Of a stretch of 64,000 nucleotides of DNA, positions 1 to 64,000 are shown in pieces. The first letter of the stretch is position 1, and every line of letters begins with the position of its first letter. The DNA comes from Candidatus Methylacidiphilum fumarolicum (GTDB lineage: Bacteria > Verrucomicrobiota > Verrucomicrobiia > Methylacidiphilales > Methylacidiphilaceae): NCBI RefSeq assembly GCF_949774925.1, contig NZ_OX458932.1, positions 186,001 to 250,000 on the forward strand, written 5' to 3'. The position numbers and the translations under genes are program-made. Under the pieces are notes generated by a model. The model searched no databases and was not told the DNA's origin. It worked only from the letters and a program-made list of their open reading frames with translations.

Positions 1-703
1 TAAGTTCTATCCGATGAAGCTCATCTTGTATCTTCATATGTCCTATTTAACTATGCTGCTTGTGACTGAGCCTTTTAGCTTCGTTATGTTTATCCAACCT
101 TTCACAATATCCATGCACCATAGAAACTAAAATGGGACACTCATAGCTTTTTCAGCAGACCTAGCAATATCATATTATTTCCTTTACTGCTCCAATGCGG
201 TGATACCAAAATGGTTGACGGAGGAGAAAAATCTCTATTAAAGGATTTTCCAAAAATAGGAAGAAGAGAAATGGCTATCTTTAGTAGTTGCCAAGTTTTA
301 TGTTCCCTTCTTAAGGAGTCGCTCATTTACTCCTTCCAATTGTTTTCAGGTTTTGAGAACGAGATTGGCTCTCAATAGCGTTGTTTATTAAATTTAATTG
401 TTTTTGCTCTTTATTGTCAACTTTCTCTTCTTGCTTATCTCAGGGGAGCTTGCTGTTTCATCAAGAAAAATTCATATGAAGGGATAATTGACTCTTCCTC
501 CCAGTGTCCATGCTGAAGCTTGTTGCTCTCACAATAAAAACCTTGCCTACATGCCCTCTCATATCCAGGAAAATATTTAAAATATTAGACAATAGCCAGT
601 TGCAAAGCCACTTGGCAGAAAAGCAATGCGGCTTTTCCTGTTGAGAGGCTGTACGCTTTGCAGCCTTAAGCGAAAAAAATCAGATAAACATTTCAAAAAG
701 GTT
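1..703. other. No supported gene
   Basis: No convincing gene here. The only sizeable reading frame is a leftward 61-codon one at 141-326; it has no motif I recognise and no clear ribosome binding site. The stretch is AT-rich and may hold decayed sequence. Confidence 0.4.
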
Positions 704-1399
704 TTATGTTTTAGGAATAAATTCTAGGAAGTATTGGTAAGGTAAAAAATTGTGCTTTTTTAAGAGCTTATAACCAGCAAGTTGAAATTCTGCTATTGCC
801 TCTTTTTCGGATATACGATGGCTTTGCGGTGGACCATAAGGTGCATTAGGATAAAAATCAATCAGAGCGATTTTCCCCCCATTCTTCAAGGAAAGAGACA
901 GTTTTTTTAGATACTCGATCCGATTATCAATGTGATGAAGGACCTCACATATAAAAATAATATCAATTGAGGCTTTGCCTAGATCAGGATTATTAGGCTT
1001 GACGAGTTTAACAATTACATTGGTAAGGTTTTTGTTCTTCACCTCTTTTTGTAAATAGTCAACCATGGCTGGCTCGGAATCTAAAGCATAGACTTTCCCT
1101 TCATTGCCTACAGCCTTAGAAAATCTTCTGGTAAAATAGCCAGTGCCAGCTCCCAAATCTGCAACTGTATAACCTGGCTTGATGTGGAGCGACTCAATAA
1201 TGCGATCAGGCTTTTGCCATTTATCCCTTTCTTTGGACTCAAATAACTGAGCATAGTGATGAACATCATGAAAACTATGATGGTAGCCATGCTTGGCTTT
1301 CTGTTCAATGGTGGTTTGGTCGGACTGCTGGCCATATGTTGGGAACGAGCAAAACCAAAGAAACAAACAAATTATTAAAAAAATCTGTTGGATCATCAT
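704..1399 (-). CDS. Exported class I SAM-dependent methyltransferase
   Basis: A 231-residue protein. It opens with a hydrophobic stretch of about 20 residues ending near PTYGQQ, which looks like a cleavable signal peptide, so the enzyme should act outside the cytoplasm. The rest is a Rossmann-type methyltransferase: motif I DLGAGTGYFT near residue 80, an acidic YALDSEP strand end about 25 residues later, and an EVLHHIDN segment where the family has its post-II motif. The family moves a methyl group from S-adenosylmethionine; the substrate cannot be read from sequence. It stands alone, next to transposon debris. An exported SAM enzyme is odd because SAM is cytoplasmic, so the N-terminus could instead be a membrane anchor. 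A second ATG lies one codon into the frame. Confidence 0.8.
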   Translation of the reverse strand: MMIQQIFLIICLFLWFCSFPTYGQQSDQTTIEQKAKHGYHHSFHDVHHYAQLFESKERDKWQKPDRIIESLHIKPGYTVADLGAGTGYFTRRFSKAVGNEGKVYALDSEPAMVDYLQKEVKNKNLTNVIVKLVKPNNPDLGKASIDIIFICEVLHHIDNRIEYLKKLSLSLKNGGKIALIDFYPNAPYGPPQSHRISEKEAIAEFQLAGYKLLKKHNFLPYQYFLEFIPKT

Positions 1400-1518
1400 A
1401 TAAGGATATTGAGCGAAAAGGAGATTTTTTTCACCAATTTTTATATTTCTTTTACATTTTTATAGACCAGATTGTAAAGGAATAACGGTTTTCCTTTAAG
1501 AGATAGGGAGACACTTTC

Positions 1519-1536
1519 CACTCGCTTAAGCGGGTG
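1519..1536. repeat. Right-end hairpin of tnpB remnant
   Basis: CACTCGCTTAAGCGGGTG folds into a nearly perfect hairpin. It lies just past the C-terminal end of the leftward tnpB remnant and beside GACAC (GTGTC on the - strand). A similar arrangement is found at 46147-46162. This fits the subterminal hairpin of an IS200/IS605 right end. Confidence 0.55.
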
Positions 1537-2974
1537 AGCTTCTAGTTAGTAGGCTCAGGCTTGTAGGCAGTTCTCGTTGGGAGTTCGCCGCCGAACTGGT
1601 GGGGCTAGAGGCCGTACTTCAGCTAGACGACTTTGACCCGTCTCCAGGCTACTGCTGCTTCCTGGCTACCGGATGTTCATCTCATCGGCCTGCCCTCGTA
1701 AAGAGCCGGATCACAGATCCGTGATGCGCGTTGAGTACGGCACCACCTGACCGAAGGCTAGCGGGTGCAGGTTAACGCCGCCGACCACATCCCAGTGGTC
1801 TAGAAAGCCACATTTTGGGCATCGCTAATTCCATCCATTGTGCCTATGGCTATGGCCGTATTCCGGACATGGTTGGACCTGCATCGCTTATCACCGGTGA
1901 AGCATCCAATGGGGGCTTGCTCTCTCTTCTGTATCAAATAGTCTACCTCCTTGCCGTATTCCCACTGACTCATTGCTGGTTGTGATAGCGTCCCCTTGGC
2001 GCCGCGGCGAACGCCATCTAGATTACAAGCGAATATGGACTGAATTCCATGATACAGGCAGAAGTCCATGACCTTCCGATGCCTTTGTGGCGCAGCCCTC
2101 GCTCGGGAACGACCAGGACATTTCCATTGTTGGAGATTATGGTGGTCTTGTGTATCTGGCTGAGATCCACTTTTGCATGCCTTTCCATGGTCCCTTGCGA
2201 GTCCGAATCGACTGCCGGTTTGATCAGGATGACATGCCATTCGTTGTGGGGGCTATTCCAGAAGATCAGGCAAGCAGATTTGCATGAGAGCTAAGCTGGA
2301 CGCGGTAATATCAGAGATGACCCTCCTTGTCCCATAGGGAGGAGGGTCTGCCTTTCCTCCCATCCCATTGCTTGGATCGGCCACATTCGGGGGAAATGTC
2401 GCCTATCCTTATATGGATAGCGGGTGTCCCTACGGCCTGCGCGGCAGTTCCTGCCAGTTGTTTCCACGGCTGCGTCGAAGGCACAAACGATCTGCCGAAC
2501 GCTTTGAACATGCAAACCGTTGCGGCCTCCGGCAGTAGCTTTTTGAGATTCTCTGCCTCCAGGCCATGGTGCATTATCAGCTCGCCTATTCCTCCGCATG
2601 GATATAAAAGTACTGTTGCAGAATCCTCTCCAGCGTGGTGGACCTGTTCTGTAAGACACTACTCGCCGAATGCTGCCGGCAACACGTCTTTCGGCTGCCT
2701 GCTTTGGAAACGGACGTCAATCATGAGCATTGCTTCGTATCGGCCCCGCTTTGTTGGGCGCTACAAGGATCGTGAGACTCCTCAAGGATTATGCGTCCTA
2801 CAGGCTCTTGAGAACGGTTCCCGAAGCTCAAAAACATAGGGTATCGTCGGGAGCACCTATGTACACAATCCAATTATGTGGGAATGGCAGGGATCGTATC
2901 AACGGAAGTCATCTATCGATACATGGCAGAATGCCAAGGCAAATCGCCGTAATATTTGAGTACGACGCTCCTTT

Positions 2975-2996
2975 CCCATCCCTTAAAGGGGATGGG
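2975..2996. repeat. Left-end hairpin of tnpB remnant
   Basis: An 8-bp perfect stem (CCCATCCC at 2975-2982 with GGGATGGG at 2989-2996) around a 6-nt loop. It lies on the N-terminal side of the tnpB remnant, where the left end of an IS200/IS605-type element would be. Confidence 0.5.
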
Positions 2997-3272
2997 AATT
3001 CCAGAGCTAGTTTTATAGAAGAAGTGTTGAAAACGGAAAAGACTTCTAAAGAAGAATATAAGGGGAGGATGAACATTGCTTCAAAGAAAGCAATGAAACA
3101 AAAATAAAATATATTTTTGATAATAGATTATCAATAAATCTAATACTCTATATAAAATTATGTATAGTGTATTGTGATGTAAACCACTTCAGTATTTACT
3201 TACTTAAAAGTGTAAAAGTGTATCCTCCCCTCTGCCGGCAAATTTTTGGGACTCCTCTAAACTAATAGCTAA

Positions 3273-3578
3273 TTATAATTTTTCTTTAAGTTCTTTTCCA
3301 GGTGAAAAACGAACGGTTTTCGATGCTTTAATTTTAATTTTTTCCCCGGTTTTTGGGTTTACTCCCATCCTAGCCTTTCTTGTTATTACGCGGAAAGTGC
3401 CAAAACCAATTAATTGTACAATGCCATTTTTCAATATCCCCGATTTCAACCCGTTGATAACAGCATCAACCGATCGTTCCGCCAATGCTTTGGTTGTATC
3501 CTTTCCCATGTTTTTCTGGACGGTTTCAACCAAACTCGCTTTGTTAAATCTCGCTTGTTTTTTTTCTTCATTCGCCAT
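3273..3578 (-). CDS. HU/IHF-family DNA-binding protein
   Basis: A 101-residue basic protein of the bacterial histone-like HU/IHF family, which bends and compacts DNA. It has the N-terminal helical dimer part (ASLVETVQKNMGKDTTKAL), the LIGFGTFRVITRKARMGVNP core with the usual G-F-G-F/T-F turn and arm start, and the C-terminal TVRFSPGKELKEKL, all in the family order and at the usual length plus about ten N-terminal residues. The start is supported by AAAAAGGAGCAATT just ahead of the ATG. AT-rich gaps flank it on both sides, so it is probably its own transcription unit. HU and IHF subunits cannot be told apart with confidence here. Confidence 0.93.
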   Translation of the reverse strand: MANEEKKQARFNKASLVETVQKNMGKDTTKALAERSVDAVINGLKSGILKNGIVQLIGFGTFRVITRKARMGVNPKTGEKIKIKASKTVRFSPGKELKEKL

Positions 3579-3696
3579 AATTGCTCCTTTTTTAATAAGG
3601 GTTTACAGTAATTAAATAATTAGTCAATACATATATTGAAACAAAAATAAAAAAAAATACAAAATAATAAACAATATTTATTTTAATTTAAATATT

Positions 3697-5022
3697 CTAT
3701 TTAATCGATTCATTCCGAACAAGTTCTTCGGCCATTAATAGGGCTTCTTTACGTGATGAAATTTTTTCTTCTAATTGAGCTTCTCGAACAAGTTCTAGAA
3801 TCTCACCAACTTTTTTACCTGGTTGTAATCCCATGGCAATCAAATCATATCCAGTGATCAATTTTGGGGGAGATAATGAGGCTTCGGTCGAATAGGCTTC
3901 CTTAGCTTGATTGAGAAAATTATAGATTGAAAGGTTCCCGTGTGAAGATAAACAGTCTATTCGATGGAGTTCAAGTTCTATCGGGAAAGTCGGTTTTAAT
4001 ATCAGTTTTTTAACTGTAGCTTTTTTCATTTTTGGAACATCTTTAAATGTCATATGATTTTTAACGCATTCGACCACTTTTTTAATTGTGTCTCGACTGT
4101 ATCTTAACCTGGTCATTATATTTTCTGCAATTTTGGCTCCTACTATTTCGTGGCCATAAAAATGAATATTTCCTTCTTTATCTCGAGTAAAAGTCAAAGG
4201 CTTCCCGACGTCATGGAAAAGAGCTGAGAGCACTAATTCAAGGCTGGGATTGGATAGGTGGCTTAAAACAAGTCGAATATGACTGAATACATCCCCTTCA
4301 GGATGAAAATCTTTTGGCTGTTCTACCCCATGGCAACGATAAATTTCAGGCAAAATCACAGCCAACAGGTTACTTTGATCGAGAAGATCCAGTCCTCTTG
4401 CAGGATCTGGACTACAAAATATTTTATCTAGCTCTTCTCGTATCCTTTCGGCACTTATATTTAAGATTGCCTGAGCCGATTGCCGGATCGCATTCCAAGT
4501 GTTTTCTTCGATTCTGAAGGATAGTTGGACAGCAAAACGGATGGCCCTGAGCATACGGAGATGATCTTCCTCGAACCGTTTTTTAGGGTCTCCGATCGCT
4601 CGGATAATTTTTTTTTCTATATCTTCTGTTCCCTTGACATAATCGATGATCTGATCAGCAATAGGGTCATAAAAAATACCGTTGATCGTAAAATCCCTTC
4701 TTAAAGCATCTTCTTTTGGTGTAGAGAATCTCACCGCTGCTGGCCATCTGCCTCCTTCCGATCCTATGTCGGTTCGAAACGTAGCAACTTCAAAAAAATG
4801 GTGACCAGATCTTACTCGAACCACTCCAAAGGCTTTCCCAATTAATCCTGTTGCCTTATCCTTAAATAGCTGCTGTACTTCCTCAGGAGTAGCCGAAGTG
4901 GCGATGTCTATATCATGAGGTTCTTTCTCTAGTAGAATATCTCTGACGCAACCTCCAGCGAAAAAGGCTGTAAACCCTGCTTTCTGAAGTCTGTGTACTA
5001 TCCCTATTGCCTCTTCTCTCAT
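3697..5022 (-). CDS. cca: CCA-adding tRNA nucleotidyltransferase
   Basis: A 441-residue class II nucleotidyltransferase of the CCA-adding/poly(A) polymerase family, which builds or repairs the CCA end of tRNAs. The head has GGCVRD at residues 23-28 and the catalytic DIDIAT near 38. Next come the RRDFTINGIFYD strand and the DHLRMLRAIRFA motif for nucleotide selection. A C-terminal HD domain is present (LFHDVGKP, then YGHEIVGA), as in the E. coli-like enzymes with an added phosphohydrolase. The ATG overlaps the stop of the upstream membrane protein gene by 4 nt (ATGA), so the two are probably translationally coupled. Poly(A) polymerase is the alternative, but the size and HD domain favour CCA addition. 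Confidence 0.9.
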   Translation of the reverse strand: MREEAIGIVHRLQKAGFTAFFAGGCVRDILLEKEPHDIDIATSATPEEVQQLFKDKATGLIGKAFGVVRVRSGHHFFEVATFRTDIGSEGGRWPAAVRFSTPKEDALRRDFTINGIFYDPIADQIIDYVKGTEDIEKKIIRAIGDPKKRFEEDHLRMLRAIRFAVQLSFRIEENTWNAIRQSAQAILNISAERIREELDKIFCSPDPARGLDLLDQSNLLAVILPEIYRCHGVEQPKDFHPEGDVFSHIRLVLSHLSNPSLELVLSALFHDVGKPLTFTRDKEGNIHFYGHEIVGAKIAENIMTRLRYSRDTIKKVVECVKNHMTFKDVPKMKKATVKKLILKPTFPIELELHRIDCLSSHGNLSIYNFLNQAKEAYSTEASLSPPKLITGYDLIAMGLQPGKKVGEILELVREAQLEEKISSRKEALLMAEELVRNESIK

Positions 5023-6026
5023 CGGAGTACTGTATCATTAAATCGAGACTTTTTGTAGCGCAAATACACAATGCCCCCGACCAGGCTCCAGAAAAGACTC
5101 ATTCCAAAAACCAAAAGGGAAAAACTTAAGGCTGGTTCCGTCTTTATACCTAATAAGTGAAAAAAGACAACAATGAGTCCTTCTCTAATCCCCAATCCAG
5201 ATATAGTGATGGGAATGGATATGAGAACACTCACAATGGCAAGGGTTGCAGCCAAATACAAAAAGGGGATATCTAGATTAAGAGAACGGGTGGCAAAATA
5301 AGCCATGATTAAAGTTGAGCCATGGCTGGCAAAAGAATAGAGAAGAGCTAGCAAATTCTCTTTTTTCCCGTGTCGATAGCGCCGGATAGCATCGAATAAG
5401 TTGTTGAAGGAAGGGTTTGAAAAGAAGGAACTTTCGTTCTTTTGTAGCCTGACCACTGAAAAGAGTCTTGGGAAAAAAAGGATGAGCCCAAAAAGCAATA
5501 GGATGATGAGGGTGACAACCAGAAAGATCCAAACGGCATGGCGCGTTATAGGATTGGCTTGGAATAAGTGATAAAAGTTCACCGCCAGCAGTAGGCCTAT
5601 TAGAACTAGGCCTAAAAGACCTACTACTCGATCGTAGATGACAGAAAGAGAGCCGGCCGTTTTTTTCTCTGGATAGAGTTGGATTATGTAATAAATGCGT
5701 ACAATGTCACCTCCTGTAGAACCAAGAAGAAAAGCGTTAAAAAACTGACCGATAAGAGTCAGTTCAAAGGCTTTGGCTCTGGAAATAAATATCCCTTGGG
5801 TTTGAAGTAAAATTTTCCATCGGATCGCAGAAAAAAAAACTTGTCCTCCACCAAAAAAAATCCCAAGGACTATGTCCACTGGATTGGCTCTTTGGGCCAC
5901 CGTGGCAATTTTTGTCCAATCGACTTTGAAAAACAAAAAAGATAGGATGCCTGTCGAAATAAGGGAACGTAATACAATCGAAAGCCAATATTTTTTTCTT
6001 TCGGCTGCCGATTGTTTTGAATTCAT
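5019..6026 (-). CDS. LPG-synthase-TM/flippase-like integral membrane protein
   Basis: A 335-residue polytopic protein with about eight hydrophobic segments. It resembles the transmembrane domain of lysylphosphatidylglycerol synthases (UPF0104/AglD2-like). Visible family features are the early NAFLLGSTGGDIVRIYYI segment, the YDRVVGLLGLVL segment, and the late PITISGLGIREGLIVVFF segment with conserved G-x-G-x-R-E. The catalytic aminoacyl-transferase domain of true LPG synthases is absent, so a role in lipid-linked substrate handling is more likely, but the substrate is unknown. It sits between gcvP (92-bp gap) and cca (4-nt overlap), so it probably shares a transcript with cca. Confidence 0.8.
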   Translation of the reverse strand: MNSKQSAAERKKYWLSIVLRSLISTGILSFLFFKVDWTKIATVAQRANPVDIVLGIFFGGGQVFFSAIRWKILLQTQGIFISRAKAFELTLIGQFFNAFLLGSTGGDIVRIYYIIQLYPEKKTAGSLSVIYDRVVGLLGLVLIGLLLAVNFYHLFQANPITRHAVWIFLVVTLIILLLFGLILFFPRLFSVVRLQKNESSFFSNPSFNNLFDAIRRYRHGKKENLLALLYSFASHGSTLIMAYFATRSLNLDIPFLYLAATLAIVSVLISIPITISGLGIREGLIVVFFHLLGIKTEPALSFSLLVFGMSLFWSLVGGIVYLRYKKSRFNDTVLR

Positions 6027-6117
6027 AACGGTAGGAATGGAATTATTTTGCTCCGGATTTTAGAGATAGAACAAAAGCAACAAAAAGAATAAAGAATTTG
6101 TAGATCAAAGAGCGAGA

Positions 6118-8952
6118 TTAATTTTCTATACAACAAATAAAATTTCTATCACCGTATACATTATCTACTCGGCCGACGGGTGGCCAGTACTTAAAATCTT
6201 TTTGCCATGGAGCAGGATAAGCGGCCAGCGTTCGACTGTAAGGAAACTCCCAGCTATCTAAGCAGAGGACAGTCGGAGGATGAGGAGCATTCTTCAGAGG
6301 GTTATTGTTTTGGGGATAGATCCCTTTTTCAATGGCCTCTAACTCCTCTTTGATGAGAAATAAGGCTTCACAGAATCGATCGAGTTCTTCTTTTGATTCC
6401 GATTCGGTTGGTTCTATCATCATGGTCCCATGGACAGGCCAAGAGATGGTCGGTGCATGAAAGCCATAGTCCATGAGTCTTTTGGCGATGTCTTCAACCT
6501 CTATTCCATATTTTTTCCATGGCCTCAGATCGATAATGAATTCATGGGCAACATATCCATGAGGTCCTTTGAAAAGGATATTAAAGGCAGATTCAAGCTT
6601 TTTTGCCATGTAATTGGCATTTAAAATAGCGATTTGAGAGCAGCGTTTAAGACCCTCTTTTCCAGCCATTCTGATGAACATCCAGCTGACAGGCAACACT
6701 CCAGCGTTCCCTAAAGGAGCAGCACAAAGAAGACCTGTTTTCCATTTTTCAACCAACCGTAGCTCATTAGAGGGAAGAAATGGACCCAAATGCTTTTTTA
6801 CTGCGATGGGGCCTACTCCAGGGCCACCTCCTCCATGAGGAATACAAAATGTCTTGTGGAGGTTAAGATGGCATACATCCACTCCTAGCTCTCCCGGTTT
6901 ACATAAGCCAAGGAAGGCATTCGCATTGGCTCCATCCATATAGAGCTGTCCACCAAAGCGGTGAACAATACGAGCGACTTCAGGCAGAGTTTCTTCGAAT
7001 ATCCCATAAGTGGAGGGAAAAGTAACCATCACGGCAGCAAGCCTCTGAGCATTTTTTCTTGCTTTAGTTTCAAGATCTAGAAGATCCAATTTTCCCTGAG
7101 CATCGCACGCTAGCTCTTCGATATCAAATCCGCAAAGAGCCGCACTTGCGCAATTCGTTCCATGAGCAGAGATGGGGATTAAACAGACATTTCTTTGGCT
7201 TTGACCTATAGAGCCCAGATAATTTTTAATTGCAAGCAAGCCAGCTATTTCTCCTTGAGAGCCAGCATTGGGCTGTAGCGAAACAAAATCCATTCCAGTT
7301 ATTTCTGCAATCCATTCCTCCAGATCAGATGCAAGCATGCTGTACCCTTTTGTCTGCTCTCTGCCAGCAAACGGATGCGGCTCGGTAAAACAATCCCAGA
7401 GTATTGGAATCATTTCTGCGGCTGCATTGAGTTTCATGGTGCAGGATCCCAAGGGAATCATTGAGATCGTTAAACTAATGTCTTTTGAAGCAAGCCGCTT
7501 GATGTATCGGTTAAGTTTTGTTTCGGAGCGGTACTCTTTAAAAATTTTTTGCGTCAAAAACTTCGTTTGTCTTTGAAGGGAAACTGGAATAGAAGGAATT
7601 TCAAGATGATCCAGATTCAAAGGTTCATTTTTCAAGTCGGGAACAAAAATTTTTAAGAGCAAAAGAAGATCTTCAGGAGTTGTTTTTTCTCCGAGCGTGA
7701 TGCCAAGAGCGGATGCTTCTTCAAACTCCCTAAAAAGATAGCCTTGTTCGAGCCCTCGGTTTTTAATTTCCTCAAGCTTTTCTTTATCCATTGGGATTTT
7801 GAGGGTATCAAAAAAAGGAAAAGGATAAGGCTTAAATCCCAAAGCGGAAAGTTGGTTGTAAAGAAAGTAAGCATAAGAAAGGATTTTTTGACTATTTGCT
7901 AATAGTCCTTCAGCTCCATGATAAACGGCATACATAGAAGCGACGATCGCAGGAAGGACTTGGGCTGTGCAGATATTGCTTGTAGCTTTTTCTCTCCTTA
8001 TGTGTTGTTCGCGGGTTTGTAGAGCCAACCTAAAGGCAGGAGTGCCATAAACATCCTTCGAAATACCGACGATTCTACCGGGCATTTTTCTTTCCATTCC
8101 TTTTCTTGCGGAGATAAAAGCTGGATGGGGTCCTCCAAAGAATAGAGGCAATCCAAACCGTTGGGCTGAGCCAACGGCAATGTCGGCTCCAAACTCTCCA
8201 GGCGGCTTAAAAAGACTCAAAGCCAAAAGATCCGTATGAACGACGACCAAAATTCCTTTTTGATGGAGAGACTCTACAAAAGAGCTAAAATCATAAAGGT
8301 GACCATTTGTATCTGGATAGGAGATTAAAGTCCCAAAAAAGCTCGTATCGATTCCTACTTTCTGCCAATCCTCAATGACAAGATCAATCCCTAATGGGCG
8401 AGATCTTGTCAGCATAACCGAAAGAATTTGCGGATGACAATCTTTGGATAAAAAAAACCGAGTCCGGTTTTTATCTGCCGTAAGCCTTTTGCACATCAAC
8501 ATGGCTTCGACGCAGGCAGAGGCTTCATCCAAAAGGGAAGCATTGGCTATGGGTAGAGCAGTCAGTTCAGAAACAAGGGTTTGAAAATTAAACAAAGCTT
8601 CTAGTCGACCTTGAGAAATTTCAGATTGATAGGGAGTATACGGCGTATACCAATCCGGGTTTTCTAATATCATCCGACGAATCACCTTTGGGCATATCGA
8701 TTCGGAATACCCCATGCCAATAAAATAGCGGAAGGATCGGTTTTGATTACCTATAGCTTTGAGCTCTTTTAAAGCCTCTTCTTCAGAAGTTCCCTCGGGC
8801 AGATTCAGAGAGCTAGCCGTTCTAAGAGACTCAGGAATGGCTTTAGTAGTCAGCTCCTCAAGACTTTTCAAATCTAGAAAATCTAACATTTCTTTAATTT
8901 CTTCATTCGAGGGGCCAATATGTCTGTCTATAAAAGAATCCAAACTTTGCAT
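6118..8952 (-). CDS. gcvP: Glycine dehydrogenase (decarboxylating), P-protein
   Basis: A 944-residue one-chain P-protein of the glycine cleavage system. It decarboxylates glycine with pyridoxal phosphate and passes the aminomethyl group to the lipoyl arm of GcvH. The N-terminal half has FIDRHIGPS and the TPYTPYQSEISQGRLE motif. The C-terminal half carries the PLP site LHKTFCIPHGGGGPG near residue 700, with the Schiff-base lysine in HKTF. Length matches the fused homodimeric type rather than the split P1/P2 type common in Gram-positive bacteria and archaea. It follows gcvH by 55 bp in a gcvT-gcvH-gcvP operon. The ATG start gives the family-typical MQSLDSFIDRHIG beginning. Confidence 0.97.
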   Translation of the reverse strand: MQSLDSFIDRHIGPSNEEIKEMLDFLDLKSLEELTTKAIPESLRTASSLNLPEGTSEEEALKELKAIGNQNRSFRYFIGMGYSESICPKVIRRMILENPDWYTPYTPYQSEISQGRLEALFNFQTLVSELTALPIANASLLDEASACVEAMLMCKRLTADKNRTRFFLSKDCHPQILSVMLTRSRPLGIDLVIEDWQKVGIDTSFFGTLISYPDTNGHLYDFSSFVESLHQKGILVVVHTDLLALSLFKPPGEFGADIAVGSAQRFGLPLFFGGPHPAFISARKGMERKMPGRIVGISKDVYGTPAFRLALQTREQHIRREKATSNICTAQVLPAIVASMYAVYHGAEGLLANSQKILSYAYFLYNQLSALGFKPYPFPFFDTLKIPMDKEKLEEIKNRGLEQGYLFREFEEASALGITLGEKTTPEDLLLLLKIFVPDLKNEPLNLDHLEIPSIPVSLQRQTKFLTQKIFKEYRSETKLNRYIKRLASKDISLTISMIPLGSCTMKLNAAAEMIPILWDCFTEPHPFAGREQTKGYSMLASDLEEWIAEITGMDFVSLQPNAGSQGEIAGLLAIKNYLGSIGQSQRNVCLIPISAHGTNCASAALCGFDIEELACDAQGKLDLLDLETKARKNAQRLAAVMVTFPSTYGIFEETLPEVARIVHRFGGQLYMDGANANAFLGLCKPGELGVDVCHLNLHKTFCIPHGGGGPGVGPIAVKKHLGPFLPSNELRLVEKWKTGLLCAAPLGNAGVLPVSWMFIRMAGKEGLKRCSQIAILNANYMAKKLESAFNILFKGPHGYVAHEFIIDLRPWKKYGIEVEDIAKRLMDYGFHAPTISWPVHGTMMIEPTESESKEELDRFCEALFLIKEELEAIEKGIYPQNNNPLKNAPHPPTVLCLDSWEFPYSRTLAAYPAPWQKDFKYWPPVGRVDNVYGDRNFICCIEN

Positions 8953-9007
8953 ATTGTTAAAAACGTTTCACTCTGACCATTACTTAGAACTGCTTCCTGA
9001 AGAAACT

Positions 9008-9397
9008 TTATAGTTCCTTATTTTTTAACAGCTCTCTATACGCATCGGCATCCTTGAGGTCATGGAGTTCTTGAGGATTGATGATTCGGATCTTGTATAG
9101 CCATCCTTCTCCATAAGGATTGCTGTTGATCAATGAAGGATGATCAGTCAACTGTGAATTAATTTCCAGAACCTCTCCACTGACTGGTGCATAAAGATCG
9201 CTGGCTGCTTTGACCGATTCAATGACGCCGACTACGGATTTTTTACTGACTCGTTCTCCCACTTTTGGTAGTTCTATAAAAACGATATCAGATAGTTCTC
9301 TTTGGGCGTGTTCAGTAATGCCTACGGTAGCCACATCCCCACTGACCATAACCCATTCATGGGTGTCTGTGTAGAGGCGATCACTTGGAATGTTCAT
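9008..9397 (-). CDS. gcvH: Glycine cleavage system H protein
   Basis: A 129-residue lipoyl carrier that shuttles the aminomethyl group between GcvP, GcvT and lipoamide dehydrogenase. It starts with the typical YTDTHEWV strand, has GITEHAQRELSDIVFIELP, and carries the lipoylation site in GVIESVKAASDLYAPVSGE, where the modified lysine is that of SVKA. It ends with the GEGWLYKI segment. Length is normal. It lies 17 bp after gcvT and 55 bp before gcvP, in the same direction. Confidence 0.97.
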   Translation of the reverse strand: MNIPSDRLYTDTHEWVMVSGDVATVGITEHAQRELSDIVFIELPKVGERVSKKSVVGVIESVKAASDLYAPVSGEVLEINSQLTDHPSLINSNPYGEGWLYKIRIINPQELHDLKDADAYRELLKNKEL

Positions 9398-9414
9398 GGA
9401 AAAAATAAACTCTA

Positions 9415-10536
9415 CTATCGATGAATAGTAGGTCTTTTGTAAAGGGGTTTTTTCCGGATTTCAAATGGATAGAGTTTGTTCCTAATTTCTATTTCAATTT
9501 TGTTGCCTATGAGTGCATACGATTTATGCACATACCCCATACCGATTGTCCTTCCTAGGGAAGGGGACCATATGCCGCTTGTTACCTCGCCGCACTTTTG
9601 GCCTTGAAAAAAAATTGGAGAACCTGTTTTGGGCTGAGGTGAGGCCTCTTCGCAGGCGACAAAAGCAACAAGGAGGGTTTGAAAAGAGTCCTTCAATAGG
9701 ACAAGCGCAGCTTTCCCTGGGAAAGAATAGGGTTTTGAAAGACTAACAGCTTTACTTAAGCCAGCTTCCCAGGGTGTTTTATCTTCTCTAAGATCGACTC
9801 CATTCAATGGTAAGGAAGCTTCAAGCCTAAGAATATTCCTGCTTGCTAGGCCGCAGGGTAATAATCCATAGGGTTTACCTGCTTCCAGTAAATGATCCCA
9901 TAATTGCCTAGCAATTTTACCAGGGAAAAATAGTTCGGCTCCGTCTTCTCCTGTATACCCTGTGGCAGCAATATACAAAAATTCTTTTTCAAAAATGATT
10001 TTTTTTATCGTGTGCTTGGGAATGGGATCCAGGGAAAACACCTCTTTGAGTACATTCCAGGATGTGGGTCCCTGTATGGCAATACAGCCCCATTTTCGGC
10101 GGTTGTCAATCAAGCTAACATCCCCAAAAGGAAGATAACCATGCAGGAGCGAATAATCTTTTTCTGATGCACAAGCATTTACTACTAGTAGATAAGAAGA
10201 GGAACCAATCCGGTAAAGAATCAGATCGTCAATAATCCCACCGCTCTCCGAAAGGATTAAATGGTACTGGCTTTCTGAGTCTTTTAAAAGGGATAAGTCG
10301 TTGGTTAAAATTCCATTTAGCCATTCCATCGCCTTGGGCCCTTCCACAAAGAATTGACCCATATGAGAGAGATCGAATATGCCAGAATTTTCTCTGACGG
10401 CTTGGTGTTCTTTTATGGCTGAAGTATAATAAATCGGCATCCACCATCCACTATACGTTCCCATGTATGCCCCAAGCTCAATGTGGCGATTGTATAGAAA
10501 GGTGGTGAAGGGAACTGAACCACTTGGAGCAATCAC
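9415..10536 (-). CDS. gcvT: Aminomethyltransferase, T-protein of glycine cleavage
   Basis: A 373-residue T-protein that transfers the one-carbon unit from GcvH-bound aminomethyl to tetrahydrofolate, releasing ammonia. Family features are GIFDLSHMGQFFVEGP near the start, the folate-binding QGPTSW and ATGYTGEDGAELF segments, and the GLASRNILRLEASLPLNG motif. The conserved Arg-Leu-Glu is present in LRLEASLPLNG. The predicted start is a GTG at 10536. I looked for a glycine riboswitch upstream and saw none. First gene of a gcvT-gcvH-gcvP operon; the gene for lipoamide dehydrogenase is not in the window. Confidence 0.95.
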   Translation of the reverse strand: MIAPSGSVPFTTFLYNRHIELGAYMGTYSGWWMPIYYTSAIKEHQAVRENSGIFDLSHMGQFFVEGPKAMEWLNGILTNDLSLLKDSESQYHLILSESGGIIDDLILYRIGSSSYLLVVNACASEKDYSLLHGYLPFGDVSLIDNRRKWGCIAIQGPTSWNVLKEVFSLDPIPKHTIKKIIFEKEFLYIAATGYTGEDGAELFFPGKIARQLWDHLLEAGKPYGLLPCGLASRNILRLEASLPLNGVDLREDKTPWEAGLSKAVSLSKPYSFPGKAALVLLKDSFQTLLVAFVACEEASPQPKTGSPIFFQGQKCGEVTSGIWSPSLGRTIGMGYVHKSYALIGNKIEIEIRNKLYPFEIRKKPLYKRPTIHR

Positions 10537-10675
10537 ACAGTCATTCTAACTATAAAATCCCTGTATTTCAATCAAAAAGGAAATTGAGACTGACCACCGA
10601 TTCTCTTTGTCTCTAGGCTTATTTTGCTAATTAAGAGATTTTTTAAAAACTAAAAAGAATTCTTTCTAATTCTTT

Positions 10676-10704
10676 TTGACAGATCTTTTTTTAGTAGATA
10701 ATAC
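10676..10704 (+). promoter_or_regulatory. Sigma-70-like promoter for the membrane module
   Basis: TTGACA at 10676-10681, 17 bp, then TAATAC at 10699-10704. This matches the bacterial housekeeping consensus closely and lies about 100 bp before the GTG start. The decayed second copy keeps TTGACA at 24533-24538 but has AAAACA where the -10 box would be. Confidence 0.65.
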
Positions 10705-10807
10705 TAGGAATATTTGAAAAGAAAAGCGATCGGCTGCTTTTTAGGTTCTTTTGGCCAATCAAAAAAAAGGAGTAGTCTTCTTTTGCTCACATCCTATGGA
10801 GGAAACC

Positions 10808-11374
10808 GTGAACGATGATAGTGAAAATCGTTTTTCCATAGATGATCTGAATATTAAAGTTCAACAGGCTCAGGAAATTCTTCTCGATCTCGAGAGAAGA
10901 AAAGAGGAAATTGAGCGACAAAAAAAACAGCTAGAAGAATTACGGCAAAAGCAAAGGACTTTTGAAGAAGATCATAGGACAGCTGTTGATTTGCTGACCA
11001 GAGGGCTTGTACTCCTTGAAAGACAAGCCGGAGAACTGAAAAGACAGCTTGAAGAAATTGAGTCTATCCATTCCCAATTTAGCGACCAGCTAAAAGCCAT
11101 AGAATCTATTCAACCTGCCAGTTGGGATCCCATGAACTTGGAAGATGAGTTGAATAAGGCTCTTGTAACCGTTGAACAAGCAAAAACCATTTATGCGCAG
11201 TATCGAGACAAGGTCGGTAGTGTAACTGAAAGATTGGCGATCGAAGAAGAAGTGGAAGAGGAAGAAGAAGTTCCTTTTCGCTTCTGGAATAAGGTTATGA
11301 GCGGTTTTGCCTATTCTTTACCCCTTATTTTAGTCCTGTTGGCTGGTATGGTGATCTGGGTCCTTAAGAAATAG
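10808..11374 (+). CDS. Coiled-coil tail-anchored membrane protein, function unknown
   Basis: About 188 residues. I chose the GTG at 10808 because GGAGG lies just upstream and because the decayed paralogue at 24661 has ATG at exactly this place (AACGATGATAG follows in both). An upstream TTG at 10751 would add 19 residues. Most of the protein is rich in Glu, Gln, Lys and Arg with heptad-like Leu and Ile spacing, a long coiled coil (DLERRKEEIERQKKQLEELR and onward). After an acidic stretch, the last about 25 residues form one hydrophobic helix (SLPLILVLLAGMVIWVLKK) with a basic end. I infer a bitopic protein with its bulk in the cytoplasm. I do not recognise a family. It is followed 18 bp later by a second tail-anchored small ORF. 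Confidence 0.75.
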   Translation: MNDDSENRFSIDDLNIKVQQAQEILLDLERRKEEIERQKKQLEELRQKQRTFEEDHRTAVDLLTRGLVLLERQAGELKRQLEEIESIHSQFSDQLKAIESIQPASWDPMNLEDELNKALVTVEQAKTIYAQYRDKVGSVTERLAIEEEVEEEEEVPFRFWNKVMSGFAYSLPLILVLLAGMVIWVLKK

Positions 11375-11392
11375 CGAAGGGAGTTTTAAAAA

Positions 11393-11569
11393 ATGCATTT
11401 GGGAAAAGACGAAGAAGAGTTCAGAGAATATCTATTAAGATCTGAAATCCGCTCCGCAGCTTTTTATCATAAGGCTCAAAAAAAGAAAGATAGACGTAAT
11501 TTTTTTTTCCTGTTCGTTTTTTTGTGTTTGATCCTTTTTTTCCTCTGGCGCCGCTGGATCTACCTTTAA
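11393..11569 (+). CDS. 58-residue tail-anchored small membrane protein
   Basis: A short ORF from ATG 11393 to TAA 11567-11569, preceded by GAAGGGAG. The first about 36 residues are charged (GKDEEEFREYLLRSEIRS, then KAQKKKDRR). The rest is one hydrophobic helix (FFFLFVFLCLILFFL) ending WRRWIYL. It follows the coiled-coil membrane protein by 18 bp, and the same pair order is kept in the decayed copy (27168-27335). Pairing across the duplication suggests that the two products work together. Function unknown. Confidence 0.65.
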   Translation: MHLGKDEEEFREYLLRSEIRSAAFYHKAQKKKDRRNFFFLFVFLCLILFFLWRRWIYL

Positions 11570-11705
11570 TCAATTAAGAAGCCGGAACGAACATAGAAGA
11601 CGTTTTGTCACTCAGTGCGCAAAAAAGTTATTGATAGTTTTATTTAAATCTATTTAAATTTTTCTTTAGCTTCTCATTTATGTTTGACTGGGAGAATGGA
11701 GTAAT

Positions 11706-13307
11706 GTGATGGCGCGAGCCAAGGAGAAAGACAGCGGAAGCGGCGCCAATGTAGGCTACGAAGATGAACTCTGGCGCATGGCCGATAAGCTTCGTGGCAG
11801 TATGGATGCTGCGGAATACAAGCATGTAGTTCTGGGATTGATCTTCCTGAAGTATATTTCCGATGCTTTTGAGGAGAAGCATGCCGCGCTGGAGGCAGAA
11901 AAGGATCAAGGGGCTGACCCGGAGGACCCTGATGAATACCGCGCCGAAAACATATTCTGGGTGCCGCCTAAGGCGCGCTGGTCCCGCATTAAGGTGCAGG
12001 CCCGTCAAGCCACGATTGGTCAGTTGATCGACGATGCCATGGTTGAGATCGAGCGCGACAACCCAGCGCTCAAAGATGTTTTGCCAAAGGACTATGGGCG
12101 CCCGGCGCTGGACAAAACCCGTCTCGGGCAGCTCATCGACCTGATTTCCAATATCAAAGTCGGCGACGTCGCAGCGCGGTCGAAAGACGTGCTCGGCCGG
12201 ATCTATGAATATTTCCTGTCACAGTTCGCCAGTGCCGAAAAGAAGAAGGGCGGGGAGTTCTATACGCCGCGTTGCGTCGTCAAGCTGCTCGTTGAGATGC
12301 TGGAGCCTTACCGCGGACGTGTCTACGACCCATGCTGCGGATCAGCCGGCATGTTTGTGCAATCGGTGGAGTTTATCCGAGCTCACGCCAGCGGCAACGG
12401 CAACGGTGGCAAAGCCAAAGGCAACATCTCGATTTACGGTCAGGAGTCGAACTACACCACTTGGCGGCTCGCCAAGATGAACCTGGCCATCCGCGGCATC
12501 GACGGTAAAATCGAGCATGGCGATACCTTCCATGAGGACCGCTTCCCCGACCTCAAGGCCGACTTTATCCTGGCAAACCCGCCGTTCAACATGAGCGACT
12601 GGGGTGGCGACAGACTGAGAGGCGACAAGCGTTGGCAATATGGCGTTCCCCCAGCTGGCAACGCCAACTTTGCCTGGGTGCAGCACATCGTCTATCATCT
12701 AGCGCCGAACGGAACGGCCGGAATCGTGCTGGCAAACGGCTCCATGTCATCCAACCAATTGGGAGAGAGCGAGATAAGGAAGGCGCTGGTTAAAGCGGAC
12801 TTAGTGGACTGCATGGTGGCGCTGCCCGGCCAGCTTTTCTATTCAACGCAGATTCCCGCTTGCCTCTGGTTTCTGGCTCGAGACCGAAAGAATCACAAAT
12901 TCCGCGACCGGCGCGGCGAGGTGCTATTCATTGACGCGCGCAAGCTCGGCTTCATGGCCGACCGCACGCACCGGGAACTAACCAATGCGGACATTGCCAA
13001 GATCGCCGGAATGTACCATCTGTGGCGCGGCGAGAAGAATGTCCCGACCGAGGCCGTGGATGGGTTGATCGTATATAAGGACATTCCCGGCTTCTGTAAG
13101 GCAGCGAAACTGGAGGAGATCGAGAAGCATGGGTTTGTTCTTACCCCTGGCCACTATGTCGGCGCGGCACCGCAAGAATCGGATGATGAACCATTCGAGC
13201 AAAAGATGCAGCGGCTCGTATCTCAATGGCAGAACCAACAGAACGAGGCCGCAAAGATCGACGCTGCTATTGCCGCCAACCTGAAGGAGTTGGGCTATGG
13301 TGAGTGA
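11706..13307 (+). CDS. hsdM: Type I restriction-modification N6-adenine methyltransferase subunit
   Basis: A 533-residue HsdM. It methylates adenine in the sites chosen by HsdS and is also needed for restriction by the full complex. The N-terminal helical domain ([20 protein letters not shown]) is typical. SAM-binding motif [12 protein letters not shown] is near residue 208, and the catalytic NPPF motif of N6-adenine methylases is near 290 ([12 protein letters not shown]). GTG at 11706 is directly followed by ATG at 11709; the ATG is the likelier start given GGAG about 10 nt upstream. It overlaps hsdS by 11 nt. Its GC content looks clearly higher than the neighbouring gcv genes, a sign of transfer. 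Confidence 0.96.
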
Positions 13308-14597
13308 GTGGCGGGAATACCGGATCGGCGAAATAGCTGAAATCGTCGGCGGGAGCACGCCATCTACTGCCGATCCGTCGAACTTCAACGGAGAGATTCC
13401 TTGGCTCACGCCAAAAGATCTTTCAGGACCACATGAGCGTTACGTGTCTCGAGGTGAGCGGAACCTATCACGGAAGGGCCTGGAAAGTTGCTCCGCGCAG
13501 CAACTTCCGGTAGGCACGGTGCTCCTTACAAGTCGGGCTCCTATCGGATACGTTGCTATTGCGAAGACTCCCCTTGCGACGAACCAGGGATTCCGCAACC
13601 TCATACCGAAGCCTGGTTTTGATTCCGACTTTCTCTATTATTGGCTCAGAGCACACGATGAAGAACTCCAGCGCCACGCCAGTGGTTCGACGTTTCAGGA
13701 GCTAACTGGATCAGCGCTTGCTCAAATCAGAATTCGTCTGCCTCTCCTCGCTGAGCAACGCGCCATTGCGCACATCTTAGGGACGCTCGATGACAAGATT
13801 GAGTTGAACCGACGGATGAACGAGACGCTGGAGGAGATGGCGCGAGCGATCTTCAAGGATTGGTTCGTTGATTTCGGTCCGACCCGCGCGAAGATGGAAG
13901 GCCGCGCCCCTTACCTTTCTTCAGACATTTGGTCGCTCTTTCCCGATCGCCTAGTCGATTCCGAACTCGGTGAGATCCCAGAGGGGTGGAAGATCGTTCC
14001 TCTCGCTTCCCTTATTGAAGTAAATCCGCCAGAGCAATTGAAGCGCGGGATGCCTGCTCCTTATCTCAACATGGCATCAATCCCGACTACAGGTCCAAAC
14101 CCAGAGCCCTATGTCGTTCGAGAATTTAGTGGATCGGGTGTGCGCTTTCGAAATGGGGATGCGCTACTGGCGCGAATCACTCCATGCTTAGAAAATGGTA
14201 AGTCTGCATTTGTTCAGAACCTTCCTGAAGACCAAGTGGGATGGGGTTCGACAGAATTTATCGTCCTTCGGTCGCGTCCTCCACTTCCTAAAGCAGTGGC
14301 CTATCTGATCGCACGCGATCCGGCATTCCGCGCAAATGCCATTCGAAGTATGACCGGGACATCGGGGAGGCAGCGAGTGTCTTCCGATGCGATAGCTGCG
14401 TATCCGCTGCCACAACCAGAGAGTGATACCCTATGGAGTCATTTAAACAATTTGATTGCTCCGATGTTCGAGCGGATTGCCGCCAATGGTCGGGAAAATC
14501 AAACACTCGTCGCGACTCGCGACCTCCTCCTGCCTAAGCTAATCTCCGGCGAGTTGCGGGTAAAAGATGCGGAACGCTTTTTAAGAGAACGTGGTCT

Positions 14598-14601
<4 letters not shown>
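13297..14601 (+). CDS. hsdS: Type I restriction-modification specificity subunit
   Basis: A 434-residue specificity protein that recognises a split DNA sequence and holds HsdM and HsdR on it. Two target-recognition domains can be seen: one from about residue 1 to 150 ([18 protein letters not shown], then [10 protein letters not shown]) and one from about 225 ([20 protein letters not shown]). Each is followed by a conserved helix: [20 protein letters not shown], and near the end [19 protein letters not shown]. The C-terminus [19 protein letters not shown] is typical. The ATG overlaps the hsdM stop by 11 nt, and the stop overlaps the hsdR ATG as ATGA. The recognition sequence cannot be read from the protein. 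Confidence 0.95.
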
Positions 14602-17768
<3,167 letters not shown>

Positions 17769-17808
17769 GCGGCTCCGTCGGCAACTCTGTCGTAAGGGAG
17801 ACAGGCGG

Positions 17809-18037
17809 GTTCATGCAACGGAGCAAAGGCCATCTGAAATGGATCCTGTTCTTCCTCCAGATCTGAGAGATGAGCGGACTTATCAAAATAAGCGGCAGGC
17901 TCATCCAGCGCACCAAAAGGATAGGCCCCCTCAAAGCAAACAAGCTGACCCTCGATGTTTCGGCACTGCCCACTTAAAACCCACCGAAGAATCGGAGGTA
18001 TGAGGGCAACTCTCGTCTCTACGAGCAGGGCGCTCAT
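17809..18037 (-). CDS. Small ORF overlapping mrr copy 1, probably truncated
   Basis: Begins at ATG 18037, overlapping the mrr stop by 4 nt (ATGA). About 76 residues are shared with the equivalent ORF after mrr copy 2, beginning MSALLVETRVALIPPILRWV, with CFEGAYPFGALDEPAAYFDK and DLEEEQDPF further on. After that the two ORFs diverge completely, exactly where the duplicated DNA ends. The open frame here runs on to 17690, overlapping the end of hsdR antisense, which is unlikely to be the native end. I do not recognise a family. The conserved overlap suggests co-expression with Mrr, or the remains of a larger gene cut by the duplication. Confidence 0.5.
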
Positions 18038-18987
18038 TCCTCGGTGAAAAAGTCTTCGTCGACCCGTTTAAATTCGATCACGCGACTCGACCTGACCCCT
18101 ACAGAATGTTCGATCATCAGCTCGGTCAGCCGCTTTCCGTCGATGAGGATTACACGCTGCGGAATTCGTGAGACAAAATCCACCGCTTGCGAGGAGAACG
18201 TCGATGTCGTCACGAAGATTCCTTTGTTTGCGCCAAGCCCCACCAAGCTTCCGACGAATGCCTGCACTTCTGGCCGACCTACGGATGAACCTTTCCCGTA
18301 ACGCTTGGCTTGTACGTAAACGCGATCAAGGCCGAGGGCATCTTCGTTGATGACACCGTCCACTCCGCCGTCACCGCTCCGCCCCAACTGCCTTGCTGCA
18401 TTGCGGCGGGACCCTCCGTAGCCCATCGCGACTAAGAGATCGATGATCAGGCTCTCGAAAGCGCGTGGACTATTTTGAAGAATCCGCTCGAGAAGTTCGG
18501 CCCGAAGCGTGGCTTGAGTTTCGATGTAAGCCTCTTCAACAATCTCCTCCGGCGTGCGTCCGGCCTTCTGCTCGACTATCTCTAGAGGCTCCGCCGGAGT
18601 TTCCTTGCTTGGTTCCGGCTCCTCGAGTGCTCCGTTAGAGTGCTTTCGGAGCGAGCGAAACTTGACGAACTCGCTGTACTGGCTCAAAAAAGAGAGGTCG
18701 ATCTTGGAAGGGTTTTTAGCCAAAACATCTAGACCACGCTGAGTGATGCGAAAGTATCCGCGTCGAGGTGATTCCAAAAGACCGGCTTGCTTCATGTATG
18801 AGCGAGCCCAACTAACGCGGTCGTCGAAGATCGGCCGAATCCCACTTGGGAGCAGCTGCTTTTGCTCGGCATCTGTCAGCCCGAATACTGCTGTCAACGC
18901 TTCAATCGCTTCGCGAAGGGAATGCTCTTGCCGATCGGCTGCGAAGCGCAGCAGGGGGAGCATGATTGATTGAAAGTCTGGGATCGC
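17811..18987. repeat. Tandem repeat copy 1 (mrr plus small ORF)
   Basis: Same-orientation duplicate of 19495-20671, offset 1684 bp. The central part, roughly 17860-18658, differs at only one site that I could find (at 18468: CGCGTGG here, CGTGTGG in copy 2). The two ends are clearly more diverged. Confidence 0.85.
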
Positions 18988-18990
18988 CAT
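18034..18990 (-). CDS. mrr: Mrr-family type IV restriction endonuclease, copy 1
   Basis: A 318-residue Mrr-like protein; this family cuts DNA carrying foreign methylation. The N-terminal winged-helix part (AIPDFQSIMLPLLRFAADRQ through about residue 95) is the classic Mrr_N domain. A linker rich in Glu and Pro follows. The C-terminal Mrr_cat nuclease (about 175-300) has GDGGVDG at 206-212 and QAK at 227-229, giving the D-QxK catalytic arrangement. ATG at 18990 gives the usual family start. It is convergent with hsdR and 4 nt overlapped with a small downstream ORF. A second copy lies 1684 bp upstream in the transcription sense. This copy has the more canonical N-terminus, so it is probably the functional one. 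Confidence 0.9.
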   Translation of the reverse strand: MAIPDFQSIMLPLLRFAADRQEHSLREAIEALTAVFGLTDAEQKQLLPSGIRPIFDDRVSWARSYMKQAGLLESPRRGYFRITQRGLDVLAKNPSKIDLSFLSQYSEFVKFRSLRKHSNGALEEPEPSKETPAEPLEIVEQKAGRTPEEIVEEAYIETQATLRAELLERILQNSPRAFESLIIDLLVAMGYGGSRRNAARQLGRSGDGGVDGVINEDALGLDRVYVQAKRYGKGSSVGRPEVQAFVGSLVGLGANKGIFVTTSTFSSQAVDFVSRIPQRVILIDGKRLTELMIEHSVGVRSSRVIEFKRVDEDFFTEE

Positions 18991-19494
18991 GGTCGTCGCC
19001 GTCGGTTATTAGGAAATAGATATAGAAGCAGCTGCAAAGTGTCAACGCGATAATTGCCTGATTTTCTGCGCGCGCCATGCAAAGGATGCACCGTCCACTG
19101 GGGCAACGGGTGTCTTGCCCGGCAGCTATTGTTCCATCCGGACGCGTCTGGAGGATTACTTGCGGAACCGCTGCTGGTCTAAGCGCCTGGGAAAAGGCCA
19201 GGGAATCGGGTTAACGAGCAAACAGACTATAACGCAAACAAACGCCGTAGAATGTCTCGAAAAGGGCAATATGGACGCCGCAGTGGTAAGAAGCAAGCGA
19301 AGGACGATGTTTCTCCAGGAAGAAGAGCAATGGGTGCCAGGGTAAAGCGTTCGGCATATTCGACGATGGCATGCTTGCCAAAAGAGACGCATCCTCACGG
19401 GGGAATTATCGAGTCGGAAGCCAGGTGAAGTAAAGCGGACCGACCGTTGCCTTGCGGTAGAGGCCAAGCGGAACCAGGTGGGAATATGACAGAT
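18991..19494. other. Spacer between the two mrr copies, no supported gene
   Basis: About 500 bp of mixed sequence. Short frames exist on both strands (for instance 19115-19345 on +), but none shows a motif I can name. The high GC resembles the hsd genes rather than the host, so it may be leftover of another island gene. Confidence 0.4.
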
Positions 19495-19721
19495 TCATGC
19501 AACGGAGCAAAGACTATATGAAATGGATCCTGGCTTTCCTCCAGATCTGAGAGATGAGCGGACTTATCAAAATAAGCGGCAGGCTCATCCAGCGCACCAA
19601 AAGGATAGGCCCCCTCAAAGCAAACAAGCTGACCCTCGATGTTTCGGCACTGCCCACTTAAAACCCACCGAAGAATCGGAGGTATGAGGGCAACTCTCGT
19701 CTCTACGAGCAGGGCGCTCAT
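19493..19721 (-). CDS. Small ORF overlapping mrr copy 2, probably truncated
   Basis: Starts at 19721 with a 4-nt overlap to mrr copy 2. The first about 76 residues are nearly the same as the ORF after copy 1; differences cluster at EESQDPFHIVFAPLHE near the end of the shared part. Beyond 19493 the frame runs on to 19395 in unrelated sequence. Same interpretation as the first: unknown product, probably cut where the duplication ends. Confidence 0.45.
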
Positions 19722-20671
19722 TCCTCGGTGAAAAAGTCTTCGTCGACCCGTTTAAATTCGATCACGCGACTCGACCTGACCCCTACAGAATGTTCGATCA
19801 TCAGCTCGGTCAGCCGCTTTCCGTCGATGAGGATTACACGCTGCGGAATTCGTGAGACAAAATCCACCGCTTGCGAGGAGAACGTCGATGTCGTCACGAA
19901 GATTCCTTTGTTTGCGCCAAGCCCCACCAAGCTTCCGACGAATGCCTGCACTTCTGGCCGACCTACGGATGAACCTTTCCCGTAACGCTTGGCTTGTACG
20001 TAAACGCGATCAAGGCCGAGGGCATCTTCGTTGATGACACCGTCCACTCCGCCGTCACCGCTCCGCCCCAACTGCCTTGCTGCATTGCGGCGGGACCCTC
20101 CGTAGCCCATCGCGACTAAGAGATCGATGATCAGGCTCTCGAAAGCGTGTGGACTATTTTGAAGAATCCGCTCGAGAAGTTCGGCCCGAAGCGTGGCTTG
20201 AGTTTCGATGTAAGCCTCTTCAACAATCTCCTCCGGCGTGCGTCCGGCCTTCTGCTCGACTATCTCTAGAGGCTCCGCCGGAGTTTCCTTGCTTGGTTCC
20301 GGCTCCTCGAGTGCTCCGTTAGAGTGCTTTCGGAGCGAGCGAAATTTGACGAACTCCCTGTACAGGCTCAAAAAAGAGAGGTCGATCTTGGAAGGGTTTT
20401 TCGCCAAGACGTCCAGACCGCGCTGGGTGATGCGAAAGTATCCGCGTCGAGGTGATTCCAAAAGACCGGCTTGCTTCATGTATGAGCGAGCCCAACTAAC
20501 GTGGTTGTCGAAGATCGGCTGAAGCCTACTTAGGAGCAGCAGCTTTTGTTCTGTCTGCGTCAACCAGAATACCACTGTCAACCCTTCGATTGCCTCGCGA
20601 AGAGAATGCTCTTGCCGATCGGCTGCAAAGCGCAACATGGGGAGCATAATCGATTGAAAGTCTGGAATCGC
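19495..20671. repeat. Tandem repeat copy 2 (mrr plus small ORF)
   Basis: Partner of 17811-18987. The segment covering the Mrr catalytic domain and the small ORF is almost identical to copy 1. The part coding the N-terminal domain (about 20343-20671) has many substitutions. Confidence 0.85.
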
Positions 20672-20734
20672 GATGGTCTTTGTTCGGTAATCTATCGAGC
20701 ATTCTTGGTTTTCTCCCTCGAGAACAAAGGGCAA
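19718..20734 (-). CDS. mrr: Mrr-family type IV restriction endonuclease, copy 2, altered N-terminus
   Basis: The catalytic domain matches copy 1 almost residue for residue (GDGGVDG, QAK). The N-terminal domain has drifted: VFGLT is VFWLT here, and PSGIRPIFDDR has become LSRLQPIFDNH. The ATG used by copy 1 is ATC here. The remaining choices are a TTG at 20734, giving 338 residues beginning MPFVLEGENQ, or internal ATGs about 9 residues into the shared part. Copy 2 is therefore either started unusually or failing. The sharp contrast between the drifted N-terminal part and the conserved C-terminal part suggests gene conversion. Confidence 0.65.
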   Translation of the reverse strand: MPFVLEGENQECSIDYRTKTIAIPDFQSIMLPMLRFAADRQEHSLREAIEGLTVVFWLTQTEQKLLLLSRLQPIFDNHVSWARSYMKQAGLLESPRRGYFRITQRGLDVLAKNPSKIDLSFLSLYREFVKFRSLRKHSNGALEEPEPSKETPAEPLEIVEQKAGRTPEEIVEEAYIETQATLRAELLERILQNSPHAFESLIIDLLVAMGYGGSRRNAARQLGRSGDGGVDGVINEDALGLDRVYVQAKRYGKGSSVGRPEVQAFVGSLVGLGANKGIFVTTSTFSSQAVDFVSRIPQRVILIDGKRLTELMIEHSVGVRSSRVIEFKRVDEDFFTEE

Positions 20735-21015
20735 TCCTATTTCTGCAGAGAAAGAAGGCTGTGGCGAAATGACTCTGGTAAGCCTGGAGTTCTACCCGGA
20801 ATCTTTGCATTGAACGGCAAGAGAGCAAGCCTCCCACGCTCTGTCGAATCCTTCGGAGTTAGGGGTTGAAAAACTGAACCATTACTATTTTACTCACAAC
20901 TCTAGGGAAGGATCGAAGAAAACGCCTGAAGCCCAACATCCATCATTATTGTAAAGAAGAGATGTTAGAATTGGGGCATGGCAAGGTTGGACTACGAATC
21001 CCAGACTTTAGGTTA

Positions 21016-21330
21016 TCATTGGTCCTGTTGATTCTTCGCAGAGTCTGACTCGATCGCCTCCTTTAGCAACTTATCAGATAGCTCCTTTATCTTGGTGGTC
21101 TCGGGAAAGCGGAGATTCTCTGCGATAATACCGGCTGCCCTGAGCGCCCCGGCATTGAAGAGCATTTCGTCACGGGATCGGTTTGGATCATGCTCGACCG
21201 CTTTCAAGAGCTCCTGGCAAATCCTTTTTGCGATCTTTAATGATATCTCCGCTTCCCGCTCGTATTCCCGCTCAGCTCTGGCAATTTCCTGCGTTGCGAG
21301 ACGCGCTAGGAAATATTCCCAAGCCTTCAT
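21016..21330 (-). CDS. Small helical protein, function unknown
   Basis: A 104-residue, almost entirely helical, charged protein (EREYEREAEISLKIAKRICQ; later LRAAGIIAENLRFPETTKIK). The start has a good ribosome site (AAAGGAGGACCT upstream of the ATG). No catalytic motif is visible. It sits alone inside the defence island, between mrr copy 2 and the SIR2 unit. The helical make-up and location could suit a toxin-antitoxin or immunity partner, but nothing shows that. Confidence 0.55.
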   Translation of the reverse strand: MKAWEYFLARLATQEIARAEREYEREAEISLKIAKRICQELLKAVEHDPNRSRDEMLFNAGALRAAGIIAENLRFPETTKIKELSDKLLKEAIESDSAKNQQDQ

Positions 21331-21805
21331 AGGTCCTCCTTTCTCTGTTGTATAGATGATCTAATCTTTTACACAGAAAGTTAGCTTTCTGGCGAGACAA
21401 AAGCTGCCCAACCCCTCGTGATCGTCGGAGGATTGAATCATTGAGAGTAATCCAATCATCTCCTCATTCTTGTCCAACTGTAAGGGACAATGCGGCCTTT
21501 CTGCTTTTCTCATTGACTTTCCTGCTGTCGCAAGCAAGTCAAGTTCTTGCGTTGTCAGAGGACCAAATTAGGCTATTTCCTGATAAATTGTGATTCGGTA
21601 AAGCGTCCCAATGTATGGAGACATGCGGTGGACCACGATAGTAAGAAAGTTGTTTATTGCCACACTCATATAACGCCTCTGATCTTTTCCATCTTCATCG
21701 ATTCAGCGAATGGTCTGTTTTAAGTTCGATTTAATGGATTCTGTCATATAAATCCATCTTGACAAAAATCTTATTATTCGATAGTTTTCTAAAATTTTAT
21801 TTATT
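21331..21805. other. Intergenic stretch without supported gene
   Basis: About 475 bp before the SIR2 unit. It becomes AT-rich toward 21780. I see no complete reading frame with support. It presumably holds the promoter of the SIR2 unit. Confidence 0.4.
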
Positions 21806-21940
21806 TTGAACAAGGATAAAGATGCTGCTTCGAAGATCGTCAATGATCTATTCGGGAAAAATCCCGCGACATGGTATCATGGTAGAAAGGAAATTCAATT
21901 CTGTATCGTTTGTATAGGATATCCGGCATGCTTGATTTGA
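21806..21940 (+). CDS. Possible short leader ORF ahead of SIR2 unit
   Basis: A TTG-started frame of 44 codons, with coding-like composition (DKDAASKIVNDLFGKNPATW), ending at TGA 21938-21940. It overlaps the start of the next ORF by 13 nt in another frame. It could be a leader, or the front half of the next gene separated by a frameshift. Weak support. Confidence 0.25.
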   Translation: MNKDKDAASKIVNDLFGKNPATWYHGRKEIQFCIVCIGYPACLI

Positions 21941-22206
21941 AACTTAATCATCGCAATTACGATCTAGAGTTGATAGCGATAACGGATGCAACGTTCGCAT
22001 TTTACATTGGGATGGAAACCAGACGGGTTGCTTCAGCTGTTTTAAAAGTTATCAAAGATGCTTGTGTTCGATTTGGCATGCTGCCAAACGATTTTTATTT
22101 GCAGGCTAGCGTCGGACCAGTGTTGAAACCGATCCTCTTATCTGGATGGTGTACTCGGGAGCCTTTCGCAGTGGGCCAAATCAACGCTCTTTTAACTAAT
22201 GATTGA
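21928..22206 (+). CDS. Small ORF overlapping the SIR2-domain gene
   Basis: From ATG 21928 (AGGAT a few nt upstream) it codes 92 residues with mixed helix and strand character (MLDLKLNHRNYDLELIAITD; later ASAVLKVIKDACVRFGMLP). A TTG at 21910 would add 6 residues. It ends 8 nt inside the SIR2 gene, so the pair is likely translationally coupled. I recognise no family. It may be a partner or regulator of the SIR2 effector, or the remaining end of a larger gene. Confidence 0.5.
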   Translation: MLDLKLNHRNYDLELIAITDATFAFYIGMETRRVASAVLKVIKDACVRFGMLPNDFYLQASVGPVLKPILLSGWCTREPFAVGQINALLTND

Positions 22207-23962
22207 TCCAATCATCCCGCTTTCGCTTTTGCTTCAGGCCAATAAAGGAGCATACGCAATTTTGGTCGGCTCAGGTGTTTCTCATGCTGCCGGAATTCCG
22301 ACGGGATGGGAAATTACGTGCGATCTCATTCGCAAGGTTGCAATATCGAAAGGAGAGCAGATTGAAGGCGATCCGGGAGAATGGTATGAGCGTTCTTACA
22401 ATAAGCCGCCGGATTATTCTGATCTTCTTGAGGAGCTTGCTAAAACCCCCGATGAACGGCGAGCTTTGCTAAGCTCGTATTTTGAACCGACGAAGGAAGA
22501 GCGAGAACGAGGTCTTAAACTGCCTTCGCGAGCCCATCGCGCCATTGCGGAACTGGTGCATCTGGGATATGTACGGGTAATCCTCACCACGAATTTTGAT
22601 CGTCTACTCCAAACCGCACTCTCGGAAAGGGGAATCGAACCAACTATGATTTATACGAATGAGCAGGTATCGGGCTTCTCTTCTCTTTGGTCGGTTCGTT
22701 GTTTGGTTTGGAAGATTCACGGCGATTATCGGGATTCCCGAATTCTAAACACCGAATCGGAACTCAAGGAGTATCCCGAGGAGATCAATCGTCTCCTGGA
22801 CCGAATCCTTGGAGAATTCGGGCTTATCGTTTGTGGTTGGTCGGCAAAATGGGACATTGCCTTGCGTAAAGCGCTTGAACGATCCACAAATCATCGGTTT
22901 ACCACTTTTTGGGCTTACAAAGGCGCGCTCGAGGAGGAGGCCAGTCGACTGATTAGTCTGCGGGGGGCAACTCAGATCCCTATTTCGGATGCCGATAGTT
23001 TTTTTGAAGATCTGTTGACCAAAGTCCAGGCTGTGGAAGCTTTAGGCCGCAATCATCCCATCTTGGCAAAAGAGGAAGTCAAGCTCTACCTTGCCGAACA
23101 TCGCTATCGGATTCGGCTTCATGATTTGATTAGCCTGGAAATCCAGGAGACCAAAGAGAGAATCGTTTCTGCCAACTTTCCAACTAATTGCTCATTTGTC
23201 GCCGGGGAGTACTGCAGACGGAGGAAAGCGTACCAAACGATGAGCGATTCTCTACTCTCTATGCTCCTGCCGCTTGCCTATCACGATCCCGGACAACACA
23301 CGAAGCTCTTGATTCGAGCGATTGAGAGCCTTGGTCCGTTGTCGTTGATGAGCATTGCCTATTCCTCCGAATACGAGCTGCTCCGTTTTTATCCAGCACT
23401 CCGCTGTTTTTATGGAGCTGGCTTGGCTGCGCTCGCTAACCAGCGTTGGAAGAATCTAGTTGCTCTGCTTTGTCACGCCGAATGTACGGATACAACCCAG
23501 TTAAAAAAAATTCCGGCGGTTGGCCTTTTGAACCCTAAACGAGTTTTGGAAGAGTGGAATGCAAGGAATACATTAGAAAGAGAATCCCAAGTGAAGGCGC
23601 CGGGCAGCGAGTTTCTTTTTAAAGAGATGCAGCCGGCATTACTGGAGTATGTGGCAGAGGAGAACTATGAGGAAGTCTTTGACCGCTTTGAACATCTCCT
23701 TTCCTTTAAGTATTTAGATTTTGTGAATTTGGGTCGAATCGAAGAAAACAACGTTCCCTTCGGACGTTACCTGCGACGAATTGATATCAATAGAACAGAC
23801 GCTGTGAACTCAGAAATTTTTAAGCCGGAAGAAGTTCTTCCTAAAAAAGTGGTCGAACGATTCAAGTTCACCGAAAGTTGGGATAGATTTTACCAGCTGT
23901 GGTTGGCCCATCGGAACCTGGCGTTCCGTGAAGCGTGCTACCCCAGGAGGAGTGCGAATTGA
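22199..23962 (+). CDS. SIR2-domain protein, candidate antiphage NADase effector
   Basis: A 587-residue protein. The N-terminal about 280 residues form a SIR2-like NAD-binding domain: GSGVSHAAGIP at 24-34 (the GAG-x-S-x-x-x-GIP loop), TTNFD at 130-134 (equivalent of TQNID, with the catalytic Asn), KIHGD at 172-176 (catalytic His), and CGWSAKWD at 212-219. Proteins of this SIR2 type in defence islands degrade NAD+ when infection is sensed (ThsA, DSR and related systems). The C-terminal about 300 residues, probably the sensing part, match no domain I can name. It follows and overlaps a small ORF by 8 nt, with type I RM and Mrr genes nearby. The defence role is inferred from domain and neighbourhood. 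Confidence 0.8.
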   Translation: MIDPIIPLSLLLQANKGAYAILVGSGVSHAAGIPTGWEITCDLIRKVAISKGEQIEGDPGEWYERSYNKPPDYSDLLEELAKTPDERRALLSSYFEPTKEERERGLKLPSRAHRAIAELVHLGYVRVILTTNFDRLLQTALSERGIEPTMIYTNEQVSGFSSLWSVRCLVWKIHGDYRDSRILNTESELKEYPEEINRLLDRILGEFGLIVCGWSAKWDIALRKALERSTNHRFTTFWAYKGALEEEASRLISLRGATQIPISDADSFFEDLLTKVQAVEALGRNHPILAKEEVKLYLAEHRYRIRLHDLISLEIQETKERIVSANFPTNCSFVAGEYCRRRKAYQTMSDSLLSMLLPLAYHDPGQHTKLLIRAIESLGPLSLMSIAYSSEYELLRFYPALRCFYGAGLAALANQRWKNLVALLCHAECTDTTQLKKIPAVGLLNPKRVLEEWNARNTLERESQVKAPGSEFLFKEMQPALLEYVAEENYEEVFDRFEHLLSFKYLDFVNLGRIEENNVPFGRYLRRIDINRTDAVNSEIFKPEEVLPKKVVERFKFTESWDRFYQLWLAHRNLAFREACYPRRSAN

Positions 23963-24467
23963 TTTTTAGAACTCATAGGAACATAATTGCTGCCACATTT
24001 TAACAGGATGGGGGTGAACGTGGTGGTTATGCGACTTTTGAAGGGTTGATGTTTGTTGTAAGGCTACTCGTAACGATACGTAGGAACTTGAGAGTTATAA
24101 TCTATTGAAGCGATGAATAAGAAGGGGAGAGTCTAATTTTCCATTAATCCAATTTTCGGCGAAAAGTAATACTGTTGCACTAAAACAGCCGTCATTCTTT
24201 TATGGCAACGAAATAGCCTGATCTAGCAAAATCCAGAAAAAAGAACATATTCTGAGTCGATTGATCCAATTCTCCGGTGGCTTTAGAGTGTGCATTAGGC
24301 AATTTACCAAAGCCTTACTCACATCTTGAATAGCAATTTTACTCTATCTATGCGCACCGCACCCTTTCGGGGAAATGTGTTTGTAGAGCGCACCCACGTT
24401 GAGTAATCACTTGTGCAAACTTACTTATTAATAGTTTGTGTTATAGCGACTTAAGGGTTCAGCCACT
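23963..24467. other. Intergenic stretch without supported gene
   Basis: About 500 bp between the SIR2 gene and the decayed membrane module. I see no supported frame, terminator or repeat. It marks the right edge of the island. Confidence 0.4.
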
Positions 24468-24660
24468 TGTCTAGGCTATTTCACCATAAATAGATTGAAA
24501 GTGAAAAAATAAATAATTCTTTCTGTTTCTTTTTGACAGACCATTTTTAGTGATGAAAACAGAGGTGGTTATTTCAAAAAATACGATCGAATGCTTTATA
24601 GTTTCTCTAGATCAGTCAAAACCAATAGTCTTTATTTGCGGCTATCCTATAAAGGAAACC

Positions 24661-25192
24661 ATGAACGATGATAGCGTAAACCGTTTTTCCATAGAGGATC
24701 TGAATATTAAAGTTTAACAGGCTCAAGAAAATGTTTCTTGATCTAGAAAGAGGAAAAAAAGGAATTGAGCGGCAAAAAAACAACTCGAAGAATTACGGGA
24801 AAAAAAGGACCTATGAAGAAGACCATAAAACAGATGCTGACTTACTACTCAGAGGGTTACTTCTTCATGAGAGACAAGCAGGAGAACTGAAAAGAGAACT
24901 AGAGGAGATCGAATCCATCCATTCTTAATTTAGTGATCAGCTAAAAACTATAGAATAGATTCAGCCAGCAACTTGGGATCCTGCAAAACTAGAAGATGAG
25001 TTGAATAAGGCTCTTGTGATTGTTGAACAAGCAAAAACTGTGTATTCACAATATCGGAATAAAACAAGTGGTGTTACCGAAAAGATTTCAAATGAAGAAG
25101 AAATCAAATAGGAGGAATAGGTTCTTTTTCGCTTTTGTAACGAGGTTTGACTGGATTTGCTTATTTTTTGCCACTGATTGTGCTCCTGTTAG
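24661..25192 (+). pseudogene. Broken paralogue of the coiled-coil membrane protein, 5' part
   Basis: Aligns along its length with the intact gene at 10808-11374, beginning with ATG in place of GTG. It has an early in-frame stop (CAA to TAA at the KVQQAQ site), further TAA and TAG stops (at SIHS-stop and after EEIK) and frameshifts in the Lys/Arg-rich part. The last piece, coding the membrane helix, is cut at 25192 by the IS; the remainder continues at 27115. Confidence 0.85.
25189..25192 (+). repeat. Target-site duplication TTAG, left
   Basis: TTAG immediately before the left inverted repeat. The same 4 bp follow the right inverted repeat at 27115-27118. Removing the IS and one TTAG restores alignment with the intact module (CTCCTGTTAGCCGGCTTGG here against GTCCTGTTGGCTGGTATGG). 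Confidence 0.85.
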
Positions 25193-27114
25193 CCCATGTT
25201 TGGTGAAAATGGGCTAATTTTGGGGGTGCTCCAGGGGAGAGGAAGCGATTTTTGCAAAAACATAGTGCTACATTGTGAATAACTATTTTTAAGTTATTGT
25301 TCTATTATTCTTGCATTCGTTGGCGTTTTGAAATAATGTCTCTTTATGTTTTTGCGGATCGTGCCGATTCGGCGGCCAAGCGGGAAGGTGGACCAGTATG
25401 TTCGGCTGGTGGAGAGCTACTACGATCGAGGGAAGATTAAGCAGCGGACGATTGCCAATCTGGGGCGGAAGGAGCTTTTGGCTCCGCATGTGGACCGGCT
25501 TGTGGAGCTTCTGAGAGGAGAGCCGCCGAAGACGACGGGAAGCTGGAAGGCAAAATCGGCGGCAGTTTGGGGACCGACCTTGGTGGCGAGGGCTCTTTGG
25601 GAGGAGTTAGGGTTTCCGGAGCTTTTGGAGGCATCTGGTAAGAGGCCGCAAGCTGTTTCTCTTGAGGAGAGAGCGTTTGTTTTGGTGGCTCATCGGCTGA
25701 TTTGTCCAGGAAGCGAACATGCCTTAGCCCAGTGGTTAGAGACGGATTATGTAGCCGATTGGAGGGGGGAACGGATTCTGCCGATATGGAAGGAAAATGG
25801 TCGGGTGCGGGTGGACCATCGGTTTCTTTGGCCTTGGTATCGAACGCTGGATGAGCTGATTCAACGGAAGGAAGAGCTGGAAGAGGGGCTTTTTAGTCGG
25901 CTGCGAGATCTTTTTTCCCTCCAGCCTGAGAGGGTCTTCTACGACTTGACTTCCACCTATTTCGAAGGGGAAGGGCCAGAGGAGCTAGCTCAATTTGGGT
26001 ACAGTCGGGACCGGCGGGAAGGCAATCGGCAGATTCTTTTGGGGGTCGTGATGGTGAATGGTTGGCCGATTGCCCACCATGTGTTTCGAGGCAATCTTAA
26101 GGATGGAGAGACGGTACAGAGGGTGGTGGAGGATTTAGAGAAGCGTTTTGGGCTTCAGCGGGTGGTTTTTGTGGGGGACCGGGGGATGGTGAGCACGGCC
26201 AACTTGGGTTTTCTCTGGAGTCAGAGCCATGGGTTTTTGGTGGGACTTCGGCGGCGGAGAAGCCCGGAGGTCCTAGAGTATCTTTGCCAGGCGCAAGCGG
26301 GCTGCTGGCAGCCTTGTGCTTCGGGAAGTAACGACCGGGTTTGCGAAGTTCCGGGACGTCTCCCGGGGCAGCGGATCTTTGTGGTGGAGAGTGCCGAGCG
26401 GCTCGCCTACGAGCAAGCGATGCGGGAGGCAGCGGTCTCGAAGATTCGGGAAGAGCTGGAGAAGCTGGCGAAGCGGGTGGAAAAAGGAGAGCTTCGAGAT
26501 CCTGAGAAAATCGGAGCTGCTGCCGGGCGCATCCTCTCGGCCCATCATGGGCATCGCTACTTCCGCTGGAGTCTTTCTTCCGGTCGCTTCGAGTTTTCTC
26601 AAGAGCCCTTGGAAGAGGAGAAGCTTTTGGAAGGCAAGTACCTCATTTTGACAGAAGAAAAACATCTCTCCGCGGTAGAGGCCGTAGGTGCCTACAAGGA
26701 GCTTAGCCAAGTGGAACGGGCCTTTCGGAAGCTAAAGGATGTCCTAGAGATGCGTCCGATCTATCACCATGATCCCCAGCGGGTCCAGGCCCATGTCTTT
26801 GTTGCCGCCTTGGCCTTCTTGCTTGACCGACTCTTGGAGAAAAAGCTAAAGCTAGCCAAGCTTCCCTTTTCCACCGAAGAGGCCTTGACTCACCTCCGGA
26901 CCGTCCACGTCGTCGAGGCAGATGTTGGAGGCACCAAACACCGCGGGGTCACGGCAGGAAACCGACAGGCGCGTCAGATCCTTTCCGGCCTGAAAATCAG
27001 CTCCTTAGAGCCTTGGAAACTCAAAAAAAGAACCTCTAAAACCCCCACATAGTGACACATTGAAAAAAGGACCATTGATAATCAATAACTTACGAAAATT
27101 TCACCAAACATGGG
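25193..27114 (+). mobile_element. Complete insertion sequence, IS1634-like, 1922 bp
   Basis: Bounded by inverted repeats that share a perfect 16-bp core, CCCATGTTTGGTGAAA at 25193-25208 and its complement at 27099-27114, with TTAG on each side. It holds one transposase gene. The element interrupts the broken membrane-protein gene. A 391-bp deletion derivative with related ends lies at 32678-33068. Confidence 0.9.
25346..27052 (+). CDS. DDE transposase, IS1634-like (IS4 superfamily)
   Basis: A 568-residue transposase with the family opening (QYVRLVESYYDRGKIKQRTI, then LAPHVDRLVELL). The likely catalytic triad is D in FYDLTSTYFEG near residue 200, D in VFVGDRGM near 278, and E in ELSQVERAFRKLKDVLE near 452, the last within the Y-(2)-R-(3)-E-(6)-K-like region typical of the IS4 group. 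The frame is intact, so the element may be active. The start could be the ATG at 25346 or a nearby alternative. The family name is from memory of the protein pattern; the 4-bp duplication is shorter than I expect for IS1634. Confidence 0.85.
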   Translation: MFLRIVPIRRPSGKVDQYVRLVESYYDRGKIKQRTIANLGRKELLAPHVDRLVELLRGEPPKTTGSWKAKSAAVWGPTLVARALWEELGFPELLEASGKRPQAVSLEERAFVLVAHRLICPGSEHALAQWLETDYVADWRGERILPIWKENGRVRVDHRFLWPWYRTLDELIQRKEELEEGLFSRLRDLFSLQPERVFYDLTSTYFEGEGPEELAQFGYSRDRREGNRQILLGVVMVNGWPIAHHVFRGNLKDGETVQRVVEDLEKRFGLQRVVFVGDRGMVSTANLGFLWSQSHGFLVGLRRRRSPEVLEYLCQAQAGCWQPCASGSNDRVCEVPGRLPGQRIFVVESAERLAYEQAMREAAVSKIREELEKLAKRVEKGELRDPEKIGAAAGRILSAHHGHRYFRWSLSSGRFEFSQEPLEEEKLLEGKYLILTEEKHLSAVEAVGAYKELSQVERAFRKLKDVLEMRPIYHHDPQRVQAHVFVAALAFLLDRLLEKKLKLAKLPFSTEEALTHLRTVHVVEADVGGTKHRGVTAGNRQARQILSGLKISSLEPWKLKKRTSKTPT

Positions 27115-27335
27115 TTAGCCGGCTTGGTGATATAGATTTTCAAGAAACAGTTGCATTTGTTAAATATATGGGAAAAGACGAAGAAGAATTCAAAGAATAT
27201 CTCTTAAGATCCGAACTTCGTGTAGCTACCTTTCCCATAGCGCTCAAAAAAAGGAAAATAGACATAATTTTTTCCTGATCGTTTTTTTGTGTTTGATCCT
27301 TTTCCCCCTCTGGCTTCGTCTGGATCTATCTCTAG
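27115..27335 (+). pseudogene. Broken end of the membrane module (second small gene)
   Basis: After the TTAG duplication comes the tail of the coiled-coil pseudogene. The paralogue of the 58-residue gene then begins at ATG 27168 (GKDEEEFKEYLLRSELR). A deletion in the T-run at the start of the membrane helix shifts the frame to a stop at 27276-27278. Nucleotide similarity to the intact gene goes on to TAG 27333-27335. Confidence 0.75.
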
Positions 27336-27362
27336 AATCGAAGAGACTATTCCATTAAATTA

Positions 27363-27382
27363 AGTGCTAAAAGCTTAGCACT
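27363..27382 (-). terminator. Hairpin downstream of phoU
   Basis: AGTGCTAA, 4-nt loop AAGC, TTAGCACT: a perfect 8-bp stem. On the - strand it lies about 110 bp past the phoU stop and is followed by an AT-rich tail (TTAATTT). A weak terminator is possible. Confidence 0.3.
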
Positions 27383-27494
27383 AAAAAACCCTCTTTTAAA
27401 TTGTTTACCAAGAGAGAGAAGCCATGCTAAGCAATCCTCCAACAAGCCTATTGAAGTGCAAAAAGATACTCTTTATATCCTAAGATCTTTGTAA

Positions 27495-28172
27495 TTAAGG
27501 GCTTCCATCGATGACTTTTTTAACGTTGATGAGACTGGTTTTGTGTCGAATATCTTTTGCTCGGTAAAGGTAATAGACTTCTTCTGCTATATTTTTGGCG
27601 TGATCAGCCGCTCGTTCTATGGCTCTTGAAACTAGCATAAGATTAAGACCTTGAGGAATAGCATCTGGATCTTCCCTCATAATTTTTACTAGGCAACCAA
27701 AAAGTTCTTTGTTCATCCTATCAACAATTTTGTCTTCTCTAACCACACTTAATGTCTCCTTTGGATTGCCAGTAATGAAGCTATCGATAGCTTCCTGATA
27801 CATTTTTCTTGTGATTTCAGCCATTTTTTCAATGTTGAAATAAGATTTTAAGGGAGGTTTCTCGTTCAATTGAAGAGCGATTCGAGAAATTGTAACGGCT
27901 TGATCTCCAATTCGCTCAAGATCGCTAGAAATTTTGGAGGCGACAAGGGCTAATCGACAATCGATGGCTACAGGGCTATGAGTAGCGATAAAAGTGATAA
28001 TTTGATCGTCAATTTTGACTTCCAAAGAATCGAGATCTTCATCTCCTTTAATGACGTTTTTTGCTAATTCATCATTACGCTCGATCAATGCTTTGAGTGC
28101 TAATTGAAGACTGCGGGCAGCTATGCTAGCCATCAAAAGAAGAGTTTCGCGGATCTGCTCAATAGTTATCAT
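27495..28172 (-). CDS. phoU: PhoU-type phosphate transport regulator
   Basis: A 225-residue, all-helical protein with the two PhoU repeats. Each carries the E/D-rich metal-binding motif, seen as KVIKGDEDLDSLEVKIDDQ near residue 40 and the VREDKIVDRMNKEL region near 145, and each is followed by the family pattern RIGDQAVTIS and RAADHAKNIAEEVYYL. PhoU links the Pst phosphate transporter to the PhoR kinase and keeps the Pho regulon off when phosphate is plentiful. No pst or phoBR genes are adjacent, so it sits apart from its usual operon. Confidence 0.93.
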   Translation of the reverse strand: MITIEQIRETLLLMASIAARSLQLALKALIERNDELAKNVIKGDEDLDSLEVKIDDQIITFIATHSPVAIDCRLALVASKISSDLERIGDQAVTISRIALQLNEKPPLKSYFNIEKMAEITRKMYQEAIDSFITGNPKETLSVVREDKIVDRMNKELFGCLVKIMREDPDAIPQGLNLMLVSRAIERAADHAKNIAEEVYYLYRAKDIRHKTSLINVKKVIDGSP

Positions 28173-28339
28173 GCTTAGCTTTTGGATAGAGTAATTGCTT
28201 TTTCAAGGTTTGGTTGCTATTTTTCTTACTAATAGAAATTACTATTAAAAATAGAGAAGTGTTAAAAAAAGGATGTAAATATTTTTTGAATATTTTGTAA
28301 TTTTTTTTTATTCAATTTATTTTCACTTAAAAAGTCACG

Positions 28340-28891
28340 GTGACTGAGAATAATCCTTTTCCGATCGTCCTTGATCGACTCATCTTAAGACCATTGGAAG
28401 CTAGTGACGAAGAAAGGGTTGTCCAGCTAGCTGGTGATCCTGATTCTTCTTGGGGAACCAGATCGATAACTTATCCAGACAGTGTCGATCGAGCGGCCTC
28501 CTGGCTAAGAGAGCATATGGATATGATGAAAAAGGGTGAAAGTTTAAGTCTAGCTATAATTTTAAAGAAAAATCTTACATTGATAGGTGCCGTGATCCTT
28601 TTTTATGAACTACGTCATGAGCGTGCTGAAATTGGTTGTTGGATTGCAAAATCGTATTGGTCTAAAGGCTATGGCACGGAAGCCTGTCGGGCGGTATTAC
28701 ATTACGCATTTAATGTCTTAAAACTCAATAAAATTTCTGCCTACTGTTTAGCTAGAAATATAGCTTCCTTAAGGCTGATTGAGAAGTTGGGGATGAAGTT
28801 TGAAGGATGCTTACGGAAGCATTTGAAAGTTAGAGGAATTTTTGAAGATCTTCTGGTTTATGGGCTTTTATCCGAAGAGAGGAAGGAATAA
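28340..28891 (+). CDS. GNAT acetyltransferase, RimJ/RimL-like
   Basis: A 183-residue GNAT-fold protein with the RimJ/RimL-type order: LDRLILRPLEASDEERVVQL at the start, a central strand EIGCWIAKSYWSKGYGTEA, where the acetyl-CoA loop is KGYGTEA, and the C-terminal NIASLRLIEKLGMKFEG signature. Relatives acetylate protein N-termini or small amines; the substrate is unknown. The start is a GTG at 28340, with the family N-terminus beginning about 10 residues in. It stands alone and divergent from phoU. Confidence 0.88.
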   Translation: MTENNPFPIVLDRLILRPLEASDEERVVQLAGDPDSSWGTRSITYPDSVDRAASWLREHMDMMKKGESLSLAIILKKNLTLIGAVILFYELRHERAEIGCWIAKSYWSKGYGTEACRAVLHYAFNVLKLNKISAYCLARNIASLRLIEKLGMKFEGCLRKHLKVRGIFEDLLVYGLLSEERKE

Positions 28892-28976
28892 TTAAGCCTT
28901 TGCTCTCTATGTTCCTGGCGTTCCGTCAGACTTGCTCATTTCTGCTCGTCAACCGAAACAAAGATGACTTCTAGAT

Positions 28977-29165
28977 TCATCGAGGCCGCTTCACCGCTAT
29001 CTTGCGGCGACGGTCAAAGTCTTCCTCTTCCCAGGCTTCACATTCGCTAGAACTAGCCGTAAAGACGCTTAAGGCAGCCAAGCCATACGCCAGGAGATTC
29101 CTGACCGCATTCACGTCCCGGTCCTAGCGTGTTCCATAGTCCGGGCAGGTCCACTGTCCCCCCTA
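28977..29165 (-). pseudogene. tnpB C-terminal fragment
   Basis: Read leftward this gives a TnpB tail: TCPDYG (the second half of the CPxCG zinc ribbon, Cys changed to Tyr), a stop codon, then DRDVNAVRNLLAYGLAAL, the hallmark RuvC-III segment of TnpB. The rest of tnpB is missing. It is the left part of a decayed IS605 whose tnpA remains follow on the + strand. Confidence 0.8.
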
Positions 29166-29553
29166 CACCATTCCGCCTGGTATTTCAGTTGTCACCGGAA
29201 TTCGAAAACACTCCTGCCAGAAATGGATCGGGGGAGGAGAGGGCTTTTTCAGCATCCCGGCCCCATTCACCTCTTCGATGACAATGGGATGAAACCATCT
29301 GGTGAGGCTGGAGAGAAGCTTGTGCTAAGGGGTCTATCGAATATTGGCGATGCAAGCAAAGAGCTTTGTGAGCTTGGCTCTTGTCTTTTTTGCATTCTTA
29401 GATACAAATAACTGTGTCTCTTTGTGAGCCAGAGGATTGCTTACCAACCCGAGCTGGAAGCGGGGGGAAAACCCTGGCTTTTTGTCTTGTCGGGCGTGCA
29501 GGAACTGAAAGACAAGACCTAGCCTCTTGCGGGAAACCTGAGCCGATTAAGCA
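29166..29553. other. Unrecognised part of the IS605 remnant
   Basis: About 390 bp between the tnpB and tnpA fragments. In an intact IS605 this would hold the front of tnpB and the divergent promoters. I see no protein match; the short + frame at 29223-29411 has no support. Confidence 0.35.
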
Positions 29554-30141
29554 ATGATCGAGGAGAGAAGCACGCTGCGGGAGTGGAATTCGGTAAGACA
29601 ATCGGTACTACTCGGTAAAATCAATGCTTCGCTTTTCCTCTTTCCCGGCTCTCCTCCGTTCCTCAAATGTTCAAAAGGGTTGAATGCCTCAGCTAGTCTT
29701 ATAAAGCTTATCCTAGACGGTATTGGAAGGATAGATCCTGGAAATTCACTGGAAAGGATGGGTAGACAGTTGCTAGAGTTCAATGGAGAATCGGATCCTT
29801 TTCACTTGCTGCTTGGTTTGCCATCAAATCTTGTACTCAGCTGCTTCGTGAAGAGTTTTAATACAACTCCTTATCGCTTTCTTCGCAGAGAGTTTGCATC
29901 AACGATCACCCGTGTCCATCGCCATAAGCCAGTTCCTTGGGGCCGTGCCTACTTCTTTCTCAAGCGATGGAAAGCCTCATTGACTTTCGTCAAACAAGAC
30001 ATCGAAGAGCAAGAGATATCAGAAGAGAATGGCTTTCTCTACCTAACTAGCCAAGGGCTCTGGCTAAAGCACTGGCTGCCAGAGAGGATAGAATCTCACA
30101 GTACAAAAAAGTTATTCTTCTGCTGCAAATTAACGCAATAG
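29554..30141 (+). pseudogene. Degraded IS200/IS605 tnpA (Y1 transposase)
   Basis: Within this 195-codon frame, about residues 65-155 resemble TnpA: LLEFNGESDPFHLLLGLP stands where functional enzymes have the DHVHLL HUH motif. SCFVKSFNTTPYRFLRREF matches the following helix, and WGRAYFFLKRW plus VKQDIEEQE matches the catalytic helix region. The first HUH histidine is Pro-Phe here, and the catalytic Tyr of KQYIE is Asp. The N-terminal part does not match. The enzyme is dead. Opposite orientation to the tnpB fragment is the IS605 arrangement. Confidence 0.75.
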
Positions 30142-30167
30142 AGGGGTTGTGTTAGCTTTAACTAACT

Positions 30168-31313
30168 TTAAATAAGCGCCTTCGGGATAAGATACCAGTA
30201 GAACTTGTTCAAAGCCAGTTTTTGAAAATGGATAAATTCCGTTGGTGGAGGAGGCTGGGGAGGATGCTCGTAATCGAAATCAAGCATTGTTGCTTTCCCG
30301 TAGCCAGATTCGATAAAACAGGCGACATGGCCATTATATTTCACTTTTTCAGGGTCTACCGTTTCTTTTCTTATTGCTGAACAAATTTGTTTAGCAATAA
30401 CGGGAGCTTGAAAATGGGCTGTGCTTCCTGCTTTACTAATCGGTAAATTCGTTGTATCCCCCAAACTCCAAACATTCTCCAATTGTGCAACTTTAAGTGA
30501 GTGCCTATCAGTTTGTATCCATCCATCAGCGTCCGCAATTTCATGTCCTCTAAGAAAAGGGGCTCCTTTATGAGGAGGAGTCATGACAAGGAGATCATAA
30601 GAAAGTTCCGTGCCTTCGATGCTTTCGGCTGTCTTTTTTTCGGGATGGATTTCAGCGAGGTTAAAGAAAAGCTCAGTTTTAATGTTTCTTTTATCGAAGT
30701 CAGCTTTTATATAATCGGCCGCCGTTTTAATATTAAAAACGTCGTTAAGAGGAAAAGTATAAATAATTTCAGATTGCTGACGAATTCCTTTTTTCGTCAA
30801 AAATTCTTCTAGCATGAACGTAAATTCTATCGGTGCCACGGGGCATTTATAAGGGAGTCCTCCAATCCCCACAACAATGGTGCCTCCATTGAAATTTTGT
30901 AGTTTTTCATAGAGGGCAAAAGCAGCTTCAGGCGTATAAAAATGATCAGCTCCCTCTTTAAAACCGGGGATTTGCTGTTCATCTACGGTGGAGCCAGTAG
31001 CAATGACTAGATAGTCATAGGGATAAGATTTGTGGGAGCGGCAAACTACCGTTTGATTTTTAACATCCAGCTCTTCGACTGGATCAACAACCAAGGAAAC
31101 CCTCCGATGGAGAAGCGATCTTTCTGAACGTGCAATTTTTCGAGGATCTTGATAACCAAAAGGGATATAGAGTTGATAAGGTTGATAAATATGCTGAGGA
31201 GAAGCTGAAATGACGGTAATACTTGCATCTTGAGGACTTAAAGATCTTGCAAGAATATTAGCAACGATAGATCCACCTGTTCCACCCCCCAATATTAAAA
31301 TATTCTTAGCCAT
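30168..31313 (-). CDS. Sulfide:quinone oxidoreductase-like flavoprotein
   Basis: I start it at ATG 31313, because GGAGGATTTATT lies just ahead; an upstream in-frame start at 31340 would overlap tusA. About 381 residues of the pyridine-nucleotide-disulfide oxidoreductase type: the FAD-binding ILILGGGTGGSIVANIL at the start, YDYLVIATGS near residue 100, GGLPYKCPVAPIEF near 160 with a Cys at the usual place for an active-site cysteine, and VWSLGDTTNLPISKAGSTAH for flavin contact. The C-terminal basic and aromatic stretch (KFYWYLIPKALI) could bind membrane. SQR-type enzymes oxidise sulfide and reduce quinone. The DsrE2-TusA neighbours support a sulfur role. Confidence 0.82.
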   Translation of the reverse strand: MAKNILILGGGTGGSIVANILARSLSPQDASITVISASPQHIYQPYQLYIPFGYQDPRKIARSERSLLHRRVSLVVDPVEELDVKNQTVVCRSHKSYPYDYLVIATGSTVDEQQIPGFKEGADHFYTPEAAFALYEKLQNFNGGTIVVGIGGLPYKCPVAPIEFTFMLEEFLTKKGIRQQSEIIYTFPLNDVFNIKTAADYIKADFDKRNIKTELFFNLAEIHPEKKTAESIEGTELSYDLLVMTPPHKGAPFLRGHEIADADGWIQTDRHSLKVAQLENVWSLGDTTNLPISKAGSTAHFQAPVIAKQICSAIRKETVDPEKVKYNGHVACFIESGYGKATMLDFDYEHPPQPPPPTEFIHFQKLALNKFYWYLIPKALI

Positions 31314-31336
31314 AATAAATCCTCCATCGGCTGGAT

Positions 31337-31579
31337 TCAATGGAGCTTTTTACAAATGAATCGGGTAGCACCGCCTTCGACAGGCTCTTCAGCTATCAGT
31401 TCATGTTTTGCCTTTTTGATCCATGCAGGCAAATCTTTTTTGGTTCCTTCATCTGCAGAAATGACTGCCACAACATCTCCAACTTGTGCCGATCGAATCA
31501 GTCGGATCATTTCCATGAGAGGTCCCGGGCAAAAACTCCCGCGAGCATCCACCTCTTTTGTGATTTTAATGCCTTCCAT
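31337..31579 (-). CDS. tusA: TusA-family sulfur carrier
   Basis: An 80-residue SirA/TusA-fold protein with the sulfur-carrying cysteine in FCPGP (Cys17), followed by GDVVAVISADEGTKKDLPAW, the typical middle strand and helix. It carries sulfur as a persulfide between proteins. A strong AAAAGGAGAG lies before the ATG. It is 23 bp ahead of the SQR-like gene and 20 bp after the dsrE2-like gene, so all three form one operon. Confidence 0.88.
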   Translation of the reverse strand: MEGIKITKEVDARGSFCPGPLMEMIRLIRSAQVGDVVAVISADEGTKKDLPAWIKKAKHELIAEEPVEGGATRFICKKLH

Positions 31580-31599
31580 AATACTCTCCTTTTGGGCTG

Positions 31600-32013
31600 T
31601 TAGATAAATAGAATCTGGCCTCCAGATGCATTTTCAACAAAAGTCCCAACGCCCACAACATCGCTAACAACTGGCTCCAAATCTTCAAGTTTAATAGCCA
31701 GCAGATCCATGGTCAGGCCACAAGCATGCACCTGCACATCCCCTATTTCCATCGCCACCTTAAGGGTGTCAAGCCAACTGGGAACTTTCTTTTCTTCCAT
31801 GGCTTTCATCGCTTCAGTTGCAAAATCCTCAAAATCCTTACTAAGCCTTCGGTTCGTTTTCCACGCGTCTTTTCTAAAGGCAAGAAGACCATAAAAAGTC
31901 ACAAAAATTTGAACTTTTTTCTGCATTGCTGCAGCCCCAGAAGCGATTGTTGCTACTGCCAAGAGCTTATCGACAGTTCCAGAAAAAAGAATGATTGAGA
32001 TTTTATCTTCCAT
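31600..32013 (-). CDS. DsrE2-like (DsrE/F superfamily) protein
   Basis: Start at ATG 32013, supported by AAGGATTAATT upstream; the longer frame begins at 32034. About 137 residues with the DsrE fold: a first strand KISIILFSGTVDKLLAVATI, a central FVTFYGLLAFRK segment, and VQVHACGLTMDLLAIK, where the Cys is the likely sulfur-accepting residue. DsrE2-type proteins pair with TusA in sulfur transfer in sulfur-oxidising and acidophilic prokaryotes. First gene of the operon. Confidence 0.83.
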   Translation of the reverse strand: MEDKISIILFSGTVDKLLAVATIASGAAAMQKKVQIFVTFYGLLAFRKDAWKTNRRLSKDFEDFATEAMKAMEEKKVPSWLDTLKVAMEIGDVQVHACGLTMDLLAIKLEDLEPVVSDVVGVGTFVENASGGQILFI

Positions 32014-32100
32014 AATTAATCCTTGTAATAACAACTATAAAATAGTAGTTTGGAAAACTCAAGAAAATAAATGGTTTATTTTGATTAAGGTCGCGTTTTT

Positions 32101-32508
32101 TTATTCTACGATCAGAATGGAGCAGGGGCTATGACGAAGGACACGTTCAGAGACAGAGCCCGTAAGCCAATAACCAACTCTAGAAAGCCCTCTTCGTCCC
32201 AAAACGACAAGATCGAAGTTCCCTTCCTTAGCAAGCTTTAGGATGCGATCGGCAGGATCTCCCATCTCCGTTTTAACCTCCAGCTCTACTTTTTCTTCTG
32301 CCGCTTTTTCCATCGCCCATTTTAAATCCGAAACAATTTTCTCTCTTTCTAAAACAAACTCCATGTCTTGATTGAATTCAGGGGCGTGCATAACCGATAG
32401 GATTGTTACTTTCGAACTGAAGGATTTTGCGATTTGTAAAGCAAAGGACAAAGCTTTCTTTGATGATTCGGAACCATCGTATCCTACCAGGATCTTTTCT
32501 ACATGCAT
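32101..32508 (-). CDS. Universal stress protein (UspA family)
   Basis: A 135-residue UspA-fold protein. It starts KILVGYDGSESSKKAL and carries the ATP-binding pattern G-2x-G-9x-G(S/T), seen as GRRGLSRVGYWLTGS, then VLRHSPCSILIVE. Members bind ATP and help cells through stress; the exact role varies. It lies 87 bp upstream of the sulfur operon in the same direction and could share its promoter. Confidence 0.92.
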   Translation of the reverse strand: MHVEKILVGYDGSESSKKALSFALQIAKSFSSKVTILSVMHAPEFNQDMEFVLEREKIVSDLKWAMEKAAEEKVELEVKTEMGDPADRILKLAKEGNFDLVVLGRRGLSRVGYWLTGSVSERVLRHSPCSILIVE

Positions 32509-32677
32509 TTTGTTTCGTTAAATTTATCCTCAAAATCAATAGCCCTCAATGTGAAAGATGCGCTTTAGATGAAGTTTATATTGAATCTGTCCATTGTACC
32601 CCCTCAAGCTTCATTTTCCTGCTTTGCAACGCTTGTGTATGACCAAAACATTTTGCAGAAGTTTGCGATACGCCTAG

Positions 32678-33068
32678 CCGAGGTTTGATAAAATACATGT
32701 AACGTGTTGATTATCAATGAGCATTTTCCAATGTGTCACTATGTGGGTTTTTTTGGTTTATTTTTGGGTTTCCAAGGCCCCAAGGAACCAATTTTCAAGG
32801 CGGAAAGATCCACCCGAAACCGCTTCCGATTCCAGCTTCCAGCTCCTCGTCGACTTCCGCAGCTCTCCTTTCAAAAGCTCAACAAGCCTGTCCAAGTGAG
32901 GAGTTAAGAGTTTCTTCTTCTTGAAGATCTTCGATCGTAGAATCACTTTACTAGTCGAATATATTGGTCCATTTTTCCGCTTGGCCACTGAATCAGGACG
33001 ATACGCAAAAAATCACTCTCTTTCCTCTGGAGCACTCCCAACATCCGCCCATTTTCTCCAAATATGGG
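32678..33068 (-). mobile_element. 391-bp internally deleted IS1634-like derivative
   Basis: Ends resemble the complete IS at 25193-27114: CCCATATTTGGAGAAAATGG (- strand, outer end at 33068) and, at the other end, CACATAGTGACACATTG followed by ATTGATAATCAA. The inside joins the start of the transposase (TPHLDRLVELLKG at about residues 48-60) directly to its last residues (LGALETQK), so about 1.5 kb is missing. CTAG at 32674-32677 and 33069-33072 looks like a target duplication. It cannot move by itself but might be moved by the full copy. Confidence 0.8.
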
Positions 33069-33179
33069 CTAGCATCAATACTTTAGGCAAGGGGAATCTT
33101 TCTAGAGGACTAGTTACTTTACGGCGTAAGGTTGGTGAGCTGGGACTGGAATAGGGGGAGCTTTTCAGAAGAAAAGTGG

Positions 33180-34514
33180 TTAGTTTGTTGGATGCACAGA
33201 GGGTGGAGTCTCTAGATCTTGGCTTAAGGTATCCTTAGATTCGGATTGAGGATAGCGGTTTTCTTCAATGATTGTTTTGATGAGATCATCAACACCGGAA
33301 AGTTCTTCGCTGAAATAAGTCGAAGTATAATCGCTAGTTTTGGCATTGGCTGGAATTTCAGTGATTGGTTTAAGCACGGAACTTCCCTTGTGGGAGACAT
33401 TTACTTTGGTGACCACTGATAGACCCAGTCTTAATGGATGTTGGATTAGTTCTTTAGGATCAAGCCGAATTCTTACAGGGACTCGTTCCACCACATGAAT
33501 ATAATTGCCTGTGGCATTATCGGGAGGAAGCAAGGCAAATACGGTTCCAGAGCCAGGCTCTAAGCCTTCCACCACTCCATGGTATAAATAACGCCTCCCA
33601 TAAATATCAGCTCTGATTTTAACCGGTTGGCCAGGTTTCATTTTTCTTAGTTCAGTTTCCCTATAATTAGCTACTACCCAATAATAGTCCAAGGGGACAA
33701 TATTCATAAGCAGTCGATCGGGTGTGACTTCATCTCCAACCTGAATCGATCTTCTAGCCACATAACCCGCCACGGGGGCTACAATTTGACACCTATAAAG
33801 AGCTAGATAAGCATTCTTCAAATCTACAGCTGCTTTGAGCACAATAGGATTATCCCAAACGGTCGTTTTTTGAATCCAGGATTCCGTAGAATGTAATTCA
33901 TCTTCCAGCTGACGAATCGTTGATTCTATTTCCTGCACTTTCCATTGGGCATCAATCGCGTCCTGAACAGAAACGACGCCTGCTTTGCTCCCTGAAGCAT
34001 AAAGCCCTAGATCATACCGCTGTCGTCCTAATATGGCTTTTTGAGCGGCTATTTTGTTTCTCAGGGATTTGGCCTTATTGAACAGATCCTCAACTTTACG
34101 CACGGCCATGGCTAGATTCTGTTTGGCTCCTTCGAAGGCGACTCTCTGGTTTAAGGAGTCTAATCGGACAAGCACCTGATTTTTCTTAACATACTGAGTG
34201 GATTCGACGAGTACTTCCACTACTCTGCCCGAAGTTTGTGCTTTGACGGGAATGACATTGCCTGTCACATAGGCGTCGTTAGTTGCCACCCAGTTGCTTG
34301 AAAAGAAAAACCACCAGCCGGCCAAGAAGAAAAGAAAAAGTAAAGGAAGCACATATTTATTTCTAGTAAGCTGCCATGCCCTCCAATCCCGTTTCCAGGA
34401 AAGAATAATAACATGGAAAAGACGCTCAAAGCGGCTTCTGCTTTCTTTCTGCCGTCCCTTTTCTGTAAAAGGAAAGGTCCTTTTCCCATTATTCTGCTCT
34501 GCGTCTTTTTTCAT
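33180..34514 (-). CDS. HlyD/EmrA-family periplasmic adaptor of a drug pump
   Basis: Start at ATG 34514, with AGAGGAAAAG ahead; the longer frame at 34616 overlaps the upstream MFS gene. About 444 residues. It has a basic N-terminus, one membrane helix (YVLPLLFLFFLAGWWFFF), a first lipoyl-like half (VATNDAYVTGNVIPVKAQTS), a long coiled-coil hairpin, then the second half (CQIVAPVAGYVARRSIQVGD) and a beta-barrel part. EmrA-type adaptors join an MFS pump to an outer-membrane channel. The MFS gene and a TolC-like gene precede it in the same direction. The Pro-rich C-terminal tail of about 60 residues is extra. Confidence 0.9.
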   Translation of the reverse strand: MKKDAEQNNGKRTFPFTEKGRQKESRSRFERLFHVIILSWKRDWRAWQLTRNKYVLPLLFLFFLAGWWFFFSSNWVATNDAYVTGNVIPVKAQTSGRVVEVLVESTQYVKKNQVLVRLDSLNQRVAFEGAKQNLAMAVRKVEDLFNKAKSLRNKIAAQKAILGRQRYDLGLYASGSKAGVVSVQDAIDAQWKVQEIESTIRQLEDELHSTESWIQKTTVWDNPIVLKAAVDLKNAYLALYRCQIVAPVAGYVARRSIQVGDEVTPDRLLMNIVPLDYYWVVANYRETELRKMKPGQPVKIRADIYGRRYLYHGVVEGLEPGSGTVFALLPPDNATGNYIHVVERVPVRIRLDPKELIQHPLRLGLSVVTKVNVSHKGSSVLKPITEIPANAKTSDYTSTYFSEELSGVDDLIKTIIEENRYPQSESKDTLSQDLETPPSVHPTN

Positions 34515-34542
34515 GTTTTTCTTTTCCTCTTTTATGCCTCCT

Positions 34543-36057
34543 TCATCGTTTTTCTTTAGCCAAGAGAATAATTCCAGAGAGAATAAGGAATCCCACTCCA
34601 CAGAGCCGGAAAGCATCGTTAAGGCTTAAAATAAAGGCATGGGTGATTGCCGATTGATCGAGCAGTCGTATGGCTATCTCTTTGCCCAGGCCCTGCTCTT
34701 TAAATCTTAAAAACAGGTCCGTCAAAAAGAGATTGCCTCTATCTAACCACTCATCTAGTCTCATCTTATGATAGACGATTCGGTGATAGATAAGGGTGCC
34801 GATGAGGGGGGAAGCCCATCCTTGAGCCAGAATCCGTAGGCTACTGGAAAGTTCTATAGCCCGCAGCTGGTTTTTAGGAGACAGACCAGAAATAATAAGA
34901 TTGGTTAGCGATAAGAAAAAAAGGCCTAAAGATATTCCTTGGAGAATAAATGAAAAAGAGGGCTGCATCCAAAACCAACGCTTTTGGTAGAAATCGAAAT
35001 AGCCCATCCAGCAATAGACGATGCCCAAAAGGAAAAAGACAACAAAGGAGCTGAGGCGTAAGGAAATTCTACCAAGGAGTCGTGGAAACCATATAACGAT
35101 GGGAGTAGAAAAGAGAGCCATGCTGACAAAGAGGATTCCTGCTAAATGAGGAGGAAACAAACTTTGATTTTGAAGCCGAACAAGAAGCGTTGTCCAAAGC
35201 CCGTAGAAAAGGAGAAAACCGAATGCAAGAGAAAAAGTGCCGATCAAAAAGTTTTTTCTGAGAAAAAGATCGATCCTTACCAGTGGCTCTTTGGTGGTTG
35301 TTTCCACATAGATAAAACAAACAAAGCTGATCACAACCAGGAAGAAAAGAAAATCGATGATGGGTGAAATAAACCATTCGTAATCATCCCCCATATTGAA
35401 GATCATTTGTAGGGGTCCTAGCATGCTGGACAAAAGAATGAGTCCCTTCCAGTCCCATGGTCTTTTTTCTATCCTTTCCTTGGTGTCCTCTAAGCATAGA
35501 TGCAAAAGAAAGCTCAAGATTAAAAGGCAAGCAGCACTCAGTACAAACCAATATTTCCAGCTCATCGACTCTCTACCCACTAGTTCCTTGCCATATCCTC
35601 CAACCACTGGACCGATGGTAAAAGGCAAGACACTGGCTACGGCTCCAAGCATCAACGGCATCAGTCGCCATGAATCAGGGCTTTGTTCGAATACTAAGCT
35701 TTGAGATCCAAGAATGAGTACGCCACAACAAATCCCCTGGATGGTACGTCCAACCAAGAAAAGGTAAAAGTTTTGGGACAACGCACAGAACAACGAACTG
35801 GCTGCTAGAAGAAACGAAAAGAAAAAAACTGTTTTTTTTCTACCGTATTGAAGACTAATTTGGGTAGCGATCAGAAGACCAAAACTTTGGCCTAGGAAAA
35901 AAAATCCGTTGGTCCATGAGCCATGACTTTGACTTTGGCCAAGTTCAGCCGTTGCATATGGAATGATATCGGTATAGGAACCAGATTGAAAAAAACAGAG
36001 GCATTGGAGAAGAAAATAAAGAGTAAAGAGCAGGAAAGTTTTGATGGTTTTGTTCAT
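34543..36057 (-). CDS. DHA2-family MFS drug:H+ antiporter, EmrB-like
   Basis: A 504-residue transporter with about 14 membrane segments, as in the DHA2 drug:H+ antiporters. It has the motif A-like QYGRKKTVFF between helices 2 and 3, and the motif C region PFTIGPVVGGYGKEL in helix 5. It starts MNKTIKTFLLFTLYF. Downstream lies the EmrA-like adaptor, with only a short gap, and upstream the TolC-like channel. The set should span both membranes. The substrate is unknown; an acid- or solvent-export role is only a guess. Confidence 0.9.
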   Translation of the reverse strand: MNKTIKTFLLFTLYFLLQCLCFFQSGSYTDIIPYATAELGQSQSHGSWTNGFFFLGQSFGLLIATQISLQYGRKKTVFFFSFLLAASSLFCALSQNFYLFLVGRTIQGICCGVLILGSQSLVFEQSPDSWRLMPLMLGAVASVLPFTIGPVVGGYGKELVGRESMSWKYWFVLSAACLLILSFLLHLCLEDTKERIEKRPWDWKGLILLSSMLGPLQMIFNMGDDYEWFISPIIDFLFFLVVISFVCFIYVETTTKEPLVRIDLFLRKNFLIGTFSLAFGFLLFYGLWTTLLVRLQNQSLFPPHLAGILFVSMALFSTPIVIWFPRLLGRISLRLSSFVVFFLLGIVYCWMGYFDFYQKRWFWMQPSFSFILQGISLGLFFLSLTNLIISGLSPKNQLRAIELSSSLRILAQGWASPLIGTLIYHRIVYHKMRLDEWLDRGNLFLTDLFLRFKEQGLGKEIAIRLLDQSAITHAFILSLNDAFRLCGVGFLILSGIILLAKEKR

Positions 36058-36320
36058 ACCGAATCGGAAAATGATCGAAGGAAAGAAGCGGGATTGTTTG
36101 GAGTACCTTTAGAAGGAGAACAAAAAGAAGAGAGCTTATAGCAAGCCCTTTGCTTGAAGTTTGCCGTTATCCGCCTCTTTACCATGTGGTCTCCTTTTCT
36201 TAATAGGTAATCGTAGGAGCTATCAGCCTTCTCAAAGGAGTGGCGGTTAACGGACGGCGAGCCCCATCGCCCAATAGTTGTTTGTATATCTAGAATGATG
36301 CAATTTTCAACAAAAATATG

Positions 36321-38096
36321 TTATTTTGTTTGACGCTTTGGGTAAGGGTTGGATTCTGAATTTTGGATCTGGGGAGGCCGCATGGAAGACTCGTTCCATC
36401 CTCCTCCAAAAGCCCGAATAAGGGCAATGCGCACAATAAACCTTTCTCCGCGCAAGGCAATATCGGTGAGAATAGCATTCAGCCAGAGGCTTTCTGTTGT
36501 ATCCACTTCGATATAATGCGAAAGCCCTCTTTGGAACCTATCCATTGCTAGGTCGTATTGTTTTCTTGCCGATTCCACTAGCTCGTCTTCAACCTTTTGT
36601 TCTTCTTCTAGGAGCCGGACCCCAATGAGTGCATTTTCCACTTCTTCGAATGCCGTCAGAACGGTTTCCCTGTAGGAAGCCACGGCTTTTTCATACGCTG
36701 CTCGAGCCTGCATGAGATTAGCTAAAAGCCTTCCTCCCTCAAAAATAGGCAAATCTATTAATGGGCCATAAATCCAGGAGTTCGATGGCCAAGTAAAGAG
36801 TTGACCAAAATCCGTATTGAAAAATCCAAAATACGCATTCAGATTGACCGAAGGGAAATAGGCGGCGTAGGCAACGCCGATCATGGCATTGGTTGCTGCC
36901 ATTTCCCTTTCAGCCTGTGCAATATCTGGCCTTTGCTCGAGGATTTCCGATGGTAGACTTGTGGGAATCGCTGGAGGTTCTTCTTTCAGTGGTTTTCGAG
37001 GAAAATGAAAAGTGGAGGCGGGTTGGCCAAGAAGCCGTGCAATCGAGTTCTCTACTTTTGCTCTATGGCTTTCTAAAGCGATGTATTGGGATTTAATCCG
37101 TGAAAGATCTGTTTTTGCTCTTGCCAGATCTAGTTCATTGGACAGCCCACTTTTATATCTGATTTCTACCCTTTTTAAATTATCTTCATAGACCCGGATC
37201 ATTCTTTCCATGACTTCTAGTTGGCTGTCTAGATATCTTAGTAGGTAATAGGCTTGAGCCACATCGGCATGGATGGTTAGCCTGGCTCCTTCTAATTCTG
37301 CCTGCGAAGCTTGAGCTTCTGCTTTAGCTGCCTCTAGTTGTCTTCTTAATTTGCCCCAAATATCAAGTTCCCAATTTGAATTCAGATAGACCTGCCACAT
37401 ATTCAGCGTAGGCTGAAATCCATAATAATGAGTGGTTCCGATGATGGATCCGGCAGGAAGGCCGTTTATTGGAACAGTTGAAAAGATAGGTTCAGGTAAA
37501 ATAAAAGGAAGCCACGGCAGATGCGTTTTCAGTTTCCAGCGCTGATAACTTGGCGTGAAATTGGTGTGCGGGAAAAAAGCGCTCAAGGCTGCGCCTACTC
37601 CTGCTCGAGCTTCAATAACATTAGCCATTGCCATTTTAATCTGCTGATTGGCTGCTTCGGCTTCCGCTTCCAGTTGATTGAGTACAGGATCGTTGAAAAT
37701 CTTCCACCATTCCCCTTTTTTGACAAAATCTTTGGGTGCTGCTAATTTCCATTTCCCAGGATTTTTCTTAGCTTCTTCTATTGCTTTTTTTAGGGAGTCT
37801 ACACTTTGTGGATCGATGGGGTTTTTTGACTGCCCAGCCGTTTTCGAGGCCGAAGACTCTTTTGTTTGGCCAGCTGTCTTCTTTTCTTCTCCCCACTTCC
37901 AGGAAGAGGGGACATCGACTTTGGGCGGTTTATAATCAGGACCCACTGAGCAGTTATGAAAAATGATAACAGAGCTCAAGAAAAGAATCTGGCGGATGGC
38001 TAAGGTAAAAGCTGAGAGCCTCTGCTGCTTATTCAAAAAGAAAAGACACTGATGGATTGATTCCTTTATCTTTTTATCATTTTTTCCCGGTCTCAT
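36321..38096 (-). CDS. NodT-type outer-membrane efflux lipoprotein
   Basis: A 591-residue TolC-family protein with a lipobox-like region ending FHNCSVGPDYKPP, typical of the NodT group in which the Cys is acylated. The inserted stretch after it (residues about 70-115) is low-complexity, rich in Lys, Glu and Ser, and unusual for the family. Two outer-membrane efflux repeats follow: the first with WELDIWGKLRRQLEAAKAEA near residue 270, the second with RPDIAQAEREMAATNAMIGV near 400. It is the first gene of a channel-MFS-adaptor operon. The predicted start leaves a longer than usual signal region, so an internal start is possible. Confidence 0.9.
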   Translation of the reverse strand: MRPGKNDKKIKESIHQCLFFLNKQQRLSAFTLAIRQILFLSSVIIFHNCSVGPDYKPPKVDVPSSWKWGEEKKTAGQTKESSASKTAGQSKNPIDPQSVDSLKKAIEEAKKNPGKWKLAAPKDFVKKGEWWKIFNDPVLNQLEAEAEAANQQIKMAMANVIEARAGVGAALSAFFPHTNFTPSYQRWKLKTHLPWLPFILPEPIFSTVPINGLPAGSIIGTTHYYGFQPTLNMWQVYLNSNWELDIWGKLRRQLEAAKAEAQASQAELEGARLTIHADVAQAYYLLRYLDSQLEVMERMIRVYEDNLKRVEIRYKSGLSNELDLARAKTDLSRIKSQYIALESHRAKVENSIARLLGQPASTFHFPRKPLKEEPPAIPTSLPSEILEQRPDIAQAEREMAATNAMIGVAYAAYFPSVNLNAYFGFFNTDFGQLFTWPSNSWIYGPLIDLPIFEGGRLLANLMQARAAYEKAVASYRETVLTAFEEVENALIGVRLLEEEQKVEDELVESARKQYDLAMDRFQRGLSHYIEVDTTESLWLNAILTDIALRGERFIVRIALIRAFGGGWNESSMRPPQIQNSESNPYPKRQTK

Positions 38097-38347
38097 TGTG
38101 TTTGCAGCCCTGTTCTTTGAAGTAGGAGTTATCGCCTTTTCCTAAAAGAAAAGGGGTTTGCCCAAAACACTTCGAAAACGCGGGCTGGCAAACTCCATTG
38201 CCAGATTATTAATTGCTTTTGGCTAGCGAATATTCTTTTATGAATCAGTTGTCAAAAATTTTTTTTAAAATTTTTAAAAGAACCAACCGTCTTTTTCGTT
38301 CCTTCTTATTCCACGGACAATATGAGAGATTCTCAATTACAAGACTT

Positions 38348-38878
38348 TTAGGCATCAGGTTCTAAGGGCACATAATAGACAAGAAAAATGAGGATTAAAA
38401 TAGACATTCTAAAGGCTTGAGGTAAGCCATTATAATTGCTACTTTGCCACATCTGAAACCATTCTCCGGCTCCAAGGATGAAAAAATAGAGCCATTGGAT
38501 GAGCCCAAGACTAAGCCCGACGATGCCGACGCTTTTGGCTTTTTGAAAAGCGATTGGTGATTTAAAAAAGTTCTTAAGAAGAAAAAAAGTTCCTATGAGA
38601 AGCAACGTCCCACAAAGGCCTTCCCATAGAATGAGACTATTGTAGACTAACGAGAAGAGAAAGGGTGAGTTCCAAGCCCTGTAATGGAGATGAGAAGCTT
38701 TTGGAATGGTATCCATAAGCAAGACATGCCGAAGGTAGGTATAGTTAGTCTCATAATCCAAGAGGTTGTTTAGGGCGATTAAAAGAAAATAGAAAGAAAA
38801 GAACAAAAGGATGAGGATCTTGGAAATCCTGATAGCGGCCTGAAAAAACGAAGGATGATAGGATGGCTGATTGGACAT
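38348..38878 (-). CDS. DUF2165-like small integral membrane protein
   Basis: A 176-residue protein with four hydrophobic helices. It has the pattern ALNNLLDYETNYTYLRHVLLMDT after helix 1, and a late GAGEWFQMWQSSNYNGL loop, both as I recall for the DUF2165 family. Function unknown. It lies about 250 bp upstream of the efflux operon in the same direction; the gap contains a 7-bp hairpin (38185-38204). Confidence 0.75.
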   Translation of the reverse strand: MSNQPSYHPSFFQAAIRISKILILLFFSFYFLLIALNNLLDYETNYTYLRHVLLMDTIPKASHLHYRAWNSPFLFSLVYNSLILWEGLCGTLLLIGTFFLLKNFFKSPIAFQKAKSVGIVGLSLGLIQWLYFFILGAGEWFQMWQSSNYNGLPQAFRMSILILIFLVYYVPLEPDA

Positions 38879-38999
38879 TAGCTAGATAAGACAGTTGGCT
38901 TTTTCCTCTTCTTTATCGTTCATCAACCAAATTCCACAAGAGCTTAGAGGGTGCTTAGGCAGCTATTCCCTAGGTATTTTATGGGTTCTTCAGAGGCGA

Positions 39000-39989
39000 T
39001 CATAGAAAAAAACTTTTTGTTTTTTCGATATCTTTAGCTATCTGCTGCTTAAGTTCTTCAACCGAAAGGAATCTTTTTTCTTCTCTAAGAAAATGGAAAT
39101 TGAATAAGGAAAGCGTTTGTCCGTACAGGTTGCCTTCAAAATCTATCAGATGAAGTTCTAGATTAAGCCTCCCTTCTTCCTGGACAGTAGGACGGCGTCC
39201 ATAGTTGGCGACACCTATAAAAATCTCTTTATTATAGACTACCTGACAGCCATAAACCCCAGGAGGGGGGAGGAGTTGGACGATATGCTCTAAATTGGCT
39301 GTGGGAAAACCAATTGTTTTGCCTACTCCCTGTCCGGTCCCCACAATCCCTTCGATTCGATAGCTGCGCCCTAAGAGTTGAGAGGCTAAGCTAAAATCTC
39401 TTCGTTCAATGGCTTTTCTTATTTTAGTACTGGAAATGGATTGTCCTTGAAACAATAGAGGTGTGACGACAATGGTTTCAAAGCCTAATAGGTGGCCCTT
39501 TTCTCTTAAAAGACGTACATTGCCTTCCGCATTCCAGCCGAATCGAAAATCCTCTCCCACCACGACTCTTTTTAATCTTGGGAAAGCTTTCTTTAGCTCT
39601 ATTATAAAGGCTTCTGCTGTAAGTTCTCTTAGTCGCTGATCAAATCGAATAAAAAGAATGTGTTTGAGTCCATAGATCTCAAAAAGGGTTTTCTTCTGCT
39701 GTAGAGAAACGAGTTTTGGTGGAACCCGTTCAGGCGCGATAATTGCCAAAGGATGTGGTTCAAACGTAATGACCAGACTGTTCTCTTTCGATCCTAAAGA
39801 AAGCAAGTTTCTTAATATTTTCTGGTGACCAAGATGAATCCCATCAAACACACCAATAGCTATATTTTCAATTTGCTTATTTTCCTGAAGAGCAAACAGG
39901 GAGAGAATTTCCTCTTCTTTTACAGAGGAGAGCGTGGATCCCCCCTCATTGTCTGCGGATTCTGGAAACTTCTGGTAGAGAAAGTACAT
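39000..39989 (-). CDS. ribF: Bifunctional riboflavin kinase/FAD synthetase
   Basis: A 329-residue RibF that phosphorylates riboflavin to FMN and adenylates FMN to FAD. The N-terminal nucleotidyl-transferase has GVFDGIHLGHQK, with the HxGH motif, and later SSTKIRKAI. The C-terminal flavokinase has GKTIGFPTANLE and VYGCQVVY. The ATG at 39989 lies 44 nt inside truB. The only clear Met start is this one, and it leaves a 40-residue leader before the usual beginning, so the true start is uncertain. Last gene of nrnA-truB-ribF. Confidence 0.93.
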   Translation of the reverse strand: MYFLYQKFPESADNEGGSTLSSVKEEEILSLFALQENKQIENIAIGVFDGIHLGHQKILRNLLSLGSKENSLVITFEPHPLAIIAPERVPPKLVSLQQKKTLFEIYGLKHILFIRFDQRLRELTAEAFIIELKKAFPRLKRVVVGEDFRFGWNAEGNVRLLREKGHLLGFETIVVTPLLFQGQSISSTKIRKAIERRDFSLASQLLGRSYRIEGIVGTGQGVGKTIGFPTANLEHIVQLLPPPGVYGCQVVYNKEIFIGVANYGRRPTVQEEGRLNLELHLIDFEGNLYGQTLSLFNFHFLREEKRFLSVEELKQQIAKDIEKTKSFFL

Positions 39990-40659
39990 GGTTTAATAAC
40001 TCTTTGGGACTCAGCATGGATTTAAGAACATCAAAGGGCAGGGCTTGAGCCAGTTTGAAATTTCCGGATTGAGTCCGAACCAAGGAAAAAAGATGCCCGC
40101 CACAGCCAAGAGCCTGTCCTATATCATAACAGTAGGTGCGGACGTAGAAGCCTTTACCGCAGAAAACTTCGAAGTCGACAAATGGTGGTTCCCATTTTTT
40201 TATTTGGTAGGAGTAGACATGGACAAGTCTTGGTTTCCTTTCTACCTCTTTTCCCTCTCTAGCTAGTTTATAGAGTGGCACTCCGTGACTTTTTATGGCT
40301 GAAATCATGGGTGGAATTTGATAGAAGTCGCCCACAAACCGATCAAAGACCTGTTTGAGTTCTTCTAAAGAGAGAGGAGGGACAGGCTTTTCTTCCACGA
40401 TCTTCCCATCGGAATCCTGAGTGGTTGTTGATTGGCCAAGGCGGAGGACCCCTTCATAGCGTTTGTCTTCTGACATCAGCAGATCCTGAATCTTTGTCGC
40501 CTTTCCAAGAACGAGCACGAGCAACCCTGTGGCCATTGGGTCTAAGGTACCGCAATGACCAACTTTTTTAATGTTGAATTTTTTCCTTACAAAATCAACC
40601 ATGTCATGGGAGGTATAGCCTTTGGGCTTATCCACCAATAGTACGCCGTCAATATCCAT
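39946..40659 (-). CDS. truB: tRNA pseudouridine-55 synthase
   Basis: A 237-residue TruB that makes pseudouridine 55 in the T-loop of tRNAs. It opens DGVLLVDKPKGYTSHD and has the catalytic-Asp motif HCGTLDPMATGLLVL near residue 40, then YEGVLRLGQSTTTQDSDG. The C-terminal RNA-binding extension is short. It follows nrnA by 35 bp and overlaps ribF by 44 nt, matching the usual bacterial nrnA/truB/ribF grouping. Confidence 0.95.
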   Translation of the reverse strand: MDIDGVLLVDKPKGYTSHDMVDFVRKKFNIKKVGHCGTLDPMATGLLVLVLGKATKIQDLLMSEDKRYEGVLRLGQSTTTQDSDGKIVEEKPVPPLSLEELKQVFDRFVGDFYQIPPMISAIKSHGVPLYKLAREGKEVERKPRLVHVYSYQIKKWEPPFVDFEVFCGKGFYVRTYCYDIGQALGCGGHLFSLVRTQSGNFKLAQALPFDVLKSMLSPKELLNHVLSLPEVSRIRRQ

Positions 40660-40694
40660 GTGATCTATCCATCAACACTTGTAGTTTTAGCTGT

Positions 40695-41678
40695 TTAGTC
40701 AAGCAAAGCTTTGATCTCTGATAAAACAGTTTTTTTAGCTTGCTCGAGATCCAGTTTAATGCGCGCACCAGCTGCCCGTATGTGTCCTCCTCCTCCAAAC
40801 TTTGAAGCGATTCGACGAACATCAAAGTCTTTTGAGGAACGCAGGCTTAAACGGATGAGATTAGGGGATAGCTCTTCAAGCATGAAGGCTACCACAACCG
40901 ATTTGACCATTAATAGATAGTAAAGGAAGTTTTCTGCTTCTCCTCGATTGGAACCAGTTTTGAGATACATGTCAGTTGTAAGAATGTAATAGGCTATTTT
41001 GGCCTCTTCGACAAAGTGTGTTTGATTAAGCACTTCTCTTAATAGAAGAAAGCGGGATAATGGGTAATTTCTAAAAGCGCAGACGGATAAAAATTCTGGG
41101 TCAGCACCCAATCGGATAAGTTTTGCAGCCAATTCGAAAGTTTCTGGAGGAAAAGAGCGGAAACAAAAGGCATTGGTATCAGTTAGAAGACCAACATAAA
41201 AATTAGCGGCAGCTTCTTTGGGACAGGGTAGTGAGAGTTTCTCGATACACCGAAAGATGACTTCGCAGCTTGAAGAAGCCTGTGGCTCGACGACATTGAG
41301 GGTAGCAAATCGAGTATTGTCAATATGGTGGTCAAAGTTCAGATCGACTGGCCTATTCCAGGATTCGAAAAAGAGACCGGGTCTTTTGATATTCGAACAA
41401 TCCACCGTGATAATTTTAGTTTGTGGATCGGGAGCAACTTCTGTTGGAGCCTTAAGAATTGAGGCTCCAGGCAAAAAAGCAAAATGCTCTAGAAGACCTT
41501 CTTCTATATACGCATCAACTTTTTTCCCGAGATTTTTCAGTACCAGCCCAAGACCGATCGCTGATCCATAAGCATCCCCATCAGGCCGACAATGTGATAG
41601 AATGACAAAAGAATGATTTTCTTTAAAAAACGTTCCGATTGCAGATACATCAGCGTTGTTGTCTAGGTTTATATTCAT
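40695..41678 (-). CDS. nrnA: NrnA-like DHH/DHHA1 phosphoesterase
   Basis: A 327-residue DHH-family phosphoesterase. The DHH part has SHCRPDGDAYGSAIGL near residue 30 and FDHHID near 115; the C-terminal DHHA1 part has FGGGGHIRAAGARI. NrnA-type enzymes degrade very short RNAs and dephosphorylate pAp, depending on species. The neighbours truB and ribF support this assignment over RecJ or other DHH proteins. Confidence 0.9.
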   Translation of the reverse strand: MNINLDNNADVSAIGTFFKENHSFVILSHCRPDGDAYGSAIGLGLVLKNLGKKVDAYIEEGLLEHFAFLPGASILKAPTEVAPDPQTKIITVDCSNIKRPGLFFESWNRPVDLNFDHHIDNTRFATLNVVEPQASSSCEVIFRCIEKLSLPCPKEAAANFYVGLLTDTNAFCFRSFPPETFELAAKLIRLGADPEFLSVCAFRNYPLSRFLLLREVLNQTHFVEEAKIAYYILTTDMYLKTGSNRGEAENFLYYLLMVKSVVVAFMLEELSPNLIRLSLRSSKDFDVRRIASKFGGGGHIRAAGARIKLDLEQAKKTVLSEIKALLD

Positions 41679-41938
41679 GACAAATGAGTCTCAAAGTGAT
41701 CAATTGTGCTCTCTATCTATCCAAGGCTTCCTTTTTTACTTGCCGATTTGGATTGTTTTCTTCTAAAAAGTATCTAATGTAAAGGCGGGAAGAAAAAGAT
41801 CAAAGGAAAAAAAAACGGATTCAGTATCTTAAGAGAAAAATATTCAGTTGGAAGTTTTTAGCTGCTAGGGCAAAAAGACAGTCGGTTTAAAAAAAAATTC
41901 CTAGCTAGGCTGTTGGACCATAGAAAAAAAGGAAATTT

Positions 41939-42103
41939 ATGAGCAGATTTATTCTTCGTCTCTTCGATCTTCTCGTATTGCTTGTATTTATAATAGTAGT
42001 CGCTTTCTATACTTGGGGAAAACTCACAAAAAAAGAAAAACTAGTTATTGAAGATAAACATAGTCTTTTATCTGGAATTATAGGTGAAAAAAATAAACAA
42101 TAA
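41939..42103 (+). CDS. 54-residue membrane-anchored small ORF
   Basis: ATG at 41939 with AAAAAAAGG upstream. About 20 hydrophobic residues (LFDLLVLLVFIIVVAFYTW) follow a short N-terminus, then a charged tail of about 30 residues (GKLTKKEKLVIEDKH). No family recognised. Position and ribosome site make it a plausible small protein gene. Confidence 0.45.
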   Translation: MSRFILRLFDLLVLLVFIIVVAFYTWGKLTKKEKLVIEDKHSLLSGIIGEKNKQ

Positions 42104-42509
42104 ATTTGCTCTAGGTCTTATTGGAAAGAAATCTTTTATACTGTTTTAAGATCATCTTCAAAAGGGATATAGCTTCATTTTTTTGGATTTCAGTCTATTT
42201 CTGAATGTCAGTGATCCCACTAATTTTTTTTATTTTACAGTGCATCGATGTCAGGTAGAAGGGTTATCGAATTTAGGATGTGAAAGTCATTGACTTTCAA
42301 CCACAATTTTGTTAAAGGTTTTTCGTAGTTTTCTTCTAGAGGGTTGCTATTGAAAGGAAAAGAATATTTTGCCTAGCAGACTAGCCTTGTACTCCGAGCT
42401 AAGAACCGTTTTTCCTTAAGTTCTTAGCTTTTAACCATAAGGAGGTTCAGGGGAGACACCCCTAATATTTTACAGAACAATTTTATAATTTCTTACAATA
42501 ACTCTATAT
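42104..42509 (+). promoter_or_regulatory. Structured leader region ahead of the phosphoglucomutase
   Basis: About 400 bp without an ORF, but with three inverted repeats: 42281-42299 (TGAAAGTCA pair, 1-nt loop), 42398-42428 (GCTAAGAAC pair, 13-nt loop, followed by TTTT) and 42449-42463 (AGGGG pair). An AAGGAGG at about 42439 is not near any good start codon. It may contain a terminator and a regulatory leader. No riboswitch class is recognised. Confidence 0.3.
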
Positions 42510-44438
42510 ATGAACTTTTCTTTACTCAATGCAATAGAGGCGGCCTTCAAGGATCACAAACTTCTCGAAGAAGCTTTTAAAAACCTTCATGCCTTCCTAA
42601 GCACTACCAATTTAACAACGATTGAAAAGGAGTCTATCCAGGAACTGGTACAGACCAACAACTGGGAAGAGCTCAATGAACGGTTCTATAAAAAGCTTTC
42701 TTTTGGAACCGGTGGTATTCGTGGCAGGACGATAGGAAGGGTTATTACTCAGGCCGAAAGAGGGAATGCTGATGTCCATGGTCCTCCTCAATTTCCAGCT
42801 GTTGGCGTTAACTGCATGAACGATCGCAATGTTCGCAGCGCTGCATTAGGTTTAGCTAATTACCTGAAAAGGAATTTTCCTGGCGAACCATTAAAAATTG
42901 TCATTTCCCATGATTCCCGTCATTTTTCTCGGTATTTTGCCGAACTTTGTGCAAGAGAATTACAAAAGGTAGGGGGAGAGGCTTTTCTTTTTGAGTCTCA
43001 GCGATCCACTCCCCAGCTTTCCTTTACTGTCAGATGGTTGAAGGCGCATGGTGGGATTATGATTACGGCAAGCCATAACCCTCCCTATGACAATGGCTTT
43101 AAAGCCTACTTTCGAGATGGCTGCCAACTCATTGAACCTCACGCCTCTGAGGTCATCAAAGAGGTGGAGAAGATCGAATCTTCTCCAGATTTATCCACGT
43201 CCTCTGCCGAAGGCCGTTTGACTCATCTGGGACCAGATGCTGATAGGGCTTATATGGAAGCTGTTGAAACCGTCTGCCTTGATCCCAAAGCCTTTGCTAG
43301 CGCCAGAGAAAAACTAAAGGTAGTTTATACTCCCCTGCATGGGACTGGTATTGAAATCATTCCAAAGCTCTTCGACAGGCACGGAATCCATTACAGCCTT
43401 GTCCAAAGCCAATCGGTTCCAGACGGAAGCTTCCCTACCGTAAAGACTCCTAATCCTGAAGATCCTGCTGCCCTTTCTCTAGCTGTCCAACAAGCAAAAG
43501 TAGAAAACAGCGATATTGTCATCGGAACCGATCCTGATGGAGATAGAATGGGAGCAGCTATAAAAAATCGAGATGGAGAATTTGTTCATTTAACTGGGAA
43601 CCAGATTTTTGCCCTTTTTGCTTATTATAGGACCTCCAAACTTTTCCAACTTGGCATCCTGACTCCGGAAAATGCGCACAGAGCGGTGATAATTAAATCA
43701 TTTGTAACGACTGATCTTATTAAAAAAATTGCCGAGCATTTTCAGGTTCGATGCGTAGAAACGCTCACCGGTTTTAAATATATTGGTGCAAAGCTCTTAA
43801 AATATGAGATGCAATCTGGCCTTGTGGATTACGACTCGCATCCTTTTGAAGAAAGAAGAGCGGTGCAACTCCAAAGAGGAACATATTTTATCTGCGGAGG
43901 AGAAGAAAGCTATGGGACTTCCTGTGGGGATTATGTAAGGGACAAGGATGCCAACAGCGCAGCCCTAGAACTTGTCGAAGTAGCCGGATGGGCGGCTATG
44001 CAATCGATGAATCTCTTAGAATATCTAGATTCCATTTACATTCGTTTTGGCTATTTTGCTGAAAAACTAGGGACTTTAACTTTCGAAGGGGCTGAGGAGT
44101 CGGGCTACATTGGGACCATTCTGCAATCTTATAGAAACGAGCCGCCAAGAGAATTTCTTGATCAAAAACTTCTATCCTTTGACGATTTTGGGCTGGAAGA
44201 CCATTATGATAGCGAAGGGGATCTCATTCCAAAGGAAATCATGCTGCATTTTCTCTTTGAAAATAACAACAAGCTAGTGGTCCGAGCATCAGGCACAGAG
44301 CCGAAAATAAAGTTTTATTTGTTTACCCATTTCCCAGTGACTAACAGACTTGAGCAAGTCAAAGAAGAGGCTCAGAACTTTTTGAATAAATGGTGGGAAG
44401 CCATTCAAGGGGATGTTAAACGAAGAATAAGTAAGTAA
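42510..44438 (+). CDS. Phosphoglucomutase/phosphomannomutase, PGM2-like
   Basis: A 642-residue alpha-D-phosphohexomutase with four domains. It has the phosphoserine loop TASHNPPYDNGFKAYF near residue 180, the metal loop GTDPDGDRMGA near 340, the sugar loop GGEESYGTS near 465, and the C-terminal phosphate-binding RASGTEPKIKFYL near 595. The N-terminal GTGGIRGRTIGR segment is clear. The length fits the PGM2-like group, whose members convert glucose-1-phosphate and glucose-6-phosphate or other sugar phosphates. The start at ATG 42510 gives a full family N-terminus. It is followed by a sodium:solute symporter. Confidence 0.92.
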   Translation: MNFSLLNAIEAAFKDHKLLEEAFKNLHAFLSTTNLTTIEKESIQELVQTNNWEELNERFYKKLSFGTGGIRGRTIGRVITQAERGNADVHGPPQFPAVGVNCMNDRNVRSAALGLANYLKRNFPGEPLKIVISHDSRHFSRYFAELCARELQKVGGEAFLFESQRSTPQLSFTVRWLKAHGGIMITASHNPPYDNGFKAYFRDGCQLIEPHASEVIKEVEKIESSPDLSTSSAEGRLTHLGPDADRAYMEAVETVCLDPKAFASAREKLKVVYTPLHGTGIEIIPKLFDRHGIHYSLVQSQSVPDGSFPTVKTPNPEDPAALSLAVQQAKVENSDIVIGTDPDGDRMGAAIKNRDGEFVHLTGNQIFALFAYYRTSKLFQLGILTPENAHRAVIIKSFVTTDLIKKIAEHFQVRCVETLTGFKYIGAKLLKYEMQSGLVDYDSHPFEERRAVQLQRGTYFICGGEESYGTSCGDYVRDKDANSAALELVEVAGWAAMQSMNLLEYLDSIYIRFGYFAEKLGTLTFEGAEESGYIGTILQSYRNEPPREFLDQKLLSFDDFGLEDHYDSEGDLIPKEIMLHFLFENNNKLVVRASGTEPKIKFYLFTHFPVTNRLEQVKEEAQNFLNKWWEAIQGDVKRRISK

Positions 44439-44533
44439 TTGTTGCAAATCTGATTTTTGTTCGTTGATTCTGTTTCATGCCTCTGTCTATTTTTGGCACT
44501 ATAAACCTCAAAGAAAAACGGAAAACGGGCTAA

Positions 44534-46192
44534 ATGTCTACATCCTTATGGCTTGATGGGCTAGTCATCGTTTTTTTCCTTTCTCTTATTTTTGGGATTG
44601 GTCTTTACAGCAGCAAGAATGGTCAAGAGAAAAAATACGATGATCTCACCCTTGGAGGTAGAAAAATGCCCTGGTGGTCGATCCTAGGATCGATTATTGC
44701 TGCAGAAACAAGCGCTGGGGCCTTCTTAGGAACACCTGCGGAAGGCTACGTCCTTCAAAACTACACTTATTTACAACTGGCTCTAGGAACTATCCTAGCC
44801 AGGGTGATCATCGCTTTTTTTTTTATCAAGCCTTTTTTTCAACTGAAAGTTCATTCTATCTACCAATTTTTAGAACTTCGCTTTGGGCCACTTACCCAAA
44901 AGATCGCCTCGGCAATCTTTCTTTTGACTCGGGTTCTTGCCATGGGGACGCGCCTCTATGTCGCGGCAATCATTCTAGTAGTTGGCACCCAAATTCTCTT
45001 CCAGAAAACTCTCAGTCCATTACAGGAAGTGAGCCTCTACTTCTTTTCTATTGTCCTGATCAGTACTTTTACGGCTATTTATACCACCCTTGGAGGGATC
45101 AAAGCGGTCATCTGGACTGATCTCCTCCAGGCTGCTGTGATGCTTCTAGGCGGTATTATTGCTTTTTGGATTCTGGTGGAAAAACTCTCTTTTGTTTATC
45201 CATTCCCCACACTTTTCCATAAACTCATCGATCGACCCTGGGTTACTATGGGCATTATCCCCTCAAAAGGTCTGCTTGAAAACTTGCTAGTGATTCTGGC
45301 TATCGATTATACCATATGGTCGGCTTTGATCGGCTCGACTTTTACTACCATGGCCACGCATGGGACTGATCAAGACATCGTCCAGCGACTCCTCACGGCA
45401 AAAGATTACCAGAGAAGTAGGCTTTCTTTGATCCTCTCTGGATTTGCTGATATACCGATCGGTTTTCTTTTCCTTTCCATTGGCCTGTTGTTATCTTTTT
45501 TCTACTCAACGCATGCCGATTCGGCTCTTCCAACAAATCCAAACGAAATATTCTCCTATTTCATCATCACTCAGCTCCCTTCGGGCATTCGAGGCATTGT
45601 CATCGCCGCGATTTTCGCCACGGCTACTGGTTCGTTAAGTGCGGCTTTAAATGCGCTAGCCACCTCTTTTTGTCAGGATTGGATGCATCCCCCAATGAAT
45701 GCCATCGCCGATGAGAAAAAAAAGGTAGCTAGCCTGCGCGCTGCCACCATTGTTTTTGCTTTCCTCACTTCCCTTATCGGGATTGGTACAGCGATTTATG
45801 TCGTCTACTCCCCCGAAGCAAGAATATTACCAATTATTCTTGGGATCATTGGCTTTACGTATGGCCCACTACTTGGTGTGTTTCTTTTGGGGCTACTGAC
45901 TAGGACAAGAGGCAGCGACAAAAAGAATGCCTACGCCATGGCAGCAGGCTTTCTTGCCGTATTTATTCTAAGTGGCCCTCTGTTTGGAGGGGATCCAAAA
46001 CCGAATGCGCCTGGTTCGTTAATGCCCTTTCCAATCCCTCATATTGCTTTCCCTTGGAGAATATGTATTGGCGCACTAACCACTTTTTGCATTGGGCTAG
46101 TATTTGGAGAAAAAGAAAAGATTCCTCCCCAGAGTGACACGCCTCTATCCCCTAATGGGGGTGGGCTTCTCACCACATCTCGTAAGCTCTAG
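44534..46192 (+). CDS. Sodium:solute symporter, altered C-terminus
   Basis: A 552-residue SSS-family symporter with about 13 membrane helices: DGLVIVFFLSLIFGIGLYSS at the start, the GGRKMPWWSILGSIIAAETS segment, the IYTTLGGIKAVIWTDLLQA signature near residue 190, and a later ATATGSLSAALNALATSF segment corresponding to the conserved sodium-site helix. The last about 20 residues (after IPPQ) are encoded by a GC-rich hairpin region that looks like a transposon end, so the native C-terminus was probably replaced. The substrate is unknown. It is 95 bp after the mutase and may be co-transcribed. Confidence 0.87.
   Translation: MSTSLWLDGLVIVFFLSLIFGIGLYSSKNGQEKKYDDLTLGGRKMPWWSILGSIIAAETSAGAFLGTPAEGYVLQNYTYLQLALGTILARVIIAFFFIKPFFQLKVHSIYQFLELRFGPLTQKIASAIFLLTRVLAMGTRLYVAAIILVVGTQILFQKTLSPLQEVSLYFFSIVLISTFTAIYTTLGGIKAVIWTDLLQAAVMLLGGIIAFWILVEKLSFVYPFPTLFHKLIDRPWVTMGIIPSKGLLENLLVILAIDYTIWSALIGSTFTTMATHGTDQDIVQRLLTAKDYQRSRLSLILSGFADIPIGFLFLSIGLLLSFFYSTHADSALPTNPNEIFSYFIITQLPSGIRGIVIAAIFATATGSLSAALNALATSFCQDWMHPPMNAIADEKKKVASLRAATIVFAFLTSLIGIGTAIYVVYSPEARILPIILGIIGFTYGPLLGVFLLGLLTRTRGSDKKNAYAMAAGFLAVFILSGPLFGGDPKPNAPGSLMPFPIPHIAFPWRICIGALTTFCIGLVFGEKEKIPPQSDTPLSPNGGGLLTTSRKL
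46147..46162. repeat. IS200/IS605-like right-end hairpin inside symporter 3' end
   Basis: ATCCCC, TAAT loop, GGGGGT, next to GTGTC-like sequence (read leftward: GAAGCCCACC, hairpin, then GCGTGTCAC). It has the same layout as the tnpB remnant end at 1510-1540. Confidence 0.45.
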
Positions 46193-46580
46193 GCTCTTGC
46201 CGAAGGAAACCTTCCTCGTTTTCCAATGCGATGCTTGAGCTTGCAACTAAAGCTAAAGAGCGTTGGCTCCTGTCTACTACGGCTTGCGCCATCTCTCTAT
46301 GGCATAAGGCAGCTGACAGATTAGTTTCCAAAGTGGCGTTGAGAAACTCGTTTTTGCTAGGGGAAGGTTGGTTTTCTCCCCTGGCTGCAAGGCGGCTAGC
46401 CTGACATAGGGTTTAAGCAGGTCCAGAGGCGAATAGACTCTACCGCCATCCCGAAGAATGGCTTCTAAGCAGCTAGAAATTCCGTTGAGGCGGTTAATTT
46501 AGTCCCATGAGCGATTTCTTGCAACCGGGACAAACCTAAACGAAAGGCAACGAGCTATCTTTTCTCCTATGATTCTTTAT
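46163..46580 (-). pseudogene. Degraded coding remnant, possibly tnpB or other
   Basis: Leftward reading gives coding-like pieces in changing frames: RLNGISSCLEAILRDGG and QPGEKTNLPLAKTSF, then REMAQAVVDRSQRSLALVAS and EEGFLRQEPRAYEMW ending just before the transposon-like hairpin. Stops separate them. The position next to a right-end hairpin suggests the tail of a tnpB-type gene, but I cannot place it firmly in that family. Confidence 0.35.
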
Positions 46581-47498
46581 TCATGATTCTTTATAGATGG
46601 CGAAGGCTTCCTCCACGGATGCTCCATCAAAGGTGATAGCAGCAATGGCATTACAAAAAGCAACTGCTTCGCTCAAGGATTTTTGGTGAATGTTCCTTCC
46701 TGTGGCGTTTCCATAAGTACCGCCGATATGGATTTGGGCATGTAGCCTGCTTAGGAAATCCTTGACGGCTGTTTCTTTCCCGCCAGCGCAGATTAGTCTT
46801 GTCCTTCCCGCAGCCGCTACTGCTTCTTTGAGTGCTAGGTTGGCATCCCCTTCTTTGACCGAAGGCGGATTGACCTTAACAAAATCCGCTCCAAGGCAGG
46901 CGCCTAATCCAGCGGCTCCAGCTACAAGATGCGGATCAGTTTCGTTGCTTACTGCTTTCCCACGAGGATACGACCATATAATAGCAATTAGTCCACGCTG
47001 ATGGGCTTCGAAAACAAGCCGTGCCGCTTCTGTAAGCATCTGCGCTTCGAATTCACTACCGGGATAGATCGTATAGCCCACGCCAACAATAGGTACAGGC
47101 TTAGTCTCCAAAAAATAATCGAGTTGTTCAAAGGAAAGCCAAAGAAGACTTAAAGGGTCTCTCTGAGCTGTTTTTACTAGATGCGTCTTACTGTTGAGTT
47201 TGACAATATAACGTACATTCGGATAATCCATTCCATAGCGAGCAATAAGTCCAAGCTGTGTGGCAAAGGCTCCAATCCGCGCTTTACTGGCAATTTTAAA
47301 CAAATGCTCAGGATCAGCGTCTTCAGGAGAAATGCCAGGCCCGTAAAAATCATCATTCAAATGCTCCACTTTCTGATCCCCAGCCATAAGCATCAGTCGG
47401 CCGGAACCTTGGGTGATCTCAAAAAAAATCCGCTTGTAGGCATCTTTTTTTGATTCCGGGACATCCAGCGGCACTTTGATTTCATCTAAATGGATCAT
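46581..47498 (-). CDS. Class I aldolase, DhnA/FbaB-like
   Basis: A 305-residue TIM-barrel aldolase of the DeoC/LacD/FbaB superfamily. Features are MLMAGDQKVEHLNDDF near the start (the D-Q/H-K family loop), IAIIWSYPRGKAV near residue 170, ADFVKVNPP near 210 where the Lys of VKV is the likely Schiff-base residue, and LICAGGKET near 240. A role as fructose-bisphosphate aldolase fits, but relatives use other substrates. Good ribosome site (AAAAGGAGGTTTT) upstream of the ATG. Confidence 0.83.
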   Translation of the reverse strand: MIHLDEIKVPLDVPESKKDAYKRIFFEITQGSGRLMLMAGDQKVEHLNDDFYGPGISPEDADPEHLFKIASKARIGAFATQLGLIARYGMDYPNVRYIVKLNSKTHLVKTAQRDPLSLLWLSFEQLDYFLETKPVPIVGVGYTIYPGSEFEAQMLTEAARLVFEAHQRGLIAIIWSYPRGKAVSNETDPHLVAGAAGLGACLGADFVKVNPPSVKEGDANLALKEAVAAAGRTRLICAGGKETAVKDFLSRLHAQIHIGGTYGNATGRNIHQKSLSEAVAFCNAIAAITFDGASVEEAFAIYKES

Positions 47499-47586
47499 TA
47501 AAACCTCCTTTTAGAAATAAACAAAGAGTGAAACCAAAAAGTTTCAAATTCAATTTGCCACCAGGCTATCGTATGGAATCAAGCCG

Positions 47587-48369
47587 CTAGCGAATCACGC
47601 CTCGTTCAGAATCCTTGATAAAACGGATGATGGCCATAAGCTCTTGAGTTTTTTCAGTGACTTTTTCTAGCTCTTCTAAGGCCTGAGAAATGTTTAATCC
47701 CCCATCTAGGAGTAGCTTTAAGGCAAACTTGAGGCTTTTAATCTGTTCTTCAGAAAAATGATTTCTTTTTAAACCGACGAGGTTGAGCGAGCGGAGCTTA
47801 GCAGGATTGCCATCGACTAAAGAAAATGGGATTACATCTTGAACAACCTTCGTGCAGCCGCCAATCATTGAGAATCTCCCAATCCGACAAAACTGATGTA
47901 CGGCCGAAAGCCCTCCTATGGTGACATGGTCTTCGACCACGACATGTCCAGCCAGTGTGGCATTGTTAGAAAACACACACCAGTCTCCTATTCGACAGTC
48001 GTGCGCGATATGGGTGTAGGCCAGAAAATGGTTGTGAGAGCCGATTTCCGTCGTTTGTCCCTTAAAGGTAGAACGATGAACGGTAGAAAATTCCCTAAAA
48101 ACGTTGTTTGTCCCGATTTTAAGATACGTGGGCTCTCCTTGATATTTTAAATCCTGGGATTTCTCACCAATCACACAAAAAGAATAAAATTCGTTTTCCG
48201 GGCCTATTTCAATCTCTCCTTTGAGAACAGCATGCGGATGAATGATACAATTGTCTCCAATCTTTACCCCTTCACCAATATAGGCATAGGGACCAATTTC
48301 AACTCCAGCGCCAATCTGCGCCTTTTCACTTACAACCGCTGTGGGATGAATAGAGGTCTGCATGAGCAA
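47587..48369 (-). CDS. lpxA: UDP-N-acetylglucosamine acyltransferase
   Basis: A 260-residue LpxA that adds the first fatty acyl chain to UDP-GlcNAc in lipid A synthesis. It has a left-handed beta-helix of hexapeptide repeats (SIHPTAVVSEKAQIGAGVEI and onward), the HNHFLAYTHIAHDCRIGD segment with the catalytic His (YTHIAHDC), and the HQFCRIGRFSMIGG segment, followed by a helical C-terminus. Length is normal. It lies 47 bp after lpxC/fabZ, in the same direction, so two consecutive lipid A steps share an operon. Confidence 0.96.
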   Translation of the reverse strand: MLMQTSIHPTAVVSEKAQIGAGVEIGPYAYIGEGVKIGDNCIIHPHAVLKGEIEIGPENEFYSFCVIGEKSQDLKYQGEPTYLKIGTNNVFREFSTVHRSTFKGQTTEIGSHNHFLAYTHIAHDCRIGDWCVFSNNATLAGHVVVEDHVTIGGLSAVHQFCRIGRFSMIGGCTKVVQDVIPFSLVDGNPAKLRSLNLVGLKRNHFSEEQIKSLKFALKLLLDGGLNISQALEELEKVTEKTQELMAIIRFIKDSERGVIR

Positions 48370-48416
48370 TTCATTGTGTTTTCTATCAGCCGATCCACCG
48401 CTTCCGACCGGTAGGC

Positions 48417-49727
48417 TTACCCGTCAACCAAAGCAAAGAGAAGCTCTCCTTCGCACACCGTCTCCTTGTTGACGTAGCATTTCCCAAAAGCTTTCCCAAT
48501 CTTCCCTCTTGCCTTTGTCATTTCCACTTCGATGATCAGCGTATCCCCCGGCATCACCGGCTTGCGAAACTTCACCTTGTCCGCGCTCATAAAGTAACCG
48601 AGTTTGCCCGCATTCCCTGCTTTTCTCAATAGAAGAATACTGGCCAGCTGAGCCATTGCTTCAATCTGAAGCACCCCCGGCATAATGGGATGCCCTGGAA
48701 AATGGCCTTGAAAATAGGCTTCGTTCATTGTCACTGCTTTCTGGCCTATGGCTTTTACATCATCCTGAAAACCGAGTACTCGATCCAACATTAAAAATGG
48801 ATAGCGATGCGGCAGAATCTTCATCACCTCGTTGATATCTAAGGCGCCTTCCCCAACGGGGATATTTTCAACGGGCATCAAATGGGACAGATAATTCTTA
48901 TAGGCTTTCTGTATTTCTCTGATGAATTTGACATTCAGAAAATGACTAGGCCGAGCGGCCACAACTCTGGCTTTTAATCTCTTGGGAAAGAGAGCAAAGT
49001 CTCCAATCATGTCAAAAATTTTGTGTCTGACAAACTCGTTTTCAAACCGCAAAGGCTGCTGACTGTAGACTGCTTCCCCCCTAATGACAATTGCATTATC
49101 TAGACTGCCTCCTTTAATCAACCCTTTTTCGATAAGAGGAACCAGTTCCTCATAAAAGACGAAAGTTCGGGCAGGGGCAATCTCAGTTACAAAACTTTTG
49201 ATATCGTACTTCCAGCTAAAATACTGCGTAAAAAGTCCTGTGTGACTGACATGGGTACAACTAATCGAAAAGTTCTGATCAGGCCAGGCAGCAATGTAGG
49301 CTCCATCCTCGCCTTCCACCCAAACTGGTTCTCTCAGCTCAAAAAAAGAAACTGCTTTATCCTGTTCGACCGTTCCAACTTTTAAGATTTCATTGACTAG
49401 GAACATGCCACTGCCATCTCCAATCGGTGGCTCATTGGCATTCAGTTCAATGAGCGCATTATCTACCCCACAGCCGCTTAAAGCAGCTAAAACATGTTCA
49501 ACGGTATGAACCTTGACGTTTCCTTCTCCTATTGTCGTCGCTCGTTCCGTTTGCCTGACGTTATCCACCGATACCTGCACGGTGGGTTCATCGGGAAGAT
49601 CAACCCTTTTAAATACATAGCCACTGTCAGCTTCCGCTGGCTTAATGACAATTCTTACTGGATTACCGGTATGTAGGGATAGTCCTTCCACGCTCACCGG
49701 TTCGCGTATAGTCCTTTGCATTATCAC
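48417..49727 (-). CDS. lpxC/fabZ: Fused LpxC deacetylase and FabZ dehydratase
   Basis: A 436-residue fusion. Residues about 1-285 are LpxC, the zinc deacetylase that commits to lipid A synthesis: SLHTGNPVRIVIKPA, HTVEHVLAALSGCGVDNA with the zinc-binding His, GDGSGMFLV, and HKIFDMIGDFAL with the second His/Asp site. Residues about 290-436 are FabZ, the 3-hydroxyacyl-ACP dehydratase: ILPHRYPFLMLDRVLGF with the catalytic His, and GHFPGHPIMPGVLQIEAMAQ. The fusion is known in some Bacteroidetes and Chlamydiae/Verrucomicrobia relatives. It is followed by lpxA. Start ATG 49727. Confidence 0.95.
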   Translation of the reverse strand: MIMQRTIREPVSVEGLSLHTGNPVRIVIKPAEADSGYVFKRVDLPDEPTVQVSVDNVRQTERATTIGEGNVKVHTVEHVLAALSGCGVDNALIELNANEPPIGDGSGMFLVNEILKVGTVEQDKAVSFFELREPVWVEGEDGAYIAAWPDQNFSISCTHVSHTGLFTQYFSWKYDIKSFVTEIAPARTFVFYEELVPLIEKGLIKGGSLDNAIVIRGEAVYSQQPLRFENEFVRHKIFDMIGDFALFPKRLKARVVAARPSHFLNVKFIREIQKAYKNYLSHLMPVENIPVGEGALDINEVMKILPHRYPFLMLDRVLGFQDDVKAIGQKAVTMNEAYFQGHFPGHPIMPGVLQIEAMAQLASILLLRKAGNAGKLGYFMSADKVKFRKPVMPGDTLIIEVEMTKARGKIGKAFGKCYVNKETVCEGELLFALVDG

Positions 49728-49834
49728 AACGATCTACTCCTTTTGATTCCGCCTCTCTTATAAAAAGATCTAAAGTGTCCTTTTTGCAAGATTGTTCTGT
49801 TGCGTTTTTGTTCAATTTTGTTTTTTTCAATAAG

Positions 49835-51712
49835 ATGATACCTTTTAACTCCGTGCGATTCCACCAATGCTTTTCTTCCCGTGAAACTTTTTTTTTATTT
49901 CATCTGTCTAATCCAATAAAAAAAGGAGAAAAAAGGGAATCCCTAGCCCTATGGTGGCTTCTTTTCTTTCTTTTGCTTTTCTCTTTACTAGCCGGTGGAT
50001 GTAACCGGCAAAAAAAAATCCAAAAGGCGCAGCGACCAGCCTATCCTTTCTTTGAGGAAATGGAAACATCTTCCATGCCTAAAGGAAAGCAAGGAGGCAT
50101 ATTCATAGAAACGAGTGCCGCAGAGCCTTCTACTTTTAATTGGCTTGTCTCTGAAGATGCTACTTCTGCTTCGTTCCTTAATCTGATGTTTGATAGTCTG
50201 CTTTCCTATGATCCGATAGAAGATCATGTGATCCCAGGGCTGGCAAAGCAGTGGGAGGTAGCTCCCGACAATAAGACTTTTCGCTTTAAACTCAGAAAAG
50301 GGCTTAGTTGGAGCGATGGCGTACCGCTGACCGCTGATGATGTGATCTTTAGCTTTGCCTGTATTTACGATCCCAGGTTCCCTAACCGTAATGCTTATGA
50401 TCTTTCTGTAAACGGAAAACCTTTTAAAGTAGAAAAGATCGATGATCAAACCATTCAGATCCAAACCCCTGAAATCTTTGCTCCTTTCTTACGCTACATG
50501 TCAGGCTTTCCCTTGATGCCCAAACATATCCTCGAACCCTATTTCAAGGATGGATCTTTACAAAATCAATGGAATATAAGCACAGCCAAAAAGGATCCTA
50601 AGTCGATTGTTGCAAGTGGGCCCTTTTTGATTCTTTCGTATAATCCTGGAGAACGAATCGTTCTAGAAGCTAATCCCAGATACTGGAAAAAAGCCGATGG
50701 GGATATTCGGTTGCCTTATATCGATTATTTAATTGTCAAGTTCGTCAAGGATGCTAACGCCAGCTTGATTGCTTTTGCTTCCGGTCAAACAGACATCGAA
50801 GGAATAAGTCCAGACAACGTCGCATGGGTTCAAAAAGGGGAAAATATTTATCACTACACCATTTACGACAGAGGTCCCTCTACCGCTTCTTCCTTTCTTT
50901 GGTTTAATCAGAACCCTGGGAAAAACAAAAATAACGACCCTTATGTCCTTCCTTACAAGCTCAAATGGTTTCAAAATAGACTCTTCCGCCAAGCTATTTC
51001 TTATGCCATTGATAGGGAAGGGATTATTAATGGCGTGCTTTTTGGAAGGGGGACCCCGCTTTGGGGCCCTGAAACCCCAGCCAATGTAAAATGGTATAAC
51101 CCCAACGTTAAAAAGTATCCCTATAATCCTAGCCTTGCTTTGCAGCTTCTAGAACAGGCTGGATTCCACCGGGATGCCACTGGAAGGCTTTTTGATCAGG
51201 ACAACCATCCAGTTTCTTTTACGCTTCTGACCAATCAAGAAAATCCAATCCGCACGGCCATGGCCACCATCTTTAAAGAAAACTTAAAACAGATAGGCAT
51301 TGAAGTGCTCCTGCAATTCATCGATTTTGGCACGCTCGTAACCAAAATTAGTGACAGTTACGAGTATGAAGCCTGTCTGCTTGGACTAACGGGAGGAGGA
51401 GATCCTGCCGATGGCATGTCTGTGTTCATGAGCAAAGGGAGACTGCATCAGTGGTATCCTAACCAACCACAGCCGGCTACTCCCTGGGAAGCAGAAATAG
51501 ACAGGCTTATGGTCGAACAGTTAACTACCTTGGACGAGGCGAAGAGGATTCAATGCTGGTTTAAAGTTCAAGAAATTATGAGTGAGGAGCAGCCGTATAT
51601 CTATCTGGTAACTCCAAATACTTATGTTGGATTGAAAAACCGGTGGCGGAATGTAAAAATTCCTCGTATCGGCCCATTAGTCTGGAATATAGAAGAGATA
51701 TGGACGCCATGA
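49835..51712 (+). CDS. Peptide-type ABC transporter substrate-binding lipoprotein
   Basis: About 625 residues from ATG 49835; the open frame begins at GTG 49775, and a GTG at 49853 is also possible. A hydrophobic stretch (LALWWLLFFLLLFSLLAGGC) ends in a lipobox, so the mature protein begins at that Cys. The remainder is an SBP_bac_5 fold: TFRFKLRKGLSWSDGVPLTA, then ASGPFLILSYNPGERIVLEA, and RQAISYAIDREGIINGVLFG. It should feed the oppBCDF-like genes at 53300-57029, which are on the other strand and separated by two genes. It shares 4 nt with the following methyltransferase (ATGA). Confidence 0.9.
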   Translation: MIPFNSVRFHQCFSSRETFFLFHLSNPIKKGEKRESLALWWLLFFLLLFSLLAGGCNRQKKIQKAQRPAYPFFEEMETSSMPKGKQGGIFIETSAAEPSTFNWLVSEDATSASFLNLMFDSLLSYDPIEDHVIPGLAKQWEVAPDNKTFRFKLRKGLSWSDGVPLTADDVIFSFACIYDPRFPNRNAYDLSVNGKPFKVEKIDDQTIQIQTPEIFAPFLRYMSGFPLMPKHILEPYFKDGSLQNQWNISTAKKDPKSIVASGPFLILSYNPGERIVLEANPRYWKKADGDIRLPYIDYLIVKFVKDANASLIAFASGQTDIEGISPDNVAWVQKGENIYHYTIYDRGPSTASSFLWFNQNPGKNKNNDPYVLPYKLKWFQNRLFRQAISYAIDREGIINGVLFGRGTPLWGPETPANVKWYNPNVKKYPYNPSLALQLLEQAGFHRDATGRLFDQDNHPVSFTLLTNQENPIRTAMATIFKENLKQIGIEVLLQFIDFGTLVTKISDSYEYEACLLGLTGGGDPADGMSVFMSKGRLHQWYPNQPQPATPWEAEIDRLMVEQLTTLDEAKRIQCWFKVQEIMSEEQPYIYLVTPNTYVGLKNRWRNVKIPRIGPLVWNIEEIWTP

Positions 51713-52212
51713 TTTCCACACAAGATCGGCCTAAAGAACATATTTTTCTTGAAAGTGTGGTGGGGCCTGTGAGGATAGTTTTAATCGAAGGTCAGCCTGC
51801 AAGCCTCCAACAGATTGACCCAAAGACTCCTCACTTATCTAAATGGATTCTAGAAAGTCAAAGGCAATCGCCCATGCTTTTTAGCCTTCTGTCCAAGAGT
51901 CTCCTAAACGGGGATATTTTTGAAGGAGAACTTTCGCTTCAAGGGCTTCCTCCCTTTTACAAAATGGTATTGGAACGGGTAAAAACAATTCCCAAAGGGA
52001 CCGTAAAAACCTACAGTCAACTGGCAGAAGAAATAGGCCATCCTCTTGCTGTTAGGGCTGTTGGATCAGCCCTAGCAAAAAACCCTTTGCCTCTGCTGAT
52101 TCCCTGCCATCGCGTGATTAGAAAAAATGGACAAATTGGCCATTATAGCTTGGGCGGAAAATCAATGAAAGAAAAACTCCTTAAACTGGAAGGATTCAAA
52201 CCGTTTCCATAA
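51709..52212 (+). CDS. ogt: Methylated-DNA-protein cysteine methyltransferase
   Basis: About 167 residues from ATG 51709, which overlaps the stop of the binding-protein gene as ATGA; an ATG at 51700 is the alternative. It has the active-site motif PCHRVI near residue 144, with the Cys that takes alkyl groups from O6-alkylguanine and is spent in the process. The helix-turn-helix part is seen as VKTYSQLAEEIGHPLAVRAV. The N-terminal ribonuclease-like part is short. Coupling to a transporter gene is unusual and probably incidental. Confidence 0.93.
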   Translation: MISTQDRPKEHIFLESVVGPVRIVLIEGQPASLQQIDPKTPHLSKWILESQRQSPMLFSLLSKSLLNGDIFEGELSLQGLPPFYKMVLERVKTIPKGTVKTYSQLAEEIGHPLAVRAVGSALAKNPLPLLIPCHRVIRKNGQIGHYSLGGKSMKEKLLKLEGFKPFP

Positions 52213-52375
52213 CAATGACACTTTCTTGTGTAGTCATGAGCTGTCGCACAAGAGGGTCAGTGTTCCAAAGGTGCGCCGAATTCCTGGGGGGCTGTCTAAA
52301 TGCTGCGGCGGTGGGAACGTAAAATGTTCTTCTGTGGCCATCTCTTAGAGCTAGAAAGCGCACTAAAGGCTTTGC

Positions 52376-53290
52376 CTAGCGTCTTACTTCTATCCAGCAA
52401 CAGGCTGGCAGCTCAGTCAAAGGTATATCTGGTAAAGGAAACGGGCCGTGAAGCAGCGAAAGCTTTAGGTTTTTTTTTGCTGCTACTTTTTGGGCTTTTG
52501 AGAAAAGCCTCTTTGTTTCCCACTTTCTGTAGTTAGTGGAAAGAAAAAGGGTTGTTAGTTCCTCTGAACAGAGATCCAATGCTTGATCAAGCATTGCCTC
52601 AAAATCCCTAGGAAAAGAAAAATGCTTGCCATGCCTGCCACAGGAAAAAGTGGGGGGATCAATAATGATATGATCAAACCTAAGATGTTTTTTGCGGAGT
52701 AGCTTCAAAGATTCTCTGGCATCAATAGCCAAAAATGTGTGTCCTGTGGGGTCAACTCCATTAAGCCTGTAATTTTCTTTGCCCCATTCTAAAAATTTAG
52801 CCGAAAGATCCACATTCCAACTTTGACCTCCAGCAACAGCGGCACACAGTCCAAAGGAACAGCTGAAAGCAAATAGGTTTAAAAGCTTGCCGATTTTCCT
52901 CTTTCTTAAAAATAACCGATTTTGTCTTTGATCTATAAATAAGCCTGGAGAACTACCTCCATGAAAACGGATCGAGTAAGAAAGTCCATTTTCATGACAA
53001 ATAGTTTGTAGGGGCAGAGTCTCTTCTCCATAGAGTTGTAGAAGCCCCTCAGAGGCAGGGCATTCTTTTTTAAAACGCTTTTTTAAAAATACTCTTCTAG
53101 GGGATAATCCATGGGACCGACTCCAACAAAAGAGCGATTCAACCAACTCCTCTTTTCTTTGTTCTTCGTTTAAGACCACTACATAGTCTTCTCCATACCT
53201 TTCTATCCATCCCCATTCCGATGTATAGACCCGATGAATGTCTGTTAAAGATCGTTGGAAAGAAGCTAAAATAGTCGAATCGATCCACAT
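52376..53290 (-). CDS. RlmI-like class I rRNA methyltransferase
   Basis: A 304-residue class I SAM-dependent methyltransferase like the cytosine-C5 23S rRNA enzymes RlmI/YccW. It has a middle GGSSPGLFIDQRQNRLFLRK segment (the GLFLDQR motif before the SAM domain), LLNLFAFSCSFGLCAAVAGG (motif I region), and the catalytic-type FDHIIIDPPTFSCGRHGK motif. The N-terminal PUA domain of RlmI is missing or divergent. It sits 10 bp after oppF in the same direction. Confidence 0.8.
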   Translation of the reverse strand: MWIDSTILASFQRSLTDIHRVYTSEWGWIERYGEDYVVVLNEEQRKEELVESLFCWSRSHGLSPRRVFLKKRFKKECPASEGLLQLYGEETLPLQTICHENGLSYSIRFHGGSSPGLFIDQRQNRLFLRKRKIGKLLNLFAFSCSFGLCAAVAGGQSWNVDLSAKFLEWGKENYRLNGVDPTGHTFLAIDARESLKLLRKKHLRFDHIIIDPPTFSCGRHGKHFSFPRDFEAMLDQALDLCSEELTTLFLSTNYRKWETKRLFSKAQKVAAKKNLKLSLLHGPFPLPDIPLTELPACCWIEVRR

Positions 53291-53299
53291 AGAATGTCG

Positions 53300-54106
53300 C
53301 TAGATGGAAGGAATGGAGGCAATGAGTTTTTTGGTATACTCATCTTTTGGATTTTTATAAATTTCTTCTGGTGATCCTTCTTCCACAATCCTCCCTTTAT
53401 TGAGCACAAGCACATAATCGCTAAGGTATTCGACTACAGCCAAATCATGAGAAATGAAAAGGTAGGAAAGGTTAAATTCTTGCTGTAGATCCATTAACAA
53501 ATTAATGATCTGTGCCTGCACCGAGACATCCAGGGCACTTACAGGTTCATCACATATGATCAGTTTCGGTCCGACGGCTAAGGCCCGGGCTATGCCGATC
53601 CGTTGCCGCTGGCCTCCGCTAAATTCATGAGGGTATCGATACAGATGCTCAGCGCTGAGTCCGACTTTTTCGAGAAGCTCAACAATTTTTTCTTTTTTTT
53701 GTTTTTTCTCCATGCCTGGAAAGTGAATATCTAGAGGTTCTCTTAAGATCGATTCGATAGTGAGCCTAGGGTTTAGAGAGTTATGAGGATCCTGGAAAAT
53801 CATCTGTATTTTTTTTCTATACGGACGAAATTGCTTTTGGCTTAGATTATGAATTGGCCTGCCTTCGTAAAGAATAGAACCTGAGGTTGGGTCTTGCAGT
53901 CTTACAATCGTTCTGCCTATAGTCGTTTTCCCGCTGCCGCTTTCACCAACGAGTCCAATGGTTTGTCCTTCTTTAATTGTAAAGGTCACATCGTCAACAG
54001 CCTTAACCCACTCTTTCGAACGGCCCAGTAGGCTTTTCCGAATTGGGAAATAGACTTTAAGGGAATTAACGCTAAGCAGTGGAGAGGAAGCAGTAGGTCC
54101 AGTCAT
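53300..54106 (-). CDS. oppF: Oligopeptide-type ABC transporter ATP-binding protein, OppF-like
   Basis: Start at ATG 54106, overlapping the upstream OppD-like stop by 4 nt (ATGA); the longer frame begins at 54184. About 268 residues with Walker A GESGSGKTT, Q-loop FQDPHNSLNPR, signature FSGGQRQRIGIAR, Walker B IICDEPVSALD and H-loop LFISHDLAVV. It ends with the short OppF-type tail. Third of the leftward oppB-oppC-oppD-oppF set. Confidence 0.95.
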   Translation of the reverse strand: MTGPTASSPLLSVNSLKVYFPIRKSLLGRSKEWVKAVDDVTFTIKEGQTIGLVGESGSGKTTIGRTIVRLQDPTSGSILYEGRPIHNLSQKQFRPYRKKIQMIFQDPHNSLNPRLTIESILREPLDIHFPGMEKKQKKEKIVELLEKVGLSAEHLYRYPHEFSGGQRQRIGIARALAVGPKLIICDEPVSALDVSVQAQIINLLMDLQQEFNLSYLFISHDLAVVEYLSDYVLVLNKGRIVEEGSPEEIYKNPKDEYTKKLIASIPSI

Positions 54107-54945
54107 AAGTTCAGGGAAGATTCTATCAAAGAATAATCGATAGCACGCAATCTTTTCCCTTTTTCTCCAAGTCTTGGAACACAATCAATCAAAGCCTTGG
54201 TATAGGGATGGGTAGGGGAATAAATCACTTTTTCAGTTGGGCCTTCTTCAACCACTTGCCCTCTGAACATTACCACCACCCGATCAGAAAAGCCTTTGAC
54301 TATACCAAAATTATGAGTAATCAGCAAGACAGACATGGCCAGATCCTTCTGAATTTTAGCAAAAAGTTCTAGAATCTGTGCTTGGATGGTGACATCAAGG
54401 GCTGTAGTAGGTTCATCAGCAACAAGAAGCTTTGGTTTGCATAGCAGGGCCATGGCGATCATCACTCTTTGCTGCATGCCTCCGCTCAGTTCATGCGGAT
54501 AGCTTTTCCAGACCCTCTGGCAATCAACGATCCCTACCTTTTGCAATACCTCTAAGCCAAGAACCTTTTTGTCTTTGAGATGAGGTTGGTGGAGTTCAAT
54601 AGCCTCCAAAAGTTGAAAACCAATGGAATAGACTGGATTCAAAGAGGTTGAGGGTTCTTGAAACACATAAGCGATTTCTCCACCTCGATACTTTCGTAAT
54701 TCTTTTTGCGACAGTGCCAAGAGGTCTACTCCCTCATAAAGAATTTTCCCTTTTTTGTATACAGCAGGCGGACTCTCCAAAAGTTTTGTCAAAGACAGGG
54801 CGGTCACCGATTTGCCACTTCCACTTTCCCCAACAATAGCAACCGACTCTGCCTTTTCTATTGAAAAACTTACCCCACGCAGAGCAGGGATTTCACCGGA
54901 CTGAGTTAAAAAATGGACATGAAGGTCTTCTACTTGAAGAAGCAT
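54103..54945 (-). CDS. oppD: Oligopeptide-type ABC transporter ATP-binding protein, OppD-like
   Basis: A 280-residue ATPase with Walker [11 protein letters not shown]-loop [12 protein letters not shown], signature [13 protein letters not shown], Walker [13 protein letters not shown] and H-loop [10 protein letters not shown]. The C-terminal region contains the oligopeptide-ABC family tail [22 protein letters not shown]. It is 55 bp after oppC and coupled to oppF. OppD and OppF together power the channel made by OppB and OppC. Confidence 0.95.
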
Positions 54946-55000
54946 GCGTACTATATCCTATTAGGTTTAAACTTTTTTCCTTACTATCAATTAATACAAA

Positions 55001-56068
55001 TTAGCCTCTTTTTGTTTGATAAATACGAAATTTTGGATCCACAAGGTCCCGAAGCACATCGCCTAGCATATTAAAAGCTACCACGGTTATCAAAATAGCA
55101 ATTCCAGGAGTCAACAGCCACCAGAAATTAAGCATGAATACCTTCATATCCTGGGCTTGTGCTAGCATGAGCCCCCAGGAAGCAGAAGGTTCCTGAATCC
55201 CAAGGCCAAGAAAGCTCAAAGCTGCTTCTCCTAAAATATATCCAGGAATCGATAAAGCAGCCGACACAAGAAGATAACTCGCCAGGTTAGGTAGGAGGTG
55301 TTTGAGGAGGATCTTCACCGAGGATTGACCCAGAACAATGGCTGCATCGACAAAGGTTTGGGACCGTAGGGAAAGAACAAGTCCCCTAATCACTCTGGCA
55401 AATCCTGACCAACCAATGAAACTCAGTATGATGACGATAAGGAAGTAGACCTGAGCGGAACTAAACTTCACCCCAAAGATGCCTCTTAAAGCCAATAAAA
55501 GATAAAGAGCCGGTACGGCCATTAAAAACTCAGTCAGCCGCATCACGACATTGTCGAACCATCCTCCATAATAGCCCGAGAGCCCACCGATCAATAGGCC
55601 TAGAATCATGGTAATAGACACCCCAATCAGTCCGATACTTAAGGAAACTTGAGAGCCATACACTAATCTTGAAAAAACGTCTCTTCCCGTATTATCGCTA
55701 CCCAACAGATAGACTCGATCCGGCTTATCCACCCCAAAAAGATGGATATCAGAAGGAAAAATTCCAAGCAATCGGTAGGCATATCCATGGACGAACCATT
55801 TCAGAGGACAGTAATCCCCCTCGATCACTTTATACATTGCTGACGATGGGTCTACATTTTTGTAACGTGCCACAACGAACCTAGCGGAGTGCCAATAAAT
55901 TTTTGTCGGTGGATGATAGGTTTTCTTTAGATCTTGATCGGAAGGTTCGTAGGGTGCTAGAAAAGGGGCCAAAATCGCGATAAGATATAGAAACAAAAGG
56001 ATAAGGCAAGCAGAAAGCCCAAAAGGATTTCTCAATAGTTCTTTAATATAAGATCTTTTCTCATTCAT
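55001..56068 (-). CDS. oppC: Oligopeptide-type ABC transporter permease, OppC-like
   Basis: Start at ATG 56068 (MNEKRSYIKELLRNPFGL), overlapping oppB by 8 nt; the longer frame begins at 56113. About 355 residues, longer than usual because of a periplasmic insertion of roughly 70 residues between helix 1 and the core (PPTKIYWHSARFVVARYKN). The permease core has GTDNTGRDVFSRLVYGSQ-type sequence (LGSDNTGRDVFSRLVYG), five helices and the EAALSFLGLGIQEPSASWG loop that contacts the ATPases. Confidence 0.93.
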   Translation of the reverse strand: MNEKRSYIKELLRNPFGLSACLILLFLYLIAILAPFLAPYEPSDQDLKKTYHPPTKIYWHSARFVVARYKNVDPSSAMYKVIEGDYCPLKWFVHGYAYRLLGIFPSDIHLFGVDKPDRVYLLGSDNTGRDVFSRLVYGSQVSLSIGLIGVSITMILGLLIGGLSGYYGGWFDNVVMRLTEFLMAVPALYLLLALRGIFGVKFSSAQVYFLIVIILSFIGWSGFARVIRGLVLSLRSQTFVDAAIVLGQSSVKILLKHLLPNLASYLLVSAALSIPGYILGEAALSFLGLGIQEPSASWGLMLAQAQDMKVFMLNFWWLLTPGIAILITVVAFNMLGDVLRDLVDPKFRIYQTKRG

Positions 56069-57029
56069 GATGGACGATTCGGGGATCGACCCAAGCCAAA
56101 AGAATATCGGCAATCAAATTCCCTAAAACTAATAAAAGACAACTAAAGACAACAGAACCTAAAACCACAAATTGGTCCTGTTTCATTAAAGCGGAATAAA
56201 TCAGCTGCCCAATTCCTGGATAGTTCATTATGTTTTCCACTAAAAGAGAGCCGCTCAATAGTCCAGCAATAACATACCCAAAGGTACTTATTAAGGGGTT
56301 GATAGCATTCCGTAGCACATGCCGGAACATGACCGCATTTTCAGGAAGTCCCTTGGCTCTGGCCGTTAACACATAATCAGCACGGATCGCATCTAAAAAA
56401 CTACCTCTCATTATCCGCATCATGTTGGCAACCCCTCCGATACCGAGGACAAGGGTGGGAAGCACCAGATGATAGGCTATGTCTACTAATTTGTCTATAG
56501 GAGAAAGAAAAGGATACTCTATGGATGTTAATCCTCCAATGGGGAACCAACCAGTGCGAGCGGCAAAGTAAACGGCGAGGAGGGCTAAAAAAAATTCCGG
56601 AAAAGAAATGGAAATGTAGGCTAAAAAGGAGCTGAGTCGATCTAATAAAGAATCTTTGTAAATAGCAGACAATACGCCAATTGGTATAGCAATACACCAG
56701 GCTAGCAATAGTGAACTGAGATTCAACAAAAGGGTGGCTTGCACCCTTTGCATCAGCAGCTCGATCACTGACATCTTATAAATCCAAGAATAACCAAAAT
56801 CACCATGAAGAACGTTGTTTAGCCAAAGGAAATACCGTTCGTACCATGGTTTATCCAAACCAAATTTCTTTTCCAATGCTTCAATCATTTGGGGGCTGAT
56901 ATCCCTTTCAGCCTTCAAGGGGGTTAAATAGTTTGTTTGGGTCAAAGACATTAAGAAAAAAACCATAAAAGTGACTCCAAGCAAAAGAGGAATAAGAGCT
57001 AATAGTCTGCGGACGATAAATAAAATCAT
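56061..57029 (-). CDS. oppB: Oligopeptide-type ABC transporter permease, OppB-like
   Basis: A 322-residue permease that starts MILFIVRRLLALIPLLLGVT, has the FGLDKPWYERYFLWLNNVLH periplasmic segment, and the cytoplasmic loop RADYVLTARAKGLPENAVMF with the EAA-like motif. Six helices. It heads a leftward oppB-oppC-oppD-oppF-methyltransferase operon, opposite the AsmA-like gene. Confidence 0.95.
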   Translation of the reverse strand: MILFIVRRLLALIPLLLGVTFMVFFLMSLTQTNYLTPLKAERDISPQMIEALEKKFGLDKPWYERYFLWLNNVLHGDFGYSWIYKMSVIELLMQRVQATLLLNLSSLLLAWCIAIPIGVLSAIYKDSLLDRLSSFLAYISISFPEFFLALLAVYFAARTGWFPIGGLTSIEYPFLSPIDKLVDIAYHLVLPTLVLGIGGVANMMRIMRGSFLDAIRADYVLTARAKGLPENAVMFRHVLRNAINPLISTFGYVIAGLLSGSLLVENIMNYPGIGQLIYSALMKQDQFVVLGSVVFSCLLLVLGNLIADILLAWVDPRIVHHE

Positions 57030-57160
57030 AATGATTGAAGATGGAAAAACCTAACAATAAGCTTTCTGACTTTAATCATCAACTGAAGTCGACAGCTTGC
57101 AGATTCATTAGTAAGGATTATGATAAAAAAGCTCTTGCATAAGATAAAAGAAAAAACACA

Positions 57161-58525
57161 ATGTACAAGAATTTAGCTTATTTGGTTGTAATACTCTCAT
57201 TGCTTTTCATAGGCCTCATCGTGAGCTTTTTTTCTATCATAGATGGCTATATTTCAAGTCAAGGGTTTAGAACATTTCTTTCTCGAAAAATCACCGAAGC
57301 CATTAAGGTAGAAGGGAGTTTTGAGCCATTGCATCTACAGGGAAATCTCCTCCTAACTGATAAATATACCGGTAGAGGAGAACCATCCAGTCCCATCGGA
57401 AGCATAGTCGGATCCAACATCGAATGCCAGCTTTTGCTACGAAAAATTTTTTCTGGTTCTTGGTACATAGAACAGCTCAATGTAAACACTCTAGAAATCG
57501 CCTTTAAAGAACAATTTCCTAAAGAACTTTCCACTGGCTCTCCAAATCCATCATTAGCCTCATATAGTGAAGCTGCCTCTCCGCATAAAGAAGCTTTTTA
57601 TCAAAATTTGATCCCCAAAAAAGTGGAATTGAAGAAGATTGTCATCAACAACTGCACTTTAAAATGGCCTAAACAAATCGCTGGAGGGGGCAAGCTTTAC
57701 AATATGTCCGTAGAGCTCTTAAAATCCTCTGGGACGGATATGTGGACAGCTCAAGGAAAAGGAGGACGTCTTACTTTCGGTTCTTTGGATCCACTCATAA
57801 TAAAAGAGCTATTCCTAAAAATTTTTTCCGATGGACTCTATATCTCCAAGTGTGTTGTGGTTAGTGAACCTCATGGCCAGATAGAAGCCAATGGCGAATG
57901 GAAGTGGGCAAGCAAAGAAAAAAATATGGAATTGACTTTACACTCCCTGCCACTGCCCCTCTTTCTGCCTGCATCGTGGAAAGGAAAAATAGATGGGGAT
58001 ATCAATGGGAAAACTTTCTTAAGCCAGTCTCCAACAATGGAGACTTCTCTTGAGGGGACTATTTATTTGAAAAATGGAGTGATCGAAGCCCTTCCCTTGT
58101 TAGCTTCTTTAGCCCTTCTAGGGACAACAAACAGGCTACCTATTGATACAGGCAAAGCAACCCTTTTTATTTCAAAAAGCAAAACGGAACTTTCCAATAT
58201 CGAAATGGAATGTAAAGGAAAAATCAGAATAGAAGGTCAAATCGAAGTGATAGGAGATCAACTTCATGGAAAGCTCTTTACAGGGATTAATCCAGGCCAA
58301 CTTGAATTCCTACCTGGAGCTAAAGAAAAGGTTTTTTCCCAAGAAAAGAACGGCTATCAATGGACCACGGTGAATATTAGTGGCTCCCTCCAAGATCCTA
58401 AAGAAGACCTCAGCCCAAGGCTTACTGCAGCGGCCACAGAAACAATTAAAGAAAGTGCAGGTCAAATTATCCAATCGGCTCTCGATTTTATAAAAAAAAT
58501 GCAAAAGAAAAGCCCTTCCAATTAA
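57161..58525 (+). CDS. AsmA-like membrane-anchored envelope protein
   Basis: A 454-residue protein with one N-terminal helix (LAYLVVILSLLFIGLIVSFF), then a beta-rich periplasmic body. It has the repeated amphipathic-strand character of AsmA/TamB-type lipid-transfer proteins: IEQLNVNTLEIAFKEQ early, and near the C-terminus ELSNIEMECKGKIRIEGQIE and LPGAKEKVFSQEKNG. It lacks a clear enzyme motif. A role in outer-membrane lipid handling is inferred. It is divergent from oppB. Confidence 0.65.
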   Translation: MYKNLAYLVVILSLLFIGLIVSFFSIIDGYISSQGFRTFLSRKITEAIKVEGSFEPLHLQGNLLLTDKYTGRGEPSSPIGSIVGSNIECQLLLRKIFSGSWYIEQLNVNTLEIAFKEQFPKELSTGSPNPSLASYSEAASPHKEAFYQNLIPKKVELKKIVINNCTLKWPKQIAGGGKLYNMSVELLKSSGTDMWTAQGKGGRLTFGSLDPLIIKELFLKIFSDGLYISKCVVVSEPHGQIEANGEWKWASKEKNMELTLHSLPLPLFLPASWKGKIDGDINGKTFLSQSPTMETSLEGTIYLKNGVIEALPLLASLALLGTTNRLPIDTGKATLFISKSKTELSNIEMECKGKIRIEGQIEVIGDQLHGKLFTGINPGQLEFLPGAKEKVFSQEKNGYQWTTVNISGSLQDPKEDLSPRLTAAATETIKESAGQIIQSALDFIKKMQKKSPSN

Positions 58526-58624
58526 TTTCCCTGGGAATATTCTTGGTGAAGAGTCCGACGTTCCCTGATAGATCCTTTTGGTCCATGATGGATAAAGATG
58601 CTTTTCCTGCCCTTGTTATACTGC

Positions 58625-59572
58625 TTACTGGGAGGGAAGAGTCAAAGCCTGCTGGATGCGCTGAATAAGCTGATAGGCCTGGGAGGTCAGTTGCGGGTTG
58701 TTTTCATCTTTTATAGCGTAGAGCTTTGGGAAAAATCTTATTAGATAAAATCCTGCTGGTACTCCGTCCTGAATCCACTGTGGATCGATTGCTAGGTTTG
58801 GGAAAAGAGGGGAGCTAAAGAGTTCTCCAGCCATAAATTCTCCTGCTTTGTTTAGCTTTCCCGAAGCAAGTCTGTATACCGTTAGTTTTGGGCAATACAC
58901 GTTATTGGCTTCTCCCACAATCCAGACTTCCTTAACCTGGGTTGCTTCGTAGAGCTTCAAATGGAGGTCTATTTTTGTCAGGTTCTTATCCTTAATCAGT
59001 TCTTTGAATATGGGAGCCCATTTTGAGAGGTCCTTCTGCTTCCATAATTTTTTCTCATCCCCCACCACTACTTTTTCAAGATTGGAATAGGAAAGGATTT
59101 CCGCTACTAGATCAGGAGCCTCTACCGCATAGCGCTGTCCTCTTTTCCCTAGGGGTTGAATCGCTGTCTGTAGCCGCTCTCTACTAAAATAGGATAAATC
59201 TGGCCTATAGGACCGAAATCCAGGAACGAAGATTTCCCTTTCCGTTTCTACTCCATCAGGATTACCGTTGAGTGTGCTGTAATAACGGAGCATATCGCAC
59301 AATCTACTTCGCTTGTTGTTATGAGTTTCATCAGATGCTGGGGACATTTCCAGTTCTCCGTATTCGTTGAGCAGGGCTGGGAAATCTTCTGGCAGTTCCA
59401 GATATTGCTCTATCGTTATGGGTTCGCCATCGGCCCTGGCTATTCTCCCACTAACGACTAGGCACTTAGGGAAATCTTCTGGTAGGACAGCAAGCCAGTC
59501 CTCGTTGAATGCTTCTGGAATTTCTAGTTCCACAAGGCCCTGGTTGAGTGTGGCCTCATCCGTAGGGTGCAT
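58625..59572 (-). CDS. Uma2-family nuclease-like protein, copy 1
   Basis: A 315-residue protein with a Uma2 (DUF820) PD-(D/E)XK core: GELEMSP at 72-78, YRPDLSYF around 122-129, EAPDLVAEILSYSN at 151-164, and the later VKEVWIVG with V-x-VYRL. An N-terminal extension of about 50 residues and an insertion after EKKLWKQKD are not part of the usual domain. Copy 1 shares residues 81-113 (DETHNNKRSRLCDMLRYY) with copy 2, but its last about 48 residues (beginning QDGVPAGFYLIRFF) are unlike both others. Uma2 proteins are linked to restriction or mobile elements, but the function is poorly known. Confidence 0.85.
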   Translation of the reverse strand: MHPTDEATLNQGLVELEIPEAFNEDWLAVLPEDFPKCLVVSGRIARADGEPITIEQYLELPEDFPALLNEYGELEMSPASDETHNNKRSRLCDMLRYYSTLNGNPDGVETEREIFVPGFRSYRPDLSYFSRERLQTAIQPLGKRGQRYAVEAPDLVAEILSYSNLEKVVVGDEKKLWKQKDLSKWAPIFKELIKDKNLTKIDLHLKLYEATQVKEVWIVGEANNVYCPKLTVYRLASGKLNKAGEFMAGELFSSPLFPNLAIDPQWIQDGVPAGFYLIRFFPKLYAIKDENNPQLTSQAYQLIQRIQQALTLPSQ

Positions 59573-59674
59573 GTCTTGACTATATCAGATAGTGACCTCT
59601 TTTTCATTTTTTTTCTGCAGCATGCTTTTCTGTTAGTGTGAACTTCTCTTCTTTCTCCATCCTTATTATACCGC

Positions 59675-60625
59675 TTACTGGGAGGGAAGAGTCAACGCCT
59701 GCTGGATGCGCCTAATCAACTGCTTGGCTTGTGCAGCTAATTCAGGACTTTTGTTTGCGTCTATGTCGTGGTCAAGTTTTGGAATAAATGAAAGGCGATA
59801 AAATTCTTTTGGTGCACCACTTTCGATCCACTGTGGATCGATTGCTAGGTTTGGGAAAAGAGGGGAGCTAAAGAGTTCCCCAGCCATAAATTCTCCTGCT
59901 TTGTTTAGCTTTCCCGAAGCAAGTCTGTATACCGTTAGTTTTGGGCAATACACGTTATTGGCTTCTCCCACAATCCAGACTTCCTTAACCTGGGTTGCTT
60001 CGTAAAGCTTCAAATGGAGATCTATTTTTGTGAGGTTCTTATCCTTAATCAGCTCTTTGAATATGGGAGCCCATTTTGAGAGGTCCTTCTGCTTCCATAA
60101 TTTTTTCTCATCCCCCACCACTACTTTTTCAAGATTGGAATAGGAAAGGATTTCCGCTACTAGATCAGGAGCCTCTACCGCATAGCGCTGTCCTCTTTTC
60201 CCTAGGGGTTGAATCGCTGTCTGTAGCCGCTCTCTACTAAAATAGGATAAATCTGGCCTATAGGACCGAAATCCAGGAACGAAGATTTCCCTTTCCGTTT
60301 CTACTCCATCAGGATTACCGTTGAGTGTGCTGTAATAACGGAGCATATCGCACAATCTACTTCGCTTGTTGTTATGAGTTTCATCAGATGCTGGGGACAT
60401 TTCCAGTTCTCCGTATTCGTTGAGCAGGGCTGGGAAATCTTCTGGCAGTTCCAGATATTGCTCTATCGTTATGGGTTCGCCATCGGCTCTGGCTATTCTC
60501 CCACTAACGACTAGGCACTTAGGGAAATCTTCTGGTAGGACAGCAAGCCAGTCCTCGTTGAATACTTCTGGAATTTCTAGTTCCACAAGGCCCTGGTTGA
60601 GTGTGGCCTCATCCGTAGGGTGCAT
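59675..60625 (-). CDS. Uma2-family nuclease-like protein, copy 2
   Basis: A 316-residue protein, nearly identical to copy 1 up to about residue 267, including block 81-113. Its C-terminal block (ESGAPKEFYRLSFIPKLDHD) is that of copy 3. It differs from copy 1 early by IPEVFNEDW in place of IPEAFNEDW, also shared with copy 3. All core residues seen in copy 1 are kept. It is therefore a hybrid between the other two. Confidence 0.85.
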   Translation of the reverse strand: MHPTDEATLNQGLVELEIPEVFNEDWLAVLPEDFPKCLVVSGRIARADGEPITIEQYLELPEDFPALLNEYGELEMSPASDETHNNKRSRLCDMLRYYSTLNGNPDGVETEREIFVPGFRSYRPDLSYFSRERLQTAIQPLGKRGQRYAVEAPDLVAEILSYSNLEKVVVGDEKKLWKQKDLSKWAPIFKELIKDKNLTKIDLHLKLYEATQVKEVWIVGEANNVYCPKLTVYRLASGKLNKAGEFMAGELFSSPLFPNLAIDPQWIESGAPKEFYRLSFIPKLDHDIDANKSPELAAQAKQLIRRIQQALTLPSQ

Positions 60626-60730
60626 GTCTTGACTATATCAGATAGTGGCCTTTTATCCATTTTTTTCTGCTGAGTGGCTCATCTAGATGTTCCCAGCTCT
60701 ATAATGCTTTTCCTGCCCTTGTTATACTGC

Positions 60731-61681
60731 TTACTGGGAGGGAAGAGTCAACGCCTGCTGGATGCGCCTAATCAACTGCTTGGCTTGTGCAGCTAATTCA
60801 GGACTTTTGTTTGCGTCTATGTCGTGGTCAAGTTTTGGAATAAATGAAAGGCGATAAAATTCTTTTGGTGCACCACTTTCTATCCACTGTGGATCGATTG
60901 CTAGGTTTGGGAAAAGAGGGGAGCTAAAGAGTTCTCCAGCCATAAATTCAGCTATTTTGTTTAGCTTTCCCGAAGCAAGTCTGTATACCGTTAGTTTTGG
61001 GCAATACACGTTATTGGCTTCTCCCACAATCCAGACTTCCTTAACCTGGGTTGCTTCGTAAAGCTTCAAATGGAGGTCTATTTTTGTCAGGTTCTTATCC
61101 TTAATCAGCTCTTTGAATATGGGAGCCCATTCTGAGAGGTCCTTCTGCTTCCATAATTTTTTCTCATCCCCCACCACTACTTTTTCAAGATTGGAATAGG
61201 AAAGGATTTCCACCACTAGATCAGGAGCCTCTACCGCATAGCGCTGTCCTCTTTTCCCTAGGGGTTGAATCGCTGTCTGTAGCCGCTCTCTACTAAAATA
61301 GGTTAAATCTGGCCTATAGGACCGAAATCCAGGAACGAAGATTTCCTCTTCAATTCTAGCCCCATTAGGATTGTCACACTGCTCACAGTAAAATGATAAT
61401 AGGCGAAACAGTGCATTACGCCTGTTATTATGAACGTTGTCTGAAGCTGGGGACATTTCCAGTTCTCCGTATTCGTTGAGCAGGGCTGGGAAATCTTCTG
61501 GCAGTTCCAGATATTGCTCTATCGTTATGGGTTCGCCATCTGCCCTGGCTATTCTCCCACTAACGACTAGGCACTTAGGGAAATCTTCTGGTAGGACAGC
61601 AAGCCAGTCCTCGTTGAATACTTCTGGAATTTCTAGTTCCACAAGGCCCTGGTTGAGTGTGGCCTCATCGGTAGGGTGCAT
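60731..61681 (-). CDS. Uma2-family nuclease-like protein, copy 3
   Basis: A 316-residue protein. It has its own version of residues about 81-113 (DNVHNNRRNALFRLLSFYCE, then GARIEEEIF), differing from the other two at most positions in that block, while the flanks are nearly identical. The C-terminal block matches copy 2. Small changes elsewhere include APDLVVEIL and LNKIAEFMAG. All catalytic-type residues remain. It is the first copy in the transcription direction, so it is the likeliest to be expressed from an upstream promoter near 61700. Confidence 0.85.
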   Translation of the reverse strand: MHPTDEATLNQGLVELEIPEVFNEDWLAVLPEDFPKCLVVSGRIARADGEPITIEQYLELPEDFPALLNEYGELEMSPASDNVHNNRRNALFRLLSFYCEQCDNPNGARIEEEIFVPGFRSYRPDLTYFSRERLQTAIQPLGKRGQRYAVEAPDLVVEILSYSNLEKVVVGDEKKLWKQKDLSEWAPIFKELIKDKNLTKIDLHLKLYEATQVKEVWIVGEANNVYCPKLTVYRLASGKLNKIAEFMAGELFSSPLFPNLAIDPQWIESGAPKEFYRLSFIPKLDHDIDANKSPELAAQAKQLIRRIQQALTLPSQ

Positions 61682-61959
61682 GTCTTGACTATATCAGCTA
61701 GTGGCCTCTTTTTCATTTTTTTTCTGCAGCATGCTTTTCTGTTAGTGTGTCTTTTCTTTCTTGATGTTCCAGACATATAATAACATTGGTATTGTCTTTT
61801 CCCCCACGGCAAATCCTGGGATTTTAAGGTGTTTTCTGTAAAAAATAGATGGAAGTTTTTTTTCGTTGACGACTACGAGTGAATCTACGAATGTCTAAAC
61901 TTTAAATAAAAAATGTGAAAAGGTTATTGCCACTTTGCGGCTTCTGAATAATATCAATA
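61682..61959. other. Intergenic stretch ahead of rpsO
   Basis: About 280 bp. Its left part shares the Uma2 spacer sequence with the region at 59590-59640. The right part is AT-rich and should hold the rpsO promoter and leader. I see no ORF; no -35/-10 pair is convincing enough to mark. Confidence 0.4.
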
Positions 61960-62238
61960 ATGACATTGCGTATGGAAGAAGAAATTGAAAAACACAAGCT
62001 CATTGAGCAGTTCAGACTGCATGAAAAAGACACGGGCTCTGCCGTTGTTCAGATTGCTTTGCTTACAAATAAGATTCAGCGGTTAACAACGCATCTCAAA
62101 AAAAACAGCAAAGACCATAGTTCAAGAAGAGGACTTCTTCGGATGGTGAATAGGAGACGGAAGCTCCTGAATTATCTGAATCGAACAGAGCCGGAAAAGT
62201 ATCGTGAAATGCTAAACCGGCTTTCACTGAGAAAATAA
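61960..62238 (+). CDS. rpsO: 30S ribosomal protein S15
   Basis: A 92-residue S15, or 88 if it starts at the second ATG, 61972 (MEEEIEKHKLIEQ). It has FRLHEKDTGSAVVQIALLTN, HLKKNSKDHSSRRGLLRMV and NRRRKLLNYLNRTEPEKY, the family signature across helices 1-4. S15 binds the central domain of 16S rRNA and often represses its own mRNA; a structured leader was not identified here. It is followed 53 bp later by pnp, the classic rpsO-pnp pair. The start is uncertain because neither ATG has a clear ribosome site. Confidence 0.96.
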   Translation: MTLRMEEEIEKHKLIEQFRLHEKDTGSAVVQIALLTNKIQRLTTHLKKNSKDHSSRRGLLRMVNRRRKLLNYLNRTEPEKYREMLNRLSLRK

Positions 62239-62291
62239 CAAAGCTCGCTGTTTCTAGCTTCAGCCGTCGAGTGTAGACTCTGTAGATACTT

Positions 62292-64000
62292 ATGCCAGAA
62301 TATGTAAATGTAAAGAGAAATATTGGAGATCAGTCAATCATCTTTGAAACGGGCAAACTCGCAAAAATGGCTGATGGATCTGTGACGGTGTCCTATGGGG
62401 AAACGGCCGTTTTGGTAACGGTGGTATCTGTAACGGAATTAAAAGAAGAGCAGGATTTTTTACCATTACAGGTTGAGTATAGAGAAAAAGCGGCAGCAGC
62501 GGGAAGATTCCCAGGCGGCTACTTTAGAAAAGAAGGGAGGCCAACTGATAAGGAAATTTTGACTTCTCGAATGATAGATAGGCCCTTGCGCCCTCTTTTC
62601 CCAACAGGCTATTTTTACGAAACACAAATCTTAGGAACCCTGCTTTCAGCTGATGGACAAAATGACCCTGATATTTTAGCGATCAATGGAGCTTCGGCCG
62701 CTTTGATGCTTTCGGATGTGCCTTTTAACGGTCCGGTTGGGGCTGTGCGTATCGGTCAAATTGATGGTCGCTGGATCCTCAATCCCACGCATCGAGAAAG
62801 AGAGATAAGCGATGTGGATCTCGTTTATGTCGGTAGTGAACATTATCCGCTAATGATCGAAGGCAGTGCTAGAGAGTTTCCAGAAGAAGAATTTATCAAA
62901 GCCTTGGCATTCGCGCATCAGAGCATTCAAGATTTAATCTCTGCACAGAAAGAGCTTGCGGAAAAGGCGGGGAAACCTAAAAGGCAATGCGTCTTGTTTA
63001 AGGAGAATGTGGAAATAACGAAGTGGATAGCTGATCTATTTTCCCATCAAATTGAAGAAGCTTTGTATGTTCCTTCTAAGACTCTGAGACACAATAGCTT
63101 AGCAAAGATCAAGCAAGAAATTACTGAAAAAATTATTCAGAGCTTCCCTCAAGCTACTCCAATGGAAATTAGTTGGTCTTTTGATCTTCTTCAAAGAGAA
63201 ATTTTCCGGAGGAATGTCTTAACGACACAGAAGCGGTGTGATGGTCGAGGACTTGAGGATATTAGACCGATTACAATTGAGACTTCTATTTTTCCCCGTT
63301 CCCATGGATCAGCCTTATTTTCTCGAGGAGAAACTCAGGCCCTTTGCATGGCAACTCTTGCTTCATTGAATGAAGCGCAGGAACTAGACGCTTATGGAGG
63401 AGGGGAACAGAGCAAGCGATTTTTACTCCATTATTTTTTCCCCCCCTTTAGTGTAGGAGAGGTAGGAAAAGTATTTGGTCAGAGTCGTCGAGAAATCGGA
63501 CATGGCGCTTTGGCTGAGAGGTCTTTAGTGCCTGTAATTCCTTCAGAAACGGATTTCCCCTATGCTATTAGAGTAAGTTCTGAAATATTGGAATCGAATG
63601 GCTCCACGTCGATGGCAACGGTCTGTGGGGGGAGTTTGGCGCTAATGGATGCGGGTGTGCCTCTCAAAGCTAATGTCGCTGGGATTTCTGTAGGATTGGT
63701 CAAAGGTGGAGAGGATGATTTTGACTGGTCTCATTACTGTCTTTTGACAGATATCATTGGTCTTGAAGATCATTATGGGGACATGGATTTTAAAATAGCG
63801 GGCACTAAAAAAGGGATAACCGGCTTTCAGTTGGACTTAAAACTCAAAGGTATTCCTTTGGAGGTGATGGAAAAAGCTATATTTATGTCCAAGAGGGCTC
63901 GCCTGATCATACTCGAACACATGGATAAAGTCATTAATGTGGCTCGGCCAGAAATTTCAAAACATGCGCCACGGATAGAAAAGATAAAGATTCATCCGGA
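62292..64000 (+). CDS. pnp: Polynucleotide phosphorylase, 5' part (cut by window end)
   Basis: Starts MPEYVNVKRNIGDQSIIFET and runs off the window after about 569 codons. The first RNase PH domain (GDGSVTVSYGETAVLVTVV-like segment, then GRFPGGYFRKEGRPTDKEI), the helical domain and the second RNase PH domain are present (RCDGRGLEDIRPI near residue 318, FGQSRREIGHGALAER near 395). The KH and S1 domains should lie beyond 64000. The enzyme degrades RNA 3' to 5' with phosphate and is part of the degradosome. Downstream of rpsO, as usual. Confidence 0.97.
   Translation, partial: MPEYVNVKRNIGDQSIIFETGKLAKMADGSVTVSYGETAVLVTVVSVTELKEEQDFLPLQVEYREKAAAAGRFPGGYFRKEGRPTDKEILTSRMIDRPLRPLFPTGYFYETQILGTLLSADGQNDPDILAINGASAALMLSDVPFNGPVGAVRIGQIDGRWILNPTHREREISDVDLVYVGSEHYPLMIEGSAREFPEEEFIKALAFAHQSIQDLISAQKELAEKAGKPKRQCVLFKENVEITKWIADLFSHQIEEALYVPSKTLRHNSLAKIKQEITEKIIQSFPQATPMEISWSFDLLQREIFRRNVLTTQKRCDGRGLEDIRPITIETSIFPRSHGSALFSRGETQALCMATLASLNEAQELDAYGGGEQSKRFLLHYFFPPFSVGEVGKVFGQSRREIGHGALAERSLVPVIPSETDFPYAIRVSSEILESNGSTSMATVCGGSLALMDAGVPLKANVAGISVGLVKGGEDDFDWSHYCLLTDIIGLEDHYGDMDFKIAGTKKGITGFQLDLKLKGIPLEVMEKAIFMSKRARLIILEHMDKVINVARPEISKHAPRIEKIKIHP

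Follow-up and report, generated by a model that had tools for sequence, protein, structure and literature searches.

A conserved gene pair of Verrucomicrobiota encoding predicted tail-anchored membrane proteins, with a tentative role in wall growth or division

Bacterial division makes use of two small single-pass coiled-coil proteins, FtsL and FtsB (DivIC), which function together and in which an N-terminal membrane helix is followed by a periplasmic coiled coil. Another layout is that of SecE and other bacterial tail-anchored proteins, which are short and have a basic stretch and a C-terminal membrane helix. In the Corynebacteriales, SteA and SteB, single-pass membrane proteins encoded in one operon, assemble into a complex with a function in cell separation; the N-terminal part of SteA is cytoplasmic and its membrane helix C-terminal, and the soluble domain of SteB lies outside the membrane (PMC6705760). 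We have analysed two genes, A and B, of Candidatus Methylacidiphilum fumarolicum in a stretch of 64,000 nucleotides (contig NZ_OX458932.1, positions 186,001 to 250,000), called the window below. Like SteA–SteB, A and B are adjacent, co-directional genes for predicted single-pass membrane proteins of one lineage (63 of the 64 loci compared), and A resembles SteA in its predicted C-terminal membrane helix after a probably cytoplasmic part, whereas B, unlike SteB, ends at the membrane helix and has no extracytoplasmic C-terminal domain. SteA–SteB would be the nearest functional parallel that we found, a parallel of layout. A is unlike FtsL, FtsB and DivIC in that its coiled coil stands before the C-terminal helix, and no Pfam match to these families is listed for the A or B members. 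B is like SecE in layout but differs in its gene neighbourhood, and SecE was rejected as its family, there being no Pfam match to it among 38 B proteins.

The preliminary description of this DNA had proposed two ORFs of the same topology, 18 bp apart, behind a near-consensus promoter, and all of this was borne out, the topology at the level of predicted helices (Table 1). With 2.1 promoter-like sites of this kind expected in the region and five found, the score alone is weak; each of the five Methylacidiphilum sequences compared (G000, G008, G009, G010 and G011), however, has the same boxes at this position. The AlphaFold2 model of A consists of helices only (mean pLDDT 80, pTM 0.40): a helix at residues 4–99, a turn with the sequence P-x-x-W-x-P, a second helix at 108–152, a low-confidence linker and a final helix at 158–187. 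Heptad periodicity is significant in the first helix and not significant in the second taken alone. An alignment of 65 members shows G166 and P172 in every one (65/65) and W106 in 63, and in 40 loci of the class A has a single C-terminal membrane helix lying 1–11 residues from the end of the protein. The prediction for B is one helix, of moderate confidence. Comparison with G010 shows purifying selection on both genes, which is strong in A (dN 0.007, dS 0.167, dN/dS about 0.04) and also in B (dN 0.022, dS 0.203, dN/dS about 0.11), and B differs from its counterparts in G008 and G009 mainly at third codon positions.

Table 1 Positions of the gene pair, its signals and its surroundings, counted from the first nucleotide of the window
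Feature	Position	Strand	Remarks
gcvT (name from our own reading of the ORF)	9415..10536	-	Divergent upstream neighbour of A; 93% DNA identity to gcvT beside A–B in G010
Promoter of A–B	10676..10705	+	TTGACA-18-AATACT; 10 of 12
Ribosome-binding site	10798..10802	+	GGAGG, 5 nt upstream of the GTG of A; conserved in five species
Gene A	10808..11374	+	188 aa; GTG start at 10808; coiled coil and C-terminal membrane helix (about 158–187)
Gene B	11393..11569	+	58 aa; 18 bp past A; basic juxtamembrane motif QKKKDRRNF and C-terminal membrane helix
Restriction island	11706..23962	.	hsdM, hsdS, hsdR, two mrr copies, SIR2-domain gene
Relic of gene A (pseudogene), including about 150 bp upstream	24511..25194	+	Stops, frameshifts
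A-like stretch (A') within the relic	24661..25194		Several stops and frameshifts
Insertion sequence between A' and B'	25185..27122	+	24-nt inverted ends (25185–25208 and 27099–27122); 568-aa DDE transposase
Pseudogene copy of B (B')	27165..27332	+	Frameshifted
phoU	27495..28172	-	Pfam PhoU; adjoins B directly in G010, G009 and G008

The hydrophobic part of B is C-terminal, as in A, and lies behind a K/R-rich stretch. Three to nine K/R residues are found within 15 residues before the helix in the 37 B proteins scored, and since, by the positive-inside rule, basic residues next to a membrane helix mark its cytoplasmic side, the N-terminal part of B should be cytoplasmic. The helix flanks of A are less decisive on topology than those of B; A lacks an N-terminal hydrophobic segment, and a cytoplasmic N-terminal part is therefore the simplest reading for this protein too. 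The tail of B after the membrane helix is at most 16 residues long in the loci counted.

The preliminary description also had the order of the pair kept in two copies. The order can still be traced in the second copy, at 24.5–27.3 kb, which proves however to be a relic in decay, interrupted by an insertion sequence; it has 76% DNA identity to the working copy over the whole matched stretch and has lost the −10 box. As a relic of two pseudogenes it was rejected as evidence of function and gives no independent support for the pair, and conservation beyond chance was therefore taken from other genomes instead. For this we used 64 loci from 45 families, picked for family spread and long contigs and hence not a random draw. 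An ORF was counted as B-type if it was short and had one C-terminal hydrophobic helix with at least two K/R residues just before it. Such an ORF lies directly 3' of A in all but one of the loci (44 of the 45 families) and begins at a median of 8 nt past A, against 29 of 497 (5.8%) for the same test after control ORFs in those loci. B is thus conserved in other genomes, contrary to the possibility, raised beforehand, that the small ORF might be conserved nowhere else. The B family ranges from 56 to 179 residues; the Methylacidiphilum protein is a short form, and forms of 61–68 residues, nearly as short, are present in other classes. Many B proteins have in common a juxtamembrane motif, roughly [EQ]R-x-x-[AQD]-R-N-[RK]-[FA], which the B of the window retains in part.

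All 13 genomes of the family have A, in one intact copy each. In the class, 290 of 384 genomes (124 of 171 genera) are positive with a family-level profile, and a class-wide profile detects A in 171 of the 387 genomes of a phylum-wide draw that included other classes, the weakest matches in this draw being near the threshold. Nearly every A-positive genome gives one match, which argues against promiscuous coiled-coil matches. The maximum-likelihood tree of A recovers families and the order to which the window belongs, as the taxonomy predicts. We find these observations best explained if A–B is an operon of two genes that is old in Verrucomicrobiota and has been passed on with the chromosome. 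Even at relaxed thresholds, no convincing A was found in the genomes of two families, f20 (G095 among them) and f16, and the pair is therefore not needed by every member of the phylum. In a genome of 0.916 Mb from family f22 (G027, locus L181), A is broken into separate frames and B is still open; we read this as decay still under way in a genome as small as that of a symbiont, which suggests that the pair can be lost. A scan of a genome collection with two short peptides returned seven relatives, all titled as members of Verrucomicrobia or Methylacidiphilaceae; with the search outside the phylum consisting of these two peptides, this is weak negative evidence that the pair may be specific to the phylum.

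No family had been recognised for either protein in the preliminary description, and the database searches agree. In Pfam and NCBIfam both proteins of the window stay below every curated cut-off, no family common to the members came out of scans of 41 A and 38 B proteins against these collections, and PHROGs gave no convincing match for A or B. A fold search of A against the PDB found nothing at E ≤ 0.001, and PDB sequence matches of A and B were weak and of coiled-coil type. The profile searches placed A in no known family, housekeeping or other. Several candidates were rejected. A scores 13–18 bits against cut-offs of 300–730 for SMC/Rad50-type coiled-coil ATPases and, with 188 residues, has no head domain. 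For phospholamban the scores are 16.6 bits against a cut-off of 25 in Pfam and 18 against 72.85 in NCBIfam, and one of the 38 B members matches. DUF4349 and other weak profile matches fall below cut-off and are of the sort that coiled coils or single helices commonly give. We also considered the PVC signature protein CT421.2 (PMC3444138) as a candidate for a known relative. A literature search on tail-anchored coiled coils in Verrucomicrobia found nothing.

The survey of gene neighbourhoods makes a link to the envelope, as proposed earlier, plausible, because of the genes found beside A–B in other families. A TPR-LysM lipoprotein gene lies directly upstream of the pair at 23 of the 64 loci, in 18 families, the Pfam LysM and TPR domains being confirmed in one tested example, and in several families of other classes (Kiritimatiellae, by our reading) the pair is followed by murG-murC-ddl-ftsQ. 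An O6-methylguanine methyltransferase-like gene is found near the pair in about 9 families, and others have ABC-permease or rRNA-methyltransferase-like genes ahead of it. The neighbours in the family of the window are gcvT and phoU, and no clear full-length TPR-LysM lipoprotein was found in this family. The lipoprotein was rejected as an obligate partner, being present in A-negative genomes with no adjoining A–B: a solitary gene for it occurs in f20 and f16 genomes (L232–L237) in which A was undetected.

The genes, their conservation, order and co-occurrence and the predicted tail anchors come from computation; from them we infer the orientation of the two proteins, their binding and their role. 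Our favoured reading, held tentatively, is that A and B form a tail-anchored cytoplasmic scaffold pair for wall growth or division. Both proteins would most likely be anchored at the C-terminus in the inner membrane, and everything before the tail, the coiled coil of A and the basic stretch of B, would face the cytoplasm. They would bind each other as a hetero-oligomer, and the complex would be a membrane-tethered scaffold of no enzymatic activity of its own, which might gather enzymes, cytoplasmic or membrane-bound, that act in cell-wall growth or division. W106, G166 and P172, at or near invariance, the all-helix prediction and the absence of any match to a catalytic domain in A speak for a scaffold, and the upstream LysM lipoprotein and the downstream murein-synthesis genes speak for the wall or division role. 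Against that role stand the variation of gene context between families, the occurrence of the TPR-LysM lipoprotein without A–B and the f20 and f16 genomes in which A was not detected.

The same topology and conservation data would fit a device for envelope homeostasis or membrane organisation not directly linked to wall synthesis or division, acting for example in stress response, membrane shape or protein quality control. The variable neighbours and the basic juxtamembrane motif of B agree with such a general envelope or membrane role, the recurrent linkage to the LysM protein and the murein-synthesis genes of some families do not, and we consider it nearly as likely as the favoured wall or division role. 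A further set of neighbours, gatC and gatA, is found downstream of the pair at 17 loci in 13 families, and might indicate a translation accessory, A–B holding the GatCAB amidotransferase or further translation factors at the membrane. This we regard as improbable: gatCA are out of reach in most loci and A and B are still together there, the LysM lipoprotein is the upstream neighbour in 18 families, and GatCAB is not known to depend on a membrane anchor.

The remaining role, in which A–B would belong to a defence island and sense damage to the envelope or the entry of phage, goes back to the earlier remark that the pair stands at the edge of such an island; in this one genome it lies about 140 bp from hsdM. 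The island (11.7 to about 24 kb) separates the working pair from the relic pair in the genome of the window. G010 lacks the island and has gcvT, A, B and phoU in that order, and its phoU, like its gcvT, is 93% identical to that of the window. The GC content of the island is 0.48–0.56 against 0.40, and it is a local GC-rich insertion outside the conserved context of A–B. The hsdR of the island is absent from G008, G009, G010 and G006, and in the first three of these A–B adjoin phoU. A is nearly always single-copy and is vertically inherited across the phylum. At the sensitivity used, A was not found in plasmid, phage or viral collections (the viral contigs being searched with the family-level profile), and A–B were not found on such contigs. 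PADLOC gave weak coiled-coil matches only for A and none for B, and the pair shows neither of two marks of known defence systems, a profile that covers most of the protein and a mobile or patchy distribution. Distribution, lack of mobility and the absence of the island in relatives thus led us to reject a defence module; a defence system shared with this island is largely refuted, and we give the sensing role very little credence.

Several other features of the window may be recorded. The island carries two nearly identical Mrr-type restriction genes in tandem (18034–18990 and 19718–20734), each with Pfam Mrr_N and Mrr_cat, whose flanking ORFs are also nearly identical, and a 587-residue SIR2-domain protein (22199–23962) that matches the candidate defence family PDC-S65 with E 1e-184. 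A genome of another genus of the family (G012) has pieces only of hsdR, one with internal stops, and this decayed relative suggests repeated gain and loss of the restriction system. The type I restriction genes of M. fumariolicum SolV are reported to be missing from M. infernorum V4 (PMC4210602). Outside the island, the window holds three nearly identical tandem genes of 315–316 aa (58625–61681), presumably of Uma2/DUF820 type by their look. An operon at 33180–38096 reads as membrane-fusion, major-facilitator and outer-membrane efflux components, which we named by eye.

That A alone is a real gene and B a chance or non-coding ORF is hardly credible, for B is indeed short, hydrophobic and variable in length and gives weak profile scores outside the family, but its regular place after A, far above the rate in controls, its codon-position bias, its low dN/dS and its common juxtamembrane motif all speak against this.

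Wall synthesis and division differ strikingly among PVC bacteria, and in Verrucomicrobium spinosum 100 essential proteins are of no known function (PMC12283558). A–B, with an order kept across much of the phylum, a linkage to a LysM protein and murein genes beside it in places, is a specific candidate in this setting. The pair may, though we hold this with considerable doubt, be a phylum-wide part of the wall-growth or division machinery of Verrucomicrobiota, undescribed in the papers searched and built on tail-anchored cytoplasmic coiled coils, and the insertion library of V. spinosum and its new deletion method (PMC12283558) make A–B testable.
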